Part shown: one piece after another, positions 1 to 64,000 of the stretch
Numbering within the stretch: position 1 is the first letter of the stretch
How the letters are laid out: each line of letters starts with the position of its first letter
NCBI RefSeq assembly: GCF_010093345.1
Contig: NZ_PDWT01000008.1
Location: forward strand, 1 to 64,000
Source: Pseudoxanthomonas yeongjuensis
Lineage (GTDB): Bacteria > Pseudomonadota > Gammaproteobacteria > Xanthomonadales > Xanthomonadaceae
Reading direction: 5' to 3'
Length of the DNA stretch: 64,000 nucleotides
Program-made: the position numbers and the translations under genes
Notes under the pieces: model-generated
The model's input: the letters and a program-made list of their open reading frames with translations, nothing else
The model's database searches: none
Told to the model about the DNA's origin: nothing

Positions 1-915
1 CGCGCCTGCTGCCAGTACGCAAGTGATGACCTGGCCCGCCGCGGTGCAGCCGGCCGGCAAGGTGCCCACCGCGAGGCCGGTGCCGAGCGTATCGGTCAGC
101 GTTTCGGCCGTCGTCGTGATCGCGTTGAAAACGGATACCGACAGCGTGTACGTCAGCGAGTCGCCCGGCGAAACGGCTGTGCCAGCGCCCGGATTGACGC
201 TCTTGTTGACGGTAATCGTGGGATCGACCGGATTGATCGTCGTGCAGGTCAGGCAGGTGCCCGTGCTCGGCACCACGCTGTTGCTCACCGACGTGGTCGC
301 ATTGGCGGCCACCGTGGCGGTGTATTCGAAGGTGTGATCGCCGATCGCCGCGCCGATCCCGAGCACGCAGGTGATCTCCTGGCCCGACACGGTGCAACCG
401 GTCGGCAAGGTGCCGACCGTCAGACCGGTACCCAGCGTGTCCTTCAGCGTTTCCGCTGCGGTCGTGATCGCGTTGGCGACACTGACAGTCAAGGTGTAGG
501 TCAGCGTGTCGCCGACCGACACCGCCGTGCCGCTGCCGGGGTTCACGCTCTTGTTGACCGTAATCGTCGGATCGACCGGATTGGTGGTCGTGCAGGTCAG
601 GCAGGTGCCCGTGCTCGGCACCACGCTGTTGCTCACCGAGGTGGTCGCATTGGCCACCACTGTCGCGGTGTATTCGAAGGTGTGGTCGCCGATCGCTGCG
701 CCGATCCCGAGCACGCAGGTGATCTCCTGGCCCGCCGCGGTGCAGCCCGCCGGCAAGGTGCCGACCTCCAGGCCCGCACCCAGCGTGTCCTTCAGCGTTT
801 CCGCCGTCGTGGTCACCGCATTGGCGACCGACACGGTCAAGGTGTAGGTCAGCGTGTCGCCGACCGACACCGCCGTGCCGCTGCCCGGATTTACGCTCTT
901 GTTGACCGTGATGAC
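1..915 (-). repeat. 348-bp tandem repeats inside the DUF11 gene
   Basis: A 348-bp unit (116 codons) recurs with an exact period. The anchor starting CGTGCAGGTCAGG occurs at 241 and 589, and the anchor around GTCGCCGACCGACACCGC at about 506 and 854. Two full units (about 220-567 and 568-915) and one partial unit (1-219) are inside the window, and more copies may lie to the left. High DNA identity between units suggests recent expansion and makes copy number prone to change or to misassembly. Confidence 0.85.
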
Positions 916-2244
916 GGCGGGCGTGGTATCGGTATCGGTCGCGGTGTTGTTGGCGGGCGTGGGGTCGGGCGCGCCACCCGGCGGTCCCGCCACGGTGGCG
1001 GTATTGGTCAGTTCGCCGGTGAAGTCCGCCGGCACTGCCATCGTCAGTGTGAAAGTCACCGTGGCGTTCGCCGGTAGGCCGACGGGCACGTTGGCAATCG
1101 CGCCCGTGCCGCTGGCGATGCCGCAGCTGCCACCACCGGTCGCGGCCCCACAAGTCCAGCTGGCACTCGTGATGCCGGCCGGGAGCAGGTCGTTCACCGT
1201 TGCGCCGGACACGCCGAACGGGCCGAGGTTGCTGGCTACGATGGTGTAGACGACATCCTCGCCTGGCGTGTACTCGTCGCTGCCGTCGGTCTTGGTGATC
1301 GCAAGATCGGCCGGAAACTCGAGCGGCGTGGTGGCGCATTTGGCGCCATCGTTGTTGCCCGAACCCGGCAGGTTCGAGATCAGCGTAGCCACGCCCGTGG
1401 CCAGGTCGAATTGATAGAATCCACCCGCATTGTTGCCACCGAAGACGCCATTGCTGGCCCCGAACATGGCACCGAAGGAACCGGCTACACCCGTTGTCGG
1501 ACCGATCTGGGTGACCGCGCCGGTCGCCGGGTTTATCGAGTACAGCGCCCCGCCCGCGACGGCGGCATACAGTAGTCCGTTGTGCCAAGCCATGTCCTGG
1601 AAAACGATGGACTGGCTCAACGTGACGAATGTCGACGTCATCGTCGCGATATTCACCCGGTACAGTCGACCGGCCGCCGAGAGGTAGTACGTCCCGCCGG
1701 GGCCTATTTCGCCCGCGACGCTGTGCACCCCGAGGCCGGCGACAAGCCCGAGGTTTTCCACGCTGCCGTCGCTACCGATCCGGGCCAGCGTTCCCGGCGC
1801 GCTCGACAGCAGGGTGCCGTAGACGTAGTTGTCGAGCGGATTGAAAGCGACGGCGTTGTAGTTCTGCGCCGAAGTCGGCCCCATCGGGTCGACCGCAAAG
1901 GGATTCGTGGAAGTATCGAACTTGAACAGCCCGGTCGGCGAGTTCTGCGCGAGGTACATGCTCGCGTCGCAACTTCCGAAATCCGGCTGCGGAGGGGCGG
2001 CAACCGTGATCAGTGCGTTGTCCGTGCGCTCGCAGGTCGGGTTCGTAGCGACATCGGAACAGGCGAGCCCCGCGGGATTGGTCACCCTCGCGATGTTGTC
2101 GACCGATGTCTGCGCCGAAGCCTGTCCGCAGGCGAACAACAAGAGCGCAAAGAGCAAGGCTGGGCCGTGAAGGAGCCGCTGTGCATGCACGCGAAGTTGC
2201 CGCGCGCGCGCGACCGCGCCGCCGTTATAGGTCGATTGCATCAT
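1..2244 (-). CDS. Exported DUF6923/DUF11-repeat protein, C-terminus cut by window edge
   Basis: The frame is open for 748 codons from ATG 2244 (a second ATG follows at 2241) to base 1, so the C-terminus lies outside the window. A GGGAAG ribosome-binding site precedes the start. Residues about 17-44 form a signal peptide with a leucine/alanine core and a likely ASA|Q cleavage site. Residues about 75-300 look like the DUF6923 six-bladed module (YLAQNSPTGLFKFDT, GNNAGGFYQFDLATG). From about residue 315 there are DUF11-type beta-sandwich repeats (DLAITKTDG, TPGEDVVYTIVASNLGP), then near-identical 116-residue repeats starting TITVNKSVNPGSGTAVS. Each repeat has paired Cys residues (CTAAGQEITC, CLTC). 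DUF11 proteins are usually long exported surface or adhesion-like proteins; the function here is inferred only. It diverges from the response regulator at 2666. Confidence 0.85.
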   Translation of the reverse strand, partial: MMQSTYNGGAVARARQLRVHAQRLLHGPALLFALLLFACGQASAQTSVDNIARVTNPAGLACSDVATNPTCERTDNALITVAAPPQPDFGSCDASMYLAQNSPTGLFKFDTSTNPFAVDPMGPTSAQNYNAVAFNPLDNYVYGTLLSSAPGTLARIGSDGSVENLGLVAGLGVHSVAGEIGPGGTYYLSAAGRLYRVNIATMTSTFVTLSQSIVFQDMAWHNGLLYAAVAGGALYSINPATGAVTQIGPTTGVAGSFGAMFGASNGVFGGNNAGGFYQFDLATGVATLISNLPGSGNNDGAKCATTPLEFPADLAITKTDGSDEYTPGEDVVYTIVASNLGPFGVSGATVNDLLPAGITSASWTCGAATGGGSCGIASGTGAIANVPVGLPANATVTFTLTMAVPADFTGELTNTATVAGPPGGAPDPTPANNTATDTDTTPAVITVNKSVNPGSGTAVSVGDTLTYTLTVSVANAVTTTAETLKDTLGAGLEVGTLPAGCTAAGQEITCVLGIGAAIGDHTFEYTATVVANATTSVSNSVVPSTGTCLTCTTTNPVDPTITVNKSVNPGSGTAVSVGDTLTYTLTVSVANAITTAAETLKDTLGTGLTVGTLPTGCTVSGQEITCVLGIGAAIGDHTFEYTATVAANATTSVSNSVVPSTGTCLTCTTINPVDPTITVNKSVNPGAGTAVSPGDSLTYTLSVSVFNAITTTAETLTDTLGTGLAVGTLPAGCTAAGQVITCVLAAGA

Positions 2245-2665
2245 TCCACCGCTTCCCTGACTCAGATTCGTAGCGCGCGCACGTTGCATCGGACACCCGA
2301 TGCAGCGTGCTTCTTCAAGGGGAAGACAAGATGGCTATGGAACTCCCCAGCAGAACCGCGATCGAAGACCGCAGACCCCCTTATGGCGGCGACTATAGGC
2401 AACGATGCGGCCGACTACACGCACCTATCCCGGTGAAAAATCTCCTGAAGCGAAGTTTTCTATATAAGATGAAATATATTGAAATTTTTACGGCCTCTTC
2501 CTGTCCCGGCTTGACTGCCCCCCGGCTTGCCCAATATGCGTAATCGCAATGACGCATCAAGGTATGATGGACGTTGCAAACAGGGGGGGGCACGCGACCC
2601 GCTTGACTGATCGATGACCGGATGCGGGCGCAACGCATATCGCATCCGGGTACAGGGGAAGTTGT
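2245..2665. other. Divergent intergenic region with AT-rich island and G8 tract
   Basis: This 421-bp stretch separates the divergent DUF11 and response-regulator genes. It holds an AT-rich island at about 2455-2492 (TTTTCTATATAAGATG then AAATATATTG), unusual in this GC-rich window and a likely promoter zone. A TATGAT hexamer lies near 2562 without a convincing -35. A run of eight G lies at 2583-2590, about 75 bp before the regulator start. No additional coding region is supported. Confidence 0.4.
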
Positions 2666-3379
2666 GTGACGGACAGCAGTGAACAGTGGGTGCTCGTGGT
2701 CGAAGACGACCCGGAAATGCGTGATGAAATACTGGTTCCCGGCCTGCGCGACGCAGGATTCAACGTGATGGGAGCCGGCAGCGCCATCGAAACCTATCGC
2801 AGCATGCTCGCACGGGATTTTTCCGTCTTCATACTTGACATCGGACTGCCCGACGAGGATGGGCTCACTATCGCCAATCACCTGCGCAAACTTACGGACG
2901 CGGGGATCGTGATCCTGACCGGGAGCAAGCGCGGCAAGGCAGACCGAATACGCGCGCTGGAGGGCGGCGCCGACGCCTACATCACCAAACCCGTGGACGT
3001 GGATATACTGGCCGCCAACGTGCGCAGCCTGTTGCGCAGGATCGGGCAACGCAAACAACGCCCCATCGCGGCAGTGCCTCCTTCCGGTTGGCATCTGGCA
3101 GCGGACGGCTGGAATCTGATCTCTCCAGATGGCATCAAGGTGCAACTCACCCATGCGGAGCGCCTGTTCATCGGCTTGCTCGCGACCTCCGCAGGCGAAG
3201 CCGTATCGCGTGAAGCGATCATCGTCCGGCTTACCGAGAGCATCCACGATTTCGATCCGCACCGGCTGGAAATGCTGGTCCACCGGCTGCGCCGCAAGGC
3301 CTCTGCTGCGACCGATCAGTCATTGCCGCTGAATTCGGTTCGCGGTGTTGGCTACGTGTTTCTCACTGGCGCCGATTAA
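2666..3379 (+). CDS. OmpR-family response regulator (orphan)
   Basis: This 237-residue two-domain transcription regulator starts at GTG with an AGGGGA ribosome-binding site about 8 nt upstream. The receiver domain (about residues 8-120) has the acidic pair D14/D15, the likely phospho-acceptor D58 in FILDIGLPDEDG, a T in VILTGS and the conserved K in YITKP. The C-terminal winged helix (about 140-235) ends in the typical hairpin RGVGYVF. No histidine kinase gene is adjacent, so the partner is unknown. The divergent DUF11 surface-protein gene is a natural candidate target, by position only. A family role in DNA binding after phosphorylation is well established; the signal sensed cannot be read here. 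Confidence 0.88.
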   Translation: MTDSSEQWVLVVEDDPEMRDEILVPGLRDAGFNVMGAGSAIETYRSMLARDFSVFILDIGLPDEDGLTIANHLRKLTDAGIVILTGSKRGKADRIRALEGGADAYITKPVDVDILAANVRSLLRRIGQRKQRPIAAVPPSGWHLAADGWNLISPDGIKVQLTHAERLFIGLLATSAGEAVSREAIIVRLTESIHDFDPHRLEMLVHRLRRKASAATDQSLPLNSVRGVGYVFLTGAD

Positions 3380-3725
3380 AGCGGATCGCCGGTGGACAAG
3401 GGAGACATCGAACGTCCAGCCCGATGCCGCTGACAGGGCGTCGGTTCGCATCCCGGCACCCTGATCCACGATGGTCAGAATGCGGCCACGATCAAAGCGA
3501 TATGCAAGGCTGCGAAGAGATCAAGCTCATCGTGCCGCAGATCACCTCGATCCAAATTTGCAGCGCCTTCATTGGGGTGCCCTCCGGCCCCTTTGTCGTT
3601 CTTTGTTGGTTGTTTAACGAGTAGGGTAAGTACGCCTTTCCGGAGTTGTATAAAGGTTGAGCCTCGTGATTCCGGCCAGCAGAATAGGCCACCGGCCTTC
3701 TTCGTCTTCATCAGGAACCCAATCG
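3380..3725. other. Intergenic region, no gene seen
   Basis: These 346 bp lie between the response regulator and the SDR gene. A moderate AT-rich stretch around 3590-3625 (TTTGTCGTTCTTTGTTGG) may contain the SDR promoter. Short open frames on both strands show no recognisable motif. No strong hairpin or repeat was found. Confidence 0.3.
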
Positions 3726-4430
3726 ATGTCCTTCCCCGCTTCGTCACTCGCCAACCGCACCGTGGTCATCACCGGTGGATTCGGCATCCTCGGGCTGGCC
3801 GCCGCCACTGTCGCCCTTGCCTCGTCGGCGCGTGTGGCGCTGATCGACCGGGGCGCCGCGCCGGCCACGCTGGATCCGGCGATCCTCGCGATCCCGGATA
3901 CCGATCTAGCCGATTTCGAGGCGGCGCAGGCTGCGTTCGCCAGGATCGTCGAGCGGTTCGGCACGGTCGACGTGCTGCTCAACATCGCCGGCGCCTTCGA
4001 ATGGCGTCCGGTCGCCGAAAGCGATAGCGATCTGTGGCTGCGGCTCTACCGCGCCAACGTGTTGACCGCGGTCAACGCCAGCCGCGCGGCGCTGGCCACC
4101 TTGCGGCCGGGCGCGGCGATCGTCAACGTGGCCGCGGCGGCGGCCCGGCGCGGCGGCAATGGCATGGCGGCCTATACCGCGGCCAAGTCCGGCGTGCTGC
4201 GGTTGACCGAATCGCTGGCCGAGGAACTCCGGCCCGCGGGCGTCCGCGTCAACTCGGTTTCGCCGACGATCATCGACACGCCGCGTAATCGCGCCGACAT
4301 GTCCGACGCGGATTTCTCCGCATGGGTCGAGCCCGAGGCGCTTGCACAGACGATGCTGTCCTTGGCCTCCGGTGAGACGACCGTGGTCAGCGGCGCGGAT
4401 GTGCTGGTGGGTGCGCCAACGAGCGGTTGA
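3726..4430 (+). CDS. SDR-family protein with missing catalytic serine
   Basis: This 234-residue Rossmann-fold protein starts at ATG 3726, preceded by AGGAA at 3713-3717. The longer frame from 3657 lacks such a site and adds a low-complexity Ser-rich stretch. The nucleotide-binding motif is TGGFGILG near the N-terminus, followed by NIAG and the YTAAK catalytic Tyr/Lys pair. The position normally held by the catalytic Ser, 13 residues before the Tyr, is alanine (VNVAAAAARRGGNGMAAY). Classical SDRs use Ser-Tyr-Lys for NAD(P)H-dependent redox chemistry. This protein may have altered or reduced activity or act on a special substrate. It is monocistronic, with a possible terminator at 4726. The substrate is not predictable. 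Confidence 0.8.
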   Translation: MSFPASSLANRTVVITGGFGILGLAAATVALASSARVALIDRGAAPATLDPAILAIPDTDLADFEAAQAAFARIVERFGTVDVLLNIAGAFEWRPVAESDSDLWLRLYRANVLTAVNASRAALATLRPGAAIVNVAAAAARRGGNGMAAYTAAKSGVLRLTESLAEELRPAGVRVNSVSPTIIDTPRNRADMSDADFSAWVEPEALAQTMLSLASGETTVVSGADVLVGAPTSG

Positions 4431-4789
4431 TCGCCATTATCGAATTCCCGCGCCGCTGGAGTTGCGCAACGAGCAACCGGATAACGGGAGCAGGCGCAGT
4501 TCCTATTCCGGTCAAGTGAACCTGGCCCTGTTCTTCGAAGACGCGGCATGGCGGGAGGAATCCTCTGCATCTGGAAGACTGCAGTAAGCGTCCCTGTCAT
4601 GCCGGGTCGTGACTATCGGGATTTCCTGCTTGGGTGCATGGGAAAATTCGGAATTCAACCGGATATTTGCTCTGGCCCCTTTGTTGAGGCCCCTTTGTTG
4701 AAGCCGACCCGCCAAGGCTGTCTACAGCGCCCCGCAAGGCGCTTGTTTTCTCGAGAATTGATCGATCCGGTCCCCCGCGATCCTCGGCA
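4431..4789. other. Intergenic region between convergent SDR and autotransporter genes
   Basis: This 359-bp convergent region contains a short direct repeat (GGCCCCTTTGTTGA at about 4674-4687 and again at about 4688-4701) and the hairpin annotated at 4726-4750. No coding sequence is supported. Confidence 0.35.
4726..4750 (+). terminator. Possible rho-independent terminator
   Basis: A 6-bp stem AGCGCC/GGCGCT with loop CCGCAA is followed on the plus strand by TGTTTTCTC. It could end the SDR transcript, although it lies almost 300 bp past the stop. It also sits just after the end of the first autotransporter gene on the other strand, where no U-tract follows. Confidence 0.4.
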
Positions 4790-7700
4790 CTACCAGCGCC
4801 AGCGCACGCCGGCGCCGAGGTTTTTCGCTTCCAGTCCGCCGCCCTGCTGGTAATCGACGTCCACGAACAGATCGAGGTTGTCGCCATGGCGCATCTGCAG
4901 GCCGACGCCGAGCAGGCCGCGGTCCTGCGGCCAGCTCACGCCGCGCACGCGATAGCCGATGTCGGGCGCACCGGCGAACGCGACGTCCTGTTCGGCGTAT
5001 TCGTCGCCGACCGCATGCAGCCAGCGCGCCTGCAGCGTCGGTTCGAACGTCCAGTCGCCACGTTCGAACGCGGTCGTCCAGCGCAGCCCGGCACTGACCG
5101 TGGTGCGCTCGACATCCTGCGAGCGGCCGATCAGGCCCAGATCCTGTGCGCCTTCCTCGCGGAACCCTTCCTGGTCGAGCTTGGCGTACTCGACGCTGAC
5201 CAGCGGGGTCAGCTGCTGGCGCTGGCCCAGCGCGAAGTTCCAACCCGCTTCCAGGTGGGTCGCGAACCGATGCCCACCGTACTCGCTGCGCGCCTGGCGT
5301 TCGATGTCGCCGACCACGATCGCACGGGTGATTCCGTTGTTCCACCAGGCGAAGCTGGTGACCGCATCCAGATACGCGTGCTCGCCCTGGAAGCTGGTGT
5401 ACAGCGAGGCATTCTTCGTATCGGCTTCGCCGCGGTCGCCGGGACGGAAGTCGGCATCGATGCTCATCGCGTTGAAGCTGGCGCCGATCAGCCAGTGCTC
5501 GTCGCCCCAGGCGTCGAAGCCGACCGCCAGTCCACGTTGTTCGAAGTCCGCGGCATGCGCGTTGCCATCGCCCTCGAGATCGCTGCTGGCGCCATACGCA
5601 CGCACCCAGGCGCCGCCCTGCAGGCGCCCGGCACCGGTCTCGTCGCGCCGGTCGGCGATGCGCCGGCTCACGGCCTGGCCGTACAGCGCGTGGCCTTCGA
5701 GCAGGATCCCAGTGAGGCTGCCGTGGGCCTCGCCCGACAGGGTGTCGAATGCGGCCTGCGCGCCGGGCAGGTCCAGCGTGGTCACCGCAGCCAGCGCGGC
5801 CTTCATGTCGGCGCTGGCCTCGCCGTCGGCAATGCGGTCCAGCGCGCCGGCCACCTGGCACTGGTTGAACGTGCCGTCGCCGCAAACGATGTTGAAGTCG
5901 ACCTCGTTGCGTTGCACGTCCAGGTACACGTGGTTGGCGTCGTAGCCCAACAGTAGATCGAGGAACGGCAGGTCCTGGTCCAGTGTGCCGAACGTGCCGG
6001 TCACCCCGCCCGCGGCGTCGATCAACGTGTAACGGGTGCCGCCTTCGTACTGGCCCGGGGCCTTGGTGACTTCGACCGTGCCGCCTTCGATGGTCGCACT
6101 GCCGGCAATATCGAGCAGGTCGCTGGTACCACCCTGTTCGATCTCGGCCAGCAGGGTGGCGTCGTCGTGGTGGAGGTAGTCGCCGGTGAGCGTCAGCGTG
6201 CCGATCGAGTTGCCCGGGGCGATGGTGCCGTGGTTGTCGACGCTGCCGAGCGTGCCGATGCCGCCGAGCACTGCACCGTTGGCGATCCGCGTGTTGCCGC
6301 CGAGCGTGCCGCCCAGTTGCAGGGTTCCGCTCTCCAGCGAGGTCGTGCCGGTGAACGCGGCGCTGTTGCCGGTCAGTGCGAACACAGTGTTGCCCCCGGC
6401 GATCTCGAAGGCGCCTGCACCCGACAGTGTGCCGGCGTAGGTGCCAGTGGCCTCGGTGAAGCGCAGGCGTGCGCCATCGGCGATGCTCGCATCGCCGCCG
6501 AACTGCTTCGCCTGGGCGACCAGTGCGCCGGCGTCGATGCTCCAGTCCAGCGCGCTGTTGCCGGTGAGCGTCAGCACGCCAACGCCCTCCTTGGTCATCG
6601 TGCCGCTGCCGGCGATCTTGCCGGCGAACGTGGCATCGTCGGCTTGGTCGAACACCACCGTGCCGTTGTTGGCGAGGTCGCCGCGGATCGAACCGGTGTC
6701 GCCCACGAGCGTGCCGTCCAGCACGCGGGTACCGCCGGTGTAGGTGTTGGCGCCGGTCAGCGTCAGGGTGCCGTCGCCGTTCTTGGTCAGCGTGCCCGCG
6801 CCGGAGACGACGCCGCCGAGACCGAGGTCGGCGTCGGTCAGGAAGGTGCCGCCGCCGGCTTGCAGGTCCATGTCGCGCGCACTGGCGAACGCGGCGGTGG
6901 TCTGCAGCGTGCCTCCGTCGAACGCGATACCACCGGCTGCATCGCCGAGGTTGGTATCGGACGCAACCGACAGCGTGCCGAGGTCGATGCGGGTGCCGCC
7001 TTCGTAGCTGTTCGCGCCCGACAGCACCAGCGTGCCGGTGTCGGTCTTGACCAGGCCACCGGCGCCGGTGATGGCGACATCGATGGTCGCGGTGACGTCG
7101 GGATCGACACGGATCACCGAGTCGGCGCCGTCGATGCGCAGTGCGCCGTCGGTGCCTGCGGTCAGCGTGTAACCCGACATGAACTGCAGGCCGGCAATCG
7201 CCTGCTCGCCGACGACTTCAACGTTGCCGGCCGTGCCGCCGAACACCGCGAAGGTGCCGTCGTGCCAGCGACCGTTGAGCGTGCCATCGGATGCGGTCCA
7301 GTTGTCGTTGCCGGCGTTCCACATGCCGTCGCCGTCGTCGATGGCGTCGTTGTTGTGCTCGCTGGCGACCGAGCCATCCCAGAAGCTCAGCGTCAGTCCG
7401 GCGCTGTTGACCAGGTTCACCTGGCCACCGATCGCGGTCTGCACGAACAAGTCCTGCGGGTCGCCGCCGTCCGGTACGTCGCCGATCCCCAAGCCCTTGT
7501 CGGTCAGGTCGCCGCCGTAGTTCATCAATCGGTACACGCCGGCGCCGAAGCCGCCGATGTCGGTGATGTCCAGCGTGCCGTCGAGGGTCAGGTTGCCGGT
7601 GACCTCGACCAGGTCGTTGACGCCGTCGCCGATGACACCGGCCCGGCCGAGCTCGTAATCGAGGGTCGCGCCTTCTTCAAGGGTCAGCGAGCCGACGGTC

Positions 7701-10660
7701 AGCGTGCCTGCACTCGAGCCCGGTGCAAGGATGCCGCCATCGGCGATCGTCACCGCACCTGCAATCGCACCCGAACCGCCCAGCCTGCCGCCATCGGCCA
7801 CCGTCGTTGCCGTCTTGCCCAGCGACCCTTCGACCAGCAGCGTCCCCGCGTTGACATTGGTCGCGCCGGTATACGTGTGGGCGCCGGTCAGCACGGTGGT
7901 GCCGGTGCCGATCTGGTTCACCGTCGTCGTGCCACCAATCAGGACGGCCGTGCCGCCTGCGGTGCCGTCATTGGTGAAGGCGTAGTCCGCGTCGTCGTGG
8001 TTGAAGTTGAGCGTCGCGGTGCCGGCGCCACCGGTAACCGAAGCCGAGTCGAGCACGCCTGCCGCGCCGCCCGCGCCGATGTTGAGGGTGCCGGTCGAGC
8101 CAACGATGTTGGCCAGCAGGACATCGAAATCTTTGCCACCGGCATGGACCTCTACCCGGCCGCCATCGTCGATGGTCAACGCACCGTTCCCGGGTTCCTC
8201 GATGAAGGAACCGATATACAGGTCCTCCAGATCGATCCATGCGGAATCGGTGCCTTGCACCCGCACCGTGCTGTGGTTCTCGCTCCGGACACCGATGTAG
8301 CCTCTGGCGCTCGATGACACGCCACCGTCGAGGATCTCTAGCGCTCCCGCTCCGTCATAGCCGACGAAAAGATCGCCGTCGTTGATCCAGGCGGAACCAT
8401 TGCCGGTCACCGTGGCCTTGCTGCCGGTTGCACCCGCGTGGTTTGCGATACGGGCGCTCGCACTCGAGACCGTGCCGCCGGCTTCGACGAGCAGCACGCC
8501 GGTACCAGCGAAGCCGACGGAAATAGGTCCCGAGTTGGTCCAGTCGGAATCGATACCGGACACCTTGACCTCGCCCGATCCCCCGGAGCCGATGTATCCT
8601 TCCCCGCTCTCCATGCGGCCGCCGCCGAGGATCTCCAGCGATCCCGTCCCCGCATTGCCGACGTGCAACTTTTTCTGCGTCCAGGTGGAGCCGGCGCCAT
8701 CCACCGTCACCGCGCCGGTCGAGCCGGTGCTGTCGCCGATGACCGCGACGTCGCCCGATACTTCGGCGCCACCCAGGATCGACAACATCCCGTGGCCAAA
8801 ATAGCCGATCCGCACCCTGCCGTTGTCGACGAATGTCCAGCGCGAACCGGCGCCGGTCACCGTGACCGACCCCGTTGAGCCCGCCCCGGTGCCAATGCCG
8901 GTTTCCGCGCTCTCCACCAGGCCGCCTGCTTCGATGGTCAGCGTGCCGTTGCCCTCCTGGCCAACATTGAGTCCACCGGCATTGATCCAGCTGGAACCGG
9001 GCCCGGCCACCGTGACTTCGCCCACCGAGCCGTGGCTGGAACCGATGGAGCCGGACCCGTTTTCTACGCGGCCGCCGTCCTCGATAGACAGTGCACCGAT
9101 GCCGGCGAAGCCGACGTAAAGATCTTCCAGTCCGGTCCACGCAGAGCCGGCGCCCTGCACCAGCATCGTGCTTTGCGCATCGCCCTGGTTGCCGACGATG
9201 CCGTAGGTGCTCGTCACCACGCCGCCGTTGCCCAGAGTCACCTGCCCGAGGCCGAAGTTGCCGATGACCAGGCTTTCCCCGGCATTCCATTGCGAGCCCT
9301 CGCCATCCACCAGCACCGTGCCGTCGCCGCCATTGCTGACCACGCTCTCCAGGCTGGACACCACGCCGCCGTCGAGGATCTCCAGCGTCCCCGCACCGGC
9401 AACGCCGACGTGCAACCCGCCGTCATTGGTCCAGGTGGAACCGGCGCCGGTCACCGTGGCCTTGCCGACCGAGCCTGTTTCGCTGCCGATGAATGCGTGC
9501 TGGTTGCCGACCATGCCGCCGGCTTCGACGAGCAGCGTGCCGGTGCCCGCATTGCCAACAGCAAGGTTTCCCGAGCTGGTCCAAGTGGAATCGACGCCGG
9601 TCACCGTGACCTCGCCACCCGAGCCTGCTTCGTTGCCGATGAACGCGCTCTGGTTGCCGACCGTGCCGCCGGCTTCGACGAACAGCCTGCCGCCACCCGT
9701 ATCGCCAACGAGAAGGTCTTCCGAGTTGATCCAGCTGGAGCCGGTGCCGGTCACGGTCGCCTCGCCGAGGGCTATGATGCCAAGGACGCCGCTCTCGCTG
9801 ACAATCGACCCACCGGCCTCGACAAGCAGCGTGCCGACTCCTAGATTGCCGACCCGCAGTTGGTGCGAAATGCTCCAACTGGAATCCACGCCGGTCACCG
9901 TGGCCTCGCCGACAGCATTCCAATTGGCGCCGACGGTCCCTGAACCACTTCTTGCCTGCCCACCGTCCTGAAGGACGAGGGTACCCTTGCTATACGAAGC
10001 GTGGCCAACAGCGATGTCACCTTCCGCAAAGAGCTCGGAACCGGCACCGTCCACCGTGACCTGCCCGACAGCACCGGCCCCCCTACCGATACTGACCTCT
10101 CTTTTTGCTTCGACTACGCCACCATTTTCGATGTCAAGCCTGCCGATACTGTCGGAACCCGCACCAACGGAAACGTCAAATGCAGTCGTACTCCAACGGG
10201 AGCCCGGACCAGTCACCGTAACGGTGCCTCCGCTGCTGTCGTCGCCAATATCTCCTTTAAAGCTGCTCAATGTGCCGCCGCCAGAGATGGTCAATGCACC
10301 ACCGATATGGAGAAATGAAGTGAATGCATCGCCACCGCTGATCTCGGGATTGTGTTGAGTAGCGTCGATGACCACGTTCGTTTCATCCGTCGGCAAGCCG
10401 TCACTCCAGTTGCCCTCTTCGAACCATCTGCCGGATACCTCGCCCGTCCAGTTACTGCTGTCCTTGGCATGCGCAGGCGAACCCACAAACGCAAAGGTCA
10501 TCGCGGTTGCCATCACCAGCGCCACCTGTGTCTCACGTCGGCTCGGTACGGTTGCCACTCGCTTGCACGATGCCAATGCATCGCAGACGGCCAGCGTCAG
10601 CAAGGAACGGGGGGACGGGTTTGCCTTGTGCTTGCGCACGATGCGATGGTTGCGTTGCAT
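4790..10660 (-). CDS. Giant autotransporter (type Va secretion), paralogue 1
   Basis: This 1956-residue self-secreting surface protein starts at ATG 10660. The upstream GGAG and the alignment with the paralogue at 16064 favour this over longer frames. An extended signal peptide covers about residues 1-70, ending TFAFVGSPAHA. The passenger carries about 14 copies of a roughly 50-residue repeat of the T5SS/PEP-CTERM-associated kind (VGNAGTGTLLVEAGG, VTVTGAGSTW). Autotransporter-associated beta-strand (PATR) repeats follow (GTLVLSGANSYEGGTR, TLTLTGANTYTGGTR). The last 280 residues form an outer-membrane beta-barrel ending in GAGVRWRW with a terminal aromatic. A Cys pair (CGDGTFNQC) precedes the barrel. 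It is the last gene of a three-paralogue tandem. Adhesion or biofilm is the usual family role, inferred here. Confidence 0.9.
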   Translation of the reverse strand: MQRNHRIVRKHKANPSPRSLLTLAVCDALASCKRVATVPSRRETQVALVMATAMTFAFVGSPAHAKDSSNWTGEVSGRWFEEGNWSDGLPTDETNVVIDATQHNPEISGGDAFTSFLHIGGALTISGGGTLSSFKGDIGDDSSGGTVTVTGPGSRWSTTAFDVSVGAGSDSIGRLDIENGGVVEAKREVSIGRGAGAVGQVTVDGAGSELFAEGDIAVGHASYSKGTLVLQDGGQARSGSGTVGANWNAVGEATVTGVDSSWSISHQLRVGNLGVGTLLVEAGGSIVSESGVLGIIALGEATVTGTGSSWINSEDLLVGDTGGGRLFVEAGGTVGNQSAFIGNEAGSGGEVTVTGVDSTWTSSGNLAVGNAGTGTLLVEAGGMVGNQHAFIGSETGSVGKATVTGAGSTWTNDGGLHVGVAGAGTLEILDGGVVSSLESVVSNGGDGTVLVDGEGSQWNAGESLVIGNFGLGQVTLGNGGVVTSTYGIVGNQGDAQSTMLVQGAGSAWTGLEDLYVGFAGIGALSIEDGGRVENGSGSIGSSHGSVGEVTVAGPGSSWINAGGLNVGQEGNGTLTIEAGGLVESAETGIGTGAGSTGSVTVTGAGSRWTFVDNGRVRIGYFGHGMLSILGGAEVSGDVAVIGDSTGSTGAVTVDGAGSTWTQKKLHVGNAGTGSLEILGGGRMESGEGYIGSGGSGEVKVSGIDSDWTNSGPISVGFAGTGVLLVEAGGTVSSASARIANHAGATGSKATVTGNGSAWINDGDLFVGYDGAGALEILDGGVSSSARGYIGVRSENHSTVRVQGTDSAWIDLEDLYIGSFIEEPGNGALTIDDGGRVEVHAGGKDFDVLLANIVGSTGTLNIGAGGAAGVLDSASVTGGAGTATLNFNHDDADYAFTNDGTAGGTAVLIGGTTTVNQIGTGTTVLTGAHTYTGATNVNAGTLLVEGSLGKTATTVADGGRLGGSGAIAGAVTIADGGILAPGSSAGTLTVGSLTLEEGATLDYELGRAGVIGDGVNDLVEVTGNLTLDGTLDITDIGGFGAGVYRLMNYGGDLTDKGLGIGDVPDGGDPQDLFVQTAIGGQVNLVNSAGLTLSFWDGSVASEHNNDAIDDGDGMWNAGNDNWTASDGTLNGRWHDGTFAVFGGTAGNVEVVGEQAIAGLQFMSGYTLTAGTDGALRIDGADSVIRVDPDVTATIDVAITGAGGLVKTDTGTLVLSGANSYEGGTRIDLGTLSVASDTNLGDAAGGIAFDGGTLQTTAAFASARDMDLQAGGGTFLTDADLGLGGVVSGAGTLTKNGDGTLTLTGANTYTGGTRVLDGTLVGDTGSIRGDLANNGTVVFDQADDATFAGKIAGSGTMTKEGVGVLTLTGNSALDWSIDAGALVAQAKQFGGDASIADGARLRFTEATGTYAGTLSGAGAFEIAGGNTVFALTGNSAAFTGTTSLESGTLQLGGTLGGNTRIANGAVLGGIGTLGSVDNHGTIAPGNSIGTLTLTGDYLHHDDATLLAEIEQGGTSDLLDIAGSATIEGGTVEVTKAPGQYEGGTRYTLIDAAGGVTGTFGTLDQDLPFLDLLLGYDANHVYLDVQRNEVDFNIVCGDGTFNQCQVAGALDRIADGEASADMKAALAAVTTLDLPGAQAAFDTLSGEAHGSLTGILLEGHALYGQAVSRRIADRRDETGAGRLQGGAWVRAYGASSDLEGDGNAHAADFEQRGLAVGFDAWGDEHWLIGASFNAMSIDADFRPGDRGEADTKNASLYTSFQGEHAYLDAVTSFAWWNNGITRAIVVGDIERQARSEYGGHRFATHLEAGWNFALGQRQQLTPLVSVEYAKLDQEGFREEGAQDLGLIGRSQDVERTTVSAGLRWTTAFERGDWTFEPTLQARWLHAVGDEYAEQDVAFAGAPDIGYRVRGVSWPQDRGLLGVGLQMRHGDNLDLFVDVDYQQGGGLEAKNLGAGVRWRW

Positions 10661-10754
10661 GGTGGACTCCATGGGGTCGTGCATCTGGGTGTTGTGTCGT
10701 GTTTGGGATGGAACGTGTGTGCCGCTACTGGCGGGAGCGGATGCAGGCCAGCGG

Positions 10755-13700
10755 TTACCAGCGCCAGCGCAGGCCCGCACCGAAGCTGGCCGACTTGAAC
10801 CCGTCACCGGCCTGGTAATCGACATCGGCAAAGACATCGAGCGTGTCGCGGCTGGCCTGCAAGCCGATGCCGACCAGGCCGCGGTCCTCCGGCACCGTCA
10901 CCCCGCGTACCCGGAAGGAGGTGTCCGGCGCGCCAGCGAAGGCCACGTCGAACTCGGCGTCCAGATCGCCGAACGTATGCAGCCAGCGCGCCTGCGCCGT
11001 TGGTGCGAACGTCCAGGTGCCAGCGCTGAACTCTCCCGTCCAGCGCACGCCCGCACCTGCCACCGTGCGCTCCACGTCCTGGCTGCGGCCGATCAGGTTC
11101 ACCTCGTCCGCCCCGTCTTCGCGGAAGCCCTCGGTCGAGAGCTTGTTGAACTCCACCGACAGCAACGGCTGCAGGGTCGAGTTGCCCAGGTCGTAGGTCA
11201 GGCCCGCTTCCAGTGCCAGTGCGATCCGGTCCATGCCGTAATCGCTGCGTGCTTCGCGGGCGAGGCTGCCCACCGCGATCCGCCGCTGCACTTCGCTGTT
11301 CCACCAGGCGAAGCTCGCCACCGCATCCAGGTATCCGCGCTCGCCCTGCACGCTGGTGTACAGCGACACGTTCTTCGCATCGGCTTCGGCACCGTCGCCT
11401 GCGCGGAAGTCGGCATCGAGCTTGAGCGTGTTCACGCTGGCACCGATCAGCCACGACTCGCTTGCCCAGGCATCGACACCGACCGCCAGGCCGTACAGCT
11501 CCAGCCGCGCGCCATGCGCGTTGCCGTCGCCGTCCAGTTCGCTGCCCATCCCGTAACCGCGTGCCCAGGCGCCGCCCTGCAGGCGTTGCGCGCCTACCGC
11601 TTCGCGTCGTTCGGCGATGCGCCGGGTCACGGTCTGGCCGTACAGCGCATGGCCTTCGAGCATTGCACCGGCTGCGCTGGCGTGGGCTTCGCCCGACAGG
11701 GTGTCGAACGCGGCCTGCGCGCCGGGCAGGCTCAGCGTGGTGACTTCGGTCAGGACCGTCTTGAGGTCGTCACTTATCTCCCCATCGGCAATGCGGTCCA
11801 GCGCGCCGGCCACCTGGCACTGGTTGAACGTGCCGTCGCCGCAGACGATGTTGAAGTCGACTTCGTTGCGCTGCACGTCCAGGTACACGTGGTTGGCGTC
11901 GTAGCCCAGCAGCAGATCGAGGAACGGCAGGTCCTGGTCGAGCGTGTCGAAGTTGCCGGTCACCCCACCGGCGGCATCGATCAACGTGTAGCGGGTGCCG
12001 CCTTCGTACTGGCCGGGCAGCTTGACGATCTCCACCGTGCCGCCTTCGATCGTCGCGCTGCCGGCGATGTCGAGCAGGTCGCTGTCGCCGCCCGGTTCGA
12101 TCTCGGCCAGCAGGGTGGCGTCGTCGCGGTGGAGGTAGTCGCCGGTGAGCGTCAGCGTGCCGATCGAGTTGCCGGGGGCGATCGTGCCATGGTTGTCGAC
12201 GCTACCGAGCATGCCGATGCCGGTCAGCCAGGCGCCGTTGGCGACCAGTGTGTTGCCGCCGAGCGCGCCGCCCAGTTGCAGCGTGCCGCTTTCCAGCGAT
12301 GTCGTGCCGGTGAAGCCGGCGCTGTCGCCGGTGAGTGCGAAGATCCCGTCGCCAGCGATCTCGAAGGCGCCTGTGCCCGACAGTTTCCCGCCGTAGCGGC
12401 CGTCGCCCTGTTCGTCGAAGCGCAGCAGTGCGCCATCGGCGATGTTTGCATCGCCGGTGAACAGGGTGCTGCGGCTGGCCAGGGCACCGGCGTCGATGCT
12501 CCAGTCCAGTGCGCTGTTGCCCGTGAGCGTCAAGGCACCATCACCGCGCTTGGCCATCGTGCCGTCGCCGGAGATCGCACCGGCGAACGTGTCGTCGTCG
12601 GCCTGGTCGAACACCACCGTGCCGTCGTTGGCGAGATTGCCGCGGATCGAACCGGTGTCGCCCACGAGCATGCCGTCCAGCACGCGGGTGTCGCCGGCGT
12701 AGGTGTTCTCGCCCGCAAGCGTCAAAGTGCCGTCGCCGTCCTTGGTCAGCGTGCCGGCGCCGGAGACGACGCCGCCGAGACCGAGGTCGGCGTCGGTCAG
12801 GAACGTACCGCCACCGGCTTGCAGATCCACGTCGCGCGCACTGGCGAACGCGGTAGTGGTCTGCAGCGTGCCGCCATCGAAGGACAGGCCGCCTGCGGCG
12901 TCGCCGAGGTTGTCATCGGACGCGACCTGCAACGTGCCGAGATCGATGCGCGTGCCGCCTTCGTAGCTGTTCGCACCCGACAGCACCAGCGTGCCAGTGT
13001 CGGTCTTGACCAGGCCGCCGGTGCCGGTGATGGCGACATCGATGGTCGCGGTGACGTCGGGATCCACGCGGATCACCGAGTCGGCGCCGTCGATGCGCAA
13101 TGCACCATCTGTGCCCGTTGTCAGCGTGTAGCCCGACATGAACTGCAGGCCCGCGATCGCCTGCTCGCCGACGACGTCGACCTTGCCGGCCGTGCCGCCG
13201 AACACCGCGAAGGTGCCGTTGTCCCAGCGGCCGTTCGTCGCGCCGTTGGCCGTGGTCCAGTTGCTGTTGCCGGCGTCCCAGGTGCCACCACCACCCTCGA
13301 TGACGTCGTTGTCGTGCGCCGTCGCACCATCCCAGAACGTCAGCGTCAGGCCGGCGGTGCTGACCAGGTTCACCTGGCCGGCGAACGTGGTCAGCACGGA
13401 CAGGTCGTTGGCGTCGACGCCAGCGGGGCGCGTGCCGATCTCCAGCCCGTTGTCGATCAGGTCGCCGCCGTAGTTGATCAGCCGGTACACGCCGGCGCCG
13501 AAGCCGCCGATGTCGGTGATGTCCAGCGTGCCGTCGAGGGTCAGGTTGCCGGTGACCTTGATCAGGTCGTTAACGCCGTCGAAGACTGTATCGGCCTGAC
13601 CAAGCTCGTAATCGAGGGTCGCGCCTTCCTCAAGCGTCAACGAACCGACCGTCAGCGTGCCTGCGCTCGAACCCGGCGCAAGGATGCCGCCATCGGCAAT

Positions 13701-16064
13701 CGTCACTGCGCCGGCGATCGAACCCGAACCGCCCAGCGTTGCACCATCGACCACCGTCGTTGCCGTGTCGCCCAGCGACCCTTCGACCCGCAGCGTCCCC
13801 GCGTTGACGTTGGTCGCGCCGGTATAGGTGTGGGCGCCGGTCAGCACGGTGGTGCCCGTGCCGATCTGGTTGACCGTGGTCGTGCCGTCGATCAGGACAG
13901 CCGTCCCACTGGCGGTGCCGTCGTTGCTGAAGAAATAGTTCGCGTCGTTATGGTTGAAGTTGAGTATCGCGATGCCGTCGCCACTGGTAATCGAAGCCGC
14001 GTCGAACACGCCCGCCGCGCCACCCGCGCCGATGTTGAGCGTGCCGCTGGAGCCGGCGTATCCACCCAGCACGACACCGGCACCCGGGATGCCGGCCATG
14101 ACCTCCACCCGGCCGCCCTCCGCGAGGGTCAGTGCACCGTTCCCTTGCAGGCCTAGATACAGGCCTTGCAGACCGGTCCATGCCGATCCGGCGCCCTGCA
14201 CCAGCACCGTGCCGAGCTCCTGGCCCTGGTTGCCGATGGCGGCGTACATGCTCGTCATCGCGCCACCGTTGCTGAGGGTCACCTGCCCGGAGCCGTCGTT
14301 GCCGACGACGAGCCCGCCGCCGATGTCCCATCGCGAACCGGCGCCGTCCACCAGCACCGCGCCGTCACCGGCATTGGCGTTGCCGACCACGCCTTCCACG
14401 CTGCCCACCACGCCACCATCGCGGATCTCCAGCACGCCCGAACCGGCGTTGCCGACCCACAGCCCGTGATCGTTGATCCAGGCAGAGCCCTCGCCGGTCA
14501 CCGTGACCTCACCGACCGAGCCCGCTTCGTTGCCGATGAAGCTGTGCAGGTTGCGGACCCGGCCGCCGGCTTCGACGAGCAGCAAGCCGGCGCCGGCATC
14601 GCCGACGGTGAGATTGCCCGCGTCGATTTCCCAGCTGGAATAGGTGCCGGCGGAATCGACACCGCTCACCCTGACCTTGCCATCCGAGCCCGCCGCCGTA
14701 CCGATGGAACCCGATGCGCTTTCCACATGGCCGCCATCGAGGACCTCCAGGATTCCTTCTCCTCCCTTGCCGACGGACAACGCCCCCCGGTTGGTCCAGG
14801 TGGAGCCGGTGCCGGTCACCAATGCCCGGCTGTCGGTCGAGTCCGCGGTGTTGCCGATGATGCCCTCCTGGTTGTCGAGCACGCCGGCGTTGTCGACGGA
14901 CAGTTTTCCGGTCCCCGCGTCACCGACCAGAAGATCTCCCGTGATGCCCAGGCGAGAGCTGACGGTGGCGGCATCGAAGCCGCTCACCCTGACCCGACCT
15001 TCCGAACCCGTGCCGGAACCGAGGGAAACCGACGCGCTTTCCACCAGGCCGCCGAAGAGGACCTCCATCGACCCCAGGCGGGTCTCGCCGACCAGAAGCC
15101 CACCCGCATTGGTCCAGGTGGAGCCGCTGCCGATCACCTCGACCCCGCCATCCGGGGCCGTGCCGGAATTGATGGAACCCGATGCGCTTTCCACCAGGCC
15201 GCCGTCGAGGATCCGCAACAAGCCCTGCCCTTCCCTGCCGACGGTCAACGCCCCCCCGTTTGTCCAGGTAGAGCCACTGCCGGTCACCGTGGCCTCGCCG
15301 ACCGAGCCTGCTTCGTTGCCGATGATCCCTTCCTGGTTGTCGACCGCACCGCCGGCTTCGATGAGCAGCCTGCCGGTGCCCGCATTGCCGACGAAAAGGT
15401 TTCTCCGGTTGCTCCAACTCGATTCCGTGCCGGTCACCGTGACCTCGCCGACCGACCCGTCTCCATTGCCGACGACAACGTCGCTGTTGAAGACTGTGAC
15501 CGTGCCCCCGGCTTCGACGCGCAGCGTGCCGGTGCCAGCATCGCCGACAACAAACGGGCCGTCGACGCGCCACTGGGAATCTCCGCCACTGACGAGCGCC
15601 GCCCCCTGCGTGCCGGGATCGAAGCCGATCCAGACACTCCTGCTGTCGAGCCAGCCGCCATCGGTGATCCGGAAGTTTCCGATGCCGCCGCTCTCATAGC
15701 CGATCCACATCAAGGAAATGCGGGAGTATCGGCCGTCGGTCACGGCCGGCGTGTGGTTGCCCGCGCCGATGATCACGTCATCGACAATGGTGGGCTCCGC
15801 GCCCTGACTCCAGTTGTCGCCATCGAACCAGTCGCTCGACTCCTCGCCCGTCCAAGTGGTGATGGACTGGGCATGCGCAGGCAAGCCCGCAAACGCAAAC
15901 GTCATCGCAGTTGCCATCACCAGCGCCGCCTGCGTCCCGCGCCGGCGCGGCGCGGCGGCCGTTTGCCTGCACGAGGCCAGCGCATCGGAGACGGCCAGCG
16001 TCAACAAGGAACGGGCGGACGAGATTGTCTGGTGCTTGCGCACGATGCGATGGCTGTGTTGCAT
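10755..16064 (-). CDS. Giant autotransporter (type Va secretion), paralogue 2
   Basis: This 1769-residue paralogue of the gene at 4790 starts at ATG 16064 with GGGGAAAG upstream. Its signal peptide ends TFAFAGLPAHA. The passenger holds about 10 T5SS/PEP-CTERM-associated repeats (VTGSGSTW type) and then PATR repeats. The C-terminal 280-residue barrel ends in GAGLRWRW. From the PATR region to the stop it matches paralogue 1 closely at DNA level with an offset near 5.96 kb, showing tandem duplication. It lies 84 bp after the truncated paralogue and 94 bp before paralogue 1, so co-transcription is likely. The N-terminal repeats are more diverged than the C-terminal half, as expected if the barrels are kept alike by gene conversion. 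Confidence 0.9.
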   Translation of the reverse strand: MQHSHRIVRKHQTISSARSLLTLAVSDALASCRQTAAAPRRRGTQAALVMATAMTFAFAGLPAHAQSITTWTGEESSDWFDGDNWSQGAEPTIVDDVIIGAGNHTPAVTDGRYSRISLMWIGYESGGIGNFRITDGGWLDSRSVWIGFDPGTQGAALVSGGDSQWRVDGPFVVGDAGTGTLRVEAGGTVTVFNSDVVVGNGDGSVGEVTVTGTESSWSNRRNLFVGNAGTGRLLIEAGGAVDNQEGIIGNEAGSVGEATVTGSGSTWTNGGALTVGREGQGLLRILDGGLVESASGSINSGTAPDGGVEVIGSGSTWTNAGGLLVGETRLGSMEVLFGGLVESASVSLGSGTGSEGRVRVSGFDAATVSSRLGITGDLLVGDAGTGKLSVDNAGVLDNQEGIIGNTADSTDSRALVTGTGSTWTNRGALSVGKGGEGILEVLDGGHVESASGSIGTAAGSDGKVRVSGVDSAGTYSSWEIDAGNLTVGDAGAGLLLVEAGGRVRNLHSFIGNEAGSVGEVTVTGEGSAWINDHGLWVGNAGSGVLEIRDGGVVGSVEGVVGNANAGDGAVLVDGAGSRWDIGGGLVVGNDGSGQVTLSNGGAMTSMYAAIGNQGQELGTVLVQGAGSAWTGLQGLYLGLQGNGALTLAEGGRVEVMAGIPGAGVVLGGYAGSSGTLNIGAGGAAGVFDAASITSGDGIAILNFNHNDANYFFSNDGTASGTAVLIDGTTTVNQIGTGTTVLTGAHTYTGATNVNAGTLRVEGSLGDTATTVVDGATLGGSGSIAGAVTIADGGILAPGSSAGTLTVGSLTLEEGATLDYELGQADTVFDGVNDLIKVTGNLTLDGTLDITDIGGFGAGVYRLINYGGDLIDNGLEIGTRPAGVDANDLSVLTTFAGQVNLVSTAGLTLTFWDGATAHDNDVIEGGGGTWDAGNSNWTTANGATNGRWDNGTFAVFGGTAGKVDVVGEQAIAGLQFMSGYTLTTGTDGALRIDGADSVIRVDPDVTATIDVAITGTGGLVKTDTGTLVLSGANSYEGGTRIDLGTLQVASDDNLGDAAGGLSFDGGTLQTTTAFASARDVDLQAGGGTFLTDADLGLGGVVSGAGTLTKDGDGTLTLAGENTYAGDTRVLDGMLVGDTGSIRGNLANDGTVVFDQADDDTFAGAISGDGTMAKRGDGALTLTGNSALDWSIDAGALASRSTLFTGDANIADGALLRFDEQGDGRYGGKLSGTGAFEIAGDGIFALTGDSAGFTGTTSLESGTLQLGGALGGNTLVANGAWLTGIGMLGSVDNHGTIAPGNSIGTLTLTGDYLHRDDATLLAEIEPGGDSDLLDIAGSATIEGGTVEIVKLPGQYEGGTRYTLIDAAGGVTGNFDTLDQDLPFLDLLLGYDANHVYLDVQRNEVDFNIVCGDGTFNQCQVAGALDRIADGEISDDLKTVLTEVTTLSLPGAQAAFDTLSGEAHASAAGAMLEGHALYGQTVTRRIAERREAVGAQRLQGGAWARGYGMGSELDGDGNAHGARLELYGLAVGVDAWASESWLIGASVNTLKLDADFRAGDGAEADAKNVSLYTSVQGERGYLDAVASFAWWNSEVQRRIAVGSLAREARSDYGMDRIALALEAGLTYDLGNSTLQPLLSVEFNKLSTEGFREDGADEVNLIGRSQDVERTVAGAGVRWTGEFSAGTWTFAPTAQARWLHTFGDLDAEFDVAFAGAPDTSFRVRGVTVPEDRGLVGIGLQASRDTLDVFADVDYQAGDGFKSASFGAGLRWRW

Positions 16065-16148
16065 GGTGGACTTTCCCCTGGTTCTTCTATTGGTTGGATG
16101 ACTGCATTTGCCTTGCGTGGCGCGCGAACCGCCGCACCGGACCGCGCC

Positions 16149-18335
16149 CTACCGGCGCCAGCGCGCGCCGTTACCGAAGCTGGCCGCATCGACGCCGGCG
16201 CCGACGATGACGTCGCTGTCGTGCCCGGCGGAGACCGATCCGTCGCGGCAACCCGGCGCAAGCCCGGCGCGGTTGACCAGGTTCACCTGCCCGTGGATCG
16301 CGGTCTGCACGAACAGGTCCTGCCGGTCGACGCCGTCCGGCACGCTGCCGACCTCGAGGCCGTTGTCGATCAGGTCGCCGCTGTAGTTGATCAACCGGTA
16401 CACCCCCGCGCCGAAGCTGCCGATGTCGGTGATGTCCAGCCTGCCGTCGAGGATCAGGTCGCCTTTGACCTCGATCAGGTCGTTGGCGCCGTTGCCGACC
16501 GCGCCAGCCTGGCCGAGCGCGTAGCCCAGCCTCGCCCTGCCGTCCAGCGTCAGTGCGCCGAGCGTCAGCACGCCCGCGCCGGAGCTGGAGCCGGGCGCCA
16601 GGATGCCGCCATCGGCGATCGTCACTGCGCCGGCGACCGAACCCGAACCGCCCAATGTCCCGCCTTTGCATACCTTGATCGCGGTATCGCCGAGTGCGCC
16701 TTCGACCAGCAGGGTGCCGGCCGATACCGTGGTGGCGCCGGTGTAGGTGTGGGTGTCCAGCAGCGTGGTAGTACCCGATCCGATCTGGTTGACCGCGATC
16801 GAGCCGCCGATGAGGATGGCCGCGCCGGTTGCGGTGCCATCGCTGGTGAAGGCGTACCGCGCCTCGTCGTGATTGAAGTTGAGCGTCGCAATGCCGTCGC
16901 CACCGATGATCGTGGCCGAGTCGAGAACGCCCGCCGCGCCTCCCGTGCCGATATTGAGCGTGCCGCTGGAGCCATCGAAAAGGGCCAGCCGGCTGTCGCC
17001 ATGGCCGGCCTGGACTTCCACCCGGCCACCCTCCGCGATGGTGAGCTCGCCTGCGCCGCGCAAGCCCACGGTCTGCTCACGGGAAATGATCCAGTGGGAA
17101 CCGGCGCCGGTCACCATGACCTCGCCCTTCGAGCCGCAAGAGTTGCCAATCCAGCAGCAGGCGCCGCGCACCAGACCGCGGTCGCGCACGCGGAGTGCGC
17201 CGGTACCCAGGCCGCCGACCAGAAGGTGCCCCGTACTGATCCAGCCGGAACCGGAGCCGGTGACCGTGGCCGCGCCGACCGAGCCGGTCTCCGCGCCGAT
17301 GTAACCGTCCACGCCGCGTACCAGGCCGCCCACTTCGATGGCGAGTGTGCCGACACCCCTGTAGCCGACCCAGAGACCTGCCGTGTGGATCCAGCGGGAA
17401 TCGGTGCCGGCGACCTTGACCTCGCCCTCCGCGCCCACGCGGTAGCCGACGCAACCCGATTCGGTTTCCACGCGGCCGCCACCGAGGATATCCAGCGCTC
17501 CCGAACCGGCATCGCCGACATACAACGGGCCCTCGTTGGTCCAGGTAGAGCCGTCGCCGGTCACCGTCGCCTTGCTGCCGGTCGAGTCCGCCGCATTGCC
17601 GATGATGGCTTCGTGGCTGCGGACCGTGCCGCCGAGTTCGACCAGCAGCGTGCCGCCTCCGACATCGCCGACGACGAGGTTTCCCGCATCGATGATCCAA
17701 CTGGAACTGGCGCCTGTGGAATCGACGCCCGTGACCGTGACATCGCCGCAGGACCCCGCCTGCGAACCGATGGAACCCGATGCGCTTTCCACGAGTCCGC
17801 CGTCGCGGATCTCCAGCGTTCCCGAACCAACGTCGCCGACGTACAGTCCATGCGTGTTCCAGCGCGAGCCCAGGCCAAGGCCGACCACGGTAACGGTGCC
17901 CCCGCCGCCTTCGCGGCCAATCCTTGCCTCGACGCCGCTCACCGTACCGCCACCGGAAATGGTCAGCGAGGCGCCACCGGCTCCGCCGACGACCATGTCG
18001 CGGCAGACTGCATCGCCTTCTTCGATCTCGACGGGAACGCGTATCCCGATACGGAGATCAGTGCCCGCCGCTGGCGTCGCGAAGGCGCTCCAGTTGGCGG
18101 GACTGAACCACGTGCTTCCATGTCCGCCCATCCAATCGGCGGTCCGGGCCGGTCCATCGGCCATGTCGGCCTTCATGGCCGTCGCCAGCGTCTGGCCCGT
18201 CTCCGCTTCGCATTGGCGGGGCGCAGCGGCGGCCCGACCGCGCGCGACCGGCGCATCGGACATCGCCCGGGTCGGCAAGGAATGATCGGACAGAATCGTG
18301 CGTTGCCGATGTGCAGTGCGGTGGATGCATTGCAT
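16149..18335 (-). pseudogene. Autotransporter paralogue 3, internally deleted: no barrel, decayed signal peptide
   Basis: The frame is open for 728 codons from ATG 18335, with a strong AGGAGG site. It has about six passenger repeats (VTGDGSTW, VTGSGSGW) and the start of the PATR region (TTLLDTHTYTGATTVSAG). After GHDSDVIVGAG, aligned with HDNDVIEGGGG of paralogue 2, it jumps to ASFGNGARWRR, which matches the last residues SASFGAGLRWRW of the full barrels. An in-frame deletion of about 2.5 kb has therefore removed the rest of the passenger and nearly all of the barrel. The terminal W is R. The N-terminus aligns with the paralogues, but the hydrophobic core TFAFAGLPAHA has become KADMADGPARTA, so export by Sec is doubtful. 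It is probably a decaying copy, though the frame is intact and its translation signal is good. Confidence 0.75.
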
Positions 18336-19029
18336 GGTGAACCTCCTGTCGTTGGAGCCGGATCACCGCGCCTGCGATGCACGGAATACACGAACACGTA
18401 CCCGGCCGCACCGATCCCATGGCGTCGCGCGTTCTCTCGATCAGCCGATGCAATCCGCATTGCCCATGCGAAGATTCCGTCATTGGTCGGAACCCTGCGC
18501 AGGAAATCGATGCGGCAATGCCGATCTCCGGCGCAATGGAAACACGGCACTGCTGGTCGCGAGTTACATTACCTTCTCCACGCCGCTTTTTGTCTCACCG
18601 CTTTTTCACGACATTTCGCTTCACTCACGTCATGTGAACTAACACGGCGAATCGCATGCAACGACGACCATCGCATGGTCTTTCTTCGATCGAGGAAATC
18701 GCTCGCCGCGGCTGCCACGGAAGCGCAGGAATTCGATGGCGGGCGGAAGACCATCGCCCTTCGCCAGTCCACGCATACGCAGAGGAAGGCGCGCAGGAGC
18801 GACGCGGGTCGCGACGTCATCGAGCCTGGGAAACCGGTCTTCGCGGAAATCGGAGGCCGAAGTCTTCGCGACTTGCGTCGCTCCTACAAGCGGGAGGGTC
18901 GGGCATGCGCCATTGGACCGGCATCGCCCGGAAGACGGAGCGGGATCGACCTATCCATCGCAGCCATGCCCCGCTCTACAGTCAGTTTTACGCAGCCTTC
19001 CGCGGGAGCGGTGAAACCCAAACAAACGA
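18336..19029. other. 694-bp intergenic region upstream of the autotransporter genes
   Basis: No gene is supported here. The segment at 18570-18645 is less GC-rich and, read on the minus strand, contains several GTGA boxes (TTCACATGACGTGAGTGAA and GTCGTGAAAAAGCGGTGAGAC), so it is a plausible promoter/operator zone for the autotransporters. An inverted REP-like pair lies at 18793-18887 and is annotated separately. Confidence 0.4.
18793..18887. repeat. Inverted pair of REP-like elements
   Basis: GCAGGAGCGACG followed by CGGGTCGCGAC (18793-18815) and, in opposite orientation, TCGCGACTTGCGTCGCTCC followed by TAC (18866-18887) form two palindrome-like units facing each other. The type GTAGGAGCGACnnnnGTCGCGAC is a frequent intergenic repeat in Xanthomonadaceae as far as I recall. 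It sits between the lyase gene (whose 3' end is at 19030) and the autotransporter promoter region. Confidence 0.6.
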
Positions 19030-19890
19030 TCAGTAGCGGCGACCCAGTTCGAGCAGTTCCGTGGTACCGATGACCGCATTGAGTCCGTCGAAGTCAAGCA
19101 TGTGCTCCCGCATCGGCGCCGTAGTGCCGTGGGCCTTGAGACTTCCGAAGTACTTCTGCAAGGCGAAGCCTACCGCGCGCGAAGTCCCGCCTGGATAGAT
19201 GACGATGCGGTAACCCATCCTGCCCAGCGAATCGGTGTCGTGGATCGGGGTTTTTCCGCCTTCGATCATGTTGGCCAGCAAGGGAATACGGCTGCCGAAA
19301 CGCTGGCCGGCCTCGCTGAGTTGTTCCTGCGTGCGCAGCGCCTCGATGAACAGCGCATCGATGCCGCACGCCAGATACGCTTCGGCGCGATCCACTGCCG
19401 CGTTCCAGCCCTCGACGGCGAGCGCATCGGTTCTTGCCATGATCAGCGTGCTCGCGGACCTGCGCGCATCCAGCGCCGCGCGCAGCTTTCCGCACATTTC
19501 CGCCACCGGGATCACCTCCTTGCCAGCGAGATGCCCGCAACGCTTGGGAAATGTCTGGTCTTCGAGTTGCAGCATGGCCGCGCCCGCACGCTCGAAGGCA
19601 CGCACGGTACGCTGGGTGTTGAGCGCATTGCCCCAACCCGTGTCGGCATCGACGATGAGCGGCAGGTCGACCCTGTCGACGATGCTGGCCACCGTATCGG
19701 CCACTTCGGTGGCGGTGACCAGACCGACATCCGAACGGCCCAACCGGGCGTAGGCGATCGACGCGCCGGACAGGTACAGCGCCTCGAAGCCGGCCTGCTG
19801 GGCGAGGAGTGCGGTCAGCGCGTCGTAGACGCCCGGGACCAGCAGCGGCTGGGATAGGCTGAGCCGTTCTTTCAGATTGGTGTCGGGCAT
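19030..19890 (-). CDS. ICL/PEP-mutase-family carbon-carbon lyase (dimethylmalate/methylisocitrate lyase-like)
   Basis: This 286-residue TIM-barrel enzyme starts at ATG 19890, which matches the usual family length; longer frames run into low-quality sequence. Motifs are the Mg-binding DADTGWG (D81, D83), a LED triad near 111, and PKRCGH with the flexible-loop Cys118. The KKCGH-type Cys is typical of true lyases (isocitrate, 2-methylisocitrate, 2,3-dimethylmalate lyase) rather than PEP mutase. The reaction in the family is retro-aldol cleavage of a 2-hydroxy dicarboxylate to a keto acid plus a carboxylate. As the last gene of the operon below an aconitase-like hydratase, it probably performs the final cleavage step, perhaps releasing pyruvate. 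The substrate is inferred, not shown. Confidence 0.85.
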   Translation of the reverse strand: MPDTNLKERLSLSQPLLVPGVYDALTALLAQQAGFEALYLSGASIAYARLGRSDVGLVTATEVADTVASIVDRVDLPLIVDADTGWGNALNTQRTVRAFERAGAAMLQLEDQTFPKRCGHLAGKEVIPVAEMCGKLRAALDARRSASTLIMARTDALAVEGWNAAVDRAEAYLACGIDALFIEALRTQEQLSEAGQRFGSRIPLLANMIEGGKTPIHDTDSLGRMGYRIVIYPGGTSRAVGFALQKYFGSLKAHGTTAPMREHMLDFDGLNAVIGTTELLELGRRY

Positions 19891-20061
19891 CGAATTCAGG
19901 TCCGGAATAAAAGGTTCGCGCGCAACTGGCTGCGTCGGCAGTTGCCGGTCGGGTCGATCGAGTAGTCCGCAGGCGGGTACCGGCGCAGGCCGGGACTCCT
20001 CTCCGCCCGCTGGAGAGGCTTGATCCAGACGGATTGGAGCGGGCCTTCGCTCGCCGCAATG

Positions 20062-20139
20062 GACGCTCCCACGCCAGTGCATCCATCCCGCTGGAGCGCG
20101 CTGCAGGCGCGCCCACGGATTGCGCTGCGCGGGAGCGTC
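20062..20139. repeat. REP-like inverted repeat abutting the amidohydrolase stop codon
   Basis: GACGCTCCCACGC (20062-20074) pairs with GCGCGGGAGCGTC (20127-20139). The right arm overlaps the TGA of the amidohydrolase gene (stop at 20138-20140). It occupies most of the 247-bp gap between that gene and the lyase gene, and could act as a transcript-stabilising or attenuating structure. Confidence 0.5.
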
Positions 20140-21604
20140 AGTCGGGCCGACGCATGAACCTGCCGCGCGGCTTTCCGACCACGGCGCCATCCGCATATAT
20201 CAACTGACCGCGCAGCCAGGTCTGATCGACACGCGCTTCCATCTGCATGCCCTCGAACGGAGTGTAGCCCTGGCAAGACTCGCTTTCCCTGGCGTGGATC
20301 GTGTACGACGCGGTGTCGTCGACAAGGGCCAGGTCGGCATCGAAACCCACGGCGATATCGCCCTTGCGGTTCAAGCCATAGCGTTGTGCAGGATTCCATG
20401 ACACCAGTTCGGCGATCCGATTGAAGCCGAGGCCGCGCTTGCGCCCTTCGGAGATCAGTGCGGGCAACATGTATTCGGTGCCGCCGAAGCCCGACTTGGC
20501 CACGAAGATGTCGTCCGGATGCTCCGCATGCACCTTCGACTCGGTCTTGCAGCAGGCATGGTCGGAGCATACCCAGCTTATGTTTCCATCGAGCAGCGCC
20601 TGCCACAGGTATTCCACATCCTCGCGCGGGCGGATAGGCGGATTGACCTTGGCCAGCGCACCGCAGGGCGCATCGGTATCGAGCATCAGGTGCCCGATGG
20701 TGACTTCGCGGCGGAAATTGATGTGCGGGAAGGTCGCGGCCATCATCATCGCCGCATCCAGCGCCTTGCGCGACGTCAGGTGCAGCAGGTTGATGTTGAC
20801 GCAATCCGTCTCGTTGGCAAGATAGCTGGCGATGAAGACGGCCAGTCCCTCGGAGTGCGGCGGACGCGATGCGGAATAGGCCGGCAACCCCTCCAGCTTG
20901 CCCTCGCGCTGCACGATCTCGGTGTACGCGCGCATGATTTCTGCGGTCTCGCAGTGCAGCGACAACGAGATCTGGTCGGCCAGTTTGGGGTACTTGTCCA
21001 TCGCACGGCGGACGCCGCGCATGATGAACTCGAAATGCGCGTAGTCGTAATGCTCGCCCGGCGGCGTCATCAGGAACGACCTCTGGTCGGCGCTGCTGCC
21101 GTGCAGGCCGTGCTGGCCGTAGAACATGAAGATCTTGAACGAGGAGACCCCATGGTCGGCGATCAGCGCGTCGATCTCGTCGATGTGGGCGGCCATCATC
21201 GGCGCCAGATGGAAGCAGTAGTCGACATGGAAATTGCCCTCGGCCTGGCGCAGCACCTCGGGGAAGAACTCGGCGTACGGGCCGGACTTGTTGAGGTAAT
21301 ACTGGCCGGTGCGCATGTAATTGAGCGAGCTGGTGACGCCGCCCATGGCCGCCGCCCTGCTCTCGCTGACCGCATCCAGCTCCAATGGCTGGTAGATGCC
21401 CGTGTGCATGTGCGCGTCCACGGCGCCGGGAAACGCCAATCGGCCCTTTCCATCGACGAGTTCGCTGGCGCGCGCGGGATCTATAGCGGCGGAAATCTCG
21501 GCGAACTTGCCGTCCTTGATTGCGATATCGCCGATCGCCACCGTGTCCTGGTTCGGGCGGACGACACGAAGATTCTTGATAAGGACGTCGAACTCAACTG
21601 CCAT
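20138..21604 (-). CDS. Dihydropyrimidinase/hydantoinase-like metal-dependent amidohydrolase
   Basis: This 488-residue cytosolic enzyme of the cyclic-amidohydrolase group (hydantoinase, allantoinase, dihydroorotase, imidase) starts at ATG 21604 with GGAG about 9 nt upstream. The binuclear-metal ligands are all visible: HMH (H65, H67), the carboxylated-lysine candidate K157 in SSFKIF, H217 in SLHCET, H275 in LLHLTS and D348 in CSDHA. Family members hydrolyse cyclic amides or imides to open the ring. Its placement between the LeuCD-like hydratase and the lyase suggests it makes or feeds the open-chain acid handled by them. No pyrimidine or purine genes are near. Substrate unknown; an allantoinase or hydantoinase role cannot be excluded. 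Confidence 0.85.
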   Translation of the reverse strand: MAVEFDVLIKNLRVVRPNQDTVAIGDIAIKDGKFAEISAAIDPARASELVDGKGRLAFPGAVDAHMHTGIYQPLELDAVSESRAAAMGGVTSSLNYMRTGQYYLNKSGPYAEFFPEVLRQAEGNFHVDYCFHLAPMMAAHIDEIDALIADHGVSSFKIFMFYGQHGLHGSSADQRSFLMTPPGEHYDYAHFEFIMRGVRRAMDKYPKLADQISLSLHCETAEIMRAYTEIVQREGKLEGLPAYSASRPPHSEGLAVFIASYLANETDCVNINLLHLTSRKALDAAMMMAATFPHINFRREVTIGHLMLDTDAPCGALAKVNPPIRPREDVEYLWQALLDGNISWVCSDHACCKTESKVHAEHPDDIFVAKSGFGGTEYMLPALISEGRKRGLGFNRIAELVSWNPAQRYGLNRKGDIAVGFDADLALVDDTASYTIHARESESCQGYTPFEGMQMEARVDQTWLRGQLIYADGAVVGKPRGRFMRRPD

Positions 21605-21752
21605 GGTTGTGACTCCGGAGAAACGGTGAAAGGAAGAATGGAAAGGCGATCGGCCTATTTTCCGACCCGAGCGACGCGCGTCCTGCGCTGTTTGCGGGAC
21701 GGTATTCCGGCCGCGGTCGAACGCGGAATCCCGCGACGGACAACGGCATCGG

Positions 21753-22250
21753 TCATGGCGCGCGCCTACGGGCCAGCTTGCGTTCGAGCCACGGCATCAG
21801 CCCGCCGACGGCGACCACCTCCAGCAACTCGGCTGGCATCTTCTCGCAGGGGAACTCGCGTCCCTGGGTGTGGTTGATCACGATGCCTTCGACCGGGCGC
21901 ACCTCGATATCGTCGCCGGGATCGGCCTGGAGCTCGGGACAGACCAGCGTGGGCATGCCGAGATTGAGCGCGTTTCGATAGAAGATCCGGGCGAAGGATT
22001 TCGCCAGCAACGCACCGACCCCGAGCGTGAGCAGGGCCTGCACCGCCTGTTCGCGCGACGAGCCGATACCGAACGAGTCGCCGGCGATGATGACGTCGCC
22101 GGGCCTCACCTCGCGGGCGAAATCGGGATCGATCGCCTCCAGGCAATGGCTGGCCAGCTCCTCGATGGAGCTGCGCATGTACGGACCGGGAGCGAGCAGA
22201 TCGGTGTCTATCCTGTCGCCGAAGACGAAAGCGCGGCCACGGACGTTCAT
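21753..22250 (-). CDS. Aconitase-family hydratase, small (swivel) subunit, LeuD-like
   Basis: This 165-residue subunit starts at ATG 22250, overlapping the large-subunit stop by four bases (ATGA), which implies translational coupling and a 1:1 complex. Key motifs are DRIDTDLLAPG near the N-terminus and GDSFGIGSSREQAV with the substrate-binding GSSRE loop. LeuD-type swivel domains close over the iron-sulfur site of LeuC-type subunits. The 165/423-residue arrangement is like archaeal-type isopropylmalate or homoaconitate enzymes and dimethylmaleate hydratase, smaller than housekeeping proteobacterial LeuCD. No leuA or leuB lies nearby, so leucine synthesis is not implied. Specificity is unknown; a branched hydroxydicarboxylate is the likely substrate. 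Confidence 0.87.
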   Translation of the reverse strand: MNVRGRAFVFGDRIDTDLLAPGPYMRSSIEELASHCLEAIDPDFAREVRPGDVIIAGDSFGIGSSREQAVQALLTLGVGALLAKSFARIFYRNALNLGMPTLVCPELQADPGDDIEVRPVEGIVINHTQGREFPCEKMPAELLEVVAVGGLMPWLERKLARRRAP

Positions 22251-23518
22251 GCCGTCTCCGCCAACATTTCGCGCGGATCGCATATCTCGCCCTTCACCGC
22301 GCCTGCAGCGACGCTGTAGGGCGACCCGAGGTAGACCATCGACTCGGACGACCCCATGCGGCCCTTGAAATTGCGCGCGGTGGTGGACAGGCACACCTCG
22401 CCGCCGGCGACCATGCCCGCGCCCATGCCGGCACAGGCGCCGCAACCCGTGGGCAGCAGGATTGCGCCTGCATCGGTGAGGATTCGCAGCGTGCCGTCGG
22501 CAGCCGCCCGGGCGGTCATTTCCACCGAGGCCGGCGCGATCAGCAGTCGCGTTCCGCGCGCCACCTTGCGTCCCTTCAGCACCTCCGCGGCCATCTGCAG
22601 GTCCGACAGCTTGGCGCCGGTGCACGCGCCGATGTAGGCCTGATCGATCGCGACCCGGCCATAGGAGGCCGCCGGCCGGCTATTGGCGGGGCTGTGCGGG
22701 GCCGCGATCTGCGGTTCGAGCGTACTTGCGTCGAAGCAGTGGTTGGCGAGACAGGCTGCGTCGGAGTCGCTTTGCCAGCGTCCGATGTCGCCGGCGAACG
22801 GACGCCCGGCCAGCTCCAGCGCATGCAAGGTAGCGGCATCGGCGGTAACGATGCCTGTCTCGGCGCCGAGCTCGGCGGACATGTTGCACAACACCATGCG
22901 TTCGGACATCGACATCCTGCGCACGGCCGGGCCGTCGTATTCGAAGGCCTGGTTCTCATTGCCCATGCCCAGCGAGGCGCACAGGAACAGCATCATGTCT
23001 TTCGCGCTGACGCCGGCGGCCAGTTCGCCGTTCCAATTCACCCGGACCGTTTCCGGCACCTTCAGCCATATCTCGCCAGTGACCAGTGCGGCGGTGATAT
23101 CGGTGGCCCCGACGCCCATCATGAACGCGCCGAACGCGCCTCCACTGGTCGAGTGCGAATCCCCGCCCACGCAGAACATCCCCGGCTGGATATGCCCGTG
23201 CTCTTGCAGCACCACGTGGCAGATCCCGACCGAATCGTAGTGCCGTACGCCATTCGCCCGGGCCCAGCGGCGGGTCAGCGCGAGTATTTCGGCGCTCTCG
23301 ATATCCACCGCGGGAACGAAGTGGTCGCTGACCACGACCACGCGGTCCGGATCCCATACCGTGGCGCCCAGCGCTTCCAGCCGCGAGGCGACCCTTCGGG
23401 GTCCTCCCGAGTCGTGCATCATCAGCAGGTCGATCGAGGCGGTGATGATCTCGCCTGGCCGCACCTGCTCGCGCCCGCACGAATGCGCGATTATTTTTTC
23501 GGCAAGCGTCGAAGCCAT
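22247..23518 (-). CDS. Aconitase-family hydratase, large [4Fe-4S] subunit, LeuC-like
   Basis: This 423-residue large subunit starts at ATG 23518, four bases after the regulator stop. Family landmarks are VVVSDHFVPA, the signature GGDSHSTSGGAFGAF, the cluster cysteines in GACTGAK and CGACAG, and TARNFKGRMGS near the C-terminus. Aconitase-family enzymes catalyse reversible hydration and dehydration of 2- or 3-hydroxy dicarboxylates through an unsaturated intermediate. With the small subunit it would isomerise or hydrate an intermediate that the downstream ICL-family enzyme then cleaves. Candidates include a dimethylmaleate or citraconate type acid, by analogy with the nicotinate-fermentation hydratase. 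This is inference from gene order. Confidence 0.88.
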   Translation of the reverse strand: MASTLAEKIIAHSCGREQVRPGEIITASIDLLMMHDSGGPRRVASRLEALGATVWDPDRVVVVSDHFVPAVDIESAEILALTRRWARANGVRHYDSVGICHVVLQEHGHIQPGMFCVGGDSHSTSGGAFGAFMMGVGATDITAALVTGEIWLKVPETVRVNWNGELAAGVSAKDMMLFLCASLGMGNENQAFEYDGPAVRRMSMSERMVLCNMSAELGAETGIVTADAATLHALELAGRPFAGDIGRWQSDSDAACLANHCFDASTLEPQIAAPHSPANSRPAASYGRVAIDQAYIGACTGAKLSDLQMAAEVLKGRKVARGTRLLIAPASVEMTARAAADGTLRILTDAGAILLPTGCGACAGMGAGMVAGGEVCLSTTARNFKGRMGSSESMVYLGSPYSVAAGAVKGEICDPREMLAETA

Positions 23519-23522
23519 GTTC

Positions 23523-24329
23523 CTACTCTTTCGGTTTCCAGTTCACGACATCCAGGCTCATCTGGTAGCGGAACTGGTCGGGTCGGTATTGGATGTTCAG
23601 CAGATCGACCAGTTGGCCGCTGGCATTGAATGACTGGCGCTCCAGGGTGAGCAGCGCCGCGCCGGGCTTCACCTTCAGGTACCCCGCGATGATGGCGTCG
23701 GCCGAAACCGCCGACAGGCTCTGTTCGACCCGGGCTATGTCGATCTTGCAGCGCTTGAACAACGCCAGGCGGGACGTAGTGGCGAGATTGGCCTTGTTGA
23801 ACTGCGGGTGGTCGGTGTTGGTCCAGCTCGTGTAGTAGCCGAACGGGGTCTTGTTGAGGCTGCGCACCCGGACCGCGTTCACGATCGCTTCGTCGGCGCC
23901 CAGCTCGAAAAGTTCGCGGACGCGCGCTGGCGGCGGCGTGCGCAGGAACTGGAGCAGGTTCACATCGGTGGCCTCGGCGAGTATCTCGAGACTCTCGAGC
24001 AGGCCGGTCAGCGGCGCGCGCAACGGCTTGGCCTTCTTCTGCTTGGATGCGGCCTGATGGATCACGACCGTGCCGCGCCCGCGCGAACGCTTGACGAGTC
24101 CGGCCACCGCAAGCTCGTCCAGTGCGCGCTTGGCCGTCATCCGCGAGACGCCGAACGAATGGGTCAGTTCGAACTCCGACGGCAATTGCGTATCCACGGG
24201 AATTTCCCCACTCAGCACGTAGTCGCGCAGGATGGTGAACATCTGGAAATACAGCGGCACGGGCAGATCGCCCTGCAACAACTTTTTCAAGTCCGGCGAC
24301 CGCAACCGATCTATCGCGTTGCTGCTCAT
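23523..24329 (-). CDS. GntR-family (HutC/UTRA) transcription regulator
   Basis: This 268-residue repressor-type protein starts at ATG 24329 with GGAG upstream. The N-terminal winged helix (about residues 20-92) has the GntR signature VPLYFQMFTILRDYVLSGE, LPSEFELTHSFGVSRMTAKR and RGRGTVV. A basic linker (KQKKAK) leads to the UTRA ligand-binding domain (about 105-262; VRSLNKTPFGYYTSW, SADAIIAGYLKVKPG). HutC-type members bind GTNTANAC sites and release DNA on binding the pathway substrate or an intermediate. A matching palindrome overlaps the promoter at 31664-31697, upstream of the TonB receptor gene. The gene itself lies inside the operon, so autoregulation is likely. Confidence 0.9.
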   Translation of the reverse strand: MSSNAIDRLRSPDLKKLLQGDLPVPLYFQMFTILRDYVLSGEIPVDTQLPSEFELTHSFGVSRMTAKRALDELAVAGLVKRSRGRGTVVIHQAASKQKKAKPLRAPLTGLLESLEILAEATDVNLLQFLRTPPPARVRELFELGADEAIVNAVRVRSLNKTPFGYYTSWTNTDHPQFNKANLATTSRLALFKRCKIDIARVEQSLSAVSADAIIAGYLKVKPGAALLTLERQSFNASGQLVDLLNIQYRPDQFRYQMSLDVVNWKPKE

Positions 24330-24396
24330 TTTTCTAACTCCATTTTCGAAGCGTTGTTATCGTGACTATGGGCCATTTCCCAAGGCGGAAGCGCGG

Positions 24397-25764
24397 TCAG
24401 GACGGAACGTCGGCCCATGCCTGCGATTCCGCCAGGGCGGCACGGAAGTGGCGCAGGTTGTAGACGAGCAGGGCCGCGGCGAACAGGACCGCGCCCAGCG
24501 AAATGCTCATTACCGAATAGCGCAGCGCGAGCGGGTCGCGGAATACGTAGTCGGTGAACAGCGCCACGCCGGTGGGACCGATGGTCAGGCCGACCACGTT
24601 GACGACCAGGTAGTAGATCGCCGACGCCTGGGCGCGCATCTGGTTCGGCGTGACGATCATCAGGGCGCCGAGGGCGCAGGCGGTGGCCGCGGTCGTGCCG
24701 ATGGAAGCGGGCAGCAGCAGCACGACCGCGATCCAGGGCGACGGTGCGAGGGCCGCGCCGACCGCGCTGGCGCCGGCGACGATCGCGCAGATCAATGCCG
24801 CGCGCATCTGCGCGTCGCGGTATCCCCTGGCGGCCAGGCGTTCGCTCAGCCACGTCGCGGCGAGCGCCGACAAGGGCGCCGCCAGCAGGACCACCGTGCC
24901 GTAGGCGAGGCCGACCTCGGCGATGCCCCAGCCCCAGGTCCGGATGAACATGGTGGGGATCCAGGCGAAGAGCGCGTAAGCCAGGAGGGCCACGGCCGAC
25001 AGGCCGAGGAAGTGGCTCCCGTACATGCGCCAGCGGTCGAGCAGATAGCGCGCGACTTCGGCCAGCGACATGTGCACGGCGGCGCCCGCCTCCGTCGGAA
25101 GGCCTTCCTTGCGGCTCGGCTCGCGGATGGTCAACATCAACGCGGCCATCAGCAGGCCCGGCAAGCCCACCACGATGAACACCGTCTGCCAGGCGTACAG
25201 CTCGCCCACCATGGGCAGGCGCAGCGGCGGAGCGTTCGATACGTAGGTGATGACCTGGCCGCCGACGATCATCGCCAGGCCGATGCCCAACAGGATGCCC
25301 ATGTTGTAGACGCCGATCGCGCGGGTCCGGGTCCGCTTCGGGAAGTAGTCGCTGATCAGCGAGAGCGCTGCCGGACCGAGCGAGCCTTCGCCGATGCCGA
25401 CGCCCAGCCGGAACACGAAGAGTTGGCCGTAGTTCCGGGCCAGTCCGCAGGCGGCGGTCATGGCGCACCAGATGGCGATGCCCGAGGCGATGATCGCGCG
25501 CCTGCTGTAACGGTCGGCCAGTCTGCCGATAGGCACGCCGAGCAGGACATAGAAGATCGCGAACGCCAGGCCGATCAGGAGGCTGACCTGGGTATCGCTG
25601 ATGCCCAGGTCCCGGCGGATGGGTTCGATCATCAGCGCCATGATCTGCCTGTCGACGAACGACACGGCATAAGTCAGCGTCAGGATGGCGACCACATACC
25701 AGCTGTAACCGCTGGGGGGATAACCGGTTTCCGTCGGGTCGCCTGGCGCGTGTTGACTCACCAT
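24397..25764 (-). CDS. MFS transporter, spinster-like
   Basis: This 455-residue inner-membrane protein has about 12 membrane segments. ATG 25764 has a very good site (GGAGAGG) and is chosen over the longer frame to 25920. The motif-A loop GRLADRYSRRAII lies between segments 2 and 3, and RLGVGIGEGSLGPAALSLI follows in segment 4, typical of the spinster-like MFS group that moves organic anions, aromatic acids or similar metabolites. The context (TonB receptor and exported cupins upstream, catabolic enzymes downstream) suggests uptake of the periplasmically processed substrate. A perfect hairpin lies in the 171-bp gap upstream and could modulate read-through. Confidence 0.88.
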   Translation of the reverse strand: MVSQHAPGDPTETGYPPSGYSWYVVAILTLTYAVSFVDRQIMALMIEPIRRDLGISDTQVSLLIGLAFAIFYVLLGVPIGRLADRYSRRAIIASGIAIWCAMTAACGLARNYGQLFVFRLGVGIGEGSLGPAALSLISDYFPKRTRTRAIGVYNMGILLGIGLAMIVGGQVITYVSNAPPLRLPMVGELYAWQTVFIVVGLPGLLMAALMLTIREPSRKEGLPTEAGAAVHMSLAEVARYLLDRWRMYGSHFLGLSAVALLAYALFAWIPTMFIRTWGWGIAEVGLAYGTVVLLAAPLSALAATWLSERLAARGYRDAQMRAALICAIVAGASAVGAALAPSPWIAVVLLLPASIGTTAATACALGALMIVTPNQMRAQASAIYYLVVNVVGLTIGPTGVALFTDYVFRDPLALRYSVMSISLGAVLFAAALLVYNLRHFRAALAESQAWADVPS

Positions 25765-25861
25765 TCCTCTCCTATCGAACTTTTTTGCATCGCAACTGGA
25801 TCCGGCGACCCACAGGAGGCGGCCGGCGAGGAATGACGATCGTGATCGAACCGACCCTGGC

Positions 25862-25883
25862 GCCAGCGCGAGTCCGCGCTGGC
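25862..25883 (-). promoter_or_regulatory. Intra-operon hairpin upstream of the MFS gene
   Basis: GCCAGCGCG, loop AGTC, CGCGCTGGC form a perfect 9-bp stem in the gap between the third cupin gene and the transporter gene. No U-tract follows on the minus strand, so RNA protection or differential expression is more likely than termination. Confidence 0.4.
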
Positions 25884-25935
25884 CGGGACGCGGGCCACGG
25901 CGTCCGCCATGGCCCGGCAATGCGAGAAGCGCCCG

Positions 25936-27084
25936 TCAATGCGGTTCATGGCTCCTCGGCACATAGCGCGGCACGTTGTAATCGTACTTTCTCCAACCCT
26001 TTTCGCCCAAGTACTCGATTCCGGTCTTGTAGCTGCAGTCGGTCACGTACGAGGCCCACAGTTGCGTGCCGGTGCGGACCAGCGTCCAACCCCAGCTCGC
26101 TTCGCCCTGCCCACCCTTGACGTTGCCGTCGCCATCCCTGGGCGGCGGCGGCGGCTGGGCGACGCTGCCATGCGCTACGCCCGCGGCGCGCCAGAAGTAG
26201 CCGCGCGTTCCCCTCTTGTAGGAGGAGATTCCCTGTTCCACGCATTCGCCGCCGTAGCGAGCGGGCGTAGGCCCTCTTTCATCGACCTGGGCGAACCGGC
26301 TGCCCTCGGGGATGTAGTACTCCTCGAAACTGGGATGAATCTCGGCGCCGCCGCCGAAGTTGCCCGGCTTGTCGCTCGGTGGCGCGGGAATGCTGGAGAC
26401 GAACGTCATCCAGGTCATCTCTCCGGTATCGGGATCCTTGCGCATCAGGTTGTGGAGATAACCCGGAAAATTCCCGCCCGTGCGATAGGCCGGGAAGGGC
26501 TCATCGACATACCAGGGATTCCTGTAGCGATTCCAGTCGCGAACGCGCGCGTACGTCCGCGCACCTTCCTTGTCGCGGTCGGAGACCACGAACTTCGGCT
26601 TTCCCTTCCACCACTGCAGAAGCACGGCTCCCTGGCGGGACTTCACCGGCCCGCGCATCACCCCAGCCGGGAGGTAGCTGTAGGAGTACCTGGTCAGCTT
26701 CTCGCCGGCCGGTCCGTCGCCGATGCTCATGTCGCCGTCGAGGACCACGATCTCGTTGTCCACTTCATCGTAGCCGGCGGGTTGGCTCCAGCCCGCGGGC
26801 ACATAGGTGATCTGCGCCACCGCGTCCATGCTGGGCGATTGGCTGAGCAACCTCCTCTGCAGCCCTGCTGGAATGCCCGGGGCCTCGAACGGCTCCCAGT
26901 CGACGAACTCGATGTTCGGAATGTTGTTCATCAGCCCGGGGCGCCCTTCGACCTCATAGCCCGACTCGGGCACAGCGAACGGCGGCGCCTGGCTGACCGT
27001 CGGCGGTCCGTACTCTTCGGAAAACGCGGGCGATGCGAACATCGCCACAGCGAGCGACAGGAATGTCCATCGTTGCAACTTCAT
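25936..27084 (-). CDS. Exported two-domain cupin protein A (DUF4437/ChrR-like)
   Basis: This 382-residue protein starts at ATG 27084, overlapping the upstream cupin stop (ATGA). A signal peptide covers residues 1-22 (FLSLAVAMFASPAFS). Two cupin modules follow. The first (YVPAGWSQPAGYDEVDNEIVV ... LPAGVMRG) has lost the usual metal histidines. The second (AEIHPSFEEYYIPE ... AAGVAHGS) keeps His, Glu and His. Two Cys (GGECVEQG, VTDCSYKTG) could form a disulfide, as expected for a periplasmic protein. It is closely related to the protein at 28122. DUF4437/ChrR-like cupins are poorly characterised; a metal-dependent oxygenase, isomerase or binding role is possible. A proline-rich loop (PPPPPRDG) is specific to this copy. 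Confidence 0.75.
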   Translation of the reverse strand: MKLQRWTFLSLAVAMFASPAFSEEYGPPTVSQAPPFAVPESGYEVEGRPGLMNNIPNIEFVDWEPFEAPGIPAGLQRRLLSQSPSMDAVAQITYVPAGWSQPAGYDEVDNEIVVLDGDMSIGDGPAGEKLTRYSYSYLPAGVMRGPVKSRQGAVLLQWWKGKPKFVVSDRDKEGARTYARVRDWNRYRNPWYVDEPFPAYRTGGNFPGYLHNLMRKDPDTGEMTWMTFVSSIPAPPSDKPGNFGGGAEIHPSFEEYYIPEGSRFAQVDERGPTPARYGGECVEQGISSYKRGTRGYFWRAAGVAHGSVAQPPPPPRDGDGNVKGGQGEASWGWTLVRTGTQLWASYVTDCSYKTGIEYLGEKGWRKYDYNVPRYVPRSHEPH

Positions 27085-28025
27085 GGCGCCCCCCCCGCTT
27101 GCGCGGTCGGCTCCGCACAGGTGTCGCGATACGTTTCCCAGTGGCCCGGACCCGTGCGGTACAACCACACAGCGAAGGTATCCGAATACTGGCTCAAGCC
27201 TCCGTGGGCGATCCCGGCGGGCCTGAAGAAATATCCATCCGGCCCGTAGGTGCCGGCTACCTGTCCTTGCGGCAGGCATTCGGCGATCGTCATGTCGCCG
27301 GCGAGCAGGTAGCCCTCTTGCCAGCTCTTGCTGGATGCCCAGCGCGGCAGATCGCCCTCGCCGCTCATCACCGGGTAGCCGCCCGGCGTCGTCACTATCC
27401 AGGTCTTCTGTCCGCTGCTCGCGTCCAGGCGTAGAAGCTTCACGTGGAGCGGGGAGTTCTGCATGACCGGCTCATCGCGGTACTTCGGCAGGCTGCCCGG
27501 ACCGTTGGTCGGCACGTCGTTGTAGAGCAGGCCGTCGATGGCGTCGGCCGTCCTGGCGCCGGCCTTGGACTTCGCGCTGGGCACGTAGTCGGGCGCGCCG
27601 CCCCAGAACTGCAGGACCGTGGCGCCTTCCTCGGTGCTGAAGCTGTGCGCATGGCCAGCCGGATAGTACGCGTAGGCGTATCGCCCCATCGGCTTGTCGC
27701 CGATGCGGATGCCGCCTTCGACGACGAACATCTCCAGGTCCGCCGAATGGTATCCCGACGGCTGCTTCCAGCCCGGCGGCAGCTTGGCCAGGATCGTCCT
27801 CGCACCGGTCTTGTCATCGAAGCTCAGCTGCTTGAACTCGGCGCCCGGCAGACCGGGGAACGTCAGCGGGCGGAAGTGCAGGTTGCGCGGCTGGACGAAT
27901 CCGACAAGCTCGGCCGAACGATCGCGCGACTCGGGTATCCGCACGTCCTGCGCGAACGCCGTCGTGCAGAGCAGCCATGCGCCGCACACTGACAGGCCTG
28001 CTCTGAGTCGATTGCTTATTGGCAT
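27081..28025 (-). CDS. Exported two-domain cupin protein B (DUF4437/ChrR-like)
   Basis: This 314-residue protein starts at ATG 28025 with GGGAG upstream. A signal peptide (LSVCGAWLLCTTAFA) ends near residue 25. It is diverged from the flanking copies. Here the first cupin keeps metal-type residues (GYHSADLEMFVVEG, PAGHAHSF) while the second (SSKSWQEGYLLAGD ... RPAGIAHGG) has lost the leading His. A conserved Cys pair (AECLPQGQ, RDTCAEP) is retained. It sits between the two other cupin genes and is coupled to the downstream one by a 4-bp overlap. A catalytic role is unknown. The reciprocal loss of metal ligands compared with proteins A and C suggests division of labour or a hetero-oligomer. 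Confidence 0.75.
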   Translation of the reverse strand: MPISNRLRAGLSVCGAWLLCTTAFAQDVRIPESRDRSAELVGFVQPRNLHFRPLTFPGLPGAEFKQLSFDDKTGARTILAKLPPGWKQPSGYHSADLEMFVVEGGIRIGDKPMGRYAYAYYPAGHAHSFSTEEGATVLQFWGGAPDYVPSAKSKAGARTADAIDGLLYNDVPTNGPGSLPKYRDEPVMQNSPLHVKLLRLDASSGQKTWIVTTPGGYPVMSGEGDLPRWASSKSWQEGYLLAGDMTIAECLPQGQVAGTYGPDGYFFRPAGIAHGGLSQYSDTFAVWLYRTGPGHWETYRDTCAEPTAQAGGAP

Positions 28026-28121
28026 TGGTAGCTCCCGGGTTGGATCAACATTTGACGGTGGCAAAGGTGGCGAAAACTATCGCGATGCATCGGCTCGAGG
28101 AGCACGGAGTCGGGGGAACGG

Positions 28122-29249
28122 CTATTCGTGCACCCGGTACCGCGGCACGTCGTAGTCGTACTTCTTCCAGCCCTCGCCCGTGTACTCGAGTCCGGTCTTG
28201 TAGCTGCAGTCGCTCACGTACGTGGCCCATAGCGGCGTACCGGTACGGACGATGGAAATGGTGTAGCCCGCGTCGCGCTCGCCACGGCTCATGTGGCCGC
28301 CGTGGGCGACGCCGCCCGGGCGCCACCAGTAGGTGCGGTCGCCGTAGGTGACCGGCGTCTCGCCCTGCTCCAGGCACTCGCCGATGACCGTGTCGTTGGT
28401 CTTCTCGAGGAAGAAATACTCCTCGAAACTCGGGTGCACCTCGTAGCCGCCGCCGAAGTTGCTGGGCTTTCCGCTGGGCGGCGCCGGAATGCTGGAGCTG
28501 AACGTCATCCAGGTCATCTCGCCGGTGTCGGGATCCTCGCGGAGCAGCTTGTGCAGCGCGCCGGGGAAGTTGCCGCCACTGCGGTAGTCGGGGAACGGCT
28601 TGCCGATGTACCAGGCGGCATCGAACTGGTTCCAGTCGCGGATGCGCGCCTCGACGCGCGCGCCCGGTCTGTCGCGGTCGGAGGCGGTGAATTTCGGCTT
28701 TCCCTTCCACCACTGCAGGAGCACCGCGCCCTGGCGCGAGGCCATCGAACCGCGCATGACACCGGCAGGGATATAACTGTACGAATAGCGCGCGAGGCGT
28801 TCGGCTCCAGCGCCTTCGCCGAAGCTGAGGTCGCCGTCCAGCACCACCAGTTCGTTGTCGACTTCGTCGTAACCCGCCGCCTGGCGCCAACCCGCGGGCA
28901 CGTAGGTGATCTGCGCCACCGCGCCCATGCTCGGCGACTGGCTCAGCAACCTGCGTTGCAGGCCGGCCGGAATACCGGGGCCTTCGAACGCTTCCCACGC
29001 GATCGCGGTGGGCGTGTAGTGCAGGACGAAGCCCGAACCCGGCGGCCCCGGGCGCCCTTCGACTTCGTAGCCCTCCTCGGGTACCGGGAATGGCGGAGCC
29101 TGGTTGACGCTCGGCGGACCGAACTCCTGCGCGGCCGCGGGCAATGCGATGCACGCCAGGCCCGCGGCGAGGGTCAGCGAGAGGCATGTCGTGGTGCGGA
29201 GCCACCACACTCCGCACGACGACGGATCCGGGCCGAGTCGGACGTTCAT
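28122..29249 (-). CDS. Exported two-domain cupin protein C (DUF4437/ChrR-like)
   Basis: This 375-residue protein starts at ATG 29249, which shares one base with the receptor stop (TGATG), so translation is coupled to the TonB receptor. A signal peptide (SLTLAAGLACIALPAAAQ) ends near residue 41. Like protein A it has a histidine-poor first cupin (GYDEVDNELVVLDGD) and a second cupin with His, Glu and His (YEVHPSFEEYFFLE ... GGVAHGGHMS). A Cys pair (GECLEQGE, VSDCSYKTG) is present. Proteins A and C share long identical stretches (PAGLQRRLLSQSPS, GAVLLQWWKGKPKF) and are a recent duplication with protein B between them. Substrate unknown. Confidence 0.75.
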   Translation of the reverse strand: MNVRLGPDPSSCGVWWLRTTTCLSLTLAAGLACIALPAAAQEFGPPSVNQAPPFPVPEEGYEVEGRPGPPGSGFVLHYTPTAIAWEAFEGPGIPAGLQRRLLSQSPSMGAVAQITYVPAGWRQAAGYDEVDNELVVLDGDLSFGEGAGAERLARYSYSYIPAGVMRGSMASRQGAVLLQWWKGKPKFTASDRDRPGARVEARIRDWNQFDAAWYIGKPFPDYRSGGNFPGALHKLLREDPDTGEMTWMTFSSSIPAPPSGKPSNFGGGYEVHPSFEEYFFLEKTNDTVIGECLEQGETPVTYGDRTYWWRPGGVAHGGHMSRGERDAGYTISIVRTGTPLWATYVSDCSYKTGLEYTGEGWKKYDYDVPRYRVHE

Positions 29250-31483
29250 CAGTAGGTGTAACCGACGCGGAGCATGATCTGGCGCGGATCGCCGATGTAG
29301 CCGACCACGGCCGGCCTGACCGGATCGGAGCGCAGGAAACCGGCCTGCACGTAGTGCTTGTTGGTCAGGTTGCGTGCTTCCAGCGAGACATCCCAGCTGC
29401 CGTTGCTGCTGCGCCAGCCGATCGACGCATTGAACAGATCGAGCACCGGCGTCTGGACCAGCTCGGGTTCGTTGGAAATGTTGTTGTAGACCTTCGACGT
29501 GTGGTCCCAGGAACCGTTGAACGTCAGGTCTCCCGGCAAGGCCGGAATCGTCGGCGTGAAGCGGAAGCCCACGCTGATCTTCTCCTTCGGCAGGCCCTTG
29601 ATCTCCTTGTCCGTGCAGTCCACATAGACCGCGTTGGCGTTGCCGCAAACGAAATCCTTGGTGTACTTGCCGTCGTTGAAGGCCATGTTGCCGTACAGGT
29701 TGAGGCTGTCGGTGACCTGCCAGTTGGGCTCGAGCTCCAGGCCCCAGACCCGCGCGGCGCCGGCGTTGAGCACCGCCAGGAACTGCGAACCGGGAATGAC
29801 GGTGGTCAGCTGCAGGTCGGTGTAGTCGGCGAGGTAAGCCGTCGCATTGAGCCTGAAGCGGTTGTCCGACGAGTTGATCTTGGCGCCCAGCTCGTAGCTG
29901 TCCACCCACTCTGCGCCGTAAGGCGTGGGCTGGAGCGCCGCCGTCACCGGATCGCGCGAGTTGAAGCCGCCGCTGCGGGTGCCGCGGGTCCAGGACGCAT
30001 AGGTGAACAGCTGGTCGTTGACTTCCCAGTTGACGCCGAGCTTGGGCGTGGTGGAGGAGAAGGTGGAGTGGCCCACCTGCTCGCCCGCCACCGAACCGAT
30101 GGCCAGCGAGTAGTAGTCCGTGGTCTCGCGCGTGTAGCGCAGGCCGGCCACCACGCTCCAGCCATCGCCGATCGTGTAGGTCGCCTGGCCGAACACCGCG
30201 GGCGCCTTGACTTCGTTCTTCGCGTCGTCGACCTGGCTGCCGCCGCTCGCGCCCTGCTGCGAGCCTTCTTCGGCGAAGTAGTACAGGCCGGCGACGCCCT
30301 TGAGCCGCTCGCCAGTGAAGATCGCATTGAATTCCTGCGTCCACCACGAGCTCTCGAGGCGCACCCGGTCCGCGTTGGCCACGACCAGGCGTCCGCCATT
30401 GGCCGCGATCCTGGCCGGCGTGAGGAACGAATCGTTGCCCAGGTTGCGCTGCTTCAGCGAGCCGTAGCCGGTGATGGAGGTCAGTTGCACGTTTTCGGTG
30501 AGGTCGTAGGTCGCGTTGAGCGACGACCCGCGCTGCGAAAGGGTCTGGTCGAGGTTGGCGTACACCTCGTTGATGGTCAGGTCGCGCCCGGGAACCGCGT
30601 ACGGATCGTCGACGCCCGGCAGCACCACCAGCGGGATCGGAATGTTGGCGTCGGAGTCGTCCTGCATCGCGTAGGCCGAGAGCTCCAGCATCAGCTTTTC
30701 GGTCGGCTGGAACAGCAGTTTCATGCGCTCCGCGCTGCGGTCCATGTCGCCGATGCGATCGTCGTACTGCAAGCCGTAGATGTATCCATCGCGCTCGCGA
30801 TGCACGCCGCTGACGGAAAAGGCGAGCTTGTCTTCGATGAGCGGACCGCTGAGATAGAACTTGGCTTCGCGGGCGTTCCAGTCGCCCACGCTCAGCTGGG
30901 CGCCGCCTGTCCACGAATAGGAGGGTTGCTTGGTCACCAGCTTGATGGCGCCGCCGGAAGTGTTGCGCCCGTACAGGCTTCCCTGCGGACCGCGCAGGAA
31001 TTCCACCCGGCTGATGTCGAAGAAGTCGAAGAACGCTCCCATCGGACGGGGCTGGATGACGTTGTCGATATACACGCCGACGGTGCCGTTGGAGCGGATG
31101 CCGCCCGTTTCCGTACCGGCCCCGCGAACGACGATCTTCATCTGCGCGGAAGGAGCCGTCGCGGGCGCGAGCACCACGCCCGGGATCTGGTTGGCGATGT
31201 CGCGTACATCCTTGACCTGGCGATCGCCCAGGGCCTCGAAACTCAGGGCCGTCACCGAAATGGGCGTCGTCTTCACCGAACCGCCATAGCGCTCGGCGGT
31301 CACGGTCACTTCGTCCAGGGTTACCGCGTTGCTCTGCTGGTTCTGTTTTTCATCGGCGGCTTCATCGCTTACCTGCGCCTCGGCCGTCTCGGCGCCGGCC
31401 TGCGCAAAAGCGGCCGCCGGGAACAGCGCGGTCGCGATCGCGACCATCAGGAACTTGCGTACGGGACGAATCTCTCTGGCCAT
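29249..31483 (-). CDS. TonB-dependent outer-membrane receptor, first gene of catabolic operon
   Basis: This 744-residue receptor starts at ATG 31483 with AGAGGGG upstream. The longer frame to 31561 is not needed. The signal peptide ends ALFPAAAFAQ. The TonB box/entry motif is VTLDEVTVTAER, the plug domain runs to about residue 180 (VEFLRGPQGSLYGRNTSGGA), and a 22-strand barrel ends in QIMLRVGYTY with a terminal aromatic. The type is common among receptors of catabolic loci for plant-derived or aromatic compounds rather than siderophores. It is the first gene after the operator-overlapped promoter at 31669-31697 and is coupled to the cupin genes. It presumably imports the pathway substrate across the outer membrane. 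Confidence 0.9.
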   Translation of the reverse strand: MAREIRPVRKFLMVAIATALFPAAAFAQAGAETAEAQVSDEAADEKQNQQSNAVTLDEVTVTAERYGGSVKTTPISVTALSFEALGDRQVKDVRDIANQIPGVVLAPATAPSAQMKIVVRGAGTETGGIRSNGTVGVYIDNVIQPRPMGAFFDFFDISRVEFLRGPQGSLYGRNTSGGAIKLVTKQPSYSWTGGAQLSVGDWNAREAKFYLSGPLIEDKLAFSVSGVHRERDGYIYGLQYDDRIGDMDRSAERMKLLFQPTEKLMLELSAYAMQDDSDANIPIPLVVLPGVDDPYAVPGRDLTINEVYANLDQTLSQRGSSLNATYDLTENVQLTSITGYGSLKQRNLGNDSFLTPARIAANGGRLVVANADRVRLESSWWTQEFNAIFTGERLKGVAGLYYFAEEGSQQGASGGSQVDDAKNEVKAPAVFGQATYTIGDGWSVVAGLRYTRETTDYYSLAIGSVAGEQVGHSTFSSTTPKLGVNWEVNDQLFTYASWTRGTRSGGFNSRDPVTAALQPTPYGAEWVDSYELGAKINSSDNRFRLNATAYLADYTDLQLTTVIPGSQFLAVLNAGAARVWGLELEPNWQVTDSLNLYGNMAFNDGKYTKDFVCGNANAVYVDCTDKEIKGLPKEKISVGFRFTPTIPALPGDLTFNGSWDHTSKVYNNISNEPELVQTPVLDLFNASIGWRSSNGSWDVSLEARNLTNKHYVQAGFLRSDPVRPAVVGYIGDPRQIMLRVGYTY

Positions 31484-31663
31484 CTCAACAACCCCTCTTA
31501 AGTGTGCTGGGACATCTCTAAGATCTGATGTGACGCCTGGCAGGCGATTCGCGCCCTGCAAACCGTCGATTTTTTCCGCCTTCCCCGAACCTTTGCCCTT
31601 CGTGCGGGAGCTATCTGCTGCATCCCTTTCGAGTCCATCGGTGCCGATCGCTCTGCACTTGTC

Positions 31664-31680
31664 CTAAGTATATACATTAG
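31664..31680. promoter_or_regulatory. Putative HutC/UTRA-type operator
   Basis: CTAAGTATATACATTAG contains GTATATAC, an exact match to the GntN-subfamily HutC consensus GTNTANAC, with outer arms CTAA/TTAG in a near-perfect palindrome. It covers the -10 box of the receptor promoter, as expected for a repressor site of the operon-encoded GntR/UTRA protein. Confidence 0.7.
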
Positions 31681-31697
31681 CCATTTGCGGTGGTCAA
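31669..31697 (-). promoter_or_regulatory. Sigma70-type promoter of the catabolic operon
   Basis: Read on the minus strand, TTGACC (31697-31692), a 17-bp spacer and TATATA (31674-31669) form a near-consensus promoter directed at the TonB receptor gene. It is the best promoter match seen in the window and is overlapped by the palindromic operator. Confidence 0.65.
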
Positions 31698-32034
31698 TAG
31701 CCCATATGCGCCAGCTGGAGAGAATTTCCCGTCTTGTGCGATTTCCTTCCGGAGTCTTTCGGGGTCGGCGCGCGTGCGCCACGCCGCTCTCGCGAAGAGG
31801 CCGGGTGCGGCGGGAGCGGATCATCCGCATCCGCGCGGGCCAGGGGCGGCGCCAAGCTTGCCGGACATGCCGTCGGGCACGGCGCCGGTCGGCGGCATGT
31901 TTTTCCGAAGGGCCTGGAACGCGATCCTGGAATGCCGCAGTTGCAGCCTCTGCAGTACTCGGCCCAAAACCGATCCGGCACGCGCGCCGCGCGCCGGCAT
32001 GTCGGGCGTCGGCGCGCAAGCCGCGCCGATGCGC

Positions 32035-33276
32035 TCAGATCGCGGCGTTGTCGCGCAACGTCCGCAGCTGCGCCGCGTCGAATCCCAGCCAGTCGGCCAA
32101 CACGGCGTCGGTATGCTGGCCCAGCGTTGGCGGGGGCAGCCGGTAGCTCACCGGAGTTTCCGAAAAGCGGATCGGATTGGCCACCAGCGATACCGAGCCG
32201 GCTTGCGGATGCGGCATCTCGATACGCATGCCGCGTGCGATGGCCTGGGGATCGGCGAAGACCTGATCGATTGCGTTGATCGGCCCGCAAGGCACCGCCT
32301 GCGATTCCAGCGCGGAAACCCACTCAGCCGTGGTCCTCATCACCGTGGTCTGGCGCAGCAGCGGAATCAGGATGCTGCGGTGGGCCACCCGCTGCGGATT
32401 GCTCGAGAAGCGCGCGTCCTGCGCCCACTCCGGATGGCCGGCGACCGTGCAGAAACGCGCGAATTGCTGATCGTTTCCGATCGCCAGGATCATGTCGCCA
32501 TCCGCGGTCGGAAAATCCTGGTACGGAACGATGTTCGGATGCGCGTTGCCCATGCGCTGCGGCACCTGTCCGCCGACCAGGTAATTGGACGCCTGGTTGG
32601 CAAGACAGGCGATCTGCACATCGAACAGCGCCAGGTCGATGTGCTGGCCCAGTCCGGAGCGCTCGCGTTCGCTTAGCGCGGCCTGGATCGCGATGGTGGA
32701 ATAGAGGCCGGTGAGGATATCCGCCAGCGCCACGCCAACCTTCTGCGGGCCTGCGCCCGGCTCGTCCTGCCCGCGCCCGGTGATGCTCATCAGCCCGCCC
32801 ATCGCCTGGATCAGGAAGTCGTAGCCGGCGCGGTTGGCATAGGGCCCGGTCTGGCCGAAGCCGCTGATGGAGCAGTACACCAGACGTGGCGCGATCGCAC
32901 GCAGGCTGGCCGCATCCAGGCCGTACTTGGCCAGCCCGCCGGGCTTGAAGTTTTCCAGTACGACATCGGCCTTGCGGGCCAGATCCGCGACCACCGCCTG
33001 ACCGGCAGGCGTGGCCAGATCGATGGCGATCGAACGCTTGTTGCGGTTGGCGCAGAGGAAATACGCGGCTTCACCGGTATCGCGTTCTGCGGCATCGCGC
33101 AGATACGGCGGCCCCCAGGTCCGCGTGTCGTCGCCGTGCACGGGGCGCTCGACCTTGACCACGTCGGCGCCGAGATCGGCCAGCATCTGGCTGCACCAGG
33201 GGCCGGCCAGTACCCGCGACAGATCGAGCACCCGGATGCCGGCAAGCGGAGCGCTGCGGAGGGAAGAAGGGCTCAC
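32035..33276 (-). CDS. Class III (CaiB/BaiF) CoA-transferase, probably succinyl-CoA:glutarate
   Basis: This 413-residue cytosolic enzyme starts at ATG 33276. The family N-terminus is GIRVLDLSRVLAGPWCSQML, then GADVVKVERP, FLCANRNKRSIAIDL and the catalytic-Asp segment AGYDFLIQAMGG. The C-terminal part carries VPCGPINAIDQVFADPQ, typical of the family. It follows glutaryl-CoA dehydrogenase with one base between stop and start, forming the well-known pair for glutarate activation and oxidation at the end of lysine or tryptophan catabolism. The substrate is inferred from that pairing. It lies upstream of the separate GntR-controlled operon and is probably not part of it, as a 551-bp gap with a new promoter follows. 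Confidence 0.87.
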   Translation of the reverse strand: MSPSSLRSAPLAGIRVLDLSRVLAGPWCSQMLADLGADVVKVERPVHGDDTRTWGPPYLRDAAERDTGEAAYFLCANRNKRSIAIDLATPAGQAVVADLARKADVVLENFKPGGLAKYGLDAASLRAIAPRLVYCSISGFGQTGPYANRAGYDFLIQAMGGLMSITGRGQDEPGAGPQKVGVALADILTGLYSTIAIQAALSERERSGLGQHIDLALFDVQIACLANQASNYLVGGQVPQRMGNAHPNIVPYQDFPTADGDMILAIGNDQQFARFCTVAGHPEWAQDARFSSNPQRVAHRSILIPLLRQTTVMRTTAEWVSALESQAVPCGPINAIDQVFADPQAIARGMRIEMPHPQAGSVSLVANPIRFSETPVSYRLPPPTLGQHTDAVLADWLGFDAAQLRTLRDNAAI

Positions 33277-33277
33277 C

Positions 33278-34459
33278 TCAGCCCGCGAATGCGGCGATGC
33301 CGGTGATGGCGCGGCCCAGGATCAAGGCATGCACGTCGTGGGTGCCTTCGTAGGTATTGACGACTTCCAGGTTCACCAGATGGCGGGCGACGCCGAATTC
33401 ATCGCTGATGCCATTGCCGCCCAGCATGTCGCGGGCCTGGCGCGCGATGTCCAGCGCCTTGCCGCAACTGTTGCGCTTCATGATCGAGGTCAGCTCGACC
33501 GCTGCGCCGCCCTCGTCCTTCATGCGGCCCAGCCGCAGGCAGCCCTGCAGGCCGAGTGCGATCTCGGTGAGCATGTCGGCGAGTTTCTTCTGCACCAGCT
33601 GGTTGGCGGCCAGCGGGCGATCGAACTGCTTGCGTTCCAGCGTGTAGAGACGTGCGCGATGGAAGCAGTCCTCCGCCGCGCCGAGCGCGCCCCAGGCGAT
33701 GCCGTAGCGCGCGCTGTTGAGGCAGGTGAAAGGTCCTTTCAGGCCGCGTATCTCGGGAAACGCGTTTTCCTCGGGACAGAACACCTCGTCCATGACGATC
33801 TCGCCGGTGATGCTGGCGCGCAGACCGATCTTGCCGTGGATCGGCGGCGCCGTAAGCCCTTTCCAGCCTTTCTCCAGCACGAAGCCGCGGATCGCGCCCT
33901 CGTCGTCCTTGGCCCACACCACGAACACGTCCGCGATCGGGCTGTTGGTGATCCAGGTCTTGGCGCCGCTCAGCGAGTAACCCCCTGCGACCTTTCGCGC
34001 ACGGGTGATCATGCTGCCCGGGTCCGAGCCGTGGTTGGGTTCGGTCAGGCCGAAGCAACCGATCAGCTCGCCGGTGGCGAGCCCGGGCAGATAGCGCTGC
34101 CGGGTCTCTTCGTTGCCGAAGTCGTGGATGGGCACCATCACCAGCGACGACTGCACGCTCATCATCGAGCGGTAGCCCGAATCCACGCGTTCGATCTCGC
34201 GCGCGATCAGGCCGTAGGACACGTAATTCAGGCCGGTGCCGCCGTAGCGTTCGGGCAAGGTCGCGCCGAGCAGGCCAAGCGCGCCCATCTCGCGGAAGAT
34301 GCCTGGGTCGGTATGTTCGTTGCGGAAGGCGCTGGTGACCCCGGGCGCCAGACGCGTGCCCGCGTAATCGGCGGCCGCATCACGAATCATCCGCTCCTCG
34401 GCGCCGAGTTGCGCGTCCAGATCGAGCGGGTCGTTATAGGAGAAAACGGTACGGGTCAT
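33278..34459 (-). CDS. gcdH: Glutaryl-CoA dehydrogenase
   Basis: This 393-residue acyl-CoA dehydrogenase starts at ATG 34459; an in-frame ATG at 34489 is an alternative, and neither has a strong ribosome-binding site. The sequence [22 protein letters not shown] at the N-terminus, split as [13 protein letters not shown] and GAEERMIRD, and [20 protein letters not shown] match GcdH. FAD-binding [17 protein letters not shown] and the catalytic-base region [20 protein letters not shown] (Glu in YEGTHD) are present. The enzyme oxidatively decarboxylates glutaryl-CoA to crotonyl-CoA, passing electrons to ETF. It is transcribed away from a LysR gene with a LysR-type box between them, a standard arrangement for glutarate-responsive control. 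Confidence 0.93.
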
Positions 34460-34535
34460 GGGCGCCGCCGGCAGGGTGAAGGCTGCCATCCTAGGAACCG
34501 GCGGGGCCGGCGGCAAACGAAAAGTATGCAAGCAG

Positions 34536-34554
34536 ATATGATTCTGATGCATAT
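34536..34554. promoter_or_regulatory. LysR-type box between gcdH and its regulator
   Basis: ATATG, nine bases, CATAT form an interrupted palindrome that fits the T-N11-A LysR consensus. It lies in the divergent gap, 76 bp upstream of gcdH and about 73 bp upstream of the LysR gene, in an AT-rich stretch with repeated GATGCA motifs. Confidence 0.6.
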
Positions 34555-34627
34555 TTGGATGCAAATCCTGTACTGAACGCCTGCTGTTGCGCACGATTTC
34601 TGTTTATTCAACCGGTTTTTGCATGTC

Positions 34628-35599
34628 ATGGCAAGAAAGCTTCCATCCTTCCAGGTCTTGCAATGCTTCGAGGCGGCCGCGCGCCAGGAGAGCTATACCC
34701 GCGCCGCGCGCGAGCTGGCCCTCACCCAGGGCGCGGTGTCGCGGCGGATCGCCAGCCTGGAAGCGTTTCTCGGCTTCGACCTGTTTCGCCGTACCCGCCA
34801 TGGCGTCCGCCTGACCGAGGAAGGGGCCGCGTATGCGCGGCGGATCGCCGGACGCCTCGACGGGCTCGAACGCGACACTCTGGACGCGATGGCGCGCCAG
34901 GGTGCCGGTGGCTCGATCCGGCTGGCATCGGTTCCCACCTTCGCCACACGCTGGTTGTTGCCGCGCCTGCCCTGGTTTTCGGCCCTGCATCCGGATATCA
35001 CGATCCATCTGGAAACCCGCACGCGGCCGTTCCTGTTCGCCGAAACCAGCCACGATGCCGCGCTGTACGCCGGTACCGCCGAACAGATCGCGCAGTGGCC
35101 GGGCATCCGCGCCACCGCGCTGATGCGCGAGGATGTGGTGCCGATGGCCAGTCCCGCGCTGCTGGCCACGCGCGCATCCTGGACGCCGGCCGATATCGCC
35201 GCCGCGCCGCTGCTGCAACAGTCGACCCGTCCGGAGGCATGGCGGCAATGGTTTGCGGCGATGGAGGTCGATTCGCCCATGGCGCTTGCCGGGCCCCGCT
35301 ATGACCTGTTCTCGATGGCGGCGGTGGCGGCGACGGCGGGCCTGGGTATCGCGCTGGTACCGAAGATGCTGGTGATGGCGGAACTGGCGCGCGGCGAACT
35401 GGTCATCGCCTGCGACCGTCCCCTGCATGGCGCAAGCCACTATTACCTGGTGATCCCCGAGACCGCAGCCGGCAATGCCCGGCTGCGGCATTTCAGCGAA
35501 TGGCTGCAGCAGGCCGCGGCCGCGAACCACGCGGTTGATCAGGCACCACTGTCGTTCGCGACGCGCGGCGCCTCCCGTTCGCCAGCTTCCGGCCAGTGA
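34628..35599 (+). CDS. LysR-family regulator, GcdR-like by position
   Basis: This is a 323-residue regulator. ATG 34628 is preferred; a TTG start at 34619 would add three residues, and neither has a clear ribosome-binding site. The N-terminal helix-turn-helix (about residues 5-65) reads FQVLQCFEAAARQESYTRAA and LTQGAVSRRIASLEAFLG. The effector domain starts near residue 90 (GSIRLASVPTFATRWLLPRL) and resembles the GcvA/AmpR-like subgroup. It is divergent from gcdH with a LysR box in between. The likely role is activation of the CoA-transferase/gcdH pair in response to glutarate or a relative, inferred from context. Confidence 0.88.
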   Translation: MARKLPSFQVLQCFEAAARQESYTRAARELALTQGAVSRRIASLEAFLGFDLFRRTRHGVRLTEEGAAYARRIAGRLDGLERDTLDAMARQGAGGSIRLASVPTFATRWLLPRLPWFSALHPDITIHLETRTRPFLFAETSHDAALYAGTAEQIAQWPGIRATALMREDVVPMASPALLATRASWTPADIAAAPLLQQSTRPEAWRQWFAAMEVDSPMALAGPRYDLFSMAAVAATAGLGIALVPKMLVMAELARGELVIACDRPLHGASHYYLVIPETAAGNARLRHFSEWLQQAAAANHAVDQAPLSFATRGASRSPASGQ

Positions 35600-35719
35600 C
35601 GGAAACGACGCCTGCGCGGTCGCCCCGGCCTGCAGTCATCCTTCGAAGAAGATAGACGAGGCCTCGTTCGCCCTTCCTGCGTGCCCTGCCCGCACCAGCG
35701 CAGGGACGACCTGCGGCGG

Positions 35720-36070
35720 CTAACTCAGCAACGCATCGCTTTTGGCATGCGCGAACACCACCTGGTTGCCGTCCTGGTCCTGGACGATGGCCACGTCGAC
35801 CAGGTCGGAGCGCGATTTCTCGCCGATGCGGATGCCCTTGGATTCCAGTCCGGCGATTTCGCGGTCCAGATCCTCGACCACCAGCGTCATCGAGGAATAG
35901 CCGGCGCGGATCCCGTCCTCGAACACCTGCACGCAACCGCCATGGGGCAGCTGCCACTCGGCGACTTCGTCCATCGGTCGCGAGGCCGGCCCCAGGATCC
36001 GCTCGTACCAGAGCACGGCCGCATCGATATCCTTCACTGCGATCCCGGCCAGGGCATTGACGATGGACAT
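35720..36070 (-). CDS. VOC-superfamily (glyoxalase-like) protein
   Basis: This 116-residue protein starts at ATG 36070 with GGAAGG 7 nt upstream. The much longer frame reaching 36985 is an artefact covering the SDR gene. It has two beta-alpha-beta-beta-beta halves (IAVKDIDAAVLWYERILG ... GYSSMTLVVEDLDREIAGLE ... VAIVQDQDGNQVVFA). The final Glu metal ligand typical of glyoxalase I is replaced in this segment, so it may be a binding or resistance-type VOC protein. It is divergent from the SDR gene at 36224 with a 153-bp shared upstream region. Function not predictable. Confidence 0.8.
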   Translation of the reverse strand: MSIVNALAGIAVKDIDAAVLWYERILGPASRPMDEVAEWQLPHGGCVQVFEDGIRAGYSSMTLVVEDLDREIAGLESKGIRIGEKSRSDLVDVAIVQDQDGNQVVFAHAKSDALLS

Positions 36071-36223
36071 GGCACACCTTCCGCTGCGAGGGTCTTGAAC
36101 GAGGGATACCGAACCGGCAGTTACAGGCTGGTGAAATGGACCGCTCACGCCCGACGGGACGGGATCCGCATTCATGTGCGCGTGCGCCCTTACACTGCGC
36201 GCTTTCCGCCGATGGAGCCCCGC

Positions 36224-36964
36224 ATGAATACTGCAACCCCACGCGTCGCCCTGGTCACCGGCGCCTCCCGCGGCATCGGCGCGGCCATCGCCCAGCGCCT
36301 GGCCGCCGATGGCCATGCGGTGATCGTCAACTACGCCGGCAACGCCCTCGAAGCCGAAGCCGTGGTGCGCCGGATCGAAGCCGCCGGCGGCCAGGCGCTC
36401 GCGGTGCAGGCCGACGTGGCGGATGCCGCGGCCGTGGCGAAACTGTTCGACGCGGCGGTCGCGGCTTTCGGCGGCATCGACGTGCTGGTCAACAACGCCG
36501 GCATCATGATGCTGGGATCGATCGGCGACAGCGACGATGCGCTGTTCGATCGTCAGATCGCGGTGAACCTGAAAGGCAGCTTCAATACCATGCGCGAAGC
36601 CTCCAGGCGCCTGCGCGACGGCGGACGCATCGTCAACTTCTCCACCAGTGTGGTCGGCACGAAAATGGAGAACTACGGTGTGTACGCGGCGACCAAGGCG
36701 GCGGTGGAAACGCTGACCGCCATCCACTCGAAGGAACTGCGCGGCCGCGGCATCACCGTCAATGCGGTCGCACCCGGCCCCACCGCGACCGATCTCTTCC
36801 TCAATGGGAAATCGGACGAACTGGTGCAGCGCCTGGCCAAGATGAACCCGCTGGAGCGGTTGGGCACGCCGGAAGATATCGCCGCAGTCGTGGCGTTCCT
36901 GGTCGGCCCGGATGGCGGCTGGATCAACGGACAGGTGCTGCGGGCGAATGGCGGGATGGTCTGA
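36224..36964 (+). CDS. Classical SDR oxidoreductase
   Basis: This 246-residue NAD(P)-dependent dehydrogenase or reductase starts at ATG 36224, six bases after GGAG. The nucleotide motif is TGASRGIG (residues about 12-19), with NNAG near 90, the Ser region VNFSTSVVG, YAATK as the catalytic Tyr/Lys pair and the C-terminal GGWINGQVLRANGGMV typical of 3-oxoacyl-reductase-like SDRs. The full catalytic set is present, unlike the SDR at 3726. A VOC gene is divergent upstream and a REP cluster lies just downstream. Substrate unknown. Confidence 0.87.
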   Translation: MNTATPRVALVTGASRGIGAAIAQRLAADGHAVIVNYAGNALEAEAVVRRIEAAGGQALAVQADVADAAAVAKLFDAAVAAFGGIDVLVNNAGIMMLGSIGDSDDALFDRQIAVNLKGSFNTMREASRRLRDGGRIVNFSTSVVGTKMENYGVYAATKAAVETLTAIHSKELRGRGITVNAVAPGPTATDLFLNGKSDELVQRLAKMNPLERLGTPEDIAAVVAFLVGPDGGWINGQVLRANGGMV

Positions 36965-36998
36965 GCGGACCACGGACACCAACATGCCCGGATACCTG

Positions 36999-37104
36999 TG
37001 GGTCCGAACTTGCCCGGATGCTCTTGGTGAAGAATCAAAAGCATCCGAGCAAGCTCGGATCTACAAACGCCGAAGCAGAAGCATCCGGGCAAGCTCGGAT
37101 CTAC
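36999..37104. repeat. Cluster of three GTAG-type REP elements
   Basis: A degenerate copy lies at 36999-37022 (GTGGGTCCGAACTTGCCC...). Two good copies in opposite orientation lie at 37040-37064 and 37080-37104 (AGCATCCGAGCAAGCTCGG then ATCTAC). They match the GTAG-headed palindromic REP family known from Stenotrophomonas and Xanthomonas. The last copy forms the TAG stop codon of kdpE. Confidence 0.8.
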
Positions 37105-37859
37105 AAGTCAGGTAGCTTCCACTGGCTTGCGTCGACGAAACGCAGGCCCACTCCCGGCTCGGTAGCGATGTATTTCGGTGAGGCCGCTTCGTCGCCCAGC
37201 TTCTGCCGCAGCTTGCCGACCAGGATGCGCAGGTAATGGGTGTCGTGCTGGTGGGTGGGGCCCCAGACTTCCTTCAACAACTGCGGCTGGGTGACCACGC
37301 GGCCGGCATGGCGCAACAGCAGCGCGAGCAGCATGTATTCCTTGCGGGTCAATGCGACCGGTTCGCCGTGCAGGCGCACTTCGCGCCGGGAAAGATCCAC
37401 GCGCAGGTGGCCGTCGTCGAACACGGGCAGGGCTTCGTGCGGATCGGCCGCATGCTGGCGCAGCAATCCGCGCACGCGCGCCATCAGTTCCTGCACGCCG
37501 AACGGCTTGGTCACGTAATCGTTGGCGCCCGCATCGAGCGCGGCGACCTTCTCCGCTTCGCCCGCGCGCACCGTGAGCATGATCACCGGCGCCTGCGACC
37601 ACTGGCGCAATTCCTTCAGCACTTCATGGCCGTCCTTGTCGGGCAGGCCGATGTCGAGGATCACCAGATCCGCGCCCTGCACGGCCAGTGCGGTCAGTCC
37701 TTCCCCGCCATTCGCCGCCAGCGCCACCTGGTAGCCCTGCGCGCGCAGGCTGATGTCGAGGAACTTGCGGATCTGCGGCTCGTCGTCGATCACCAGCACC
37801 CGCGCCGGTGGCGCGGAGGTCGGGTCGCCTGCTTCAGTCGGGTGATTCTGATTTGGCAT
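37101..37859 (-). CDS. kdpE: KdpE response regulator
   Basis: This 252-residue OmpR-family regulator starts at ATG 37859, overlapping the end of kdpD by 26 bp. The receiver domain has the acidic pair in VLVIDDEPQIRKFL, the phospho-acceptor Asp in LVILDIGLPDKDG, T in MLTVRA and K in YVTKPF. The winged helix has LTRKEYMLLALLLRHAGRVV and HYLRILVGKLRQKLGD, typical of KdpE. It receives phosphate from KdpD and activates kdpFABC when potassium is scarce. The stop codon TAG is the first triplet of a GTAG REP element, so the C-terminus (WKLPDL) may have been reshaped by that insertion. Confidence 0.93.
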   Translation of the reverse strand: MPNQNHPTEAGDPTSAPPARVLVIDDEPQIRKFLDISLRAQGYQVALAANGGEGLTALAVQGADLVILDIGLPDKDGHEVLKELRQWSQAPVIMLTVRAGEAEKVAALDAGANDYVTKPFGVQELMARVRGLLRQHAADPHEALPVFDDGHLRVDLSRREVRLHGEPVALTRKEYMLLALLLRHAGRVVTQPQLLKEVWGPTHQHDTHYLRILVGKLRQKLGDEAASPKYIATEPGVGLRFVDASQWKLPDL

Positions 37860-40500
37860 TGCTCATCTGCGGCAGCGGTTCGATCAGCGGCAGGGTAATC
37901 CGGATCAGGGTGCCGCGGCCATCGGCGGCGAGCGCTTCGACGCTGCCGCCATGCGCGCCGATCATGCCCTGGCTGATGGTCAGGCCCAGGCCGGTGCCGT
38001 GGCGGCCGCGATCGCCGCGCTCCACGCTGTAGAACATGTCGAAGATCCGCGCGCGCTCGTCCTCGGGAATGCCGGGGCCATGGTCGCGCACGTCGATGCG
38101 CAGCTTGCCTTCGACCAGGCGCGCCTCGACTTCCACAGGCTGGTCGGGCGGGGAGAACTTGGCCGCGTTCTCGAGCACGTTGAACAACGCCTGCTCCACC
38201 AGCGCCGGATGCACCCAGATCGGCTTCAGGTCCGCCGCGATCCGCATCTGCAGCTTGATATCCGGCTGATAGCGCAGCAGGCGGCTGGTGGCCGATCCGA
38301 TCAGTTCGTCCACGCCGATCCAGTCGCGATTCAAGGTCAGGCCATCGTGGCCGAGCCGGGTCATGTCGAGCAGATTCTGGATGTAGCGGTCCAGGCGCTC
38401 GCCTTCCAGCTGGATGGTGTCGAGCAGGCTCTTGCGGTCTTCGGCGCTCATCGCCTCGGAATAATTGGCCAGGCTGCTGGCCGAACCGATCATCGACGAC
38501 AGCGGCGAACGCAGGTCGTGCGACACGGAAGAAAGCAGCGCCGAGCGCAGGCGCTCGGTTTCGTTGCCGACGCGCGCGGTTTCCAGGTCCGACACCAGCC
38601 GCGTGCGCAATGCGGCCTGGCCGATGTCGTCGGCCATGGCCTCGGCCAGGCGCTGTTGCTCGAAGGCCAGCCGCGCATGGCCGGTGGCGAAGCGCAGGCC
38701 GATCACGCCGAGCGTTTCGCGATCGTTGCGCAGCGGCAGGAACCACCATGCCGAACCCGCCAGCGTATCGGTATAGCGACCGGTCGCCTGGCCGTGGCGT
38801 TGCGCCCATTCGGCCGCGCCCAGGTCGGTATCGCCGAGCTTCGCAGACTCCGATGCGGCCACGGCATCGTCGATGCGGATCCACGCCGGTGCGCCGAAGG
38901 TCGCCTGCAACGAGGTGCGCCCCGCGGCAAGCACCTGCCCCAGGTCCGCCGCGCTGGCGAGTTGCCGGCCAAGCTCCTGCAGCGCCGTGGCATGGGTGTT
39001 GGCCGCGCGCAAGGCGATCACCTGCATGCGCAGCCTGGACGCCAGCCGCCCCGCCACCAGCGCGGCGACCAGGAACAGGAACACGGTGATCACGCCCTGG
39101 CGCGCGCTGATCTCCAGGGTGAAGCGCGGTTCGATGAAGAAGAAGTTGTAGGCCAGGAAACACAGCACCGCGGTGACCACCGCCGCGGTCATGCGCGTGC
39201 GTGCGGCGACGACCACGACCGCGACGATGAACACCATCGACAGATCGTCCAGCCCGACCCAGCGCTCGGCCAGCCAGGCGACCAGCATCGCCAGCAAGGT
39301 GGCGGCCAACACCAGCGCGACATCGTGGCGGATGAAGGACAGGCGCGGCGCATGCGATTCGCGCCGCGCGCGCGCGCGCGCCTCTGGCGTGTTGACGATG
39401 GTCAGTTCGTAGTGCGCGCCCCGCTGCAGCAGCTGCTGGGTCAGGGTGCGGTTGAACATGCGCGCCACCGGACGTTCGCGGGTGCGGCCCAGGACGATCG
39501 CCGACACCCCGCTGCGCCCGGCGTGGTCCAGCAACGCGTCGGCGATGCTGGCGCCGTGCAGCACTTCGGTCTGGGCGCCGAGCTTGCGCGCCAGGGCGAA
39601 GGCCGCGTCGAGCTCCTGCTGGCGAACCTCATCGTTCACGCCAGTCTGCACGGTGACCACGGTCCACGGCGCATCGCGGCGTTCGGCAAGACGGCGGGCC
39701 ACGCGAACCATATATTCCGACTGGCCCAGGCCATCGATGGCGACGAGCACCCTGCGCCGCACGTTCATCCCGGATACGCCGCGCGCGGCCTGGGTTTCGC
39801 GCAGGTCGCTGTCGACCCGGTCGGCCGCGGTCTGCATCGCCAGCTCGCGCAGCGCGATCAGGTTGGAAGGCGAGAAGAAGGTCTGCAACGCCTGTGCGGC
39901 CTGGTCGGGCACGTAGACCTTGCCCTGGCGCAGGCGTTCGATCAGTTCGCGCGGCGGCAGGTCGACCAGCACGATGTCGCGCAGGCGGTCGAATATGACA
40001 TCCGGCACGGTCTCGCTCACCCGCACGCCGGTGATGCGGAAGACCACATCGTTGAGGCTTTCCAGGTGCTGGATGTTGATCGTGGTGTAGACGTCGATGC
40101 CGGCGTCGAGCAGTTCCACCACGTCCTGCCAGCGGCGTTCGTGGCGGCTGCCGGCGGCATTCCGGTGGGCGAGTTCGTCGACCAGGACGATCGCCGGCTT
40201 GCGCGCCAGGATCGCGTCCAGGTCCATTTCCTCGAACACGCGGCCGCGGTAGTCCAGGCGCGCGCGCGGCATCAGTTCCAGGCCGTCGATGAGCGCGGCG
40301 GTTTCGGCGCGGCCGTGGGTCTCGACGATGCCGACCACGACATCGACATTCTGCTTGCGCAGTTCGCGCGCGCGCGACAGCATCGTGTAGGTCTTGCCCA
40401 CGCCCGGCGCGGCGCCCAGGAAGATGGTCAGACGCCCGCCGCTTTCGCGCCGGAGCTCGCCGATGAGAGCGTCTGCCTGGTGGGTGCGGAGGTCGATCAT
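37834..40500 (-). CDS. kdpD: KdpD sensor histidine kinase
   Basis: This 888-residue membrane kinase has an N-terminal KdpD/UspA-like cytosolic region with Walker A GAAPGVGKT (residues 29-37) and VDELAH. Four membrane segments lie around residues 400-495, followed by a GAF-like region. HisKA has the phospho-His motif SSVSHDLRSPLSSMIG, and the ATPase domain has NVLENAAKFS, DHGPGIP and GTGLGLTIS. It senses potassium or turgor status and controls KdpE. The gene starts 89 bp after kdpC, with a strong hairpin in that gap, so its expression may differ from that of kdpFABC. A (CG)n tract at about 39364-39379 encodes an Arg/Ala-rich linker. Confidence 0.94.
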   Translation of the reverse strand: MIDLRTHQADALIGELRRESGGRLTIFLGAAPGVGKTYTMLSRARELRKQNVDVVVGIVETHGRAETAALIDGLELMPRARLDYRGRVFEEMDLDAILARKPAIVLVDELAHRNAAGSRHERRWQDVVELLDAGIDVYTTINIQHLESLNDVVFRITGVRVSETVPDVIFDRLRDIVLVDLPPRELIERLRQGKVYVPDQAAQALQTFFSPSNLIALRELAMQTAADRVDSDLRETQAARGVSGMNVRRRVLVAIDGLGQSEYMVRVARRLAERRDAPWTVVTVQTGVNDEVRQQELDAAFALARKLGAQTEVLHGASIADALLDHAGRSGVSAIVLGRTRERPVARMFNRTLTQQLLQRGAHYELTIVNTPEARARARRESHAPRLSFIRHDVALVLAATLLAMLVAWLAERWVGLDDLSMVFIVAVVVVAARTRMTAAVVTAVLCFLAYNFFFIEPRFTLEISARQGVITVFLFLVAALVAGRLASRLRMQVIALRAANTHATALQELGRQLASAADLGQVLAAGRTSLQATFGAPAWIRIDDAVAASESAKLGDTDLGAAEWAQRHGQATGRYTDTLAGSAWWFLPLRNDRETLGVIGLRFATGHARLAFEQQRLAEAMADDIGQAALRTRLVSDLETARVGNETERLRSALLSSVSHDLRSPLSSMIGSASSLANYSEAMSAEDRKSLLDTIQLEGERLDRYIQNLLDMTRLGHDGLTLNRDWIGVDELIGSATSRLLRYQPDIKLQMRIAADLKPIWVHPALVEQALFNVLENAAKFSPPDQPVEVEARLVEGKLRIDVRDHGPGIPEDERARIFDMFYSVERGDRGRHGTGLGLTISQGMIGAHGGSVEALAADGRGTLIRITLPLIEPLPQMSNAKSESPD

Positions 40501-40560
40501 GCGGTTATTGTGCGCCTGGGGCCACGGCTTGTTGGGGCTGTCGCTATTTTTTTGGATCGT

Positions 40561-40582
40561 CGTCCCCGCTTTCGCGGGGACG
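40561..40582. promoter_or_regulatory. Strong hairpin between kdpC and kdpD
   Basis: CGTCCCCGC, loop TTTC, GCGGGGACG form a perfect 9-bp stem. This kind of element (CCCCGCnnnnGCGGGG with flanking GTCG) is common in intergenic regions of many proteobacteria. In the kdp direction it is not followed by a U-tract, so it may limit read-through or protect the upstream mRNA. Confidence 0.55.
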
Positions 40583-40589
40583 GCGACTT

Positions 40590-41210
40590 CTATTTTTCCG
40601 GCGAATGCAGTGCCTGTTCCTTTCTATCCAACGCCAGGTTCAACTCCAGCACGTTGACCCGCGGCTGCCCAAGCGCGCCGAACTGCGGCGCCTGCGTGTT
40701 GGCCGCCACCCATGCGGCGACGGCCGAAGGATCCAGTCCCCGTGCCTGGGCCACGCGTGCGATCTGCACCTGCGTGCCGGCCGGACTCAGGTGCGGGTCC
40801 AGACCGCTGCCGGATTGGGTGACGAGTTCGGCAGGCACGTCCTGCGCGGCGATGCCGTCCCGCGCGGCGACCGCGGCGGCGGTTTCCTCGATGCGCTTGC
40901 GCAGGTCGGGGTTGGTCCGCGCCTGGTTGCTGCCCGCGGCGGCCATCGGGTCGTAGTTGGCCGCCGAGGGCCGCGGCTGGAAATAGCGCGGATCGGCGAA
41001 CGGTTGCGCGATCAGCGACGAGCCGACCGCCTTGCCGTCGACGGTCACGATGCTGCCGGTGGCCTGTTGCGGAAACAGGCCGCGACCGAGCGCGGTGCCG
41101 GCCAGTGAATAGAGCAGGCCCATGCCGAGGAGGATGACGGCGGCGAAGGCCAGCGAGGCGCGCAGGACGCCGTTGTCGTGGAGCTGTGGGTTGCGGATAA
41201 GGGAGTTCAC
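40590..41210 (-). CDS. kdpC: KdpC subunit of K+-transporting ATPase
   Basis: This 206-residue subunit starts at GTG 41210, chosen because GAGGA lies 7 nt upstream and the frame gives the family N-terminus (NSLIRNPQLHDNG...). One membrane helix covers residues about 18-40. The periplasmic part carries FADPRYFQPRPSAANYDP, SGSGLDPHLSPAGTQVQIARVAQARG and the C-terminal VNVLELNLALD, all KdpC hallmarks. KdpC helps K+ binding in the KdpFABC complex. It lies 11 bp after kdpB. A few residues after the core (RKEQALHSPEK) extend slightly beyond the usual end. Confidence 0.94.
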   Translation of the reverse strand: MNSLIRNPQLHDNGVLRASLAFAAVILLGMGLLYSLAGTALGRGLFPQQATGSIVTVDGKAVGSSLIAQPFADPRYFQPRPSAANYDPMAAAGSNQARTNPDLRKRIEETAAAVAARDGIAAQDVPAELVTQSGSGLDPHLSPAGTQVQIARVAQARGLDPSAVAAWVAANTQAPQFGALGQPRVNVLELNLALDRKEQALHSPEK

Positions 41211-41221
41211 TGTCTTGTTCC

Positions 41222-43276
41222 TCAGGCGCCGATCGTGGCGGCGAGCACCAGGTCGATCAGCTTGATGGCAACGAACGGCAGGATCACCCCGCCGAGGCCG
41301 TAGATCAGCATGTTCCGGCGCAGCAGCGCGGTGGCCCCGGCCGGCTTGAAGCGGACGCCGCGCAGCGCCAGCGGGATCAATGCCGGAATGATCAGCGCAT
41401 TGAAGATCAGGGCGGCGAGCACGGCGTTGGTCGGACTGGACAGCTTCATCACATTCAACGCCGCCATCGACGGGATCGCCGCGGCGAACAGCGCCGGCAG
41501 GATGGCGAAGTACTTGGACACGTCGTTGGCCAGCGAGAACGTGGTCAGCGCGCCGCGGGTGATCAGTTGCTGCTTGCCGATCTCGACGACGGCCAGCAGT
41601 TTGGCCGGATCCGAATCCAGGTCGACCATGTTGCCGGCCTCCTTCGCCGCCTGGGTGCCCGAGTTCATCGCCAGGCCCACGTCGGCCTGGGCCAGCGCGG
41701 GCGCATCGTTGGTGCCGTCGCCGACCATGGCGACGAGGCTGCCCCCGGCCTGCTCGCTGCGGATGCGGGCGAGCTTGTCCTCGGGCGTGGATTCGGCGAT
41801 GTAGTCGTCGACGCCGGCTTCGGCGGCGATGGCGGCGGCGGTCAGCGGATTGTCGCCGGTGATCATCACCGTGCGCACGCCCATCGCACGCAAGCGGGCG
41901 AACTTTTCCTTCACCCCGTGCTTGACCACGTCCGACAACTCGACCACGCCGAGGATGTGCTTGCCTTCGCTGACCACCAGCGGAGTGGCGCCGCTGCGCG
42001 CGACCTGTTCGACGCGCGCGATGAGTTCGTTCGGCACCAGGCTGCCCTGCGCTTCGACGTGGCGCCTGATCGCATCGCCGGCGCCCTTGCGAATGACGCG
42101 CATGTTGCCACGACCGTCGTCCAGATCCACGCCGGACATGCGCGTCTGCGCGGTGAATTGCAGGTAATGGGCGCGGTCGGGCTCGGGAACGGTGCAGTCC
42201 TGCTCGCGCGCCAGCCTCACGATTGATTTTCCTTCCGGCGTGGGATCGGCGAGCGATGCCAGCAGCGCGGCCTCGCGCAGCAACGAGGCATCGACGCCGG
42301 CCAGCGGATGGAACACGGTCGCCTGGCGGTCGCCATGGGTGATGGTGCCGGTCTTGTCCAGCAGCAGCACGTCCACGTCGCCGGCCACTTCCACCGCCTT
42401 GCCGGATTTGGCCAGCACGTTGGCGGACAGCGCGCGGTTCATGCCGGCGATGCCGATGGCCGGAAGCAAACCGCCGATCGTGGTCGGAATCAGGCACACC
42501 AGCAGCGCGATCAGCAGCAGCGGCGCGACCTGCACGCCGACGAAGGCGCCGATGGCCGGCAGCGTGGCGACCACGATCAGGAAGGTCAGGGTCATCGCCG
42601 CCAGCAGCATGGTCAATGCTATTTCGTTCGGCGTCTTCTGCCGGTTGGCGCCCTCGACCAGCGCGATCATCCGGTCGAGGAAGCTGTGGCCGGGTTCGGC
42701 GGTGATGCGGATGACGATCTCGTCGGACAGCACCTTGGTCCCGCCGATCACGCCGGAGCGGTCGGTGCCGGCCTCGCGCAGCACCGGCGCCGATTCGCCG
42801 GTGACCGCGGATTCGTTGATCGTGGCCAGGCCCTGGATGATCTCGCCATCGGCGGGAATCTGTTCGCCGGCGCTGACGATCACCGTGTCGCCCGGACGCA
42901 GGTCGGCGGCAGGCACCTGGGTTTCGCTGCCGTCGGCTTCCTGCTTGCGCGCGACCAGATCCTTGCGTGCGCGACGCAGCGACGAAGCCTGGCCGCGGCC
43001 GCGCGCTTCGGCGATGGCCTCGGCGAAGTTGCCGAACAGCACGGTGACGAACAGGATCGCAGTGACCGACCAACCGAACCCGGGCGATGCTTGACCGGCC
43101 AGGGTGATCAACGCCGACAGCAAGGTTCCGATCAACACGATCGCCATCACCGGGCTCTTGGCCAGGTGGCGTGGCGACAGCTTCAGGAAAGAGTCGCGCA
43201 GCGCACTGCGCAGCGCCGCGGCATCGACCAGGGCGGGTTTGCGCGGATGCTGGCTGTGGGAAGTGATTTCGCTCAT
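41222..43276 (-). CDS. kdpB: KdpB P-type ATPase subunit
   Basis: This 684-residue catalytic subunit starts at ATG 43276. The actuator domain has [14 protein letters not shown], whose TGES carries the dephosphorylation Glu. The phosphorylation motif is [12 protein letters not shown] near residue 308. The nucleotide domain has [12 protein letters not shown], and the hinge has [18 protein letters not shown] and [18 protein letters not shown]. It hydrolyses ATP to drive K+ uptake through KdpA. It lies 10 bp after kdpA and 11 bp before kdpC in a tight operon. Nothing unusual was seen in length or motifs. Confidence 0.96.
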
Positions 43277-43286
43277 TTCGTTGCTC

Positions 43287-44987
43287 TCAGTGCGCCATCG
43301 CGGACAGCGACAGGTGGTCGGCGATCGGACCCAGCACCAGTGCGGGCATGAACTGCAGCACGGTCAGGACCAGCACCACCGCGATCAGGGTCAGGGCGAA
43401 GGTCGGCGTTTCGATACGAAGGCTGCCCGCGCTTTCCGGCGCCGGACGCTTGCGCGCCATCAGTGCGGCCACGGCCAGCGGAACGATCAGGGCTGGATAG
43501 CGGCCAAGCGCGAGCACGGCGGCACAGCTCAGGTTCCACCAGTACGTAGCATCGCCGAGGCCTTCGAAACCGGAGCCGTTGTTGGCGAAGGCCGAGGTGT
43601 ACTCGTAGAACACCTGGCTGATGCCGTGGAAGCCGGGGTTGGAGTAACCGGTGATCGACGGGATGGCGAGCGTCAACGCAGTGAAGCCCAGCAGCACCAG
43701 CGGCTGCAGCAGGACCAGCAACGCCAGCAGCTTCACTTCCTGCGCCTCGATCTTGCGACCGAACAATTCCGGTGTGCGCCCGGTCATCAATCCGGCCAGG
43801 AACACGCTCAGCAGCAGGTAGACGAGGAACTGCTGCAGGCCGCAACCGACGCCGCCCCAGATCGAGTTGACCAGCATGTTGACCATGGCCACGCCGCCGG
43901 TCAGCGGCGCCAGCGAATCGTGCATGGAATTGACCGAGCCGTTGTTGACCTGGGTAGTGATGGACGACCACAAGGCGGAGGATCCGGCGCCCAGCCGCAC
44001 TTCCTTGCCTTCCATGACGGCGACGTCGCCACTGGTCGACGACCAGGCTTCCGACCACACCGAAACGCCCGTGGACACCACCGACATCGACAACATGGCG
44101 CCGAACACCAGGGCGGTGAGCCTACGCCGTCCGGTGAACGGGGTGATCATGAAGATCACCGCGATCGGGATCAGCATGATGCCGAAGACTTCGAGCAGGT
44201 TCGAGAATGGAGTCGGATTCTCCAGCGGGAAACTGCTGTTGGGACCATACCAGCCGCCCCCGTTGGAACCCAGTTGCTTGGCCGCGACCATCGCCGCGAC
44301 CGGGCCCAGCGGGATCTTCTGGCCGGCCATCTGCGCGCTGGCGTCGATCGGGGTCACCGTCGGACCCGCGGCAAGCGTCGCGGGCACACCCTGCGAGGCC
44401 AGCAGCACCGACCACAGCAGGCACAGCGGCAGCATGAAGCGCACCGTCGCGCGGGTTACGTCGGCCCAGTAATTGCCGACATTCGCTTCGCCGGTTTCGT
44501 GCGCGTTCTGTTCCGCGCCGCCGAACAGTGCGCGCAACGTCGCGACCACCAGCGCCAGGCCCATCATCGGCGTGACCACCTGCAGGCCGACGATGCCGAC
44601 CATCTGCGACAGGTAGGAGAGTTGCGCCTGCCCCGAATAATGCTGCTGGTTGGTGTTGGTCAGGAACGACACCACTGTGTGCAGCGCCGTATCCCAGCGC
44701 AGGTTGGGGATGGCGTCGGGATTGAGCGGCAGCCAGGCCTGGGTCATGAACAGCAGCCAGGTCAGCGAGCCGACGACCAGATTGCTGAGCAGAAAGGCCT
44801 TGGCATAGCCGCGCCAGCTCATACCGCGCCGGGGATCGGTGCCGAGCAGCTTGTACACCGGCTTCTCGAGCCAGCCGAACAGGCGGTCGCTACGCATCGG
44901 AGTGCCGCGCATGACCTTGGCGAGGTAGAGGCCCAGGGGCCAACCCAGGCCGATGGCGAGAGCGAAAACGAGCAGGATTTCGGTCAT
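43287..44987 (-). CDS. kdpA: KdpA K+-channel-like subunit
   Basis: This 566-residue inner-membrane protein with about ten segments is related to SKT potassium channels. Family segments are [20 protein letters not shown] near the N-terminus, [14 protein letters not shown] in the first selectivity-filter region, [20 protein letters not shown] in the second, and [20 protein letters not shown]. The last filter lies around [17 protein letters not shown], in the segment ending [11 protein letters not shown]. It binds and conducts K+ for the KdpFABC pump. It lies 13 bp after kdpF and 10 bp before kdpB. Confidence 0.95.
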
Positions 44988-45000
44988 GTTCGCCGTCCGC

Positions 45001-45093
45001 TCAGAACTTTTCCGGGCGCAGGATCACCAGCAGCAGGTAAGCCGCCGCCATGATCACCACGGTTCCGCACAACAGGGACAACCAGCCGGGCAT
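45001..45093 (-). CDS. kdpF: KdpF small subunit
   Basis: A 30-codon gene starts at ATG 45093 with GAGGA about 7 nt upstream and ends at TGA 45001, 13 bp before kdpA. The product MPGWLSLLCGTVVIMAAAYL plus LLVILRPEKF is a single membrane helix ending in the KdpF-like RPEKF tail. KdpF is a lipid-like stabilising peptide of the KdpFABC complex. It was found by reading the gap upstream of kdpA, as it is too short for usual gene-length cut-offs. Confidence 0.9.
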   Translation of the reverse strand: MPGWLSLLCGTVVIMAAAYLLLVILRPEKF

Positions 45094-45139
45094 CGCGCAT
45101 TCCTCAGGTGTTTCGAGGTGCGCAGTGTCGGTCCGGGAC

Positions 45140-45192
45140 GCGTAAAGCCTCTATTCGCGCACGCAGTGGCGGCGTAAATTCAGCGTAAATTC
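45140..45192 (-). promoter_or_regulatory. Candidate KdpE-binding direct repeats upstream of kdpF
   Basis: GCGTAAATTC occurs twice with an 11-bp period (45172-45181, 45183-45192), and the core GCGTAAA occurs again at 45140-45146. Direct repeats spaced by about one helical turn are typical of OmpR-family regulator sites. Their position, 50-100 bp upstream of the kdpF start, fits activation by KdpE. Confidence 0.5.
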
Positions 45193-45249
45193 GACCCCGC
45201 CTGCCGCCGCGCGCGCATCAGGCAGCCCCGATCCGGAGCACCACGCGAC

Positions 45250-45648
45250 ATGGCCATGCAGAAGTCGATTGCCGCCGCCGATCCCGATGCGTACGTGGCC
45301 GGTCTCGACGGTTGGCGGCGCAGCTGCGTGGAGGGATTACGCGCGGCAGTCCGCTCCGCTGCGACGCTGGAGGAAGTCGTGAAGTGGGGCCACCTGGTCT
45401 ATCTGTCGGATGGTCCGGTCCTGCTGATCCGCGCCGAGGAAAAACGCGTGCTGTTCGGTTTCTGGCGTGGACAACGCCTGCGCGGGATCGAACCCGGGCT
45501 CAAGCGCGGCGGCAAGTACGAAATGGCGACCCTGGATTTGCGTGAGGGCATGGAGCTGGCTGCCACGACGGCGGCGAAGCTGACCCGGGAAGCGGTCGTC
45601 CTGAACAAGAAGCTCGGCGACCCGACGCAGGTGGCCAAAGGCAAGTGA
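45250..45648 (+). CDS. DUF1801-family protein
   Basis: This is a 132-residue protein. ATG 45250 follows GGAG by 11 nt, and a second ATG at 45256 is also possible. The sequence (LDGWRRSCVEGLRAAVRSAA, EEVVKWGHLVYLSDGPVLLI, FGFWRGQRLRGIEP) matches the DUF1801/YdhG-like fold of small single-domain proteins, related to frataxin-like folds, whose function is not established. It has no signal peptide or membrane segment. It stands alone, divergent from the kdp operon and convergent with the CoA-transferase at 45679 (30-bp gap). Confidence 0.8.
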   Translation: MAMQKSIAAADPDAYVAGLDGWRRSCVEGLRAAVRSAATLEEVVKWGHLVYLSDGPVLLIRAEEKRVLFGFWRGQRLRGIEPGLKRGGKYEMATLDLREGMELAATTAAKLTREAVVLNKKLGDPTQVAKGK

Positions 45649-45678
45649 CCGCCGCTCCGCGCAACTGCCGGAATGGCT

Positions 45679-46866
45679 TCAGGCCTTGCGGGCCTTCTGT
45701 CCCGCGGCCGATGGATCCCGTGCGGCCTCGGCTTCCTGGAATACCGGCGCCGCGAACGGATCCGGCCCCGGCGTGCGTCCGAACTTGATCGGCCGGGTGA
45801 TGCCGCGATAACGGCCGATCACCGGATGTTCGATATCCCCGACCATTTCTTCGGCCAGCACCTGCGGATGGTCGAACATGTCCTCGACCTTCAGGGCCGC
45901 GGCGCAGGGCACTTCATCGCCGAAGATGGCTTCCCACTCCAGTGCGGTATGGCGCATCAGCGCCGCGTGCAGGTGCGGGACGATTTCGCTGGCATGGTCG
46001 GCGCGCTTGCGCACGCTGTCGTAACGCGGGTTTTCTTCCAGCATGCGCAGCCCGGTCTTGTCGCACAGCGCCTTCCAGAAGCGCGGCGTGTTGGCCGAGA
46101 TGTAGAGGTGGCCCTCGCGCGCCGGGTGGATGCCGGTGACGCCGCCGGAACGCATGTCGCGGCCGATGTCCAGCGATTCGCCCTCGGCCCAGATCATCCG
46201 CGCCGACTGCATGGTCAACGCGCTGCGCAGCAGCGACACGCCGACGAACTGGCCCAGTCCGCTGCGCTCGCGTTCGTACAACGCCGACGACACGCCCGCG
46301 GCCACCAGCGCGGCCGCGTAGTAATCGACCACCGAGCCGTAGATGATTTCCGGCGCGCCGCCGCGCTTGCCCTGCAGCGCGCACATGCCGGTCATGGTCT
46401 GCAGCACCTGGTCGTAACCGGCCTTGTCCTTCATCGGCCCGGTTTCGCCGTAGCCGGTGACCGCGCAGTAGACCAGGCGCGGATTGACCAGGTTCAACTG
46501 CTCGTGGTCGATGCCCAGGCGCCTGGGCACGCTGGGGCGGAAGTTGTGCACCAGCACGTCGGCCTCGCGCACCAGTTTCAGCAAGGCCGCGTGGTCGACG
46601 GGATTCTTCAGGTCCAGGGTGATGCCCAGCTTGCTGCGGTTGACGCCGATGAAGGCGCGGCTCTCGGCCTGCAGGGTGGACGGATATTTGCGCAGGTTGT
46701 CGCCATCGGGCGGCTCGACCTTGAGCACGTCGGCGCCCTGGTCGGCCAGCAGGGTGCAGCCGTACGGCCCGGCGATGTAGGCGCTGAGGTCGAGCACGCG
46801 CACGCCGCTCAGCGGGCCGGCCGCACCGGTGCGTCCTGCGAACGCGAAAGCGGAAGTAGTCGCCAT
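45679..46866 (-). CDS. Second class III (CaiB/BaiF) CoA-transferase
   Basis: This 395-residue enzyme starts at ATG 46866 with GGGAGA about 8 nt upstream. Family features are GVRVLDLSAYIAGPYGCTLL, GADVLKVEPPDGDNLRKYP, FIGVNRSKLGITLDL, the catalytic-Asp segment AGYDQVLQTMTG and YERERSGLGQFVGVSLL. The C-terminal part has GDEVPCAAALKVEDMFDHPQ. It is distinct from the glutarate-linked enzyme at 32035. Such enzymes move CoA between carboxylic acids. No acyl-CoA dehydrogenase or racemase gene lies beside it, so the acid substrate is unknown. It is a single gene followed by DUF1801 on the other strand. Confidence 0.87.
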   Translation of the reverse strand: MATTSAFAFAGRTGAAGPLSGVRVLDLSAYIAGPYGCTLLADQGADVLKVEPPDGDNLRKYPSTLQAESRAFIGVNRSKLGITLDLKNPVDHAALLKLVREADVLVHNFRPSVPRRLGIDHEQLNLVNPRLVYCAVTGYGETGPMKDKAGYDQVLQTMTGMCALQGKRGGAPEIIYGSVVDYYAAALVAAGVSSALYERERSGLGQFVGVSLLRSALTMQSARMIWAEGESLDIGRDMRSGGVTGIHPAREGHLYISANTPRFWKALCDKTGLRMLEENPRYDSVRKRADHASEIVPHLHAALMRHTALEWEAIFGDEVPCAAALKVEDMFDHPQVLAEEMVGDIEHPVIGRYRGITRPIKFGRTPGPDPFAAPVFQEAEAARDPSAAGQKARKA

Positions 46867-47268
46867 AAGATCCGTCTCCCTCTACCTCATCAACAACACC
46901 GGGCAAAGTCTGATTCATGCCCGCGGGCTTGAACAGGATCGCCCGATAGTTTCTGTCGGCACAATTTCTTGCTTGAGGACCGCATTTGACTGGATATCAA
47001 AAATCCGTCGCTGGTTGCTTCGCCTCGTGTCCCTCTCCCCTTGTGGCAGAGGGTGGCCGACAGGCCGGGAGAGGGGCCGCCGGAGCCCATTTTCAGCGTG
47101 CAGCCATGGTGTATCGAGTGCGATGGCCCTTGAAGGAAAGCGATACTCGGCACGGTGAGCCGAGCCGGACGATGTACTGGCTCCGTTCTTCCCCTCTCCC
47201 GCCTTCGGCCCCCTCTCCCACAAGGGGAGAGGGGACAAACAAGTGCGCCGCCGATGGAAACCCTCATC
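46867..47268. other. Intergenic region carrying a MITE-like element
   Basis: These 402 bp lie upstream of the CoA-transferase gene and downstream of the GH127-family gene. They consist mostly of the palindromic element at 47029-47235. The rest (46867-47028) would contain the CoA-transferase promoter. No gene is supported. Confidence 0.45.
47029..47235. repeat. 207-bp MITE-like element with long terminal inverted repeats
   Basis: The left end GTCCCTCTCCCCTTGTGG (from 47029) and the reverse complement of the right end GTCCCCTCTCCCCTTGTGGG (to 47235) pair over about 46 bp with few mismatches. Weaker pairing continues inward (CGGAGCC/GGCTCCG). The roughly 110-bp core has no coding potential. No transposase is present, so it resembles a non-autonomous miniature inverted-repeat element or large RNA hairpin. 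A flanking target duplication is not obvious. Confidence 0.65.
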
Positions 47269-49122
47269 TCATTCCACCGCTTCGTGGAATCCGGCCGGCG
47301 CCAGCGACATCCAGGTCAATCGCCAGGCGCCATCGACGCGACCGCCGGTGCGGTAGTACGGCTCCAGCAGCAGAGGCGTGCGGCCGTCGCTATGCAGATG
47401 GATCGCCGGGCCTTCGCCATTGTCCTGCTGCGCCACTTGCAGCCATTGTTCGACCGGCGCATCGGACAGCCGCAAGGTCTCGCCGGTCCTGTAGCCGTCG
47501 ACCAGGCCACTGGCATAGACCAGCGGACCGCGCGTCACCGCGATGTACTCGTAGTGCATGACCTGCTGGCGTACCGGCGAGCCATCGGGCGCGAACGATT
47601 CCTGGGTGTTCTGCTGGACCTGTCCGTGGGCGACCGGCGGCATGGGCAGGTCGAGATGGATCTCGTCGCCCGTCAGCCACTCGCGTTCGATCACCGCATA
47701 ACCGCCCGGCATCGCGGAACCGGAATGGGCCCGGCCGTTGACCAGGATCGTCGCGCCTTCCGCCCATTGCGGAATGCGTATCGAGAGCGCGAAGCGCGCG
47801 CTGCGCTCCGGCGCCACCTGCAGCACGATGCCGCCGTCGAACGGATAGCGGGTGACCTGCCGCAGCCGCAAACCGCCGGCGCGCGGGTGATCGAACTCCG
47901 CATCGCCCGGACCGAGCAGGTTGACCGAGATATCTCCATCCGCCGACTGCGTGTAGGCGATCGCCGGCAACTCCTCGATCGCCATCGCCCCGCTCGACTT
48001 GCAGCAGCGCCAATACGTGGTGTGCACGCGGCGGCCATTGGCGAAGGAGTAATAGCACCAGTCCTCGCCATCGGGCGCCATCGCACCGAGCAGGTCGTTG
48101 TAGGCGGTGCGTTCGATCTCTTCGGCGTAGCGCGCTTCGCCGCTGATGGCCAGCAGTTCGCGGTTGAGCTGGATCCAGGCCAGCAGCGAACAGGTTTCCA
48201 CATAACCGTGCGGGCTGAACACCCCGGCCGGATTGAACACTTCGCGCGAGCGATGCGCCACCCCACCCCACGGCCCGCCGCCGAGGGTCAGGTGCTGGGT
48301 GCGGATGCTCCGCCAAAGGTTGTCGACCGCCACGCGATATGACTCGTCGCCGGTGGCCTTGTGCAGCTTGGCCAGGCCGACCAGGTTCCAGGCGAGTTGA
48401 TAGGCCTTGCCGGTGGCGATCTCGGAAGCGTCGACGCCGGCCAGCGCGCGCTCGAGCAAGGCCAGGTCCGGATTGGCATCGGCTTGCCGTAGCACCAATT
48501 GCGCCAGTTCGAGGTAGCGCGGCGTATCGGTCGCGAAATACAGTTCGGCCGCCGCGTCCATCAGCACCGTCGCCGACATGCCATGGTGGTTGCCGAGTTC
48601 GCAGATATCGATGCCGCCCTCGGTCAGCGTCCGCCAGCACAGGTTGCCGATCTTGCTTGCCGCCCGCAGGTAAGCGGGCGTGGGGAAATGCTTGTTGACC
48701 TCAAGCAGGCCGAGGATCAGGTAACTGTGGGTCCAGATATCCCAGGTGCGCACGCTGGGCGCGCCATCCCAGGTACCGGGCTTGGGCGGTTGCTTGCGCA
48801 TGAAGCGGTGGCTGGGCGCATACGTGCCCAGGTAGCCGTCGGCTTCCTGCACGCCGACGAGATAGCCGGCGACGCGATGCAGGTGTCCGATGAGTTGCGG
48901 ATCGCGGGTGCGGCCTGCGGATTTCGCCGCGGCATACAACCACTTGCCGGCGTGCTCGCCGTACCAGTCGCCTTTGTCGTTGCTCGCCGCACGGGCCGGA
49001 TCGAAGATCTCGATCGCGGGACTGGCTTCATCGACGATGAAGTGCGACAGGCGGCCGGAATGATTGGCGGCGAGTGCGTCGCCCAGCAAGCCGTGCAGTT
49101 GGACGCGGGGGAGATCGGTCAT
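47269..49122 (-). CDS. GH127-family glycosidase (DUF1680, beta-L-arabinofuranosidase-like)
   Basis: This 617-residue protein starts at ATG 49122, overlapping the upstream stop (ATGA); the longer frame to 49290 is discarded. It has an (alpha/alpha)6-barrel pattern with WDIWTHSYLILGLLEV and ELGNHHGMSATVL. The GH127 zinc-site residues are visible: Glu and Cys in GYVETCSLLAW, and the Cys pair in YWRCCKSSGA; one of these Cys is the nucleophile in characterised GH127 enzymes. No signal peptide is evident, so it acts in the cytosol or has an unconventional start. As the last gene of a carbohydrate-type operon it probably removes a terminal sugar from an imported oligosaccharide. Activity on arabinofuranosides is inferred from family. 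Confidence 0.88.
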   Translation of the reverse strand: MTDLPRVQLHGLLGDALAANHSGRLSHFIVDEASPAIEIFDPARAASNDKGDWYGEHAGKWLYAAAKSAGRTRDPQLIGHLHRVAGYLVGVQEADGYLGTYAPSHRFMRKQPPKPGTWDGAPSVRTWDIWTHSYLILGLLEVNKHFPTPAYLRAASKIGNLCWRTLTEGGIDICELGNHHGMSATVLMDAAAELYFATDTPRYLELAQLVLRQADANPDLALLERALAGVDASEIATGKAYQLAWNLVGLAKLHKATGDESYRVAVDNLWRSIRTQHLTLGGGPWGGVAHRSREVFNPAGVFSPHGYVETCSLLAWIQLNRELLAISGEARYAEEIERTAYNDLLGAMAPDGEDWCYYSFANGRRVHTTYWRCCKSSGAMAIEELPAIAYTQSADGDISVNLLGPGDAEFDHPRAGGLRLRQVTRYPFDGGIVLQVAPERSARFALSIRIPQWAEGATILVNGRAHSGSAMPGGYAVIEREWLTGDEIHLDLPMPPVAHGQVQQNTQESFAPDGSPVRQQVMHYEYIAVTRGPLVYASGLVDGYRTGETLRLSDAPVEQWLQVAQQDNGEGPAIHLHSDGRTPLLLEPYYRTGGRVDGAWRLTWMSLAPAGFHEAVE

Positions 49123-51983
49123 TTCTTGAGGTACCTTGCGACGGCTTCGATGTCGCCGGGGCCGAGCCCCGCGGCCTGCGGACGCATCGCGCCGTTGGCG
49201 AGTGTATCGACGATATGGGAATAGGAGCGCCTGGCGATCAATTCGCGCGGCGGGATATTGCCCTGCGGATGGTCGTGGCAGGCAGAGCAACGCTGCTGGT
49301 AAATCGTTTCGCCATCCAGGCCGGAATCAGCGGCGACTGCAACGGCAATGCGGTCAGCGGCGATTTCAGCGGTCTTTCCGGTGCGGTGTGGAAGCGGTGC
49401 GGCGCCGAGCCCGAACGCCTGGATGCGATCCGTGCCGACCACCACCGCGCCGCGCGCGAAGGTGGGTTCGTTGTACTTGCCGCTGGTATGCAACTGGCCC
49501 GGTGCGCTGCGCCACAACAGCTTCAGGGTCATCGCATCGAACGCGTACAGCACCGGCGCGGGCGCATCCTTGCCGGCCAGGGGCGCGGAGCGGCGCGCGT
49601 TCTCGTCCAGTACCCAGACGATCGCATCCCTGGAGCCGTGGCTGCTGACCACGGGGGAGCCCGGATTGCCGAACACCACGCTCTTCTCGGCCGCGTCCCG
49701 CTGCAGGTAGGCGGGCTTGCCGGATGCGGTGGCGACCTTCAACCGCACCAGCGAAGGCGGGATGCTGGTCGGCGAACCTTCGCCGTCCTTGTTGTTGCCG
49801 GTCATGAAGACGTAACCGCTGCCGTCGGCGGCACGGAAAGAAGCCGGGGTCGAACGCGCCCGCGCCAGGTCCAGCGCCGCATCGTTTTCCGAGTACGGAC
49901 CGAACACGCTCAACGGTCCGCGTCCGGCGAATTGCGGCTGGCGCTGCGGCGGCAGCAGTGAACCGTCACTGGCGGCGTCATTGCTGCAGGCTTGGCGGCG
50001 ATCCAGCCTGCCCGGCAAGCGGTCGCGATCGAGCAGGTAGGCGTTGCCCTGCTTTCCACCGACCACCATGAGATGTGGCGTGCTGGTGCTGCCGGCATCC
50101 AGGTCCGGAAGCAGCGAAGCGCCGCTCGAACCCAGGTCGATATCCATCTTCGCCGTGCCGCAGTAATTGAAGGGCGTGTAGGTGCCTTCGAGTTTCAGCC
50201 CGGTGGATGCGGCATCGGAGAGCTTGAGCACCGATTGGGTCCAGTCGTGGTCCTGTGCGACGAAACCATCGAAGCCGCTGCCGGTCACCACGTATACGTT
50301 GCCGGACTTGTCGATCGCCGGACCGCCCGCGCCCCAGATGCCGCCGCTGCCGCGATGCGGCATGGCGACCGCGGCGAAGGCGCTGTCGACCCTCGCCTTC
50401 CGCGTATCCACGGACACCAGCCAGCCGGTTTCGGTTTCGCCGAAGGTGACGTACAGGCGAGAACCGTTCGGGCTCAGGTTCAGCGCGCCGCGCTGCACGC
50501 GGAAATCGAAGCGCCGGGTCGGTGCGACCGGCACCGGTCCGGCGTTGCGGTTGACCGCGTTGAAGCGCGCCTCGTCCAGTTGCACCGGCCAGCCGGGCAA
50601 GACCTTGCCGCTGCCGATATCCAGCGCATAGGCCTGCCATTTCTTTTCCGGATCGCAACTGGTCAGGTACAGGCGCCCGCGCGCCACGTCGATGACCGGC
50701 GTGCTCAATACGCCGGTAGGCACCGCATCCAGTGGTGCAGGCTGCAACCTGCACGGCTTGCCGAGCTGCGTGCGCCACAGGATCCGTCCGGGCGCGACAT
50801 CGCCGGCCTTGGCCGCGTTGATGGCGTACGCGTAGCCATTGTTGCTGGCTGCGAATATCGTGGAAAAGGTTTCGCCCTGGTGCGGACCTGCGCCGATCTT
50901 CACCCGCTCCGCGTACACCGGCGAGGCATACAGGCGCGGCGGCTGGCCATCGACCGGATCCAGTTGCGGCGACTCCCACAACAATCCGAAAGAGGAACCG
51001 CCCACGTTGTCCGGCGTGAGCACGCCTTGCCTGGAATGCCAGCCGCTGCGTTGCGCGTCGCCATGGAAGGTGGGCGCATCCACGCCCGCCACATGCGAGT
51101 CATCCGCTGGGGGAGCCGCGGCCATCGCCTGTTCGGCGACGCGGGTCGCGGCGGCGGGCGAGGACAGGGTCGCGCCTTCGCGCGGCACCTCGATGTGCGC
51201 GGTCCACAGGATCGCGTTGAGCAGGCTCCGGCGCAGCATCGGCTGGTCCAGCGCGGCCAGGTAGTGCGCACCTGTGAAACCGAAGGAACGGCCGCCTTGC
51301 GCGCGTTCGTAAGCCCAGGCCAGGGTGGTCTTTTCCGGCAGGTCTTCCACCACGCTGGCGCCGTCGCGGTACTGCACGTGCAGCGTGCCGGTCAGGATCG
51401 GCGTCACGCCCGTCTTCGCGAAACGCAAGGTCGGATAGAACTCGTCGCGATAGCGGAAACCGCGCACCCCGTGACTCGACGGATGCGAGGGATCCGCGAC
51501 CTGCACCTCGACCGTTTCGGTGCTGCGGTCGAAGGTGCCGAAACGCGCGCCGCCCAACCAGCGCTGTAGGCCGATGGCGGTGTCGTCGACGGGCACCGTG
51601 GAGGCCTGGTGCAGGGCCACCAGCCCGACCCCGCGCCGCATCAGTTCCTCGAACTGGCGGCGGTGGCCGGCATCGAGCAGGGGATGCTTGTCCTGCCCGT
51701 CGAAATACAGCACCAGCGTCGATGCGCCATCGAACGCGGCCGGGTCGTCCGGCCAACCATCGGCGAAGGCTTCGATCTTCGCCCCACGCGCTTCCGGCGC
51801 CGAGCGCAGGAACGATTCCAGCAGGCGCACGCCATCGGGATAGGCGTGACGCGCGGCGCCTTCACTCGGCGTGCCGCCGATCAGGACGATCTTCTTCTGT
51901 TCGCCTCCGCCGCAAGCCGCGAGCATGGCCACGGCCAGCATCGCGACCACGGCGGCGGGCACGCGCAACAACACCTTGATCAC
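49119..51983 (-). CDS. Lipoprotein fusing ThuA-like, beta-propeller and cytochrome c domains
   Basis: This 954-residue protein starts at GTG 51983, overlapping the upstream TGA (GTGA). Residues 1-24 form a lipoprotein signal with lipobox LAAC (Cys24). A ThuA-like glutamine-amidotransferase-fold domain covers about 30-255 (VLIGGTPSEGAARHAYPDG, TLVLYFDGQDKHPLLDAGHR, RGVGLVALHQAS, GRSFGFTGAHYL). A PQQ-type beta-propeller spans about 290-850 (IFAASNNGYAYAINAAKAGD, NVYVVTGSGFDG, GNPGSPVVSSHGS). A class I cytochrome c domain ends the protein (YQQRCSACHDHP heme motif, Met in GAMRPQAAGL). This suggests a periplasmic sugar-oxidising or electron-passing role. The start in the longer frame to 52313 is rejected. 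Confidence 0.85.
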   Translation of the reverse strand: MIKVLLRVPAAVVAMLAVAMLAACGGGEQKKIVLIGGTPSEGAARHAYPDGVRLLESFLRSAPEARGAKIEAFADGWPDDPAAFDGASTLVLYFDGQDKHPLLDAGHRRQFEELMRRGVGLVALHQASTVPVDDTAIGLQRWLGGARFGTFDRSTETVEVQVADPSHPSSHGVRGFRYRDEFYPTLRFAKTGVTPILTGTLHVQYRDGASVVEDLPEKTTLAWAYERAQGGRSFGFTGAHYLAALDQPMLRRSLLNAILWTAHIEVPREGATLSSPAAATRVAEQAMAAAPPADDSHVAGVDAPTFHGDAQRSGWHSRQGVLTPDNVGGSSFGLLWESPQLDPVDGQPPRLYASPVYAERVKIGAGPHQGETFSTIFAASNNGYAYAINAAKAGDVAPGRILWRTQLGKPCRLQPAPLDAVPTGVLSTPVIDVARGRLYLTSCDPEKKWQAYALDIGSGKVLPGWPVQLDEARFNAVNRNAGPVPVAPTRRFDFRVQRGALNLSPNGSRLYVTFGETETGWLVSVDTRKARVDSAFAAVAMPHRGSGGIWGAGGPAIDKSGNVYVVTGSGFDGFVAQDHDWTQSVLKLSDAASTGLKLEGTYTPFNYCGTAKMDIDLGSSGASLLPDLDAGSTSTPHLMVVGGKQGNAYLLDRDRLPGRLDRRQACSNDAASDGSLLPPQRQPQFAGRGPLSVFGPYSENDAALDLARARSTPASFRAADGSGYVFMTGNNKDGEGSPTSIPPSLVRLKVATASGKPAYLQRDAAEKSVVFGNPGSPVVSSHGSRDAIVWVLDENARRSAPLAGKDAPAPVLYAFDAMTLKLLWRSAPGQLHTSGKYNEPTFARGAVVVGTDRIQAFGLGAAPLPHRTGKTAEIAADRIAVAVAADSGLDGETIYQQRCSACHDHPQGNIPPRELIARRSYSHIVDTLANGAMRPQAAGLGPGDIEAVARYLKK

Positions 51984-54169
51984 ACCGCGTCCGCCACGCA
52001 GCGGAAACCGATGCAACCCGAGCGGTCCTTGCACGGCGCCATCAGCAGGTACTTGCCGTGCTGGTCCAGGCGGTAGGCCTGCGGGAAATACCAGTGCGAG
52101 GTCTGCGGCTGGTAGGCGCTGCCGCCGCGCAGGACCGCGGCGCGGGTGTGCTCGTCCTGGTATTCGTCGGTCCACTGCCAGACGTTGCCGACCATATCCT
52201 CGACCCCGAACGGACTGGCGCCCTGCGGATGGGCATCGACATCGTCGGGCGGCAGCAGCCGGCGGCCGCGATTGGCCCGCGGCAGGAAGCCGCTCTCCCA
52301 GTCGTCGCCCCACGGATACAGGCGGCCATCATCGCCCTGCGCGGCGTATTGCCATTCCCACTCGTGCGGCAGGCGCTTGCCGGCCCACTGCGCATAGGCG
52401 CGGGCATCCTCCAGCGACACCCAGGTGACCGGCTTGTTGTCCCAGCCGGCACGCGGTGCGCCGTCCTTCCAGTCGGCGAGGAAGTTGTGATCGTCCTTCG
52501 GCCAGTAGCCGCTGGCGTCGATGAAACGCTTGAATTGTGCATTGGTGACCGGGTAACGGTCGATGTGGAACGACTTCAGGGTCATGCGCTGGCGGTGATG
52601 GCGGCGCGGACAGTCTTCCCATGGATACTGGAAATCCTGTCCGGCCCAGTTGAAACCCTCGATTTCTATGCCGCCGACCTGGAACAGGAATTCGCCTGCG
52701 GGAATCCTGAGCATGCCTTCCGGCGCGAGCGCTTGCGCCGCGGTCGGCGCGATGGCGACCTGTTGCTGCGCCACCGGCTTCCATGCGGCGGAATAGCCGC
52801 CAAGCGGGGTTTTGGCCGAATCGTGCATCGCCTGCAGGAACGTCGACAGGCCGGCTTCGTCGGCACCGGCATGCAAAGCCAGCAATGCGCCGAAACCGCG
52901 CGCTTCCATCGGCAACTCGACGATGGCGTCGCCATCGATCACCCGCGGCTGCAGCTCGACTCCGTTCCAGGCATCGAAATAACGCGCTCCCTCGACATGG
53001 GGCACGGCCAGTTGCTCGCCATCGACGGCGTATTCGTTGCGGTTGATCAAGGTCCACAGCGCACGGCCGGCGCCAGGGAAGCGACTGATGAAGATCCCGG
53101 CCTGCAAGCTGCGCTGGTAGGGTTCCCAGTCCAGGCTGACCATCAAGGGCGCGAACTGACGCTCGATCGCGGCGATGCGGCGCAAGGCCTCGCCATCGCG
53201 TGGGGTGAACCGGTTGTACAGGCCCCAGATGTTTTCCCAGGCGTTGTAGCCGATGCCGTTGAAGAAGATGTATTGCAGGTCGTGGTTGCGGTTGCGGCCC
53301 CAGCGGTTCTCGTAGTTGACCATGTGGCGTGGTTCCAGCCACTTCCACTTGGACACCGGCGGCACCGGCCCATCGGGTGCTTTCTTGCCCCAGCTCTGCA
53401 CGTTCCAGATCAACTGCTCCTCGGAGCTGATCGTCGATTCGGGCTGCACCACCACCGGCTGGCCGAGCTTGTCGCAGGCATCGAAGAACGCGCGCGGCAC
53501 GCCATTGAAGGTGTCGCCATTGATGCCGTCGGCGCCCACTGCCTTGACGATTTCCGCCAGCCCGTCCCAATGCGTGGTGCCCGGATCGCGGGTGCCGTGG
53601 TCCCACGGCTTGGCCGGCAGGAACACCTTGACCCCGCGCTTCTGGAACGCCTGCACCGCGCCGCGCAAACCGTCGAGGCCGCCGGGCAGGCTGTGGGCCA
53701 GGTCGAACTGGTTGCGGTCGTCGATGCCGATATTCGGGTAGATGTACCAGATCAGCACGCTGTCCAGGCCGCCGAAGCGCGCCTCCAGATCGTCGAGGTA
53801 ACGGTCGACGGTGTACTCGCCCTTCACCGGATCGTAGAAGTAGCGGTCTTCCACCATCATCTGCGCGTGCACGAAATTGCGCTGCGCCCATTGCAGTTCC
53901 GGGCGACGGTAATTGCCGTCGTCGTAGCCGATCCGCACCAGGTGTTCGCGGCGCCAGTCCTTCAGTTCGGCCAGCCAGTCGGCGGAACTGGCATTGGCGT
54001 CGATCATCCACTGGCCGATATCGGCGAACGGCCAGCCCGGCGCCTTGCCCGGCGTGGGCAGGTAACGCCCGGTGGTGACGTGCGAGAACTTGTATTCGGT
54101 CTTGATCGGCGCCGGCCCGTAATCGGGCGTTTCGTTGTCGTAATCCGGCGTCTGGTAGGGCGTGGTCAT
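51980..54169 (-). CDS. Glycosidase-like barrel fused to FGE/sulfatase-modifying-type domain
   Basis: This is a protein of about 729 residues. ATG 54169 has AGGA upstream and ATG 54181 is an alternative; the longer frame runs into the kinase gene. The N-terminal part (about 30-455) looks like a TIM-barrel glycoside hydrolase (LDSVLIWYIYPNIGIDDRN, GVKVFLPAKPWDHGTRDPG, GADGINGDTFNGVP, VVVQPESTISSEEQ). The C-terminal part (about 470-729) is a formylglycine-generating-enzyme-like C-type-lectin fold (FHIDRYPVTNAQFKRFIDAS, YAQWAGKRLPHEWEWQYAAQ, WQWTDEYQDE, GCIGFRCV). FGE-like domains often bind or oxidise substrates without acting on sulfatases, and no sulfatase gene is nearby. The combination suggests carbohydrate processing. 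No signal peptide is seen. Confidence 0.78.
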   Translation of the reverse strand: MTTPYQTPDYDNETPDYGPAPIKTEYKFSHVTTGRYLPTPGKAPGWPFADIGQWMIDANASSADWLAELKDWRREHLVRIGYDDGNYRRPELQWAQRNFVHAQMMVEDRYFYDPVKGEYTVDRYLDDLEARFGGLDSVLIWYIYPNIGIDDRNQFDLAHSLPGGLDGLRGAVQAFQKRGVKVFLPAKPWDHGTRDPGTTHWDGLAEIVKAVGADGINGDTFNGVPRAFFDACDKLGQPVVVQPESTISSEEQLIWNVQSWGKKAPDGPVPPVSKWKWLEPRHMVNYENRWGRNRNHDLQYIFFNGIGYNAWENIWGLYNRFTPRDGEALRRIAAIERQFAPLMVSLDWEPYQRSLQAGIFISRFPGAGRALWTLINRNEYAVDGEQLAVPHVEGARYFDAWNGVELQPRVIDGDAIVELPMEARGFGALLALHAGADEAGLSTFLQAMHDSAKTPLGGYSAAWKPVAQQQVAIAPTAAQALAPEGMLRIPAGEFLFQVGGIEIEGFNWAGQDFQYPWEDCPRRHHRQRMTLKSFHIDRYPVTNAQFKRFIDASGYWPKDDHNFLADWKDGAPRAGWDNKPVTWVSLEDARAYAQWAGKRLPHEWEWQYAAQGDDGRLYPWGDDWESGFLPRANRGRRLLPPDDVDAHPQGASPFGVEDMVGNVWQWTDEYQDEHTRAAVLRGGSAYQPQTSHWYFPQAYRLDQHGKYLLMAPCKDRSGCIGFRCVADAV

Positions 54170-54204
54170 CAGGTCCTGCATCCAGCGATAAACAAATGGG
54201 GGAT

Positions 54205-55158
54205 TCAGCCGAAGCCGCAATAGGCGGCCAGTGCTGCGACGGCCTGCGGGGAGTGGACGGCAGCCGGATCCTGCAACAGCGCCTGCACCTCTTCCCACGC
54301 GGGGATGCTGGATTGTGCGCCCAGACGGGTGCAGGTCAATGCCGATGCGGCGCTGGCATGGCGCAAGGCATCGGCCATGGGCAGCTGCCTGCACAATGCG
54401 GCGGCCAGGGCGCCGCAAAAAGTATCGCCAGCGGCGGTGGTATCGACGGCCTGCACCTTGAATCCCGGTTGCAGGAAGAACTCCCCGCCCTGCCTTGCGC
54501 AGCAACCGCGCGCGCCCAGGGTCACCACCACGCAAGGCACGTCGAGCTGCGCCAGGCATTCGTTGACGGTTCCGTTATGTCCGGTGAGGGCGGCCAGTTC
54601 GCCCTCGTTGACGATCAGCACGTCCACCGATCGCAACAGCTCGGTCGGCAGCGCGCGCGCGGGCGCCGCGTTGAGCACGACCTGCACGCCCGCCGCGCGT
54701 GCCGCCAGCGCGAACGCGGTGACCGCTTCCAGCGGCGTCTCCAGTTGCAACAGCAGATGGCTTACTTCGTGCAACGAGGAAAGTTCGTCGCCGCGCAGCG
54801 CAGCATTGGCGCCCGGGGCCACGGTGATCGCGTTCTCGGCATCATCGGACAGGCAGATGAAGGCGGTGCCGGTCGGTAATGCGCTGCGCACGACCTGCAA
54901 CTCCACGCAGGCTCCTTCCAGCGAATCTTCCAGGCTGGCAGCGAAGGAGTCGTTGCCCAACGCCAGCAACATGCGGGTTCGCACGTCGCCCGCGCGCGCG
55001 CAGGCCACGGCCTGGTTGGCGCCCTTTCCACCCGGAAAGGTTGCGAAGTCGCGTCCGAGCACGGTTTCGCCGGGCGCCGGCACATGCGAGGCGCGGACCA
55101 CGAAATCAAGGTTGGCGGAACCGGCCACCAGCAAGGTGTCGCGAACCCGCGCGTTCAT
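54205..55158 (-). CDS. PfkB-family sugar kinase (ribokinase-like)
   Basis: This 317-residue kinase starts at ATG 55158, overlapping the upstream stop (ATGA). It shows the ribokinase N-terminus (LLVAGSANLDFVV), the sugar-binding GETVLGRDFATFPGGKGANQ, TGTAFICLSDDAENAITV and the C-terminal anion-hole and catalytic Asp motif DTTAAGDTFCGALAAAL. It would phosphorylate a pentose or a nucleoside-like sugar released by the operon's hydrolases. The order of genes (receptor, hydrolase, kinase) fits use of an imported glycoside. The exact sugar cannot be stated. Confidence 0.88.
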   Translation of the reverse strand: MNARVRDTLLVAGSANLDFVVRASHVPAPGETVLGRDFATFPGGKGANQAVACARAGDVRTRMLLALGNDSFAASLEDSLEGACVELQVVRSALPTGTAFICLSDDAENAITVAPGANAALRGDELSSLHEVSHLLLQLETPLEAVTAFALAARAAGVQVVLNAAPARALPTELLRSVDVLIVNEGELAALTGHNGTVNECLAQLDVPCVVVTLGARGCCARQGGEFFLQPGFKVQAVDTTAAGDTFCGALAAALCRQLPMADALRHASAASALTCTRLGAQSSIPAWEEVQALLQDPAAVHSPQAVAALAAYCGFG

Positions 55159-56510
55159 CGCACCAGCGCCTGGTAGACCAGGTTGTAGAACGGCGTGGCA
55201 AGCCGCGGCAGGTCGTTGGCCGCACCGTTGGGAAGGTGCTGCAGGAGCAGGATCGAGATCATCCGTTCCTTCGGATCGATGGAAAAGTAGGTGGAAGCCG
55301 CGCCCGACCAGCCGAACTGGCCGACCGATCCCAGGCGTCCCTTGCGGGCCGGGTCGAGCAGCACCGAACCGCCCAGGCCGAAGCCTTCGGCATCGCTGAA
55401 CTGGGTGACCGGCGGATCGAGAAAGGTCAGGTGATTGACCATCATCTGCTCGACGGTCTTGCGGCCGAGTATCGACACGCCATCGAGGCTGCCGCCGTCG
55501 AGCAGCATCCGGCACAGGCGCATGAAATCCGGCGCGGTGGAATAGAGTCCGCCGGCACCGCTGTAGTAGGGATTCAGCATCGCGCCGGGATCCACCGCAC
55601 TGGGGCCGTCGTCCAGGCGCAGCTTGCCGTCGCTGCCCATGACGGTGATGTCGACGATGCGGTCGCGTTTGTTCGTCGGCACGCTGAAACCGGTGTCGGC
55701 CATGCGCAGCGGATCGAACAGACGTTGCTGCAGGAACGCATCGAAGCGTTGCCCGCCGACCACTTCCACCACCCGGGCCAGCACTTCCAGTTGGGTGCCG
55801 TCGTAGCTGAAGCGCGTGCCTGGTTCGACCGCCAACGGTACCCGGCTCAAGCGGTGCGAGAATTCCTGGAGGTCGGCCGAGCCGTGCAGGTCCGCACGCT
55901 CCAGCAATCTGGTCGCTTCTTCATAGCCCGCGCCACCGGTGGCGAAGCCGGCCGTATGCGTGAGCAGCTGGTGCAGGGTGATCTTGTTCTCCGCGGGACG
56001 CAGCTGCGGCGCATCGGCGGTGCCGCCCGCGAACACCTTCATGCCTGCGAACTCCGGCAGGAATTTCTCCAGCGGATCGTCCAGGTTCAACTTGCCCTCT
56101 TCCATCAGCATCAGCACCGCGATCGTGGTCGCGGTCTTGGTCATGGAATAGATGCGGAAGATGGAATCGGCGCGCATCGGCGCGCTGCGGGCGAGGTCGC
56201 GATAGCCATAGGCCTGCGACTGGACCACGTCGTCGTCGCGCACGACCAGGCTCACCGCACCGAGGTAGCCGTGCGCGTCGGTGGCCTTGTGCAGGAATCC
56301 GTCCAAACGCTGCAGGCGTTCTGCCGGGAACCGGGAAGAATCGGCGCCCGCGCCTGCAGGACTGGCTGGCAGGGAAGCGGCGATGGCAGGCGCCGCGCCG
56401 AAGCAGGAGAACAGCAAGCCCAGCGCACCGGCCTTCGCCACGCCAGCGATCGAAAGCCGCCCGCGGGAAGGCCGGGCGGCTTTGCTGCTTGCGTGGCCAT
56501 GGTCGGCCAC
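55155..56510 (-). CDS. Exported serine hydrolase of the class C beta-lactamase/EstB fold
   Basis: This 451-residue protein starts at ATG 56510. A signal peptide (AGALGLLFSCFGAAPAIA) ends near residue 45. The catalytic SxxK is S122-M-T-K125 in RIYSMTKTATT. The Tyr motif is FSYDGTQLEVLARVVE, and the third motif is GQFGWSGAASTYF in place of KTG. Such enzymes are esterases, transesterases or DD-peptidases more often than true lactamases. It lies 17 bp downstream of the TonB receptor and is coupled to the kinase gene, so an esterase removing acyl groups from a glycoside in the periplasm is plausible. That is inference. Confidence 0.87.
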   Translation of the reverse strand: MADHGHASSKAARPSRGRLSIAGVAKAGALGLLFSCFGAAPAIAASLPASPAGAGADSSRFPAERLQRLDGFLHKATDAHGYLGAVSLVVRDDDVVQSQAYGYRDLARSAPMRADSIFRIYSMTKTATTIAVLMLMEEGKLNLDDPLEKFLPEFAGMKVFAGGTADAPQLRPAENKITLHQLLTHTAGFATGGAGYEEATRLLERADLHGSADLQEFSHRLSRVPLAVEPGTRFSYDGTQLEVLARVVEVVGGQRFDAFLQQRLFDPLRMADTGFSVPTNKRDRIVDITVMGSDGKLRLDDGPSAVDPGAMLNPYYSGAGGLYSTAPDFMRLCRMLLDGGSLDGVSILGRKTVEQMMVNHLTFLDPPVTQFSDAEGFGLGGSVLLDPARKGRLGSVGQFGWSGAASTYFSIDPKERMISILLLQHLPNGAANDLPRLATPFYNLVYQALVR

Positions 56511-56527
56511 CGTGGATCGACCTGGGT

Positions 56528-58774
56528 TCAGAACGTCAGCTCATAGGTAAGGGAAGTCATGCGGCCGCGACCGGCGAAGTAGTTCTTGTAGAAATCGACC
56601 TGCGACCAGCTGAGCACGTACTGCTTGTCGGTCAGGTTTTCGATGCCCACGGTGAAGCGGCCGTATTTCTCCATCTTGTAGGTCGCGCTGAGGTCGAACA
56701 GCGTGTAGCCCTTGGTGTGTTCCTCGAATTCGTATTCTTCGCCATCGAACTCGCGCACGTCGGTAGCCGACAGATCCCTCGACAGCAGCTTGGTCGCACT
56801 CAGGGTCACGCCGGCTTCGGGCACGAAATTCCAGGTCACCGATGCCCCGATCTTGTCGGGGTTGATGTCCGACACGCCGATAGGCTTGTTCAAGCCGCCG
56901 GCCGGGTAGCGCCCTTCAAGGTCCGAATTCCAGAATGAGGTCTTGCCGCGGATACGCGAATACAGCGCGCTGGCCTTCCATTCGTCGGTAAAGCGCCATT
57001 CGCCGCTCAGCTCGACGCCCTTGATCCGGGTCGGCGCACGATTGAGGACATAGTCGTTGGTTTCGGGATCGACCGAGAGCGAGGTACCGAAAGGCGATCT
57101 TGAGTCGTAATAGGAACCACCCAGCGAACCCTTTTCGCCGCGCCAGTTGAAACCGAATTCCCGGTTGTCGACGATGATCGGCTGGATGTCGCGGATGCGA
57201 TCAACCGATTGCCCGGGCACATTGATGTTGCGCAGCGGGATGCCGATGTTGGGCAGGCCGAAACCCTCGCCGTAGGAGCCGAACACCGACCACTCGTCGG
57301 TGATGCGCCAGATCGCGCCGAAGTTGACCAGGCTCTCCGTGTACTTCACGCCGCCGCCTTCCACGAACACGCTGTTCCGGTACGGCGTGGTGGTGTAGCT
57401 GTCGACCTTCAATTCGCCGTTCTCGTGCCGATAGCCACCGCTCAGGGTGACCGGGCCCAGGTCGTAGCTCAGCTGCACATAGGGCGCCGTGCTGGTGTAT
57501 TCCATCGGCGGCACCCACAAGCGATCGGTCAGAGCCAGACGCTGCTGCGCTTCATCGTAGACATAGTCGACGCCGACGCGCAATTCCAGGCCGGAAACAT
57601 CGAACAGGGAAGAGCGCACCCACGACGGACGGAATCCGTATTTCTTGGTGTCGATTTCGGACTGGTCGTAGATGCGGTCGGCCTCGTCGAAGTCGTCGTC
57701 CACCTTCACCAGCTGCTTGTCGTCGCCGTTCTCGGGCAGGTAACGCATCGCCTGGTCGGCCCAGTAGCCGTTGAGCAGCAAAGTGCCGCCGAAGAAATCG
57801 CCGTTGCTGTACACCAGGTTGAACTGCTCGAAGTCGTTGATCTCGGCCTTGCTGCCGAAGATATGGCCGCGCTCGGCGGTGTTGGTGACCGGGACCGGGC
57901 ACTCGACCGGGTCGTAGCGGCAGCCATCGACCCCGATGTAGTCGCCGTTGCCTTCGATCTTGAAGCGGCTGTAGCTGGCCTGCAGCCGCTGCATGCCGTC
58001 CTCGCCGAAATTGATGCCGCCCTTCAGGAACAGGTTCCGGGCCTCGGAATCGGAGACCGAGCCGCTGGTGTTCATGCCCACGCGGCGACCGTCGGCGTCG
58101 TAGGCCATGCCGCGGTCGATGACCGATGCGCCCATCACCAGGTCGTAGTTGTCCTGCTTGCGCATGAAGTTCAGGCCGACCTTCCAGCCGCTGCTGTCGT
58201 CGGCGAATTGACTGGAGTAGCGCGTCACCAGGCGGAATTCATTGCCCTCCTTCTGCGGCACGGCGGACAGATAGTTGATGATGCCGCCAGCCGCGCCGAT
58301 GCCTTCCGACGCCGAAGGCCCGTTGATGACCTCGATGCGGTCGATCATGCCCATGTCGGTGAAGGTCGCGCTGCGATTGCCCTCGCGCAGCGGCGAGCCC
58401 TGCGGAATGCCATCGAACAGGCGCAGCGCGATGCGGCCGCGCAGGGTTTCGCCGGAATTGCTCATCGCCTGCGACGACTCCGCATAGCCGGGCACGGTGC
58501 GCGCCAGCACCGCGGTCGCGTCTTCGGTCACCGCCAGGGTGTTCTTGATTTCTTCTTTCGACACCAGGGTGATCGCCCCTGGGATCTTGTCGATCGCCTT
58601 GGGGCTGCGCGTGCCGGTGACGACGACGCTTTCCAGGTCGACCGCGTCGAGCTTCCTTTTCGCCTCCTCGGTCTGGTCCGGATCGGCAGGCACGGCGGCC
58701 TGCTGCGCGTGGACGCTGGCGCTGACGGCGGCCGCCAACAGGAAAATGCCGAATGTGGCCGGTACGTGCTTCAT
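56528..58774 (-). CDS. TonB-dependent outer-membrane receptor, first gene of glycan-type operon
   Basis: This 748-residue receptor starts at ATG 58774. The signal peptide ends AVSASVHAQQ. After a short linker comes the TonB-box region LESVVVTGTRSPKAIDKIPG, then the plug (EVINGPSASEGIGAAGGIIN) and the barrel ending GRMTSLTYELTF with a terminal Phe. The barrel has two Cys in GVDGCRYDPVECPVPV, in an external loop. Siderophore-type and carbohydrate-type receptors look alike at this level; the downstream hydrolase, kinase and GH127 genes favour a sugar conjugate. It heads an operon of six genes with stop/start overlaps or short gaps. Confidence 0.9.
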   Translation of the reverse strand: MKHVPATFGIFLLAAAVSASVHAQQAAVPADPDQTEEAKRKLDAVDLESVVVTGTRSPKAIDKIPGAITLVSKEEIKNTLAVTEDATAVLARTVPGYAESSQAMSNSGETLRGRIALRLFDGIPQGSPLREGNRSATFTDMGMIDRIEVINGPSASEGIGAAGGIINYLSAVPQKEGNEFRLVTRYSSQFADDSSGWKVGLNFMRKQDNYDLVMGASVIDRGMAYDADGRRVGMNTSGSVSDSEARNLFLKGGINFGEDGMQRLQASYSRFKIEGNGDYIGVDGCRYDPVECPVPVTNTAERGHIFGSKAEINDFEQFNLVYSNGDFFGGTLLLNGYWADQAMRYLPENGDDKQLVKVDDDFDEADRIYDQSEIDTKKYGFRPSWVRSSLFDVSGLELRVGVDYVYDEAQQRLALTDRLWVPPMEYTSTAPYVQLSYDLGPVTLSGGYRHENGELKVDSYTTTPYRNSVFVEGGGVKYTESLVNFGAIWRITDEWSVFGSYGEGFGLPNIGIPLRNINVPGQSVDRIRDIQPIIVDNREFGFNWRGEKGSLGGSYYDSRSPFGTSLSVDPETNDYVLNRAPTRIKGVELSGEWRFTDEWKASALYSRIRGKTSFWNSDLEGRYPAGGLNKPIGVSDINPDKIGASVTWNFVPEAGVTLSATKLLSRDLSATDVREFDGEEYEFEEHTKGYTLFDLSATYKMEKYGRFTVGIENLTDKQYVLSWSQVDFYKNYFAGRGRMTSLTYELTF

Positions 58775-59234
58775 GGTGTCTGATCTCTAATGGATTTTTT
58801 GTTCTTCAGAGACGCGTAGCTACGCGGCTCCCCCGTTTGCGTATGCGTCTGCAGTGCGCTGCGCCCTGCGTGCCAAGCATCCCCTCCAGGACGCTTACGT
58901 GAAGCCCCGACATTTGATTGAGGCGAGACTAGGCGCTGGGAGACGGGAATAGAACCGCGCCGGACTATGTTCAGAGTCTAGTTTTTGTTGCTTACCAGTC
59001 CGCAACTCATGGCGCACCGCAACAAAGCCGTCTTTGCCCCCAAGGGAAATTCCGCGATGCGTAGAGCCGAGCTTGCTCGGCTGCCTTTGCGTGATGCGTA
59101 GAGCCGAGCTTGCTCGGCTGCCTTTCGCGCAAGATCAGGAGCAGCCGAGCAAGCTCGGCTCTACATCGGCTGCCTTTGCGCAAGATCAGGAAAAGCCTCG
59201 TTGGCTGCGGTGGGCCAAGGCCCACCCTACGCGT
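58775..59234. other. Intergenic region with receptor promoter zone and REP array
   Basis: These 460 bp contain an AT-rich segment at 58965-59005 (GTTCAGAGTCTAGTTTTTG) suitable for a promoter reading toward the receptor gene, though no hexamer pair is convincing. The REP array lies at 59060-59230. No gene is supported. Confidence 0.4.
59060..59230. repeat. Array of four GTAG-type REP elements
   Basis: Two direct copies (59060-59081 and 59098-59119, GTAGAGCCGAGCTTGCTCGG) are followed by an inverted copy (59143-59164) and a variant in the same inverted orientation (59210-59230, GTAGGGTGGGCCTTGGCCCA). Short spacers contain a repeated CTGCCTTTGCG and GCAAGATCAGGA. The array ends 5 bp before the 3' end of the LysR gene. 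Confidence 0.85.
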
Positions 59235-60116
59235 TTACGCGTTGATCACCTTCATCGCCGCGCGGCTTTCTTCCAGGAATACGGTGACCAGGCGGATACG
59301 GATCGTCGAACGCGACCAGACGATGCCGATCTGCCGCGGCACGCTCTCATGGGGAAGCGGGATCCTGACCAGCTTCAATCCTTCCGGCCACGGCTTGGCC
59401 CAGTCCGGCACCAGCGACACGCCCAGGCCGCGATCCACCATCACCGCGATCGCGTTGAGCGCATTCAACTCGAACCTCTCTTGCGGAGTAATACCCATGC
59501 GTTGCAGGTATTCCTCCGCCTGGCGACCGCCCCAGTGGTTGCGGTCGTAGCGGATCAGCGGCTGCGTGGCCAGCAGTTCGTGCGGATCGCGGCCGGCCAT
59601 GCTGGCCGGCGCCAGCACCACCAGCGGCTCCTCGCGCAGCAGTTGCCAGTTGCAGGTCTTGGGCAAGGTGTACGGCGCGTGCAGGACGATGGCCGCATCC
59701 AGCTCGCCGTTCTCCACCGTGCGATACAGGTCCGCCGAGTAGCCCGGCTTTATGAACACGTTGATCTCGGGGAATTTCTCCACCATCCGCGCCAGGATGT
59801 CGGGCAGCATGCCGGCCAGCGCGGTCGGACAGGCGCCCAGCCGCAACTCGCCGGAGACCGCGTTGTCGTTGGCCAGGCTGCGCAGGTCGGCGACGTCGCG
59901 CAGCAGGTCGCGGCTGCGCTGCAGGATGCGCGAGCCTTCCTCGGTGACGCTGACCGTGCGTCCCACGCGCGCGATCAGCGGCGCGCCGATTTCCCGTTCC
60001 AGGGTCCTGATCTGCTGCGCCACCGCCGCGGGAGTGATGTTTAGCAGGCGCGCCGCCGCCGCCATGGAGCCGCGATCGACGACTGCCACGAAGGTTTTCA
60101 GGAATTGGGTGTCCAC
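59235..60116 (-). CDS. LysR-family regulator
   Basis: This 293-residue regulator starts at GTG 60116. The helix-turn-helix covers residues about 1-62 (MDTQFLKTFVAVVDRGSMAA, ITPAAVAQQIRTLEREIGAP). The effector domain starts at about 88 (GELRLGACPTALAGMLPDIL). It is divergent from the PhyH-family dioxygenase gene at 60297 and probably controls it. An inverted repeat AAGCAT-N19-ATGCTT lies between them at 60200-60230. The inducer is not predictable. A GTAG REP ends five bases beyond the stop codon. Confidence 0.87.
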   Translation of the reverse strand: MDTQFLKTFVAVVDRGSMAAAARLLNITPAAVAQQIRTLEREIGAPLIARVGRTVSVTEEGSRILQRSRDLLRDVADLRSLANDNAVSGELRLGACPTALAGMLPDILARMVEKFPEINVFIKPGYSADLYRTVENGELDAAIVLHAPYTLPKTCNWQLLREEPLVVLAPASMAGRDPHELLATQPLIRYDRNHWGGRQAEEYLQRMGITPQERFELNALNAIAVMVDRGLGVSLVPDWAKPWPEGLKLVRIPLPHESVPRQIGIVWSRSTIRIRLVTVFLEESRAAMKVINA

Positions 60117-60199
60117 GTGATGTTTCTCGTTGGTATGCGGCGGGCTGCAGGAAGCGGCGAGCGGCGAAGAGCGCTCCGGTCGCTGGCGAACACCAGCTT

Positions 60200-60230
60200 A
60201 AGCATACTCAAAAGATAGCGCGCCATGCTT
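60200..60230. promoter_or_regulatory. Inverted repeat in the LysR/PhyH divergent gap
   Basis: AAGCAT (60200-60205) and ATGCTT (60225-60230) are perfect inverted 6-mers with 19 bp between, in the less GC-rich part of the gap. It could be a regulator site, but it does not fit the T-N11-A spacing of classical LysR boxes. Confidence 0.3.
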
Positions 60231-60296
60231 GTTGCGGCAGGGCGACGGGATGAAGATTCAGGCGAAACCTCCTCCGACTTGCATAGCGTGGACACC

Positions 60297-61091
60297 ATGC
60301 CCTATCCCGACGCGACTCCCGAACAGATCGGCTTTTTCCGCGAACACGGCTACCTGGTGGTCGGCGATACCATCCCGCAGGCGGACCTCGACCAGTTGGA
60401 AGGACATTGCAATACGCTCATCGACGAAAAGGAGCGGCTGGCCAACGACTGGGCCTGGGATGCGAAGGAAAGCCGGGACCAGCGCTCGTTCCGCATCGTC
60501 CAGTCCTCGCCTGCCCTGGTCTGGAAGGATATCGGCGAACAGGCTTATCGGCGCTGGCTGGTGTCGTTCGCCTCGCAGCTGATGGGGATGGAACTGGAAT
60601 TCTGGTACGACCAGTTCCTGGGCAAGCCGCCGGGCAAGAGCGTGCCGACCGAATGGCACCAGGACGAAGGTTACTGGGGCCGCAACCTGGCCGACCGCGG
60701 CATCACCGGCTGGATTCCGCTGCAGGACGTGGACCGCGTCAATGGGTGCATGCATTTCATCGATGGCGGCCATGTCCATGGCGTCCTGCCGCACCGCCTG
60801 GTCGAAGGCATGCAGAGCGACCTGCTGATCTGCGAAGTCGATGAAACGCGCACGGTCGCCTGCCCGATGCGGCGCGGCGACGTAGCCTTCCACCATTCGA
60901 AAACGCCGCACATGAGCACCGCCAACACCGGCACTGCCTGGCGCAAGGCGGTCACCAACCACCTGCAAGCGGTGGGTGCCGGCGGCGAAGGCGGTCATTA
61001 CCCGTGGCGGGTCAAGGTCAACCAGAAGACCGGCGCGCGCGTGATTCCCGAGAGCAGCCCGCTCAAGCAGGCTGACGAAGAGGCGGGTTGA
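60297..61091 (+). CDS. PhyH-family Fe(II)/2-oxoglutarate dioxygenase
   Basis: This 264-residue protein starts at ATG 60297, where the family N-terminus PEQIGFFREHGYLVVGD begins; the frame from 60225 adds an unrelated leader. The metal motif is H-x-D in EWHQDEGYWG, with the distal His in VAFHHSKTPHMS and a 2-oxoglutarate-binding Arg (WRKAVTN) after it. PhyH enzymes hydroxylate diverse small molecules. It is divergent from a LysR regulator and convergent with the symporter gene at 61114. The nearby symporter and CitE-like genes suggest a small catabolic set for a polar substrate. The substrate is unknown. Confidence 0.87.
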   Translation: MPYPDATPEQIGFFREHGYLVVGDTIPQADLDQLEGHCNTLIDEKERLANDWAWDAKESRDQRSFRIVQSSPALVWKDIGEQAYRRWLVSFASQLMGMELEFWYDQFLGKPPGKSVPTEWHQDEGYWGRNLADRGITGWIPLQDVDRVNGCMHFIDGGHVHGVLPHRLVEGMQSDLLICEVDETRTVACPMRRGDVAFHHSKTPHMSTANTGTAWRKAVTNHLQAVGAGGEGGHYPWRVKVNQKTGARVIPESSPLKQADEEAG

Positions 61092-61109
61092 CGAAGAGGT
61101 CGACCCGCC
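61082..61109. terminator. Possible bidirectional terminator between convergent genes
   Basis: GGCGGGT (61082-61088) and ACCCGCC (61103-61109) form a 7-bp GC-rich stem with a 14-nt loop that includes the PhyH stop codon. No U-tract follows on either side, so a Rho-independent role is uncertain. Confidence 0.35.
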
Positions 61110-61113
61110 GACC

Positions 61114-63570
61114 TCACTCCACTGCGGCAACCGGCTTGACGTAATTGCTGTCTGACTTGGCGTAGATGGTCAATCCATCCAGGTTGCGCGAGGGCGCGGG
61201 GAACAACAGGCTGGCCAGGTAGCCGATCACGATGCACAGCATGATCGAGATGGCCAGGTAGAAGTACGGATGCACCAGGTCCATCGACCACGCCACCAGG
61301 GTCAGCGCGATGCTCGAGGCCACGCCGATGGCCACGCCGGCGGAATTGGCCCGGCGGGTGAACATGCCCAGGGTGTAGGCGCCGGCGAAACCGCCGCCGA
61401 GCAGGCCGGCCAGCTCGATGGACACATCGAACAGCGAGTGGATGTCATAGCGCGACAGCAGCAGGGCCACGCCGATGCCCACCAGCCCGACCGCCACCGT
61501 CATCAGTTCGGCGAACAGCACGCTCTTCTTCGGCGTGGGGTTCTTCGCCAGCTTCTCGTAGAAATCCACCGAGGCCAGCGTCGCCACGCTGTTGATGATG
61601 CTGGACAGCGTGGACATGGCGGCGGCGAAGATGCCGGCGATGATCAGGCCGGTGACGCCCATCGGCAGCTCGGCGGCGATGAAAAGCGGGAAAGTCGCGT
61701 CGATCGGCAGCAGCGGGTTCATCCGCTCCGGATTGTCCTTGTAGTAGACGAACAGGGCCGTGCCGATGGTGTAGAACACGAAGCCGCCCGGGATCATGAT
61801 CGCGGCGAACGCCCAGATCGAGCGGCCCGCCTCGCGCGCCGACTTGGTCGAGAGCACGCGCTGCATCAGCACCTGGTCCTTGGGGAAGGTCAGCACCACG
61901 TCGAACAGCACCAGGAAGATGAAGCCCCAGACCGTGGCCTTGGTCAGGTCGAAGCTGAAGTCGAACAAGCGGGTCTTGTCTTCGGCCATGGCCGTGGCCA
62001 CGAACTCGGGCATGCCGCCATTGAGGTGGTAGATGATGAAGACGATGGCGAAAATCGCGCCGCCCATCATCACGAAGACCTGCACGAAATCGGTCCAGAT
62101 CACCGCCTTCATCCCGCCCAGCGCGGTATAGAGGATGGTGAAGCCGCCCATGATCCAGATGCTCCAGACCACGTCGATCCCGGTGATCGTGGCGATGGCC
62201 AGCGCCGGCAGGAACAGGATCACGCTCATGCGGCTGCCGATCTGCATGACGATGCACAGCGCGCTGGCCAGCATGCGGATCGCGGGATGGAAGCGCGTCT
62301 CCAGGTAGGAGAACACCGACATCAGGTCGAGGCGGCGCAGCAAGGGCACGATCCAGATCGCCACGAACACCAGTCCGGTCACCGCGACAAGATTGTTGGT
62401 CAGATACTGCCAGTTGGTCTCGAAGGCCTTGGCCGGGATGGCGATGAAACTGATCGAGCTGGTGTTGGTCGCGTACAGGCTCACGCCCGCGGCCCAGAAC
62501 GGGATGCTGCGTCCGCCGACGAAGAAATCCGCGGTCGATCCGCGCTTCTCGCGCAGATAGAAATACAGGCCGATCCCCACCATCGCGCCCAGGTAGATCG
62601 CCATCACCACCCAGTCCAGCCACTTCAGCAGCAGCTTGCTCGATTGGACCTGCAGCGAGGAGAAGGCGGTGCCGGTTCCGTCCGCGGAAGGGTTCGCCAA
62701 CAGCAGACCATTGTCCAATGCCGCCGATGCGGAAGCCGTGACCACGCCCGACGCGGGCAGGGTCGCCCACGATCCGGTGATCGTCTGGTAAGTCATCATC
62801 TTCGGTGCGGCATCGCTTCCGCCACGATTGCCGAGCAGATAGATCACATGCGCCTGGCCGATGGCGCGCGCCGATTCCGGCAGCACCCGACCCGGCACCT
62901 CGCCCTTGTCCTGCCAGCCCAGGTCGGGAGACCAGCGCAGGATGCGTTCCCCATCCGCTCCGGGCAGGGTGACGAACACGGCCGAGGTCTGCGCCGCCAG
63001 GGAGGTGGGCATGGCATCGCCCGGCCAACCGGCCGCTGCCTGCCACTGCGCGCCGGCAGCGGCGGGTGCGATCGAAAACAGGATCGCCTTGCCGCTCGCG
63101 TCGATGCCGGCCACGTACAGTCTGTCGGCGGTGGCTGCTGCACGCGCACCTTTCAACGGGCCTGGCAACGAGGGCAGTTTGCTGGTGGAAAGCCGATCGT
63201 TGCCGAGGACCAGCTGCTCCACCTGTTCCGTTGTCGTTCCACCTGCCGGGCCGAGCAACAGGAATGCGTGCTGTCCGTTGCCTATGGCGCCCTGCAAAGC
63301 GCTATTCGCGTCTGTTGGACGCCAATCGCTGCGCACCCAGGCTTTCCCGTCCGTGTCCAGCAACCATGCCTGGTCGGACGCGATCGCGACCGGACGACCC
63401 TGCACCGCCACCAGTCCGGACAGTGGCCCGGTGCCGGCAAGCGCGGGTAGCGAAGTCGTCTCCACCTTCGACAGGCTTTCGGCAAGCGCCGGCGCGGAGA
63501 GGCCAAAGAAAAGCAGCGCGAAGATCGGAACGAGGAAGGCGCGCATCATCGACAAGGGTCTGGTCCTCAT
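61114..63570 (-). CDS. Sodium:solute symporter (SSS) with N-terminal periplasmic propeller-like domain
   Basis: This 818-residue fusion starts at ATG 63570, overlapping the upstream stop (ATGA). A signal peptide (FLVPIFALLFFGLSAPALAE) is followed by about 290 residues of a kelch/beta-propeller-like soluble domain with repeated blades (RLYVAGIDASGKAILFSIAP, LRWSPDLGWQDKGEVPG, KMMTYQTITGSWATLPASG). From about residue 330 come roughly 14 membrane segments of the SSS (SLC5) family (ADFFVGGRSIPFWAAGVSLY, TNTSSISFIAIPAKAF, LYTALGGMKAVIWTDF). Such fusions are known in sugar or sialic-acid-type transporters, where the soluble part may bind or epimerise the ligand. It is coupled to a CitE-like lyase gene. 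The substrate is unknown. Confidence 0.88.
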   Translation of the reverse strand: MRTRPLSMMRAFLVPIFALLFFGLSAPALAESLSKVETTSLPALAGTGPLSGLVAVQGRPVAIASDQAWLLDTDGKAWVRSDWRPTDANSALQGAIGNGQHAFLLLGPAGGTTTEQVEQLVLGNDRLSTSKLPSLPGPLKGARAAATADRLYVAGIDASGKAILFSIAPAAAGAQWQAAAGWPGDAMPTSLAAQTSAVFVTLPGADGERILRWSPDLGWQDKGEVPGRVLPESARAIGQAHVIYLLGNRGGSDAAPKMMTYQTITGSWATLPASGVVTASASAALDNGLLLANPSADGTGTAFSSLQVQSSKLLLKWLDWVVMAIYLGAMVGIGLYFYLREKRGSTADFFVGGRSIPFWAAGVSLYATNTSSISFIAIPAKAFETNWQYLTNNLVAVTGLVFVAIWIVPLLRRLDLMSVFSYLETRFHPAIRMLASALCIVMQIGSRMSVILFLPALAIATITGIDVVWSIWIMGGFTILYTALGGMKAVIWTDFVQVFVMMGGAIFAIVFIIYHLNGGMPEFVATAMAEDKTRLFDFSFDLTKATVWGFIFLVLFDVVLTFPKDQVLMQRVLSTKSAREAGRSIWAFAAIMIPGGFVFYTIGTALFVYYKDNPERMNPLLPIDATFPLFIAAELPMGVTGLIIAGIFAAAMSTLSSIINSVATLASVDFYEKLAKNPTPKKSVLFAELMTVAVGLVGIGVALLLSRYDIHSLFDVSIELAGLLGGGFAGAYTLGMFTRRANSAGVAIGVASSIALTLVAWSMDLVHPYFYLAISIMLCIVIGYLASLLFPAPSRNLDGLTIYAKSDSNYVKPVAAVE

Positions 63571-64000
63571 TGCTTCGAACTGGCGCCGGGATCGAGGGAA
63601 GCCACGATCGCCTCGGCGCGTTTCAGGAACGGCAGGTCGACCATGCGGCCATCGACCACGAACGCGCCGCGGCCGCGTGCGCCGGCTTCGCGCGAAGCGG
63701 CGACGATGCGCCGCGCGGCGGCGACCTGCTCCGCGTCGGGTTGGAATACTTCGTTGGCCAGGGCGACCTGGCTGGGGTGTATGCAGCTCTTGCCGACATA
63801 GCCCAGGCGGCGCGCCACCCTGGCCTCGGCGCGAAAACCCTCGGCATCGTCCAGGTCCGCGAACGCCGCATCCCAGGCGAACACCCCGGCTTCGGCCGCG
63901 GCCATGCGCATGGCGTACAGCGTGGCGTGCAGGTTGGCGGGATCGTGGCGATCGATGCCGTGCGGCTCGAACAGATCGGCCAGGCCCAACTGCAACCCGG
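63567..64000 (-). CDS. HpcH/HpaI-CitE-type lyase, C-terminal part (start beyond window)
   Basis: The frame is open to the right edge, so only the last 144 or so residues are seen. The segment RRLGYVGKSCIHPSQVALAN and FQPDAEQVAAARRIVAA is diagnostic of the citrate-lyase-beta/malyl-CoA-lyase group within the HpcH/HpaI superfamily. The sequence AFADLDDAEGFRAEARVARR precedes it. The apparent TTG start at 63995 is not real, because the conserved domain begins well before it. These enzymes cleave or hydrolyse 3-hydroxyacyl-CoA-type compounds. The gene overlaps the symporter start by four bases, linking uptake and cleavage. Confidence 0.8.
   Translation of the reverse strand, partial: GLQLGLADLFEPHGIDRHDPANLHATLYAMRMAAAEAGVFAWDAAFADLDDAEGFRAEARVARRLGYVGKSCIHPSQVALANEVFQPDAEQVAAARRIVAASREAGARGRGAFVVDGRMVDLPFLKRAEAIVASLDPGASSKQ

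Follow-up and report, generated by a model that had tools for sequence, protein, structure and literature searches.

Eubacterium barkeri, in the 2,3-dimethylmaleate branch of its nicotinate fermentation, uses an enamidase, DmdAB, and dimethylmalate lyase. Imidase metabolism has been described for maleimide and other simple imides, and we know of no hydratase and C-C lyase dedicated to its products. In plants, the route of chlorophyll breakdown ends at bilins. Chlorophyll breakdown is usually traced only as far as bilins and maleimides, short of the return of the pyrrole carbon and nitrogen to microbial central metabolism. According to PMC7318184, chlorophyll is made and degraded on a scale of 10^12 kg per year, and hematinic acid and maleimides are breakdown products of chlorophyll and heme; hematinic acid was found, yet maleimides went undetected in that study's own leaves. 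Here we analyzed an operon within a 64,000-nucleotide stretch of Pseudoxanthomonas yeongjuensis DNA (the window) that may serve such a route.

Organization of the operon and its upstream neighbors

The original prediction of ten genes on one strand was borne out: the minus strand carries all of them, from the receptor (31483) to the lyase (19030), and the claimed families are present. The features of the operon and its upstream flank are as follows.

19030..19890, minus strand: PrpB/ICL-superfamily lyase, 286 aa (PF13714/PF00463)
20138..21604, minus strand: cyclic amidohydrolase, 488 aa (Pfam amidohydrolase; metal-ligand motifs)
21753..22250, minus strand: hydratase small subunit, LeuD/HacB type, loop YMRS (PF00694, TIGR02087)
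22247..23518, minus strand: hydratase large subunit, LeuC/HacA type (PF00330, TIGR01343)
23523..24329, minus strand: GntR/UTRA (HutC-like) regulator (PF00392 and PF07702)
24397..25764, minus strand: MFS permease, MFS_1 (PF07690)
25936..27084, minus strand: DUF4437 cupin 1, signal-like N terminus (PF14499)
27081..28025, minus strand: DUF4437 cupin 2, signal-like N terminus (PF14499 and PF12973 [Cupin_7])
28122..29249, minus strand: DUF4437 cupin 3, signal-like N terminus (PF14499)
29249..31483, minus strand: TonB-dependent receptor (PF00593 and PF07715)
31668..31697, minus strand: candidate promoter TTGACC-17-TATATA over the palindrome GTATATAC, a candidate operator (from sequence)
31975..31997, minus strand: terminator-like hairpin in the gap that separates the operon from the upstream pair (hairpin scan)
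32035..33276, minus strand: class III (CaiB/BaiF) CoA-transferase, possibly succinate:glutarate type (solved relatives)
33278..34594, minus strand: glutaryl-CoA dehydrogenase GcdH (694 bits to solved GcdH 3gnc)
34619..35599, plus strand: LysR regulator, divergent from gcdH (PF03466 and PF00126)

In line with the predicted translational coupling, stop and start codons overlap at the receptor/cupin 3, cupin 2/cupin 1, and hydratase large/small subunit junctions. The small subunit and amidohydrolase genes are separated by ~150 bp and the amidohydrolase and lyase genes by ~250 bp; a single predicted transcript likely reaches the operon end. Immediately upstream of the operon are the genes for the CoA-transferase and GcdH, which lie outside the interval of the original prediction and were not mentioned there. 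The gene set looks complete, but the route within the interval is not, as this pair lies outside it and no half-amidase was recognized in it; a bridge-cleaving enzyme was not recognized either.

The strong promoter with a matching operator stood only as a candidate. TTGACC-17-TATATA (31697-31669) does lie over the palindrome (31668-31675), whose single occurrence in the 64 kb compares with 0.04 expected, but the promoter was not among the sites of a consensus scan that applied a stricter rule to the -10 element, and no copy of the palindrome was found near the GntR genes of the relatives scanned. We looked for GTATATAC and a few near variants in 14 stretches that either carry GntR or are paralogous; apart from the site in the window, sites of this type occurred only in L008 and L028, both far from GntR. 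The exact ten-mer TGTATATACT was present in 3 of 137 loci, namely, at the window's own site and in two unrelated Bacteroidetes loci. In L007 and L008, the genes for a 43% GntR homologue and the amidohydrolase are convergent. We infer a regulation in which the GntR/UTRA protein would act as a repressor, released once a pathway intermediate binds. The hairpin at 31975..31997 is weak, because the stretch holds 5 terminator-like sites against 7.9 expected in shuffles.

Family assignments of the enzymes

The lyase belongs to the PEP mutase/ICL superfamily by both its Pfam family and its KRCGH catalytic loop, the predicted PKRCGH motif being found at position 115. It scored below the PrpB NCBIfam equivalog cutoff (288 versus 354 bits) and is 63 to 74% identical to 20 cluster lyases and ~40% identical to the genome's own PrpB-like protein. 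In the pocket, EGG replaces PrpB's EFG in all 20 of these cluster lyases and PGG replaces PLS in 19 of the 19 that were readable, while the neighboring Asn and Arg are retained in the lyase as in PrpB; two 43% lyases (L075 and L077) deviate from the pattern. Dimethylmalate lyase 3fa3 is among the solved relatives. We propose that the protein may be a 2-methylhomoisocitrate lyase that yields pyruvate and glutarate.

A hydratase of the two-subunit aconitase type was correctly predicted (PF00330 large and PF00694 small subunits), and the cysteine motifs ACTG (298) and CGAC (359) are present. The subunits fall within the LeuCD/HacAB superfamily (TIGR01343, 443 bits against a cutoff of 386; TIGR02087, 167 against 109) and below the equivalog cutoffs of both homoaconitase (methanogen HacA and HacB models, 388 of 550 and 163 of 230 bits) and isopropylmalate isomerase (LEU2, 377 of 611 bits; leud, 144 of 246 bits). 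The small-subunit loop YMRS aligned to YLRT of the homoaconitase small subunit 2pkp, the closest solved small subunit, and is thus homoaconitase-like, unlike the YLVY/YNLT of isopropylmalate isomerase. At the position of its Arg, 31 related small subunits carry Lys (16), Gln (14), or Val (1).

The amidohydrolase keeps all of the predicted ligands (HMH 65, FKIF 156, LHCE 216, LLHL 273, and CSDH 346). With these binuclear-metal motifs and an alignment to allantoinase 3e74, it is a member of the cyclic amidohydrolase family (imidase, hydantoinase, and DHPase), whose metal site is defined by four His, Asp, and a carboxylated Lys, the Lys here being a candidate for that modification. The ligand-motif regular expression was fully matched in 64 of 77 amidohydrolase ORFs. 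The nearest solved structures are allantoinases and hydantoinases, and the allantoinase equivalog score is 242 of the required 358 bits. The enzyme is a proposed maleimide (imide) hydrolase, as judged by its motifs and relatives. Related amidohydrolases are labeled "dihydroorotase family" where an annotation was seen, and the group is spread over many phyla. A dihydropyrimidinase-like imidase is known from a title cited by PMC9863593.

GcdH is the best match of the upstream dehydrogenase: chains named GcdH, together with the generically named 4w9u (571 bits), extend from 694 bits (3gnc) down to 348 bits, and the next enzyme name appears only at 234 bits. Solved relatives of the CoA-transferase include an unnamed CaiB/BaiF protein (4ed9, 427 bits), SUGCT (9br6, 365 bits), 10uh, named formyl-CoA transferase (350 bits), and YfdE (260 bits). 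It is possibly of the SUGCT (glutarate) type, with a narrow margin over 10uh.

In these family searches, some reference sequences started a few codons 5′ of the start codon. None of the four core proteins scored over a known NCBIfam equivalog cutoff, and separate PrpB-, ICL-, LeuC-, and aconitase-like genes (named by similarity and frame length) lie elsewhere in the genome. On these cutoffs and separate copies, we rejected assignment to the allantoin, leucine, methylcitrate, and homoaconitase pathways; placement in the first three, which the original prediction had named as telling against it, did not occur.

Recurrence of the core and clues from neighboring genes

Modules were counted over 80 loci by tblastn with score thresholds, since the gene caller, in the window itself, overlooked two of the cupins (1 and 3) as well as the small subunit; a module that appears to be missing may reflect a short contig. 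A HacA-type hydratase and a PrpB-like lyase lie beside the amidohydrolase in 16 of 80 loci (15 beta-proteobacterial); a further 6 have the lyase, the large subunit not being found in the flanking DNA examined. The cluster is present in the genomes of the cultured strains Ramlibacter pallidus HM2 (L028) and Caenimonas sedimenti HX-9-20 (L020). One of three C-C lyase types occurred in 41/80 loci and one of three hydratase types in 53/80; 27 loci, some cyanobacterial, had no hydratase-type gene in the examined flank. A flavoprotein is present in 18 of the 22 lyase-bearing loci and in the genome's second cluster and is absent from the window operon. The gene set is rare within the family and relatives of the host. 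The receptor and cupins fall outside the conserved core; no DUF4437 cupin turned up in the examined flanks of lyase-type relatives.

The second cluster of the same genome (L087) encodes a 65% identical amidohydrolase, LeuCD, a CoA-transferase, and an HMGL-type lyase and also repeats the receptor (48% identical) and a cupin-like protein. It could serve non-carboxylated maleimides.

Of 17 genomes searched, 14 have both GcdH and the cluster; together with the window this makes 15, and GcdH adjoins the cluster in 3 of them and lies apart in 12. In two beta-proteobacteria (G217 and G225), GcdH is no more than two genes away from the GntR gene of the cluster. The rough chance of this adjacency is 1e-4 if the genomes are independent and 0.004 with the two beta-proteobacteria taken as one case; among the 14 searched genomes with GcdH, 4 had no lyase in the flanking DNA examined. 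Among 21 genus genomes, a GcdH match (E up to 1e-150) was found in 2, our own included, the other copy having a different context, and at the thresholds used GcdH and the transferase occurred together only in our genome.

Neighbors in other phyla suggest a link to tetrapyrroles. In Acidimicrobiia, a related amidohydrolase adjoins a red-chlorophyll-catabolite-reductase-like (RCCR) gene; RCC_reductase-like genes occurred in the flanks of 7/80 loci, and a check of 15 genomes found one in 8. The RCCR-like protein matched solved RCC reductases at 9e-9 and bilin reductase at 0.0035 (phmmer). Among 296 genomes of the class, 4 had RCCR, 10 the amidohydrolase, and 3 both (p = 0.0025 without the seed genome); in two members with both, the genes are on different contigs. 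A CpeT gene (4.7e-32) lies beside the amidohydrolase on a single Kapaibacterium contig (L023). The clusters of these phyla use different downstream enzymes. No RCCR was found in the flanks of lyase-type loci in the 80-locus set, and the RCCR family profile, which did match elsewhere, had no match in our genome.

Two by-eye likenesses were rejected. The c38 protein, adjoining the RCCR-like gene in Acidimicrobiia, resembled a bilin reductase; it had no Pfam or profile-search match and a poor structure model (pLDDT 42; best Foldseek E, 0.095) and was dropped as evidence. Of five Bacteroidetes c19 proteins taken for CpeT, two had sub-cutoff Pfam CpeT matches (0.0086 and 0.075) and three none, and a PDB profile search gave no CpcT; only the L023 protein was counted as CpeT.

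All three cupins exceeded the DUF4437 gathering score, one also matching Cupin_7, and their N termini were judged signal-like by eye. Cupins 1 and 3 are 61% identical; the structure model of cupin 1 (mean pLDDT 49, from 4 sequences) was too poor for use. A DUF4437-like cupin lies near a related amidohydrolase in cyanobacterial L039 and L047. A role of the cupins in cleaving or binding tetrapyrroles is the weakest link of the proposal below.

A proposed hematinic acid route and its alternatives

We tentatively propose, as a good possibility short of a probable one, that the operon is a catabolic island for hematinic acid, via pyruvate and glutarate. We infer this substrate from the homoaconitase-type loop, the GcdH adjacency, and the RCCR and CpeT neighbors in relatives; the narrow CoA-transferase margin kept our confidence from being higher. 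Hematinic acid is 2-methyl-3-(2-carboxyethyl)maleimide, the imide of 2-methyl-cis-homoaconitate; it is a monopyrrole with a propionate side chain that remains when heme, bilins, or chlorophyll are broken down oxidatively. The TonB receptor would take up hematinic acid or a larger tetrapyrrole fragment, the MFS permease would import the imide, and the amidohydrolase would open the ring. The half-amide could then give 2-methyl-cis-homoaconitate by loss of ammonia, possibly without an enzyme; dialkylmaleamic acids can lose ammonia nonenzymatically. The homoaconitase-like hydratase would form 2-methylhomoisocitrate, the PrpB-like lyase would cleave it to pyruvate and glutarate, and the class III CoA-transferase and GcdH would convert glutarate to crotonyl-CoA. 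The comparative evidence favors the logic of the original prediction, from imide through dialkylmaleate to pyruvate and an acid, but the acid released is probably not a short one but a diacid of five carbons.

More broadly, and doubtfully, the locus may belong to a widespread pathway family for monopyrrole imides of heme and chlorophyll. The window's homoaconitase-like hydratase and PrpB-like lyase (module A) would take hematinic acid to pyruvate and glutarate; LeuCD, the CoA-transferase, and the HMGL-type lyase of the second cluster (module B) would form pyruvate and an acyl-CoA from methyl-ethyl or methyl-vinyl maleimide; an Acidimicrobiia variant would use PrpD, a CoA-transferase, and CitE/HMGL instead, beside the RCC-reductase-type enzyme; and periplasmic cupins would cut imported tetrapyrroles into maleimides. 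If true, genes could be named for the last tetrapyrrole step, each enzyme would have a testable substrate, and the multi-phylum amidohydrolase group would gain a function. Our literature search, with subscription journals mostly outside its scope, returned chemistry, plant, heme, and community papers and no bacterial hematinic-acid or bilin-carbon pathway, which is weak evidence that the nutrient route is new.

The same chemistry might instead act on another 2-methyl-3-alkylmaleimide or cyclic amide (methyl-ethyl- or methyl-vinylmaleimide or a dimethylmaleate precursor) and give pyruvate and a monocarboxylic acid, with gcdH adjacent by chance. The solved relative 3fa3, GcdH adjacency in just 3/15 genomes, Gln at the loop position in 14/31 small subunits, and the narrow transferase margin (365 versus 350 bits) fit this reading; we nonetheless consider it unlikely, given that the homoaconitase-like loop carries Arg here, that GcdH and the transferase are together in 1/21 genus genomes, adjoining this very operon, and that alkyl side chains seem a better fit for the second cluster, with its LeuCD. 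Uptake genes (receptor, cupins, and MFS permease) and enzyme core could also be separate acquisitions for different substrates, as Burkholderiales relatives use a Liv-type ABC transporter (recognized by eye) and have no DUF4437 cupin in the examined flanks. The single strand and overlapping starts make this quite improbable, as do the repetition of receptor, cupin-like protein, and amidohydrolase in the second cluster and the cyanobacterial cupins.

Ureide or pyrimidine salvage (allantoinase, dihydropyrimidinase, or hydantoinase) beside an unrelated lyase and hydratase would account for the best family and structure scores and for the 27 loci without a hydratase-type gene in the examined flank. 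It is a poor prospect against an allantoinase score well under the cutoff, an operon with no recognized ureidase or carbamoylase, and hydratase and C-C lyase types that recur widely and that ureides do not need. The amidohydrolase might also open citrazinate, after which an aconitase-like hydratase and an ICL-like enzyme would yield glyoxylate and succinate; a citrazinate/isonicotinate pathway, in which the ring of an imide-like pyridine is opened and aconitate is then hydrated, would call on these same families. With aconitase- and ICL-like genes already elsewhere in the genome, no molybdenum hydroxylase noticed on reading the compared neighborhoods, and no reason in that route to expect a glutarate or tetrapyrrole link, we regard it as very improbable.

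Comparison with described systems

The proposed hematinic acid route resembles the E. barkeri branch in its amidohydrolase, two-subunit aconitase-type dialkylmaleate hydratase, and pyruvate-forming ICL-superfamily lyase. That branch is anaerobic, includes B12 mutase and isomerase steps, and yields propionate, whereas the window operon has outer-membrane uptake and a GcdH gene; neither a B12-dependent 2-methyleneglutarate mutase nor a methylitaconate isomerase was noticed in ORFs of the window and compared neighborhoods. As in the methylcitrate cycle, hydration would precede cleavage to pyruvate and a diacid, PrpB's diacid being one carbon shorter, but the genome has a separate PrpB-like gene, ~40% identical, and the pocket residues differ. 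Methanogen homoaconitase HacAB (2pkp) offers the closest solved small subunit and the same kind of loop; it is biosynthetic, in contrast to the catabolic role proposed here, and the window proteins fall below its equivalog cutoffs. The plant chlorophyll route is echoed by the RCCR-family gene that accompanies the amidohydrolase in Acidimicrobiia, although the gene for its RCCR step was not found in the window's genome. With imidase-type metabolism of cyclic imides, as titled in the references of PMC9863593, the operon would share hydrolysis of the imide ring by a cyclic amidohydrolase.

The operon and the genes directly upstream

The gene families and single-strand layout claimed for the ten-gene set were borne out, and stop and start codons overlap at three gene pairs. 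Two upstream genes on which the original prediction was silent encode a class III CoA-transferase and glutaryl-CoA dehydrogenase (GcdH).

Features of the operon and its upstream region
Directly upstream of the operon, minus: class III CoA-transferase
Directly upstream of the operon, minus: GcdH (694 bits to solved GcdH)
Next to this pair, divergent: LysR gene
31697-31668: promoter-like sequence upstream of the operon, candidate promoter TTGACC-17-TATATA with palindrome GTATATAC
31483-29249, minus: TonB receptor, first gene in transcription order
Downstream of the receptor, minus: three DUF4437 cupins with signal-like N-termini
Between cupins and regulator gene, minus: MFS permease
Between permease and hydratase genes, minus: GntR/UTRA regulator
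Between regulator gene and amidohydrolase, minus: aconitase-type hydratase, two subunits
Between hydratase genes and lyase, minus: cyclic amidohydrolase
Ending at 19030, minus: PEP-mutase/ICL-superfamily lyase, last gene in transcription order

The proposed promoter with its operator is a candidate only: the promoter-like sequence is present and the palindrome occurs once in the 64-kb window, but the consensus promoter scan did not return TTGACC-17-TATATA. The role of the cupins may be binding, not cleavage. No enzyme processing a half-amide was recognized within the operon; dialkylmaleamic acids are unstable compounds.

Between the CoA-transferase/GcdH pair and the operon lies a weak terminator-like hairpin. 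The CoA-transferase may, from its sequence, be of the glutarate type; its matches to solved relatives were an unnamed CaiB/BaiF protein (427 bits), the succinate:glutarate-type CoA-transferase SUGCT (365 bits), and, at 350 bits, a protein that bears the name formyl-CoA transferase. Among 21 genus genomes, including this one, GcdH (E up to 1e-150) was found in 2 and CoA-transferase relatives (E up to 1e-60; best from another genome, 62% identity) in 16, and only this genome had both at these cutoffs. The other GcdH copy sits amid beta-oxidation-like genes, as judged by eye.

Elsewhere in the window, large PATR-repeat proteins stand in tandem (10755-18335, minus); one (10755-16064) has an autotransporter beta-domain, and a 728-aa protein (16149-18335), with a PATR match below cutoff and no beta-domain, may be a remnant. 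ORFs at 37101-44987 (minus) resemble, by eye, the genes for Kdp potassium uptake and its sensor. The interval 45679-61091 encodes a CaiB CoA-transferase, a beta-lactamase-family protein, a TonB receptor, and a LysR regulator, with a PhyH dioxygenase next on the opposite strand.

Distribution and module types

The operon is real, recurrent, and rare in its family, and its core enzymes score below the pathway cutoffs that were tested. The amidohydrolase (E up to 1e-100) was found in 1 of 198 sampled family genomes, this one, which has two copies; the second (65% identity) lies in a different cluster.

L087:1801-13440, contig C25: second cluster, with LeuC, LeuD, HMGL-type lyase, CaiB transferase, FAD_binding_2 flavoprotein, TonB receptor, and cupin-like protein

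Its receptor is 48% identical to that of the window, its flavoprotein has a weak Tat-signal match, and its cupin-like protein had no Pfam match. The second cluster possibly serves non-carboxylated maleimides.

Scanning genome contigs yielded 96 relatives, and modules were called by tblastn with preset score thresholds over the best 80 of these. A HacA-type hydratase and a PrpB-like lyase accompany the amidohydrolase in 16 of the 80 loci (15 titled as beta-proteobacterial groups and 1 as Acidobacteria, the latter with a lyase at 43%). In 6 further loci, a PrpB-like lyase was seen without the large subunit in the flanking DNA examined. The Burkholderiales operons run GntR, Liv-type ABC transporter (by eye), hydratase, amidohydrolase, flavoprotein, lyase. 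The partners are HacA-type hydratase, CaiB, and HMGL in seven Bacteroidetes loci, and MmgE/PrpD in Acidimicrobiia and other actinobacteria, many of which add CaiB and CitE and some HMGL. A Rhodococcus plasmid has this actinobacterial set too, per its record's own annotation. A hydratase of any of three types was present in 53 of the 80 loci and a C-C lyase of any of three types in 41; by the same counts, cyanobacterial loci had neither. In over half of the loci, then, a single ring-opening enzyme is followed by hydratases and lyases that can stand in for one another, a pattern to be predicted were ring opening to give a substituted maleate for hydration and splitting.

Two loci are recorded separately. 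The Rhodococcus gordoniae plasmid pDND3A (L138), from a cultured isolate, carries the amidohydrolase with hydantoinase/oxoprolinase A and B, amidase, PrpD, cyclase, and CoA ester lyase. In a gamma-proteobacterial locus (L041:5715-20642), it lies amid two LeuC/LeuD-like pairs, two flavoprotein-like genes, and a UbiX-like protein (by eye).

Hematinic acid as a candidate substrate

The original prediction ran from a cyclic imide or amide through a dialkylmaleate-type acid to pyruvate plus a short acid. Structural reasoning points, with somewhat less than an even chance of being right, to hematinic acid, proposed because it fits the pyruvate chemistry of the lyase, the homoaconitase-like loop of the hydratase, and GcdH together. 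Hematinic acid is the imide of 2-methyl-cis-homoaconitate, whose hydration would give 2-methylhomoisocitrate, and cleavage of the latter would yield pyruvate and glutarate.

Lyases of this family release pyruvate if their substrate is a 2-methylmalate. In a comparison with the genome's own PrpB-like protein, cluster lyases at 63-74% identity had glycines, as EGG in 20 of 20 and as PGG in 19 of 19 readable sequences, and retained the adjacent Asn and Arg; two 43% lyases had ERG/PGS and EGG/PTT at those places. The hydratase small-subunit loop reads YMRS, compared with YLRT in homoaconitase and YLVY or YNLT in isopropylmalate isomerases, and the loop position in 31 related small subunits is K in 16, Q in 14, and V in 1. 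The loop Arg presumably contacts the distal carboxylate. GcdH (E up to 1e-140) was present in 14 of 17 chosen cluster-bearing genomes, and for 10 of these 14 the lyase was seen in the flanking DNA examined. In two beta-proteobacterial genomes, GcdH lies at most two genes from the cluster's GntR gene, as confirmed on fetched DNA. Counting the window, GcdH stands beside the cluster in 3 of 15 genomes, with a chance probability of ~1e-4, or 0.004 with the two beta-proteobacteria taken as one, under a rough null of random placement within 12 kb in 4 Mb. A passage in PMC7308503, citing methanogen work, ascribes substrate preference to the small-subunit loop region.

Of 22 lyase-bearing loci, 18 have the flavoprotein, which is missing from the window's operon. 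It has no place in the route unless, as an idea only, it desaturates dihydrohematinic acid, the product expected from the reduced ring D of chlorophyll.

Possible links to tetrapyrrole breakdown

A gene resembling red chlorophyll catabolite reductase (RCCR) lies in the flanks of 7 of the 80 loci by tblastn, none of them lyase-type clusters, and RCCR had no match in the genome of the window. One such protein matched RCC_reductase in Pfam at 1e-13, above the gathering score; by phmmer, another matched solved RCC reductases (9e-9), then a bilin reductase (0.0035), then only noise. The gene was present in 8 of 15 genomes checked, the eight with PrpD and HMGL loci. Among 296 genomes of that class, RCCR occurred in 4, the amidohydrolase (E up to 1e-130) in 10, and both in 3 (P = 0.0025 with the seed genome left out), the two samples being taken as the same genomes because their handles agree; in the remaining two that carry both, RCCR and the amidohydrolase sit on separate contigs.

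An island in L061:397-14256, paralleled in L055, L060, L064, L067, and L083 (mostly contigs titled Acidimicrobiia/Acidimicrobiales), holds a Rieske oxygenase (VanA_C), an RCC-reductase-like protein, PrpD, CitE, HMGL, and CaiB, in some cases with nitrilase- and isochorismatase-like genes; it resembles a separate island for the catabolism of chlorophyll or bilins. A CpeT-family gene lies ~3 kb from the amidohydrolase in locus L023, and cyanobacterial loci have a DUF4437-like cupin, DUF3598, or DUF1838 proteins close to it. In Symploca loci (L039:7325-8107 and L047), the DUF4437-like cupin near the amidohydrolase has no visible signal peptide, and a DUF3598 protein is also nearby.

A passage in PMC7318184 names hematinic acid and methyl-ethyl/vinyl maleimides as products of chlorophyll or heme and, for the leaves it describes, reports hematinic acid as detected and maleimides as not. 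A title in the reference list of PMC8669743 concerns a bacterial protein that releases hematinic acid from heme.
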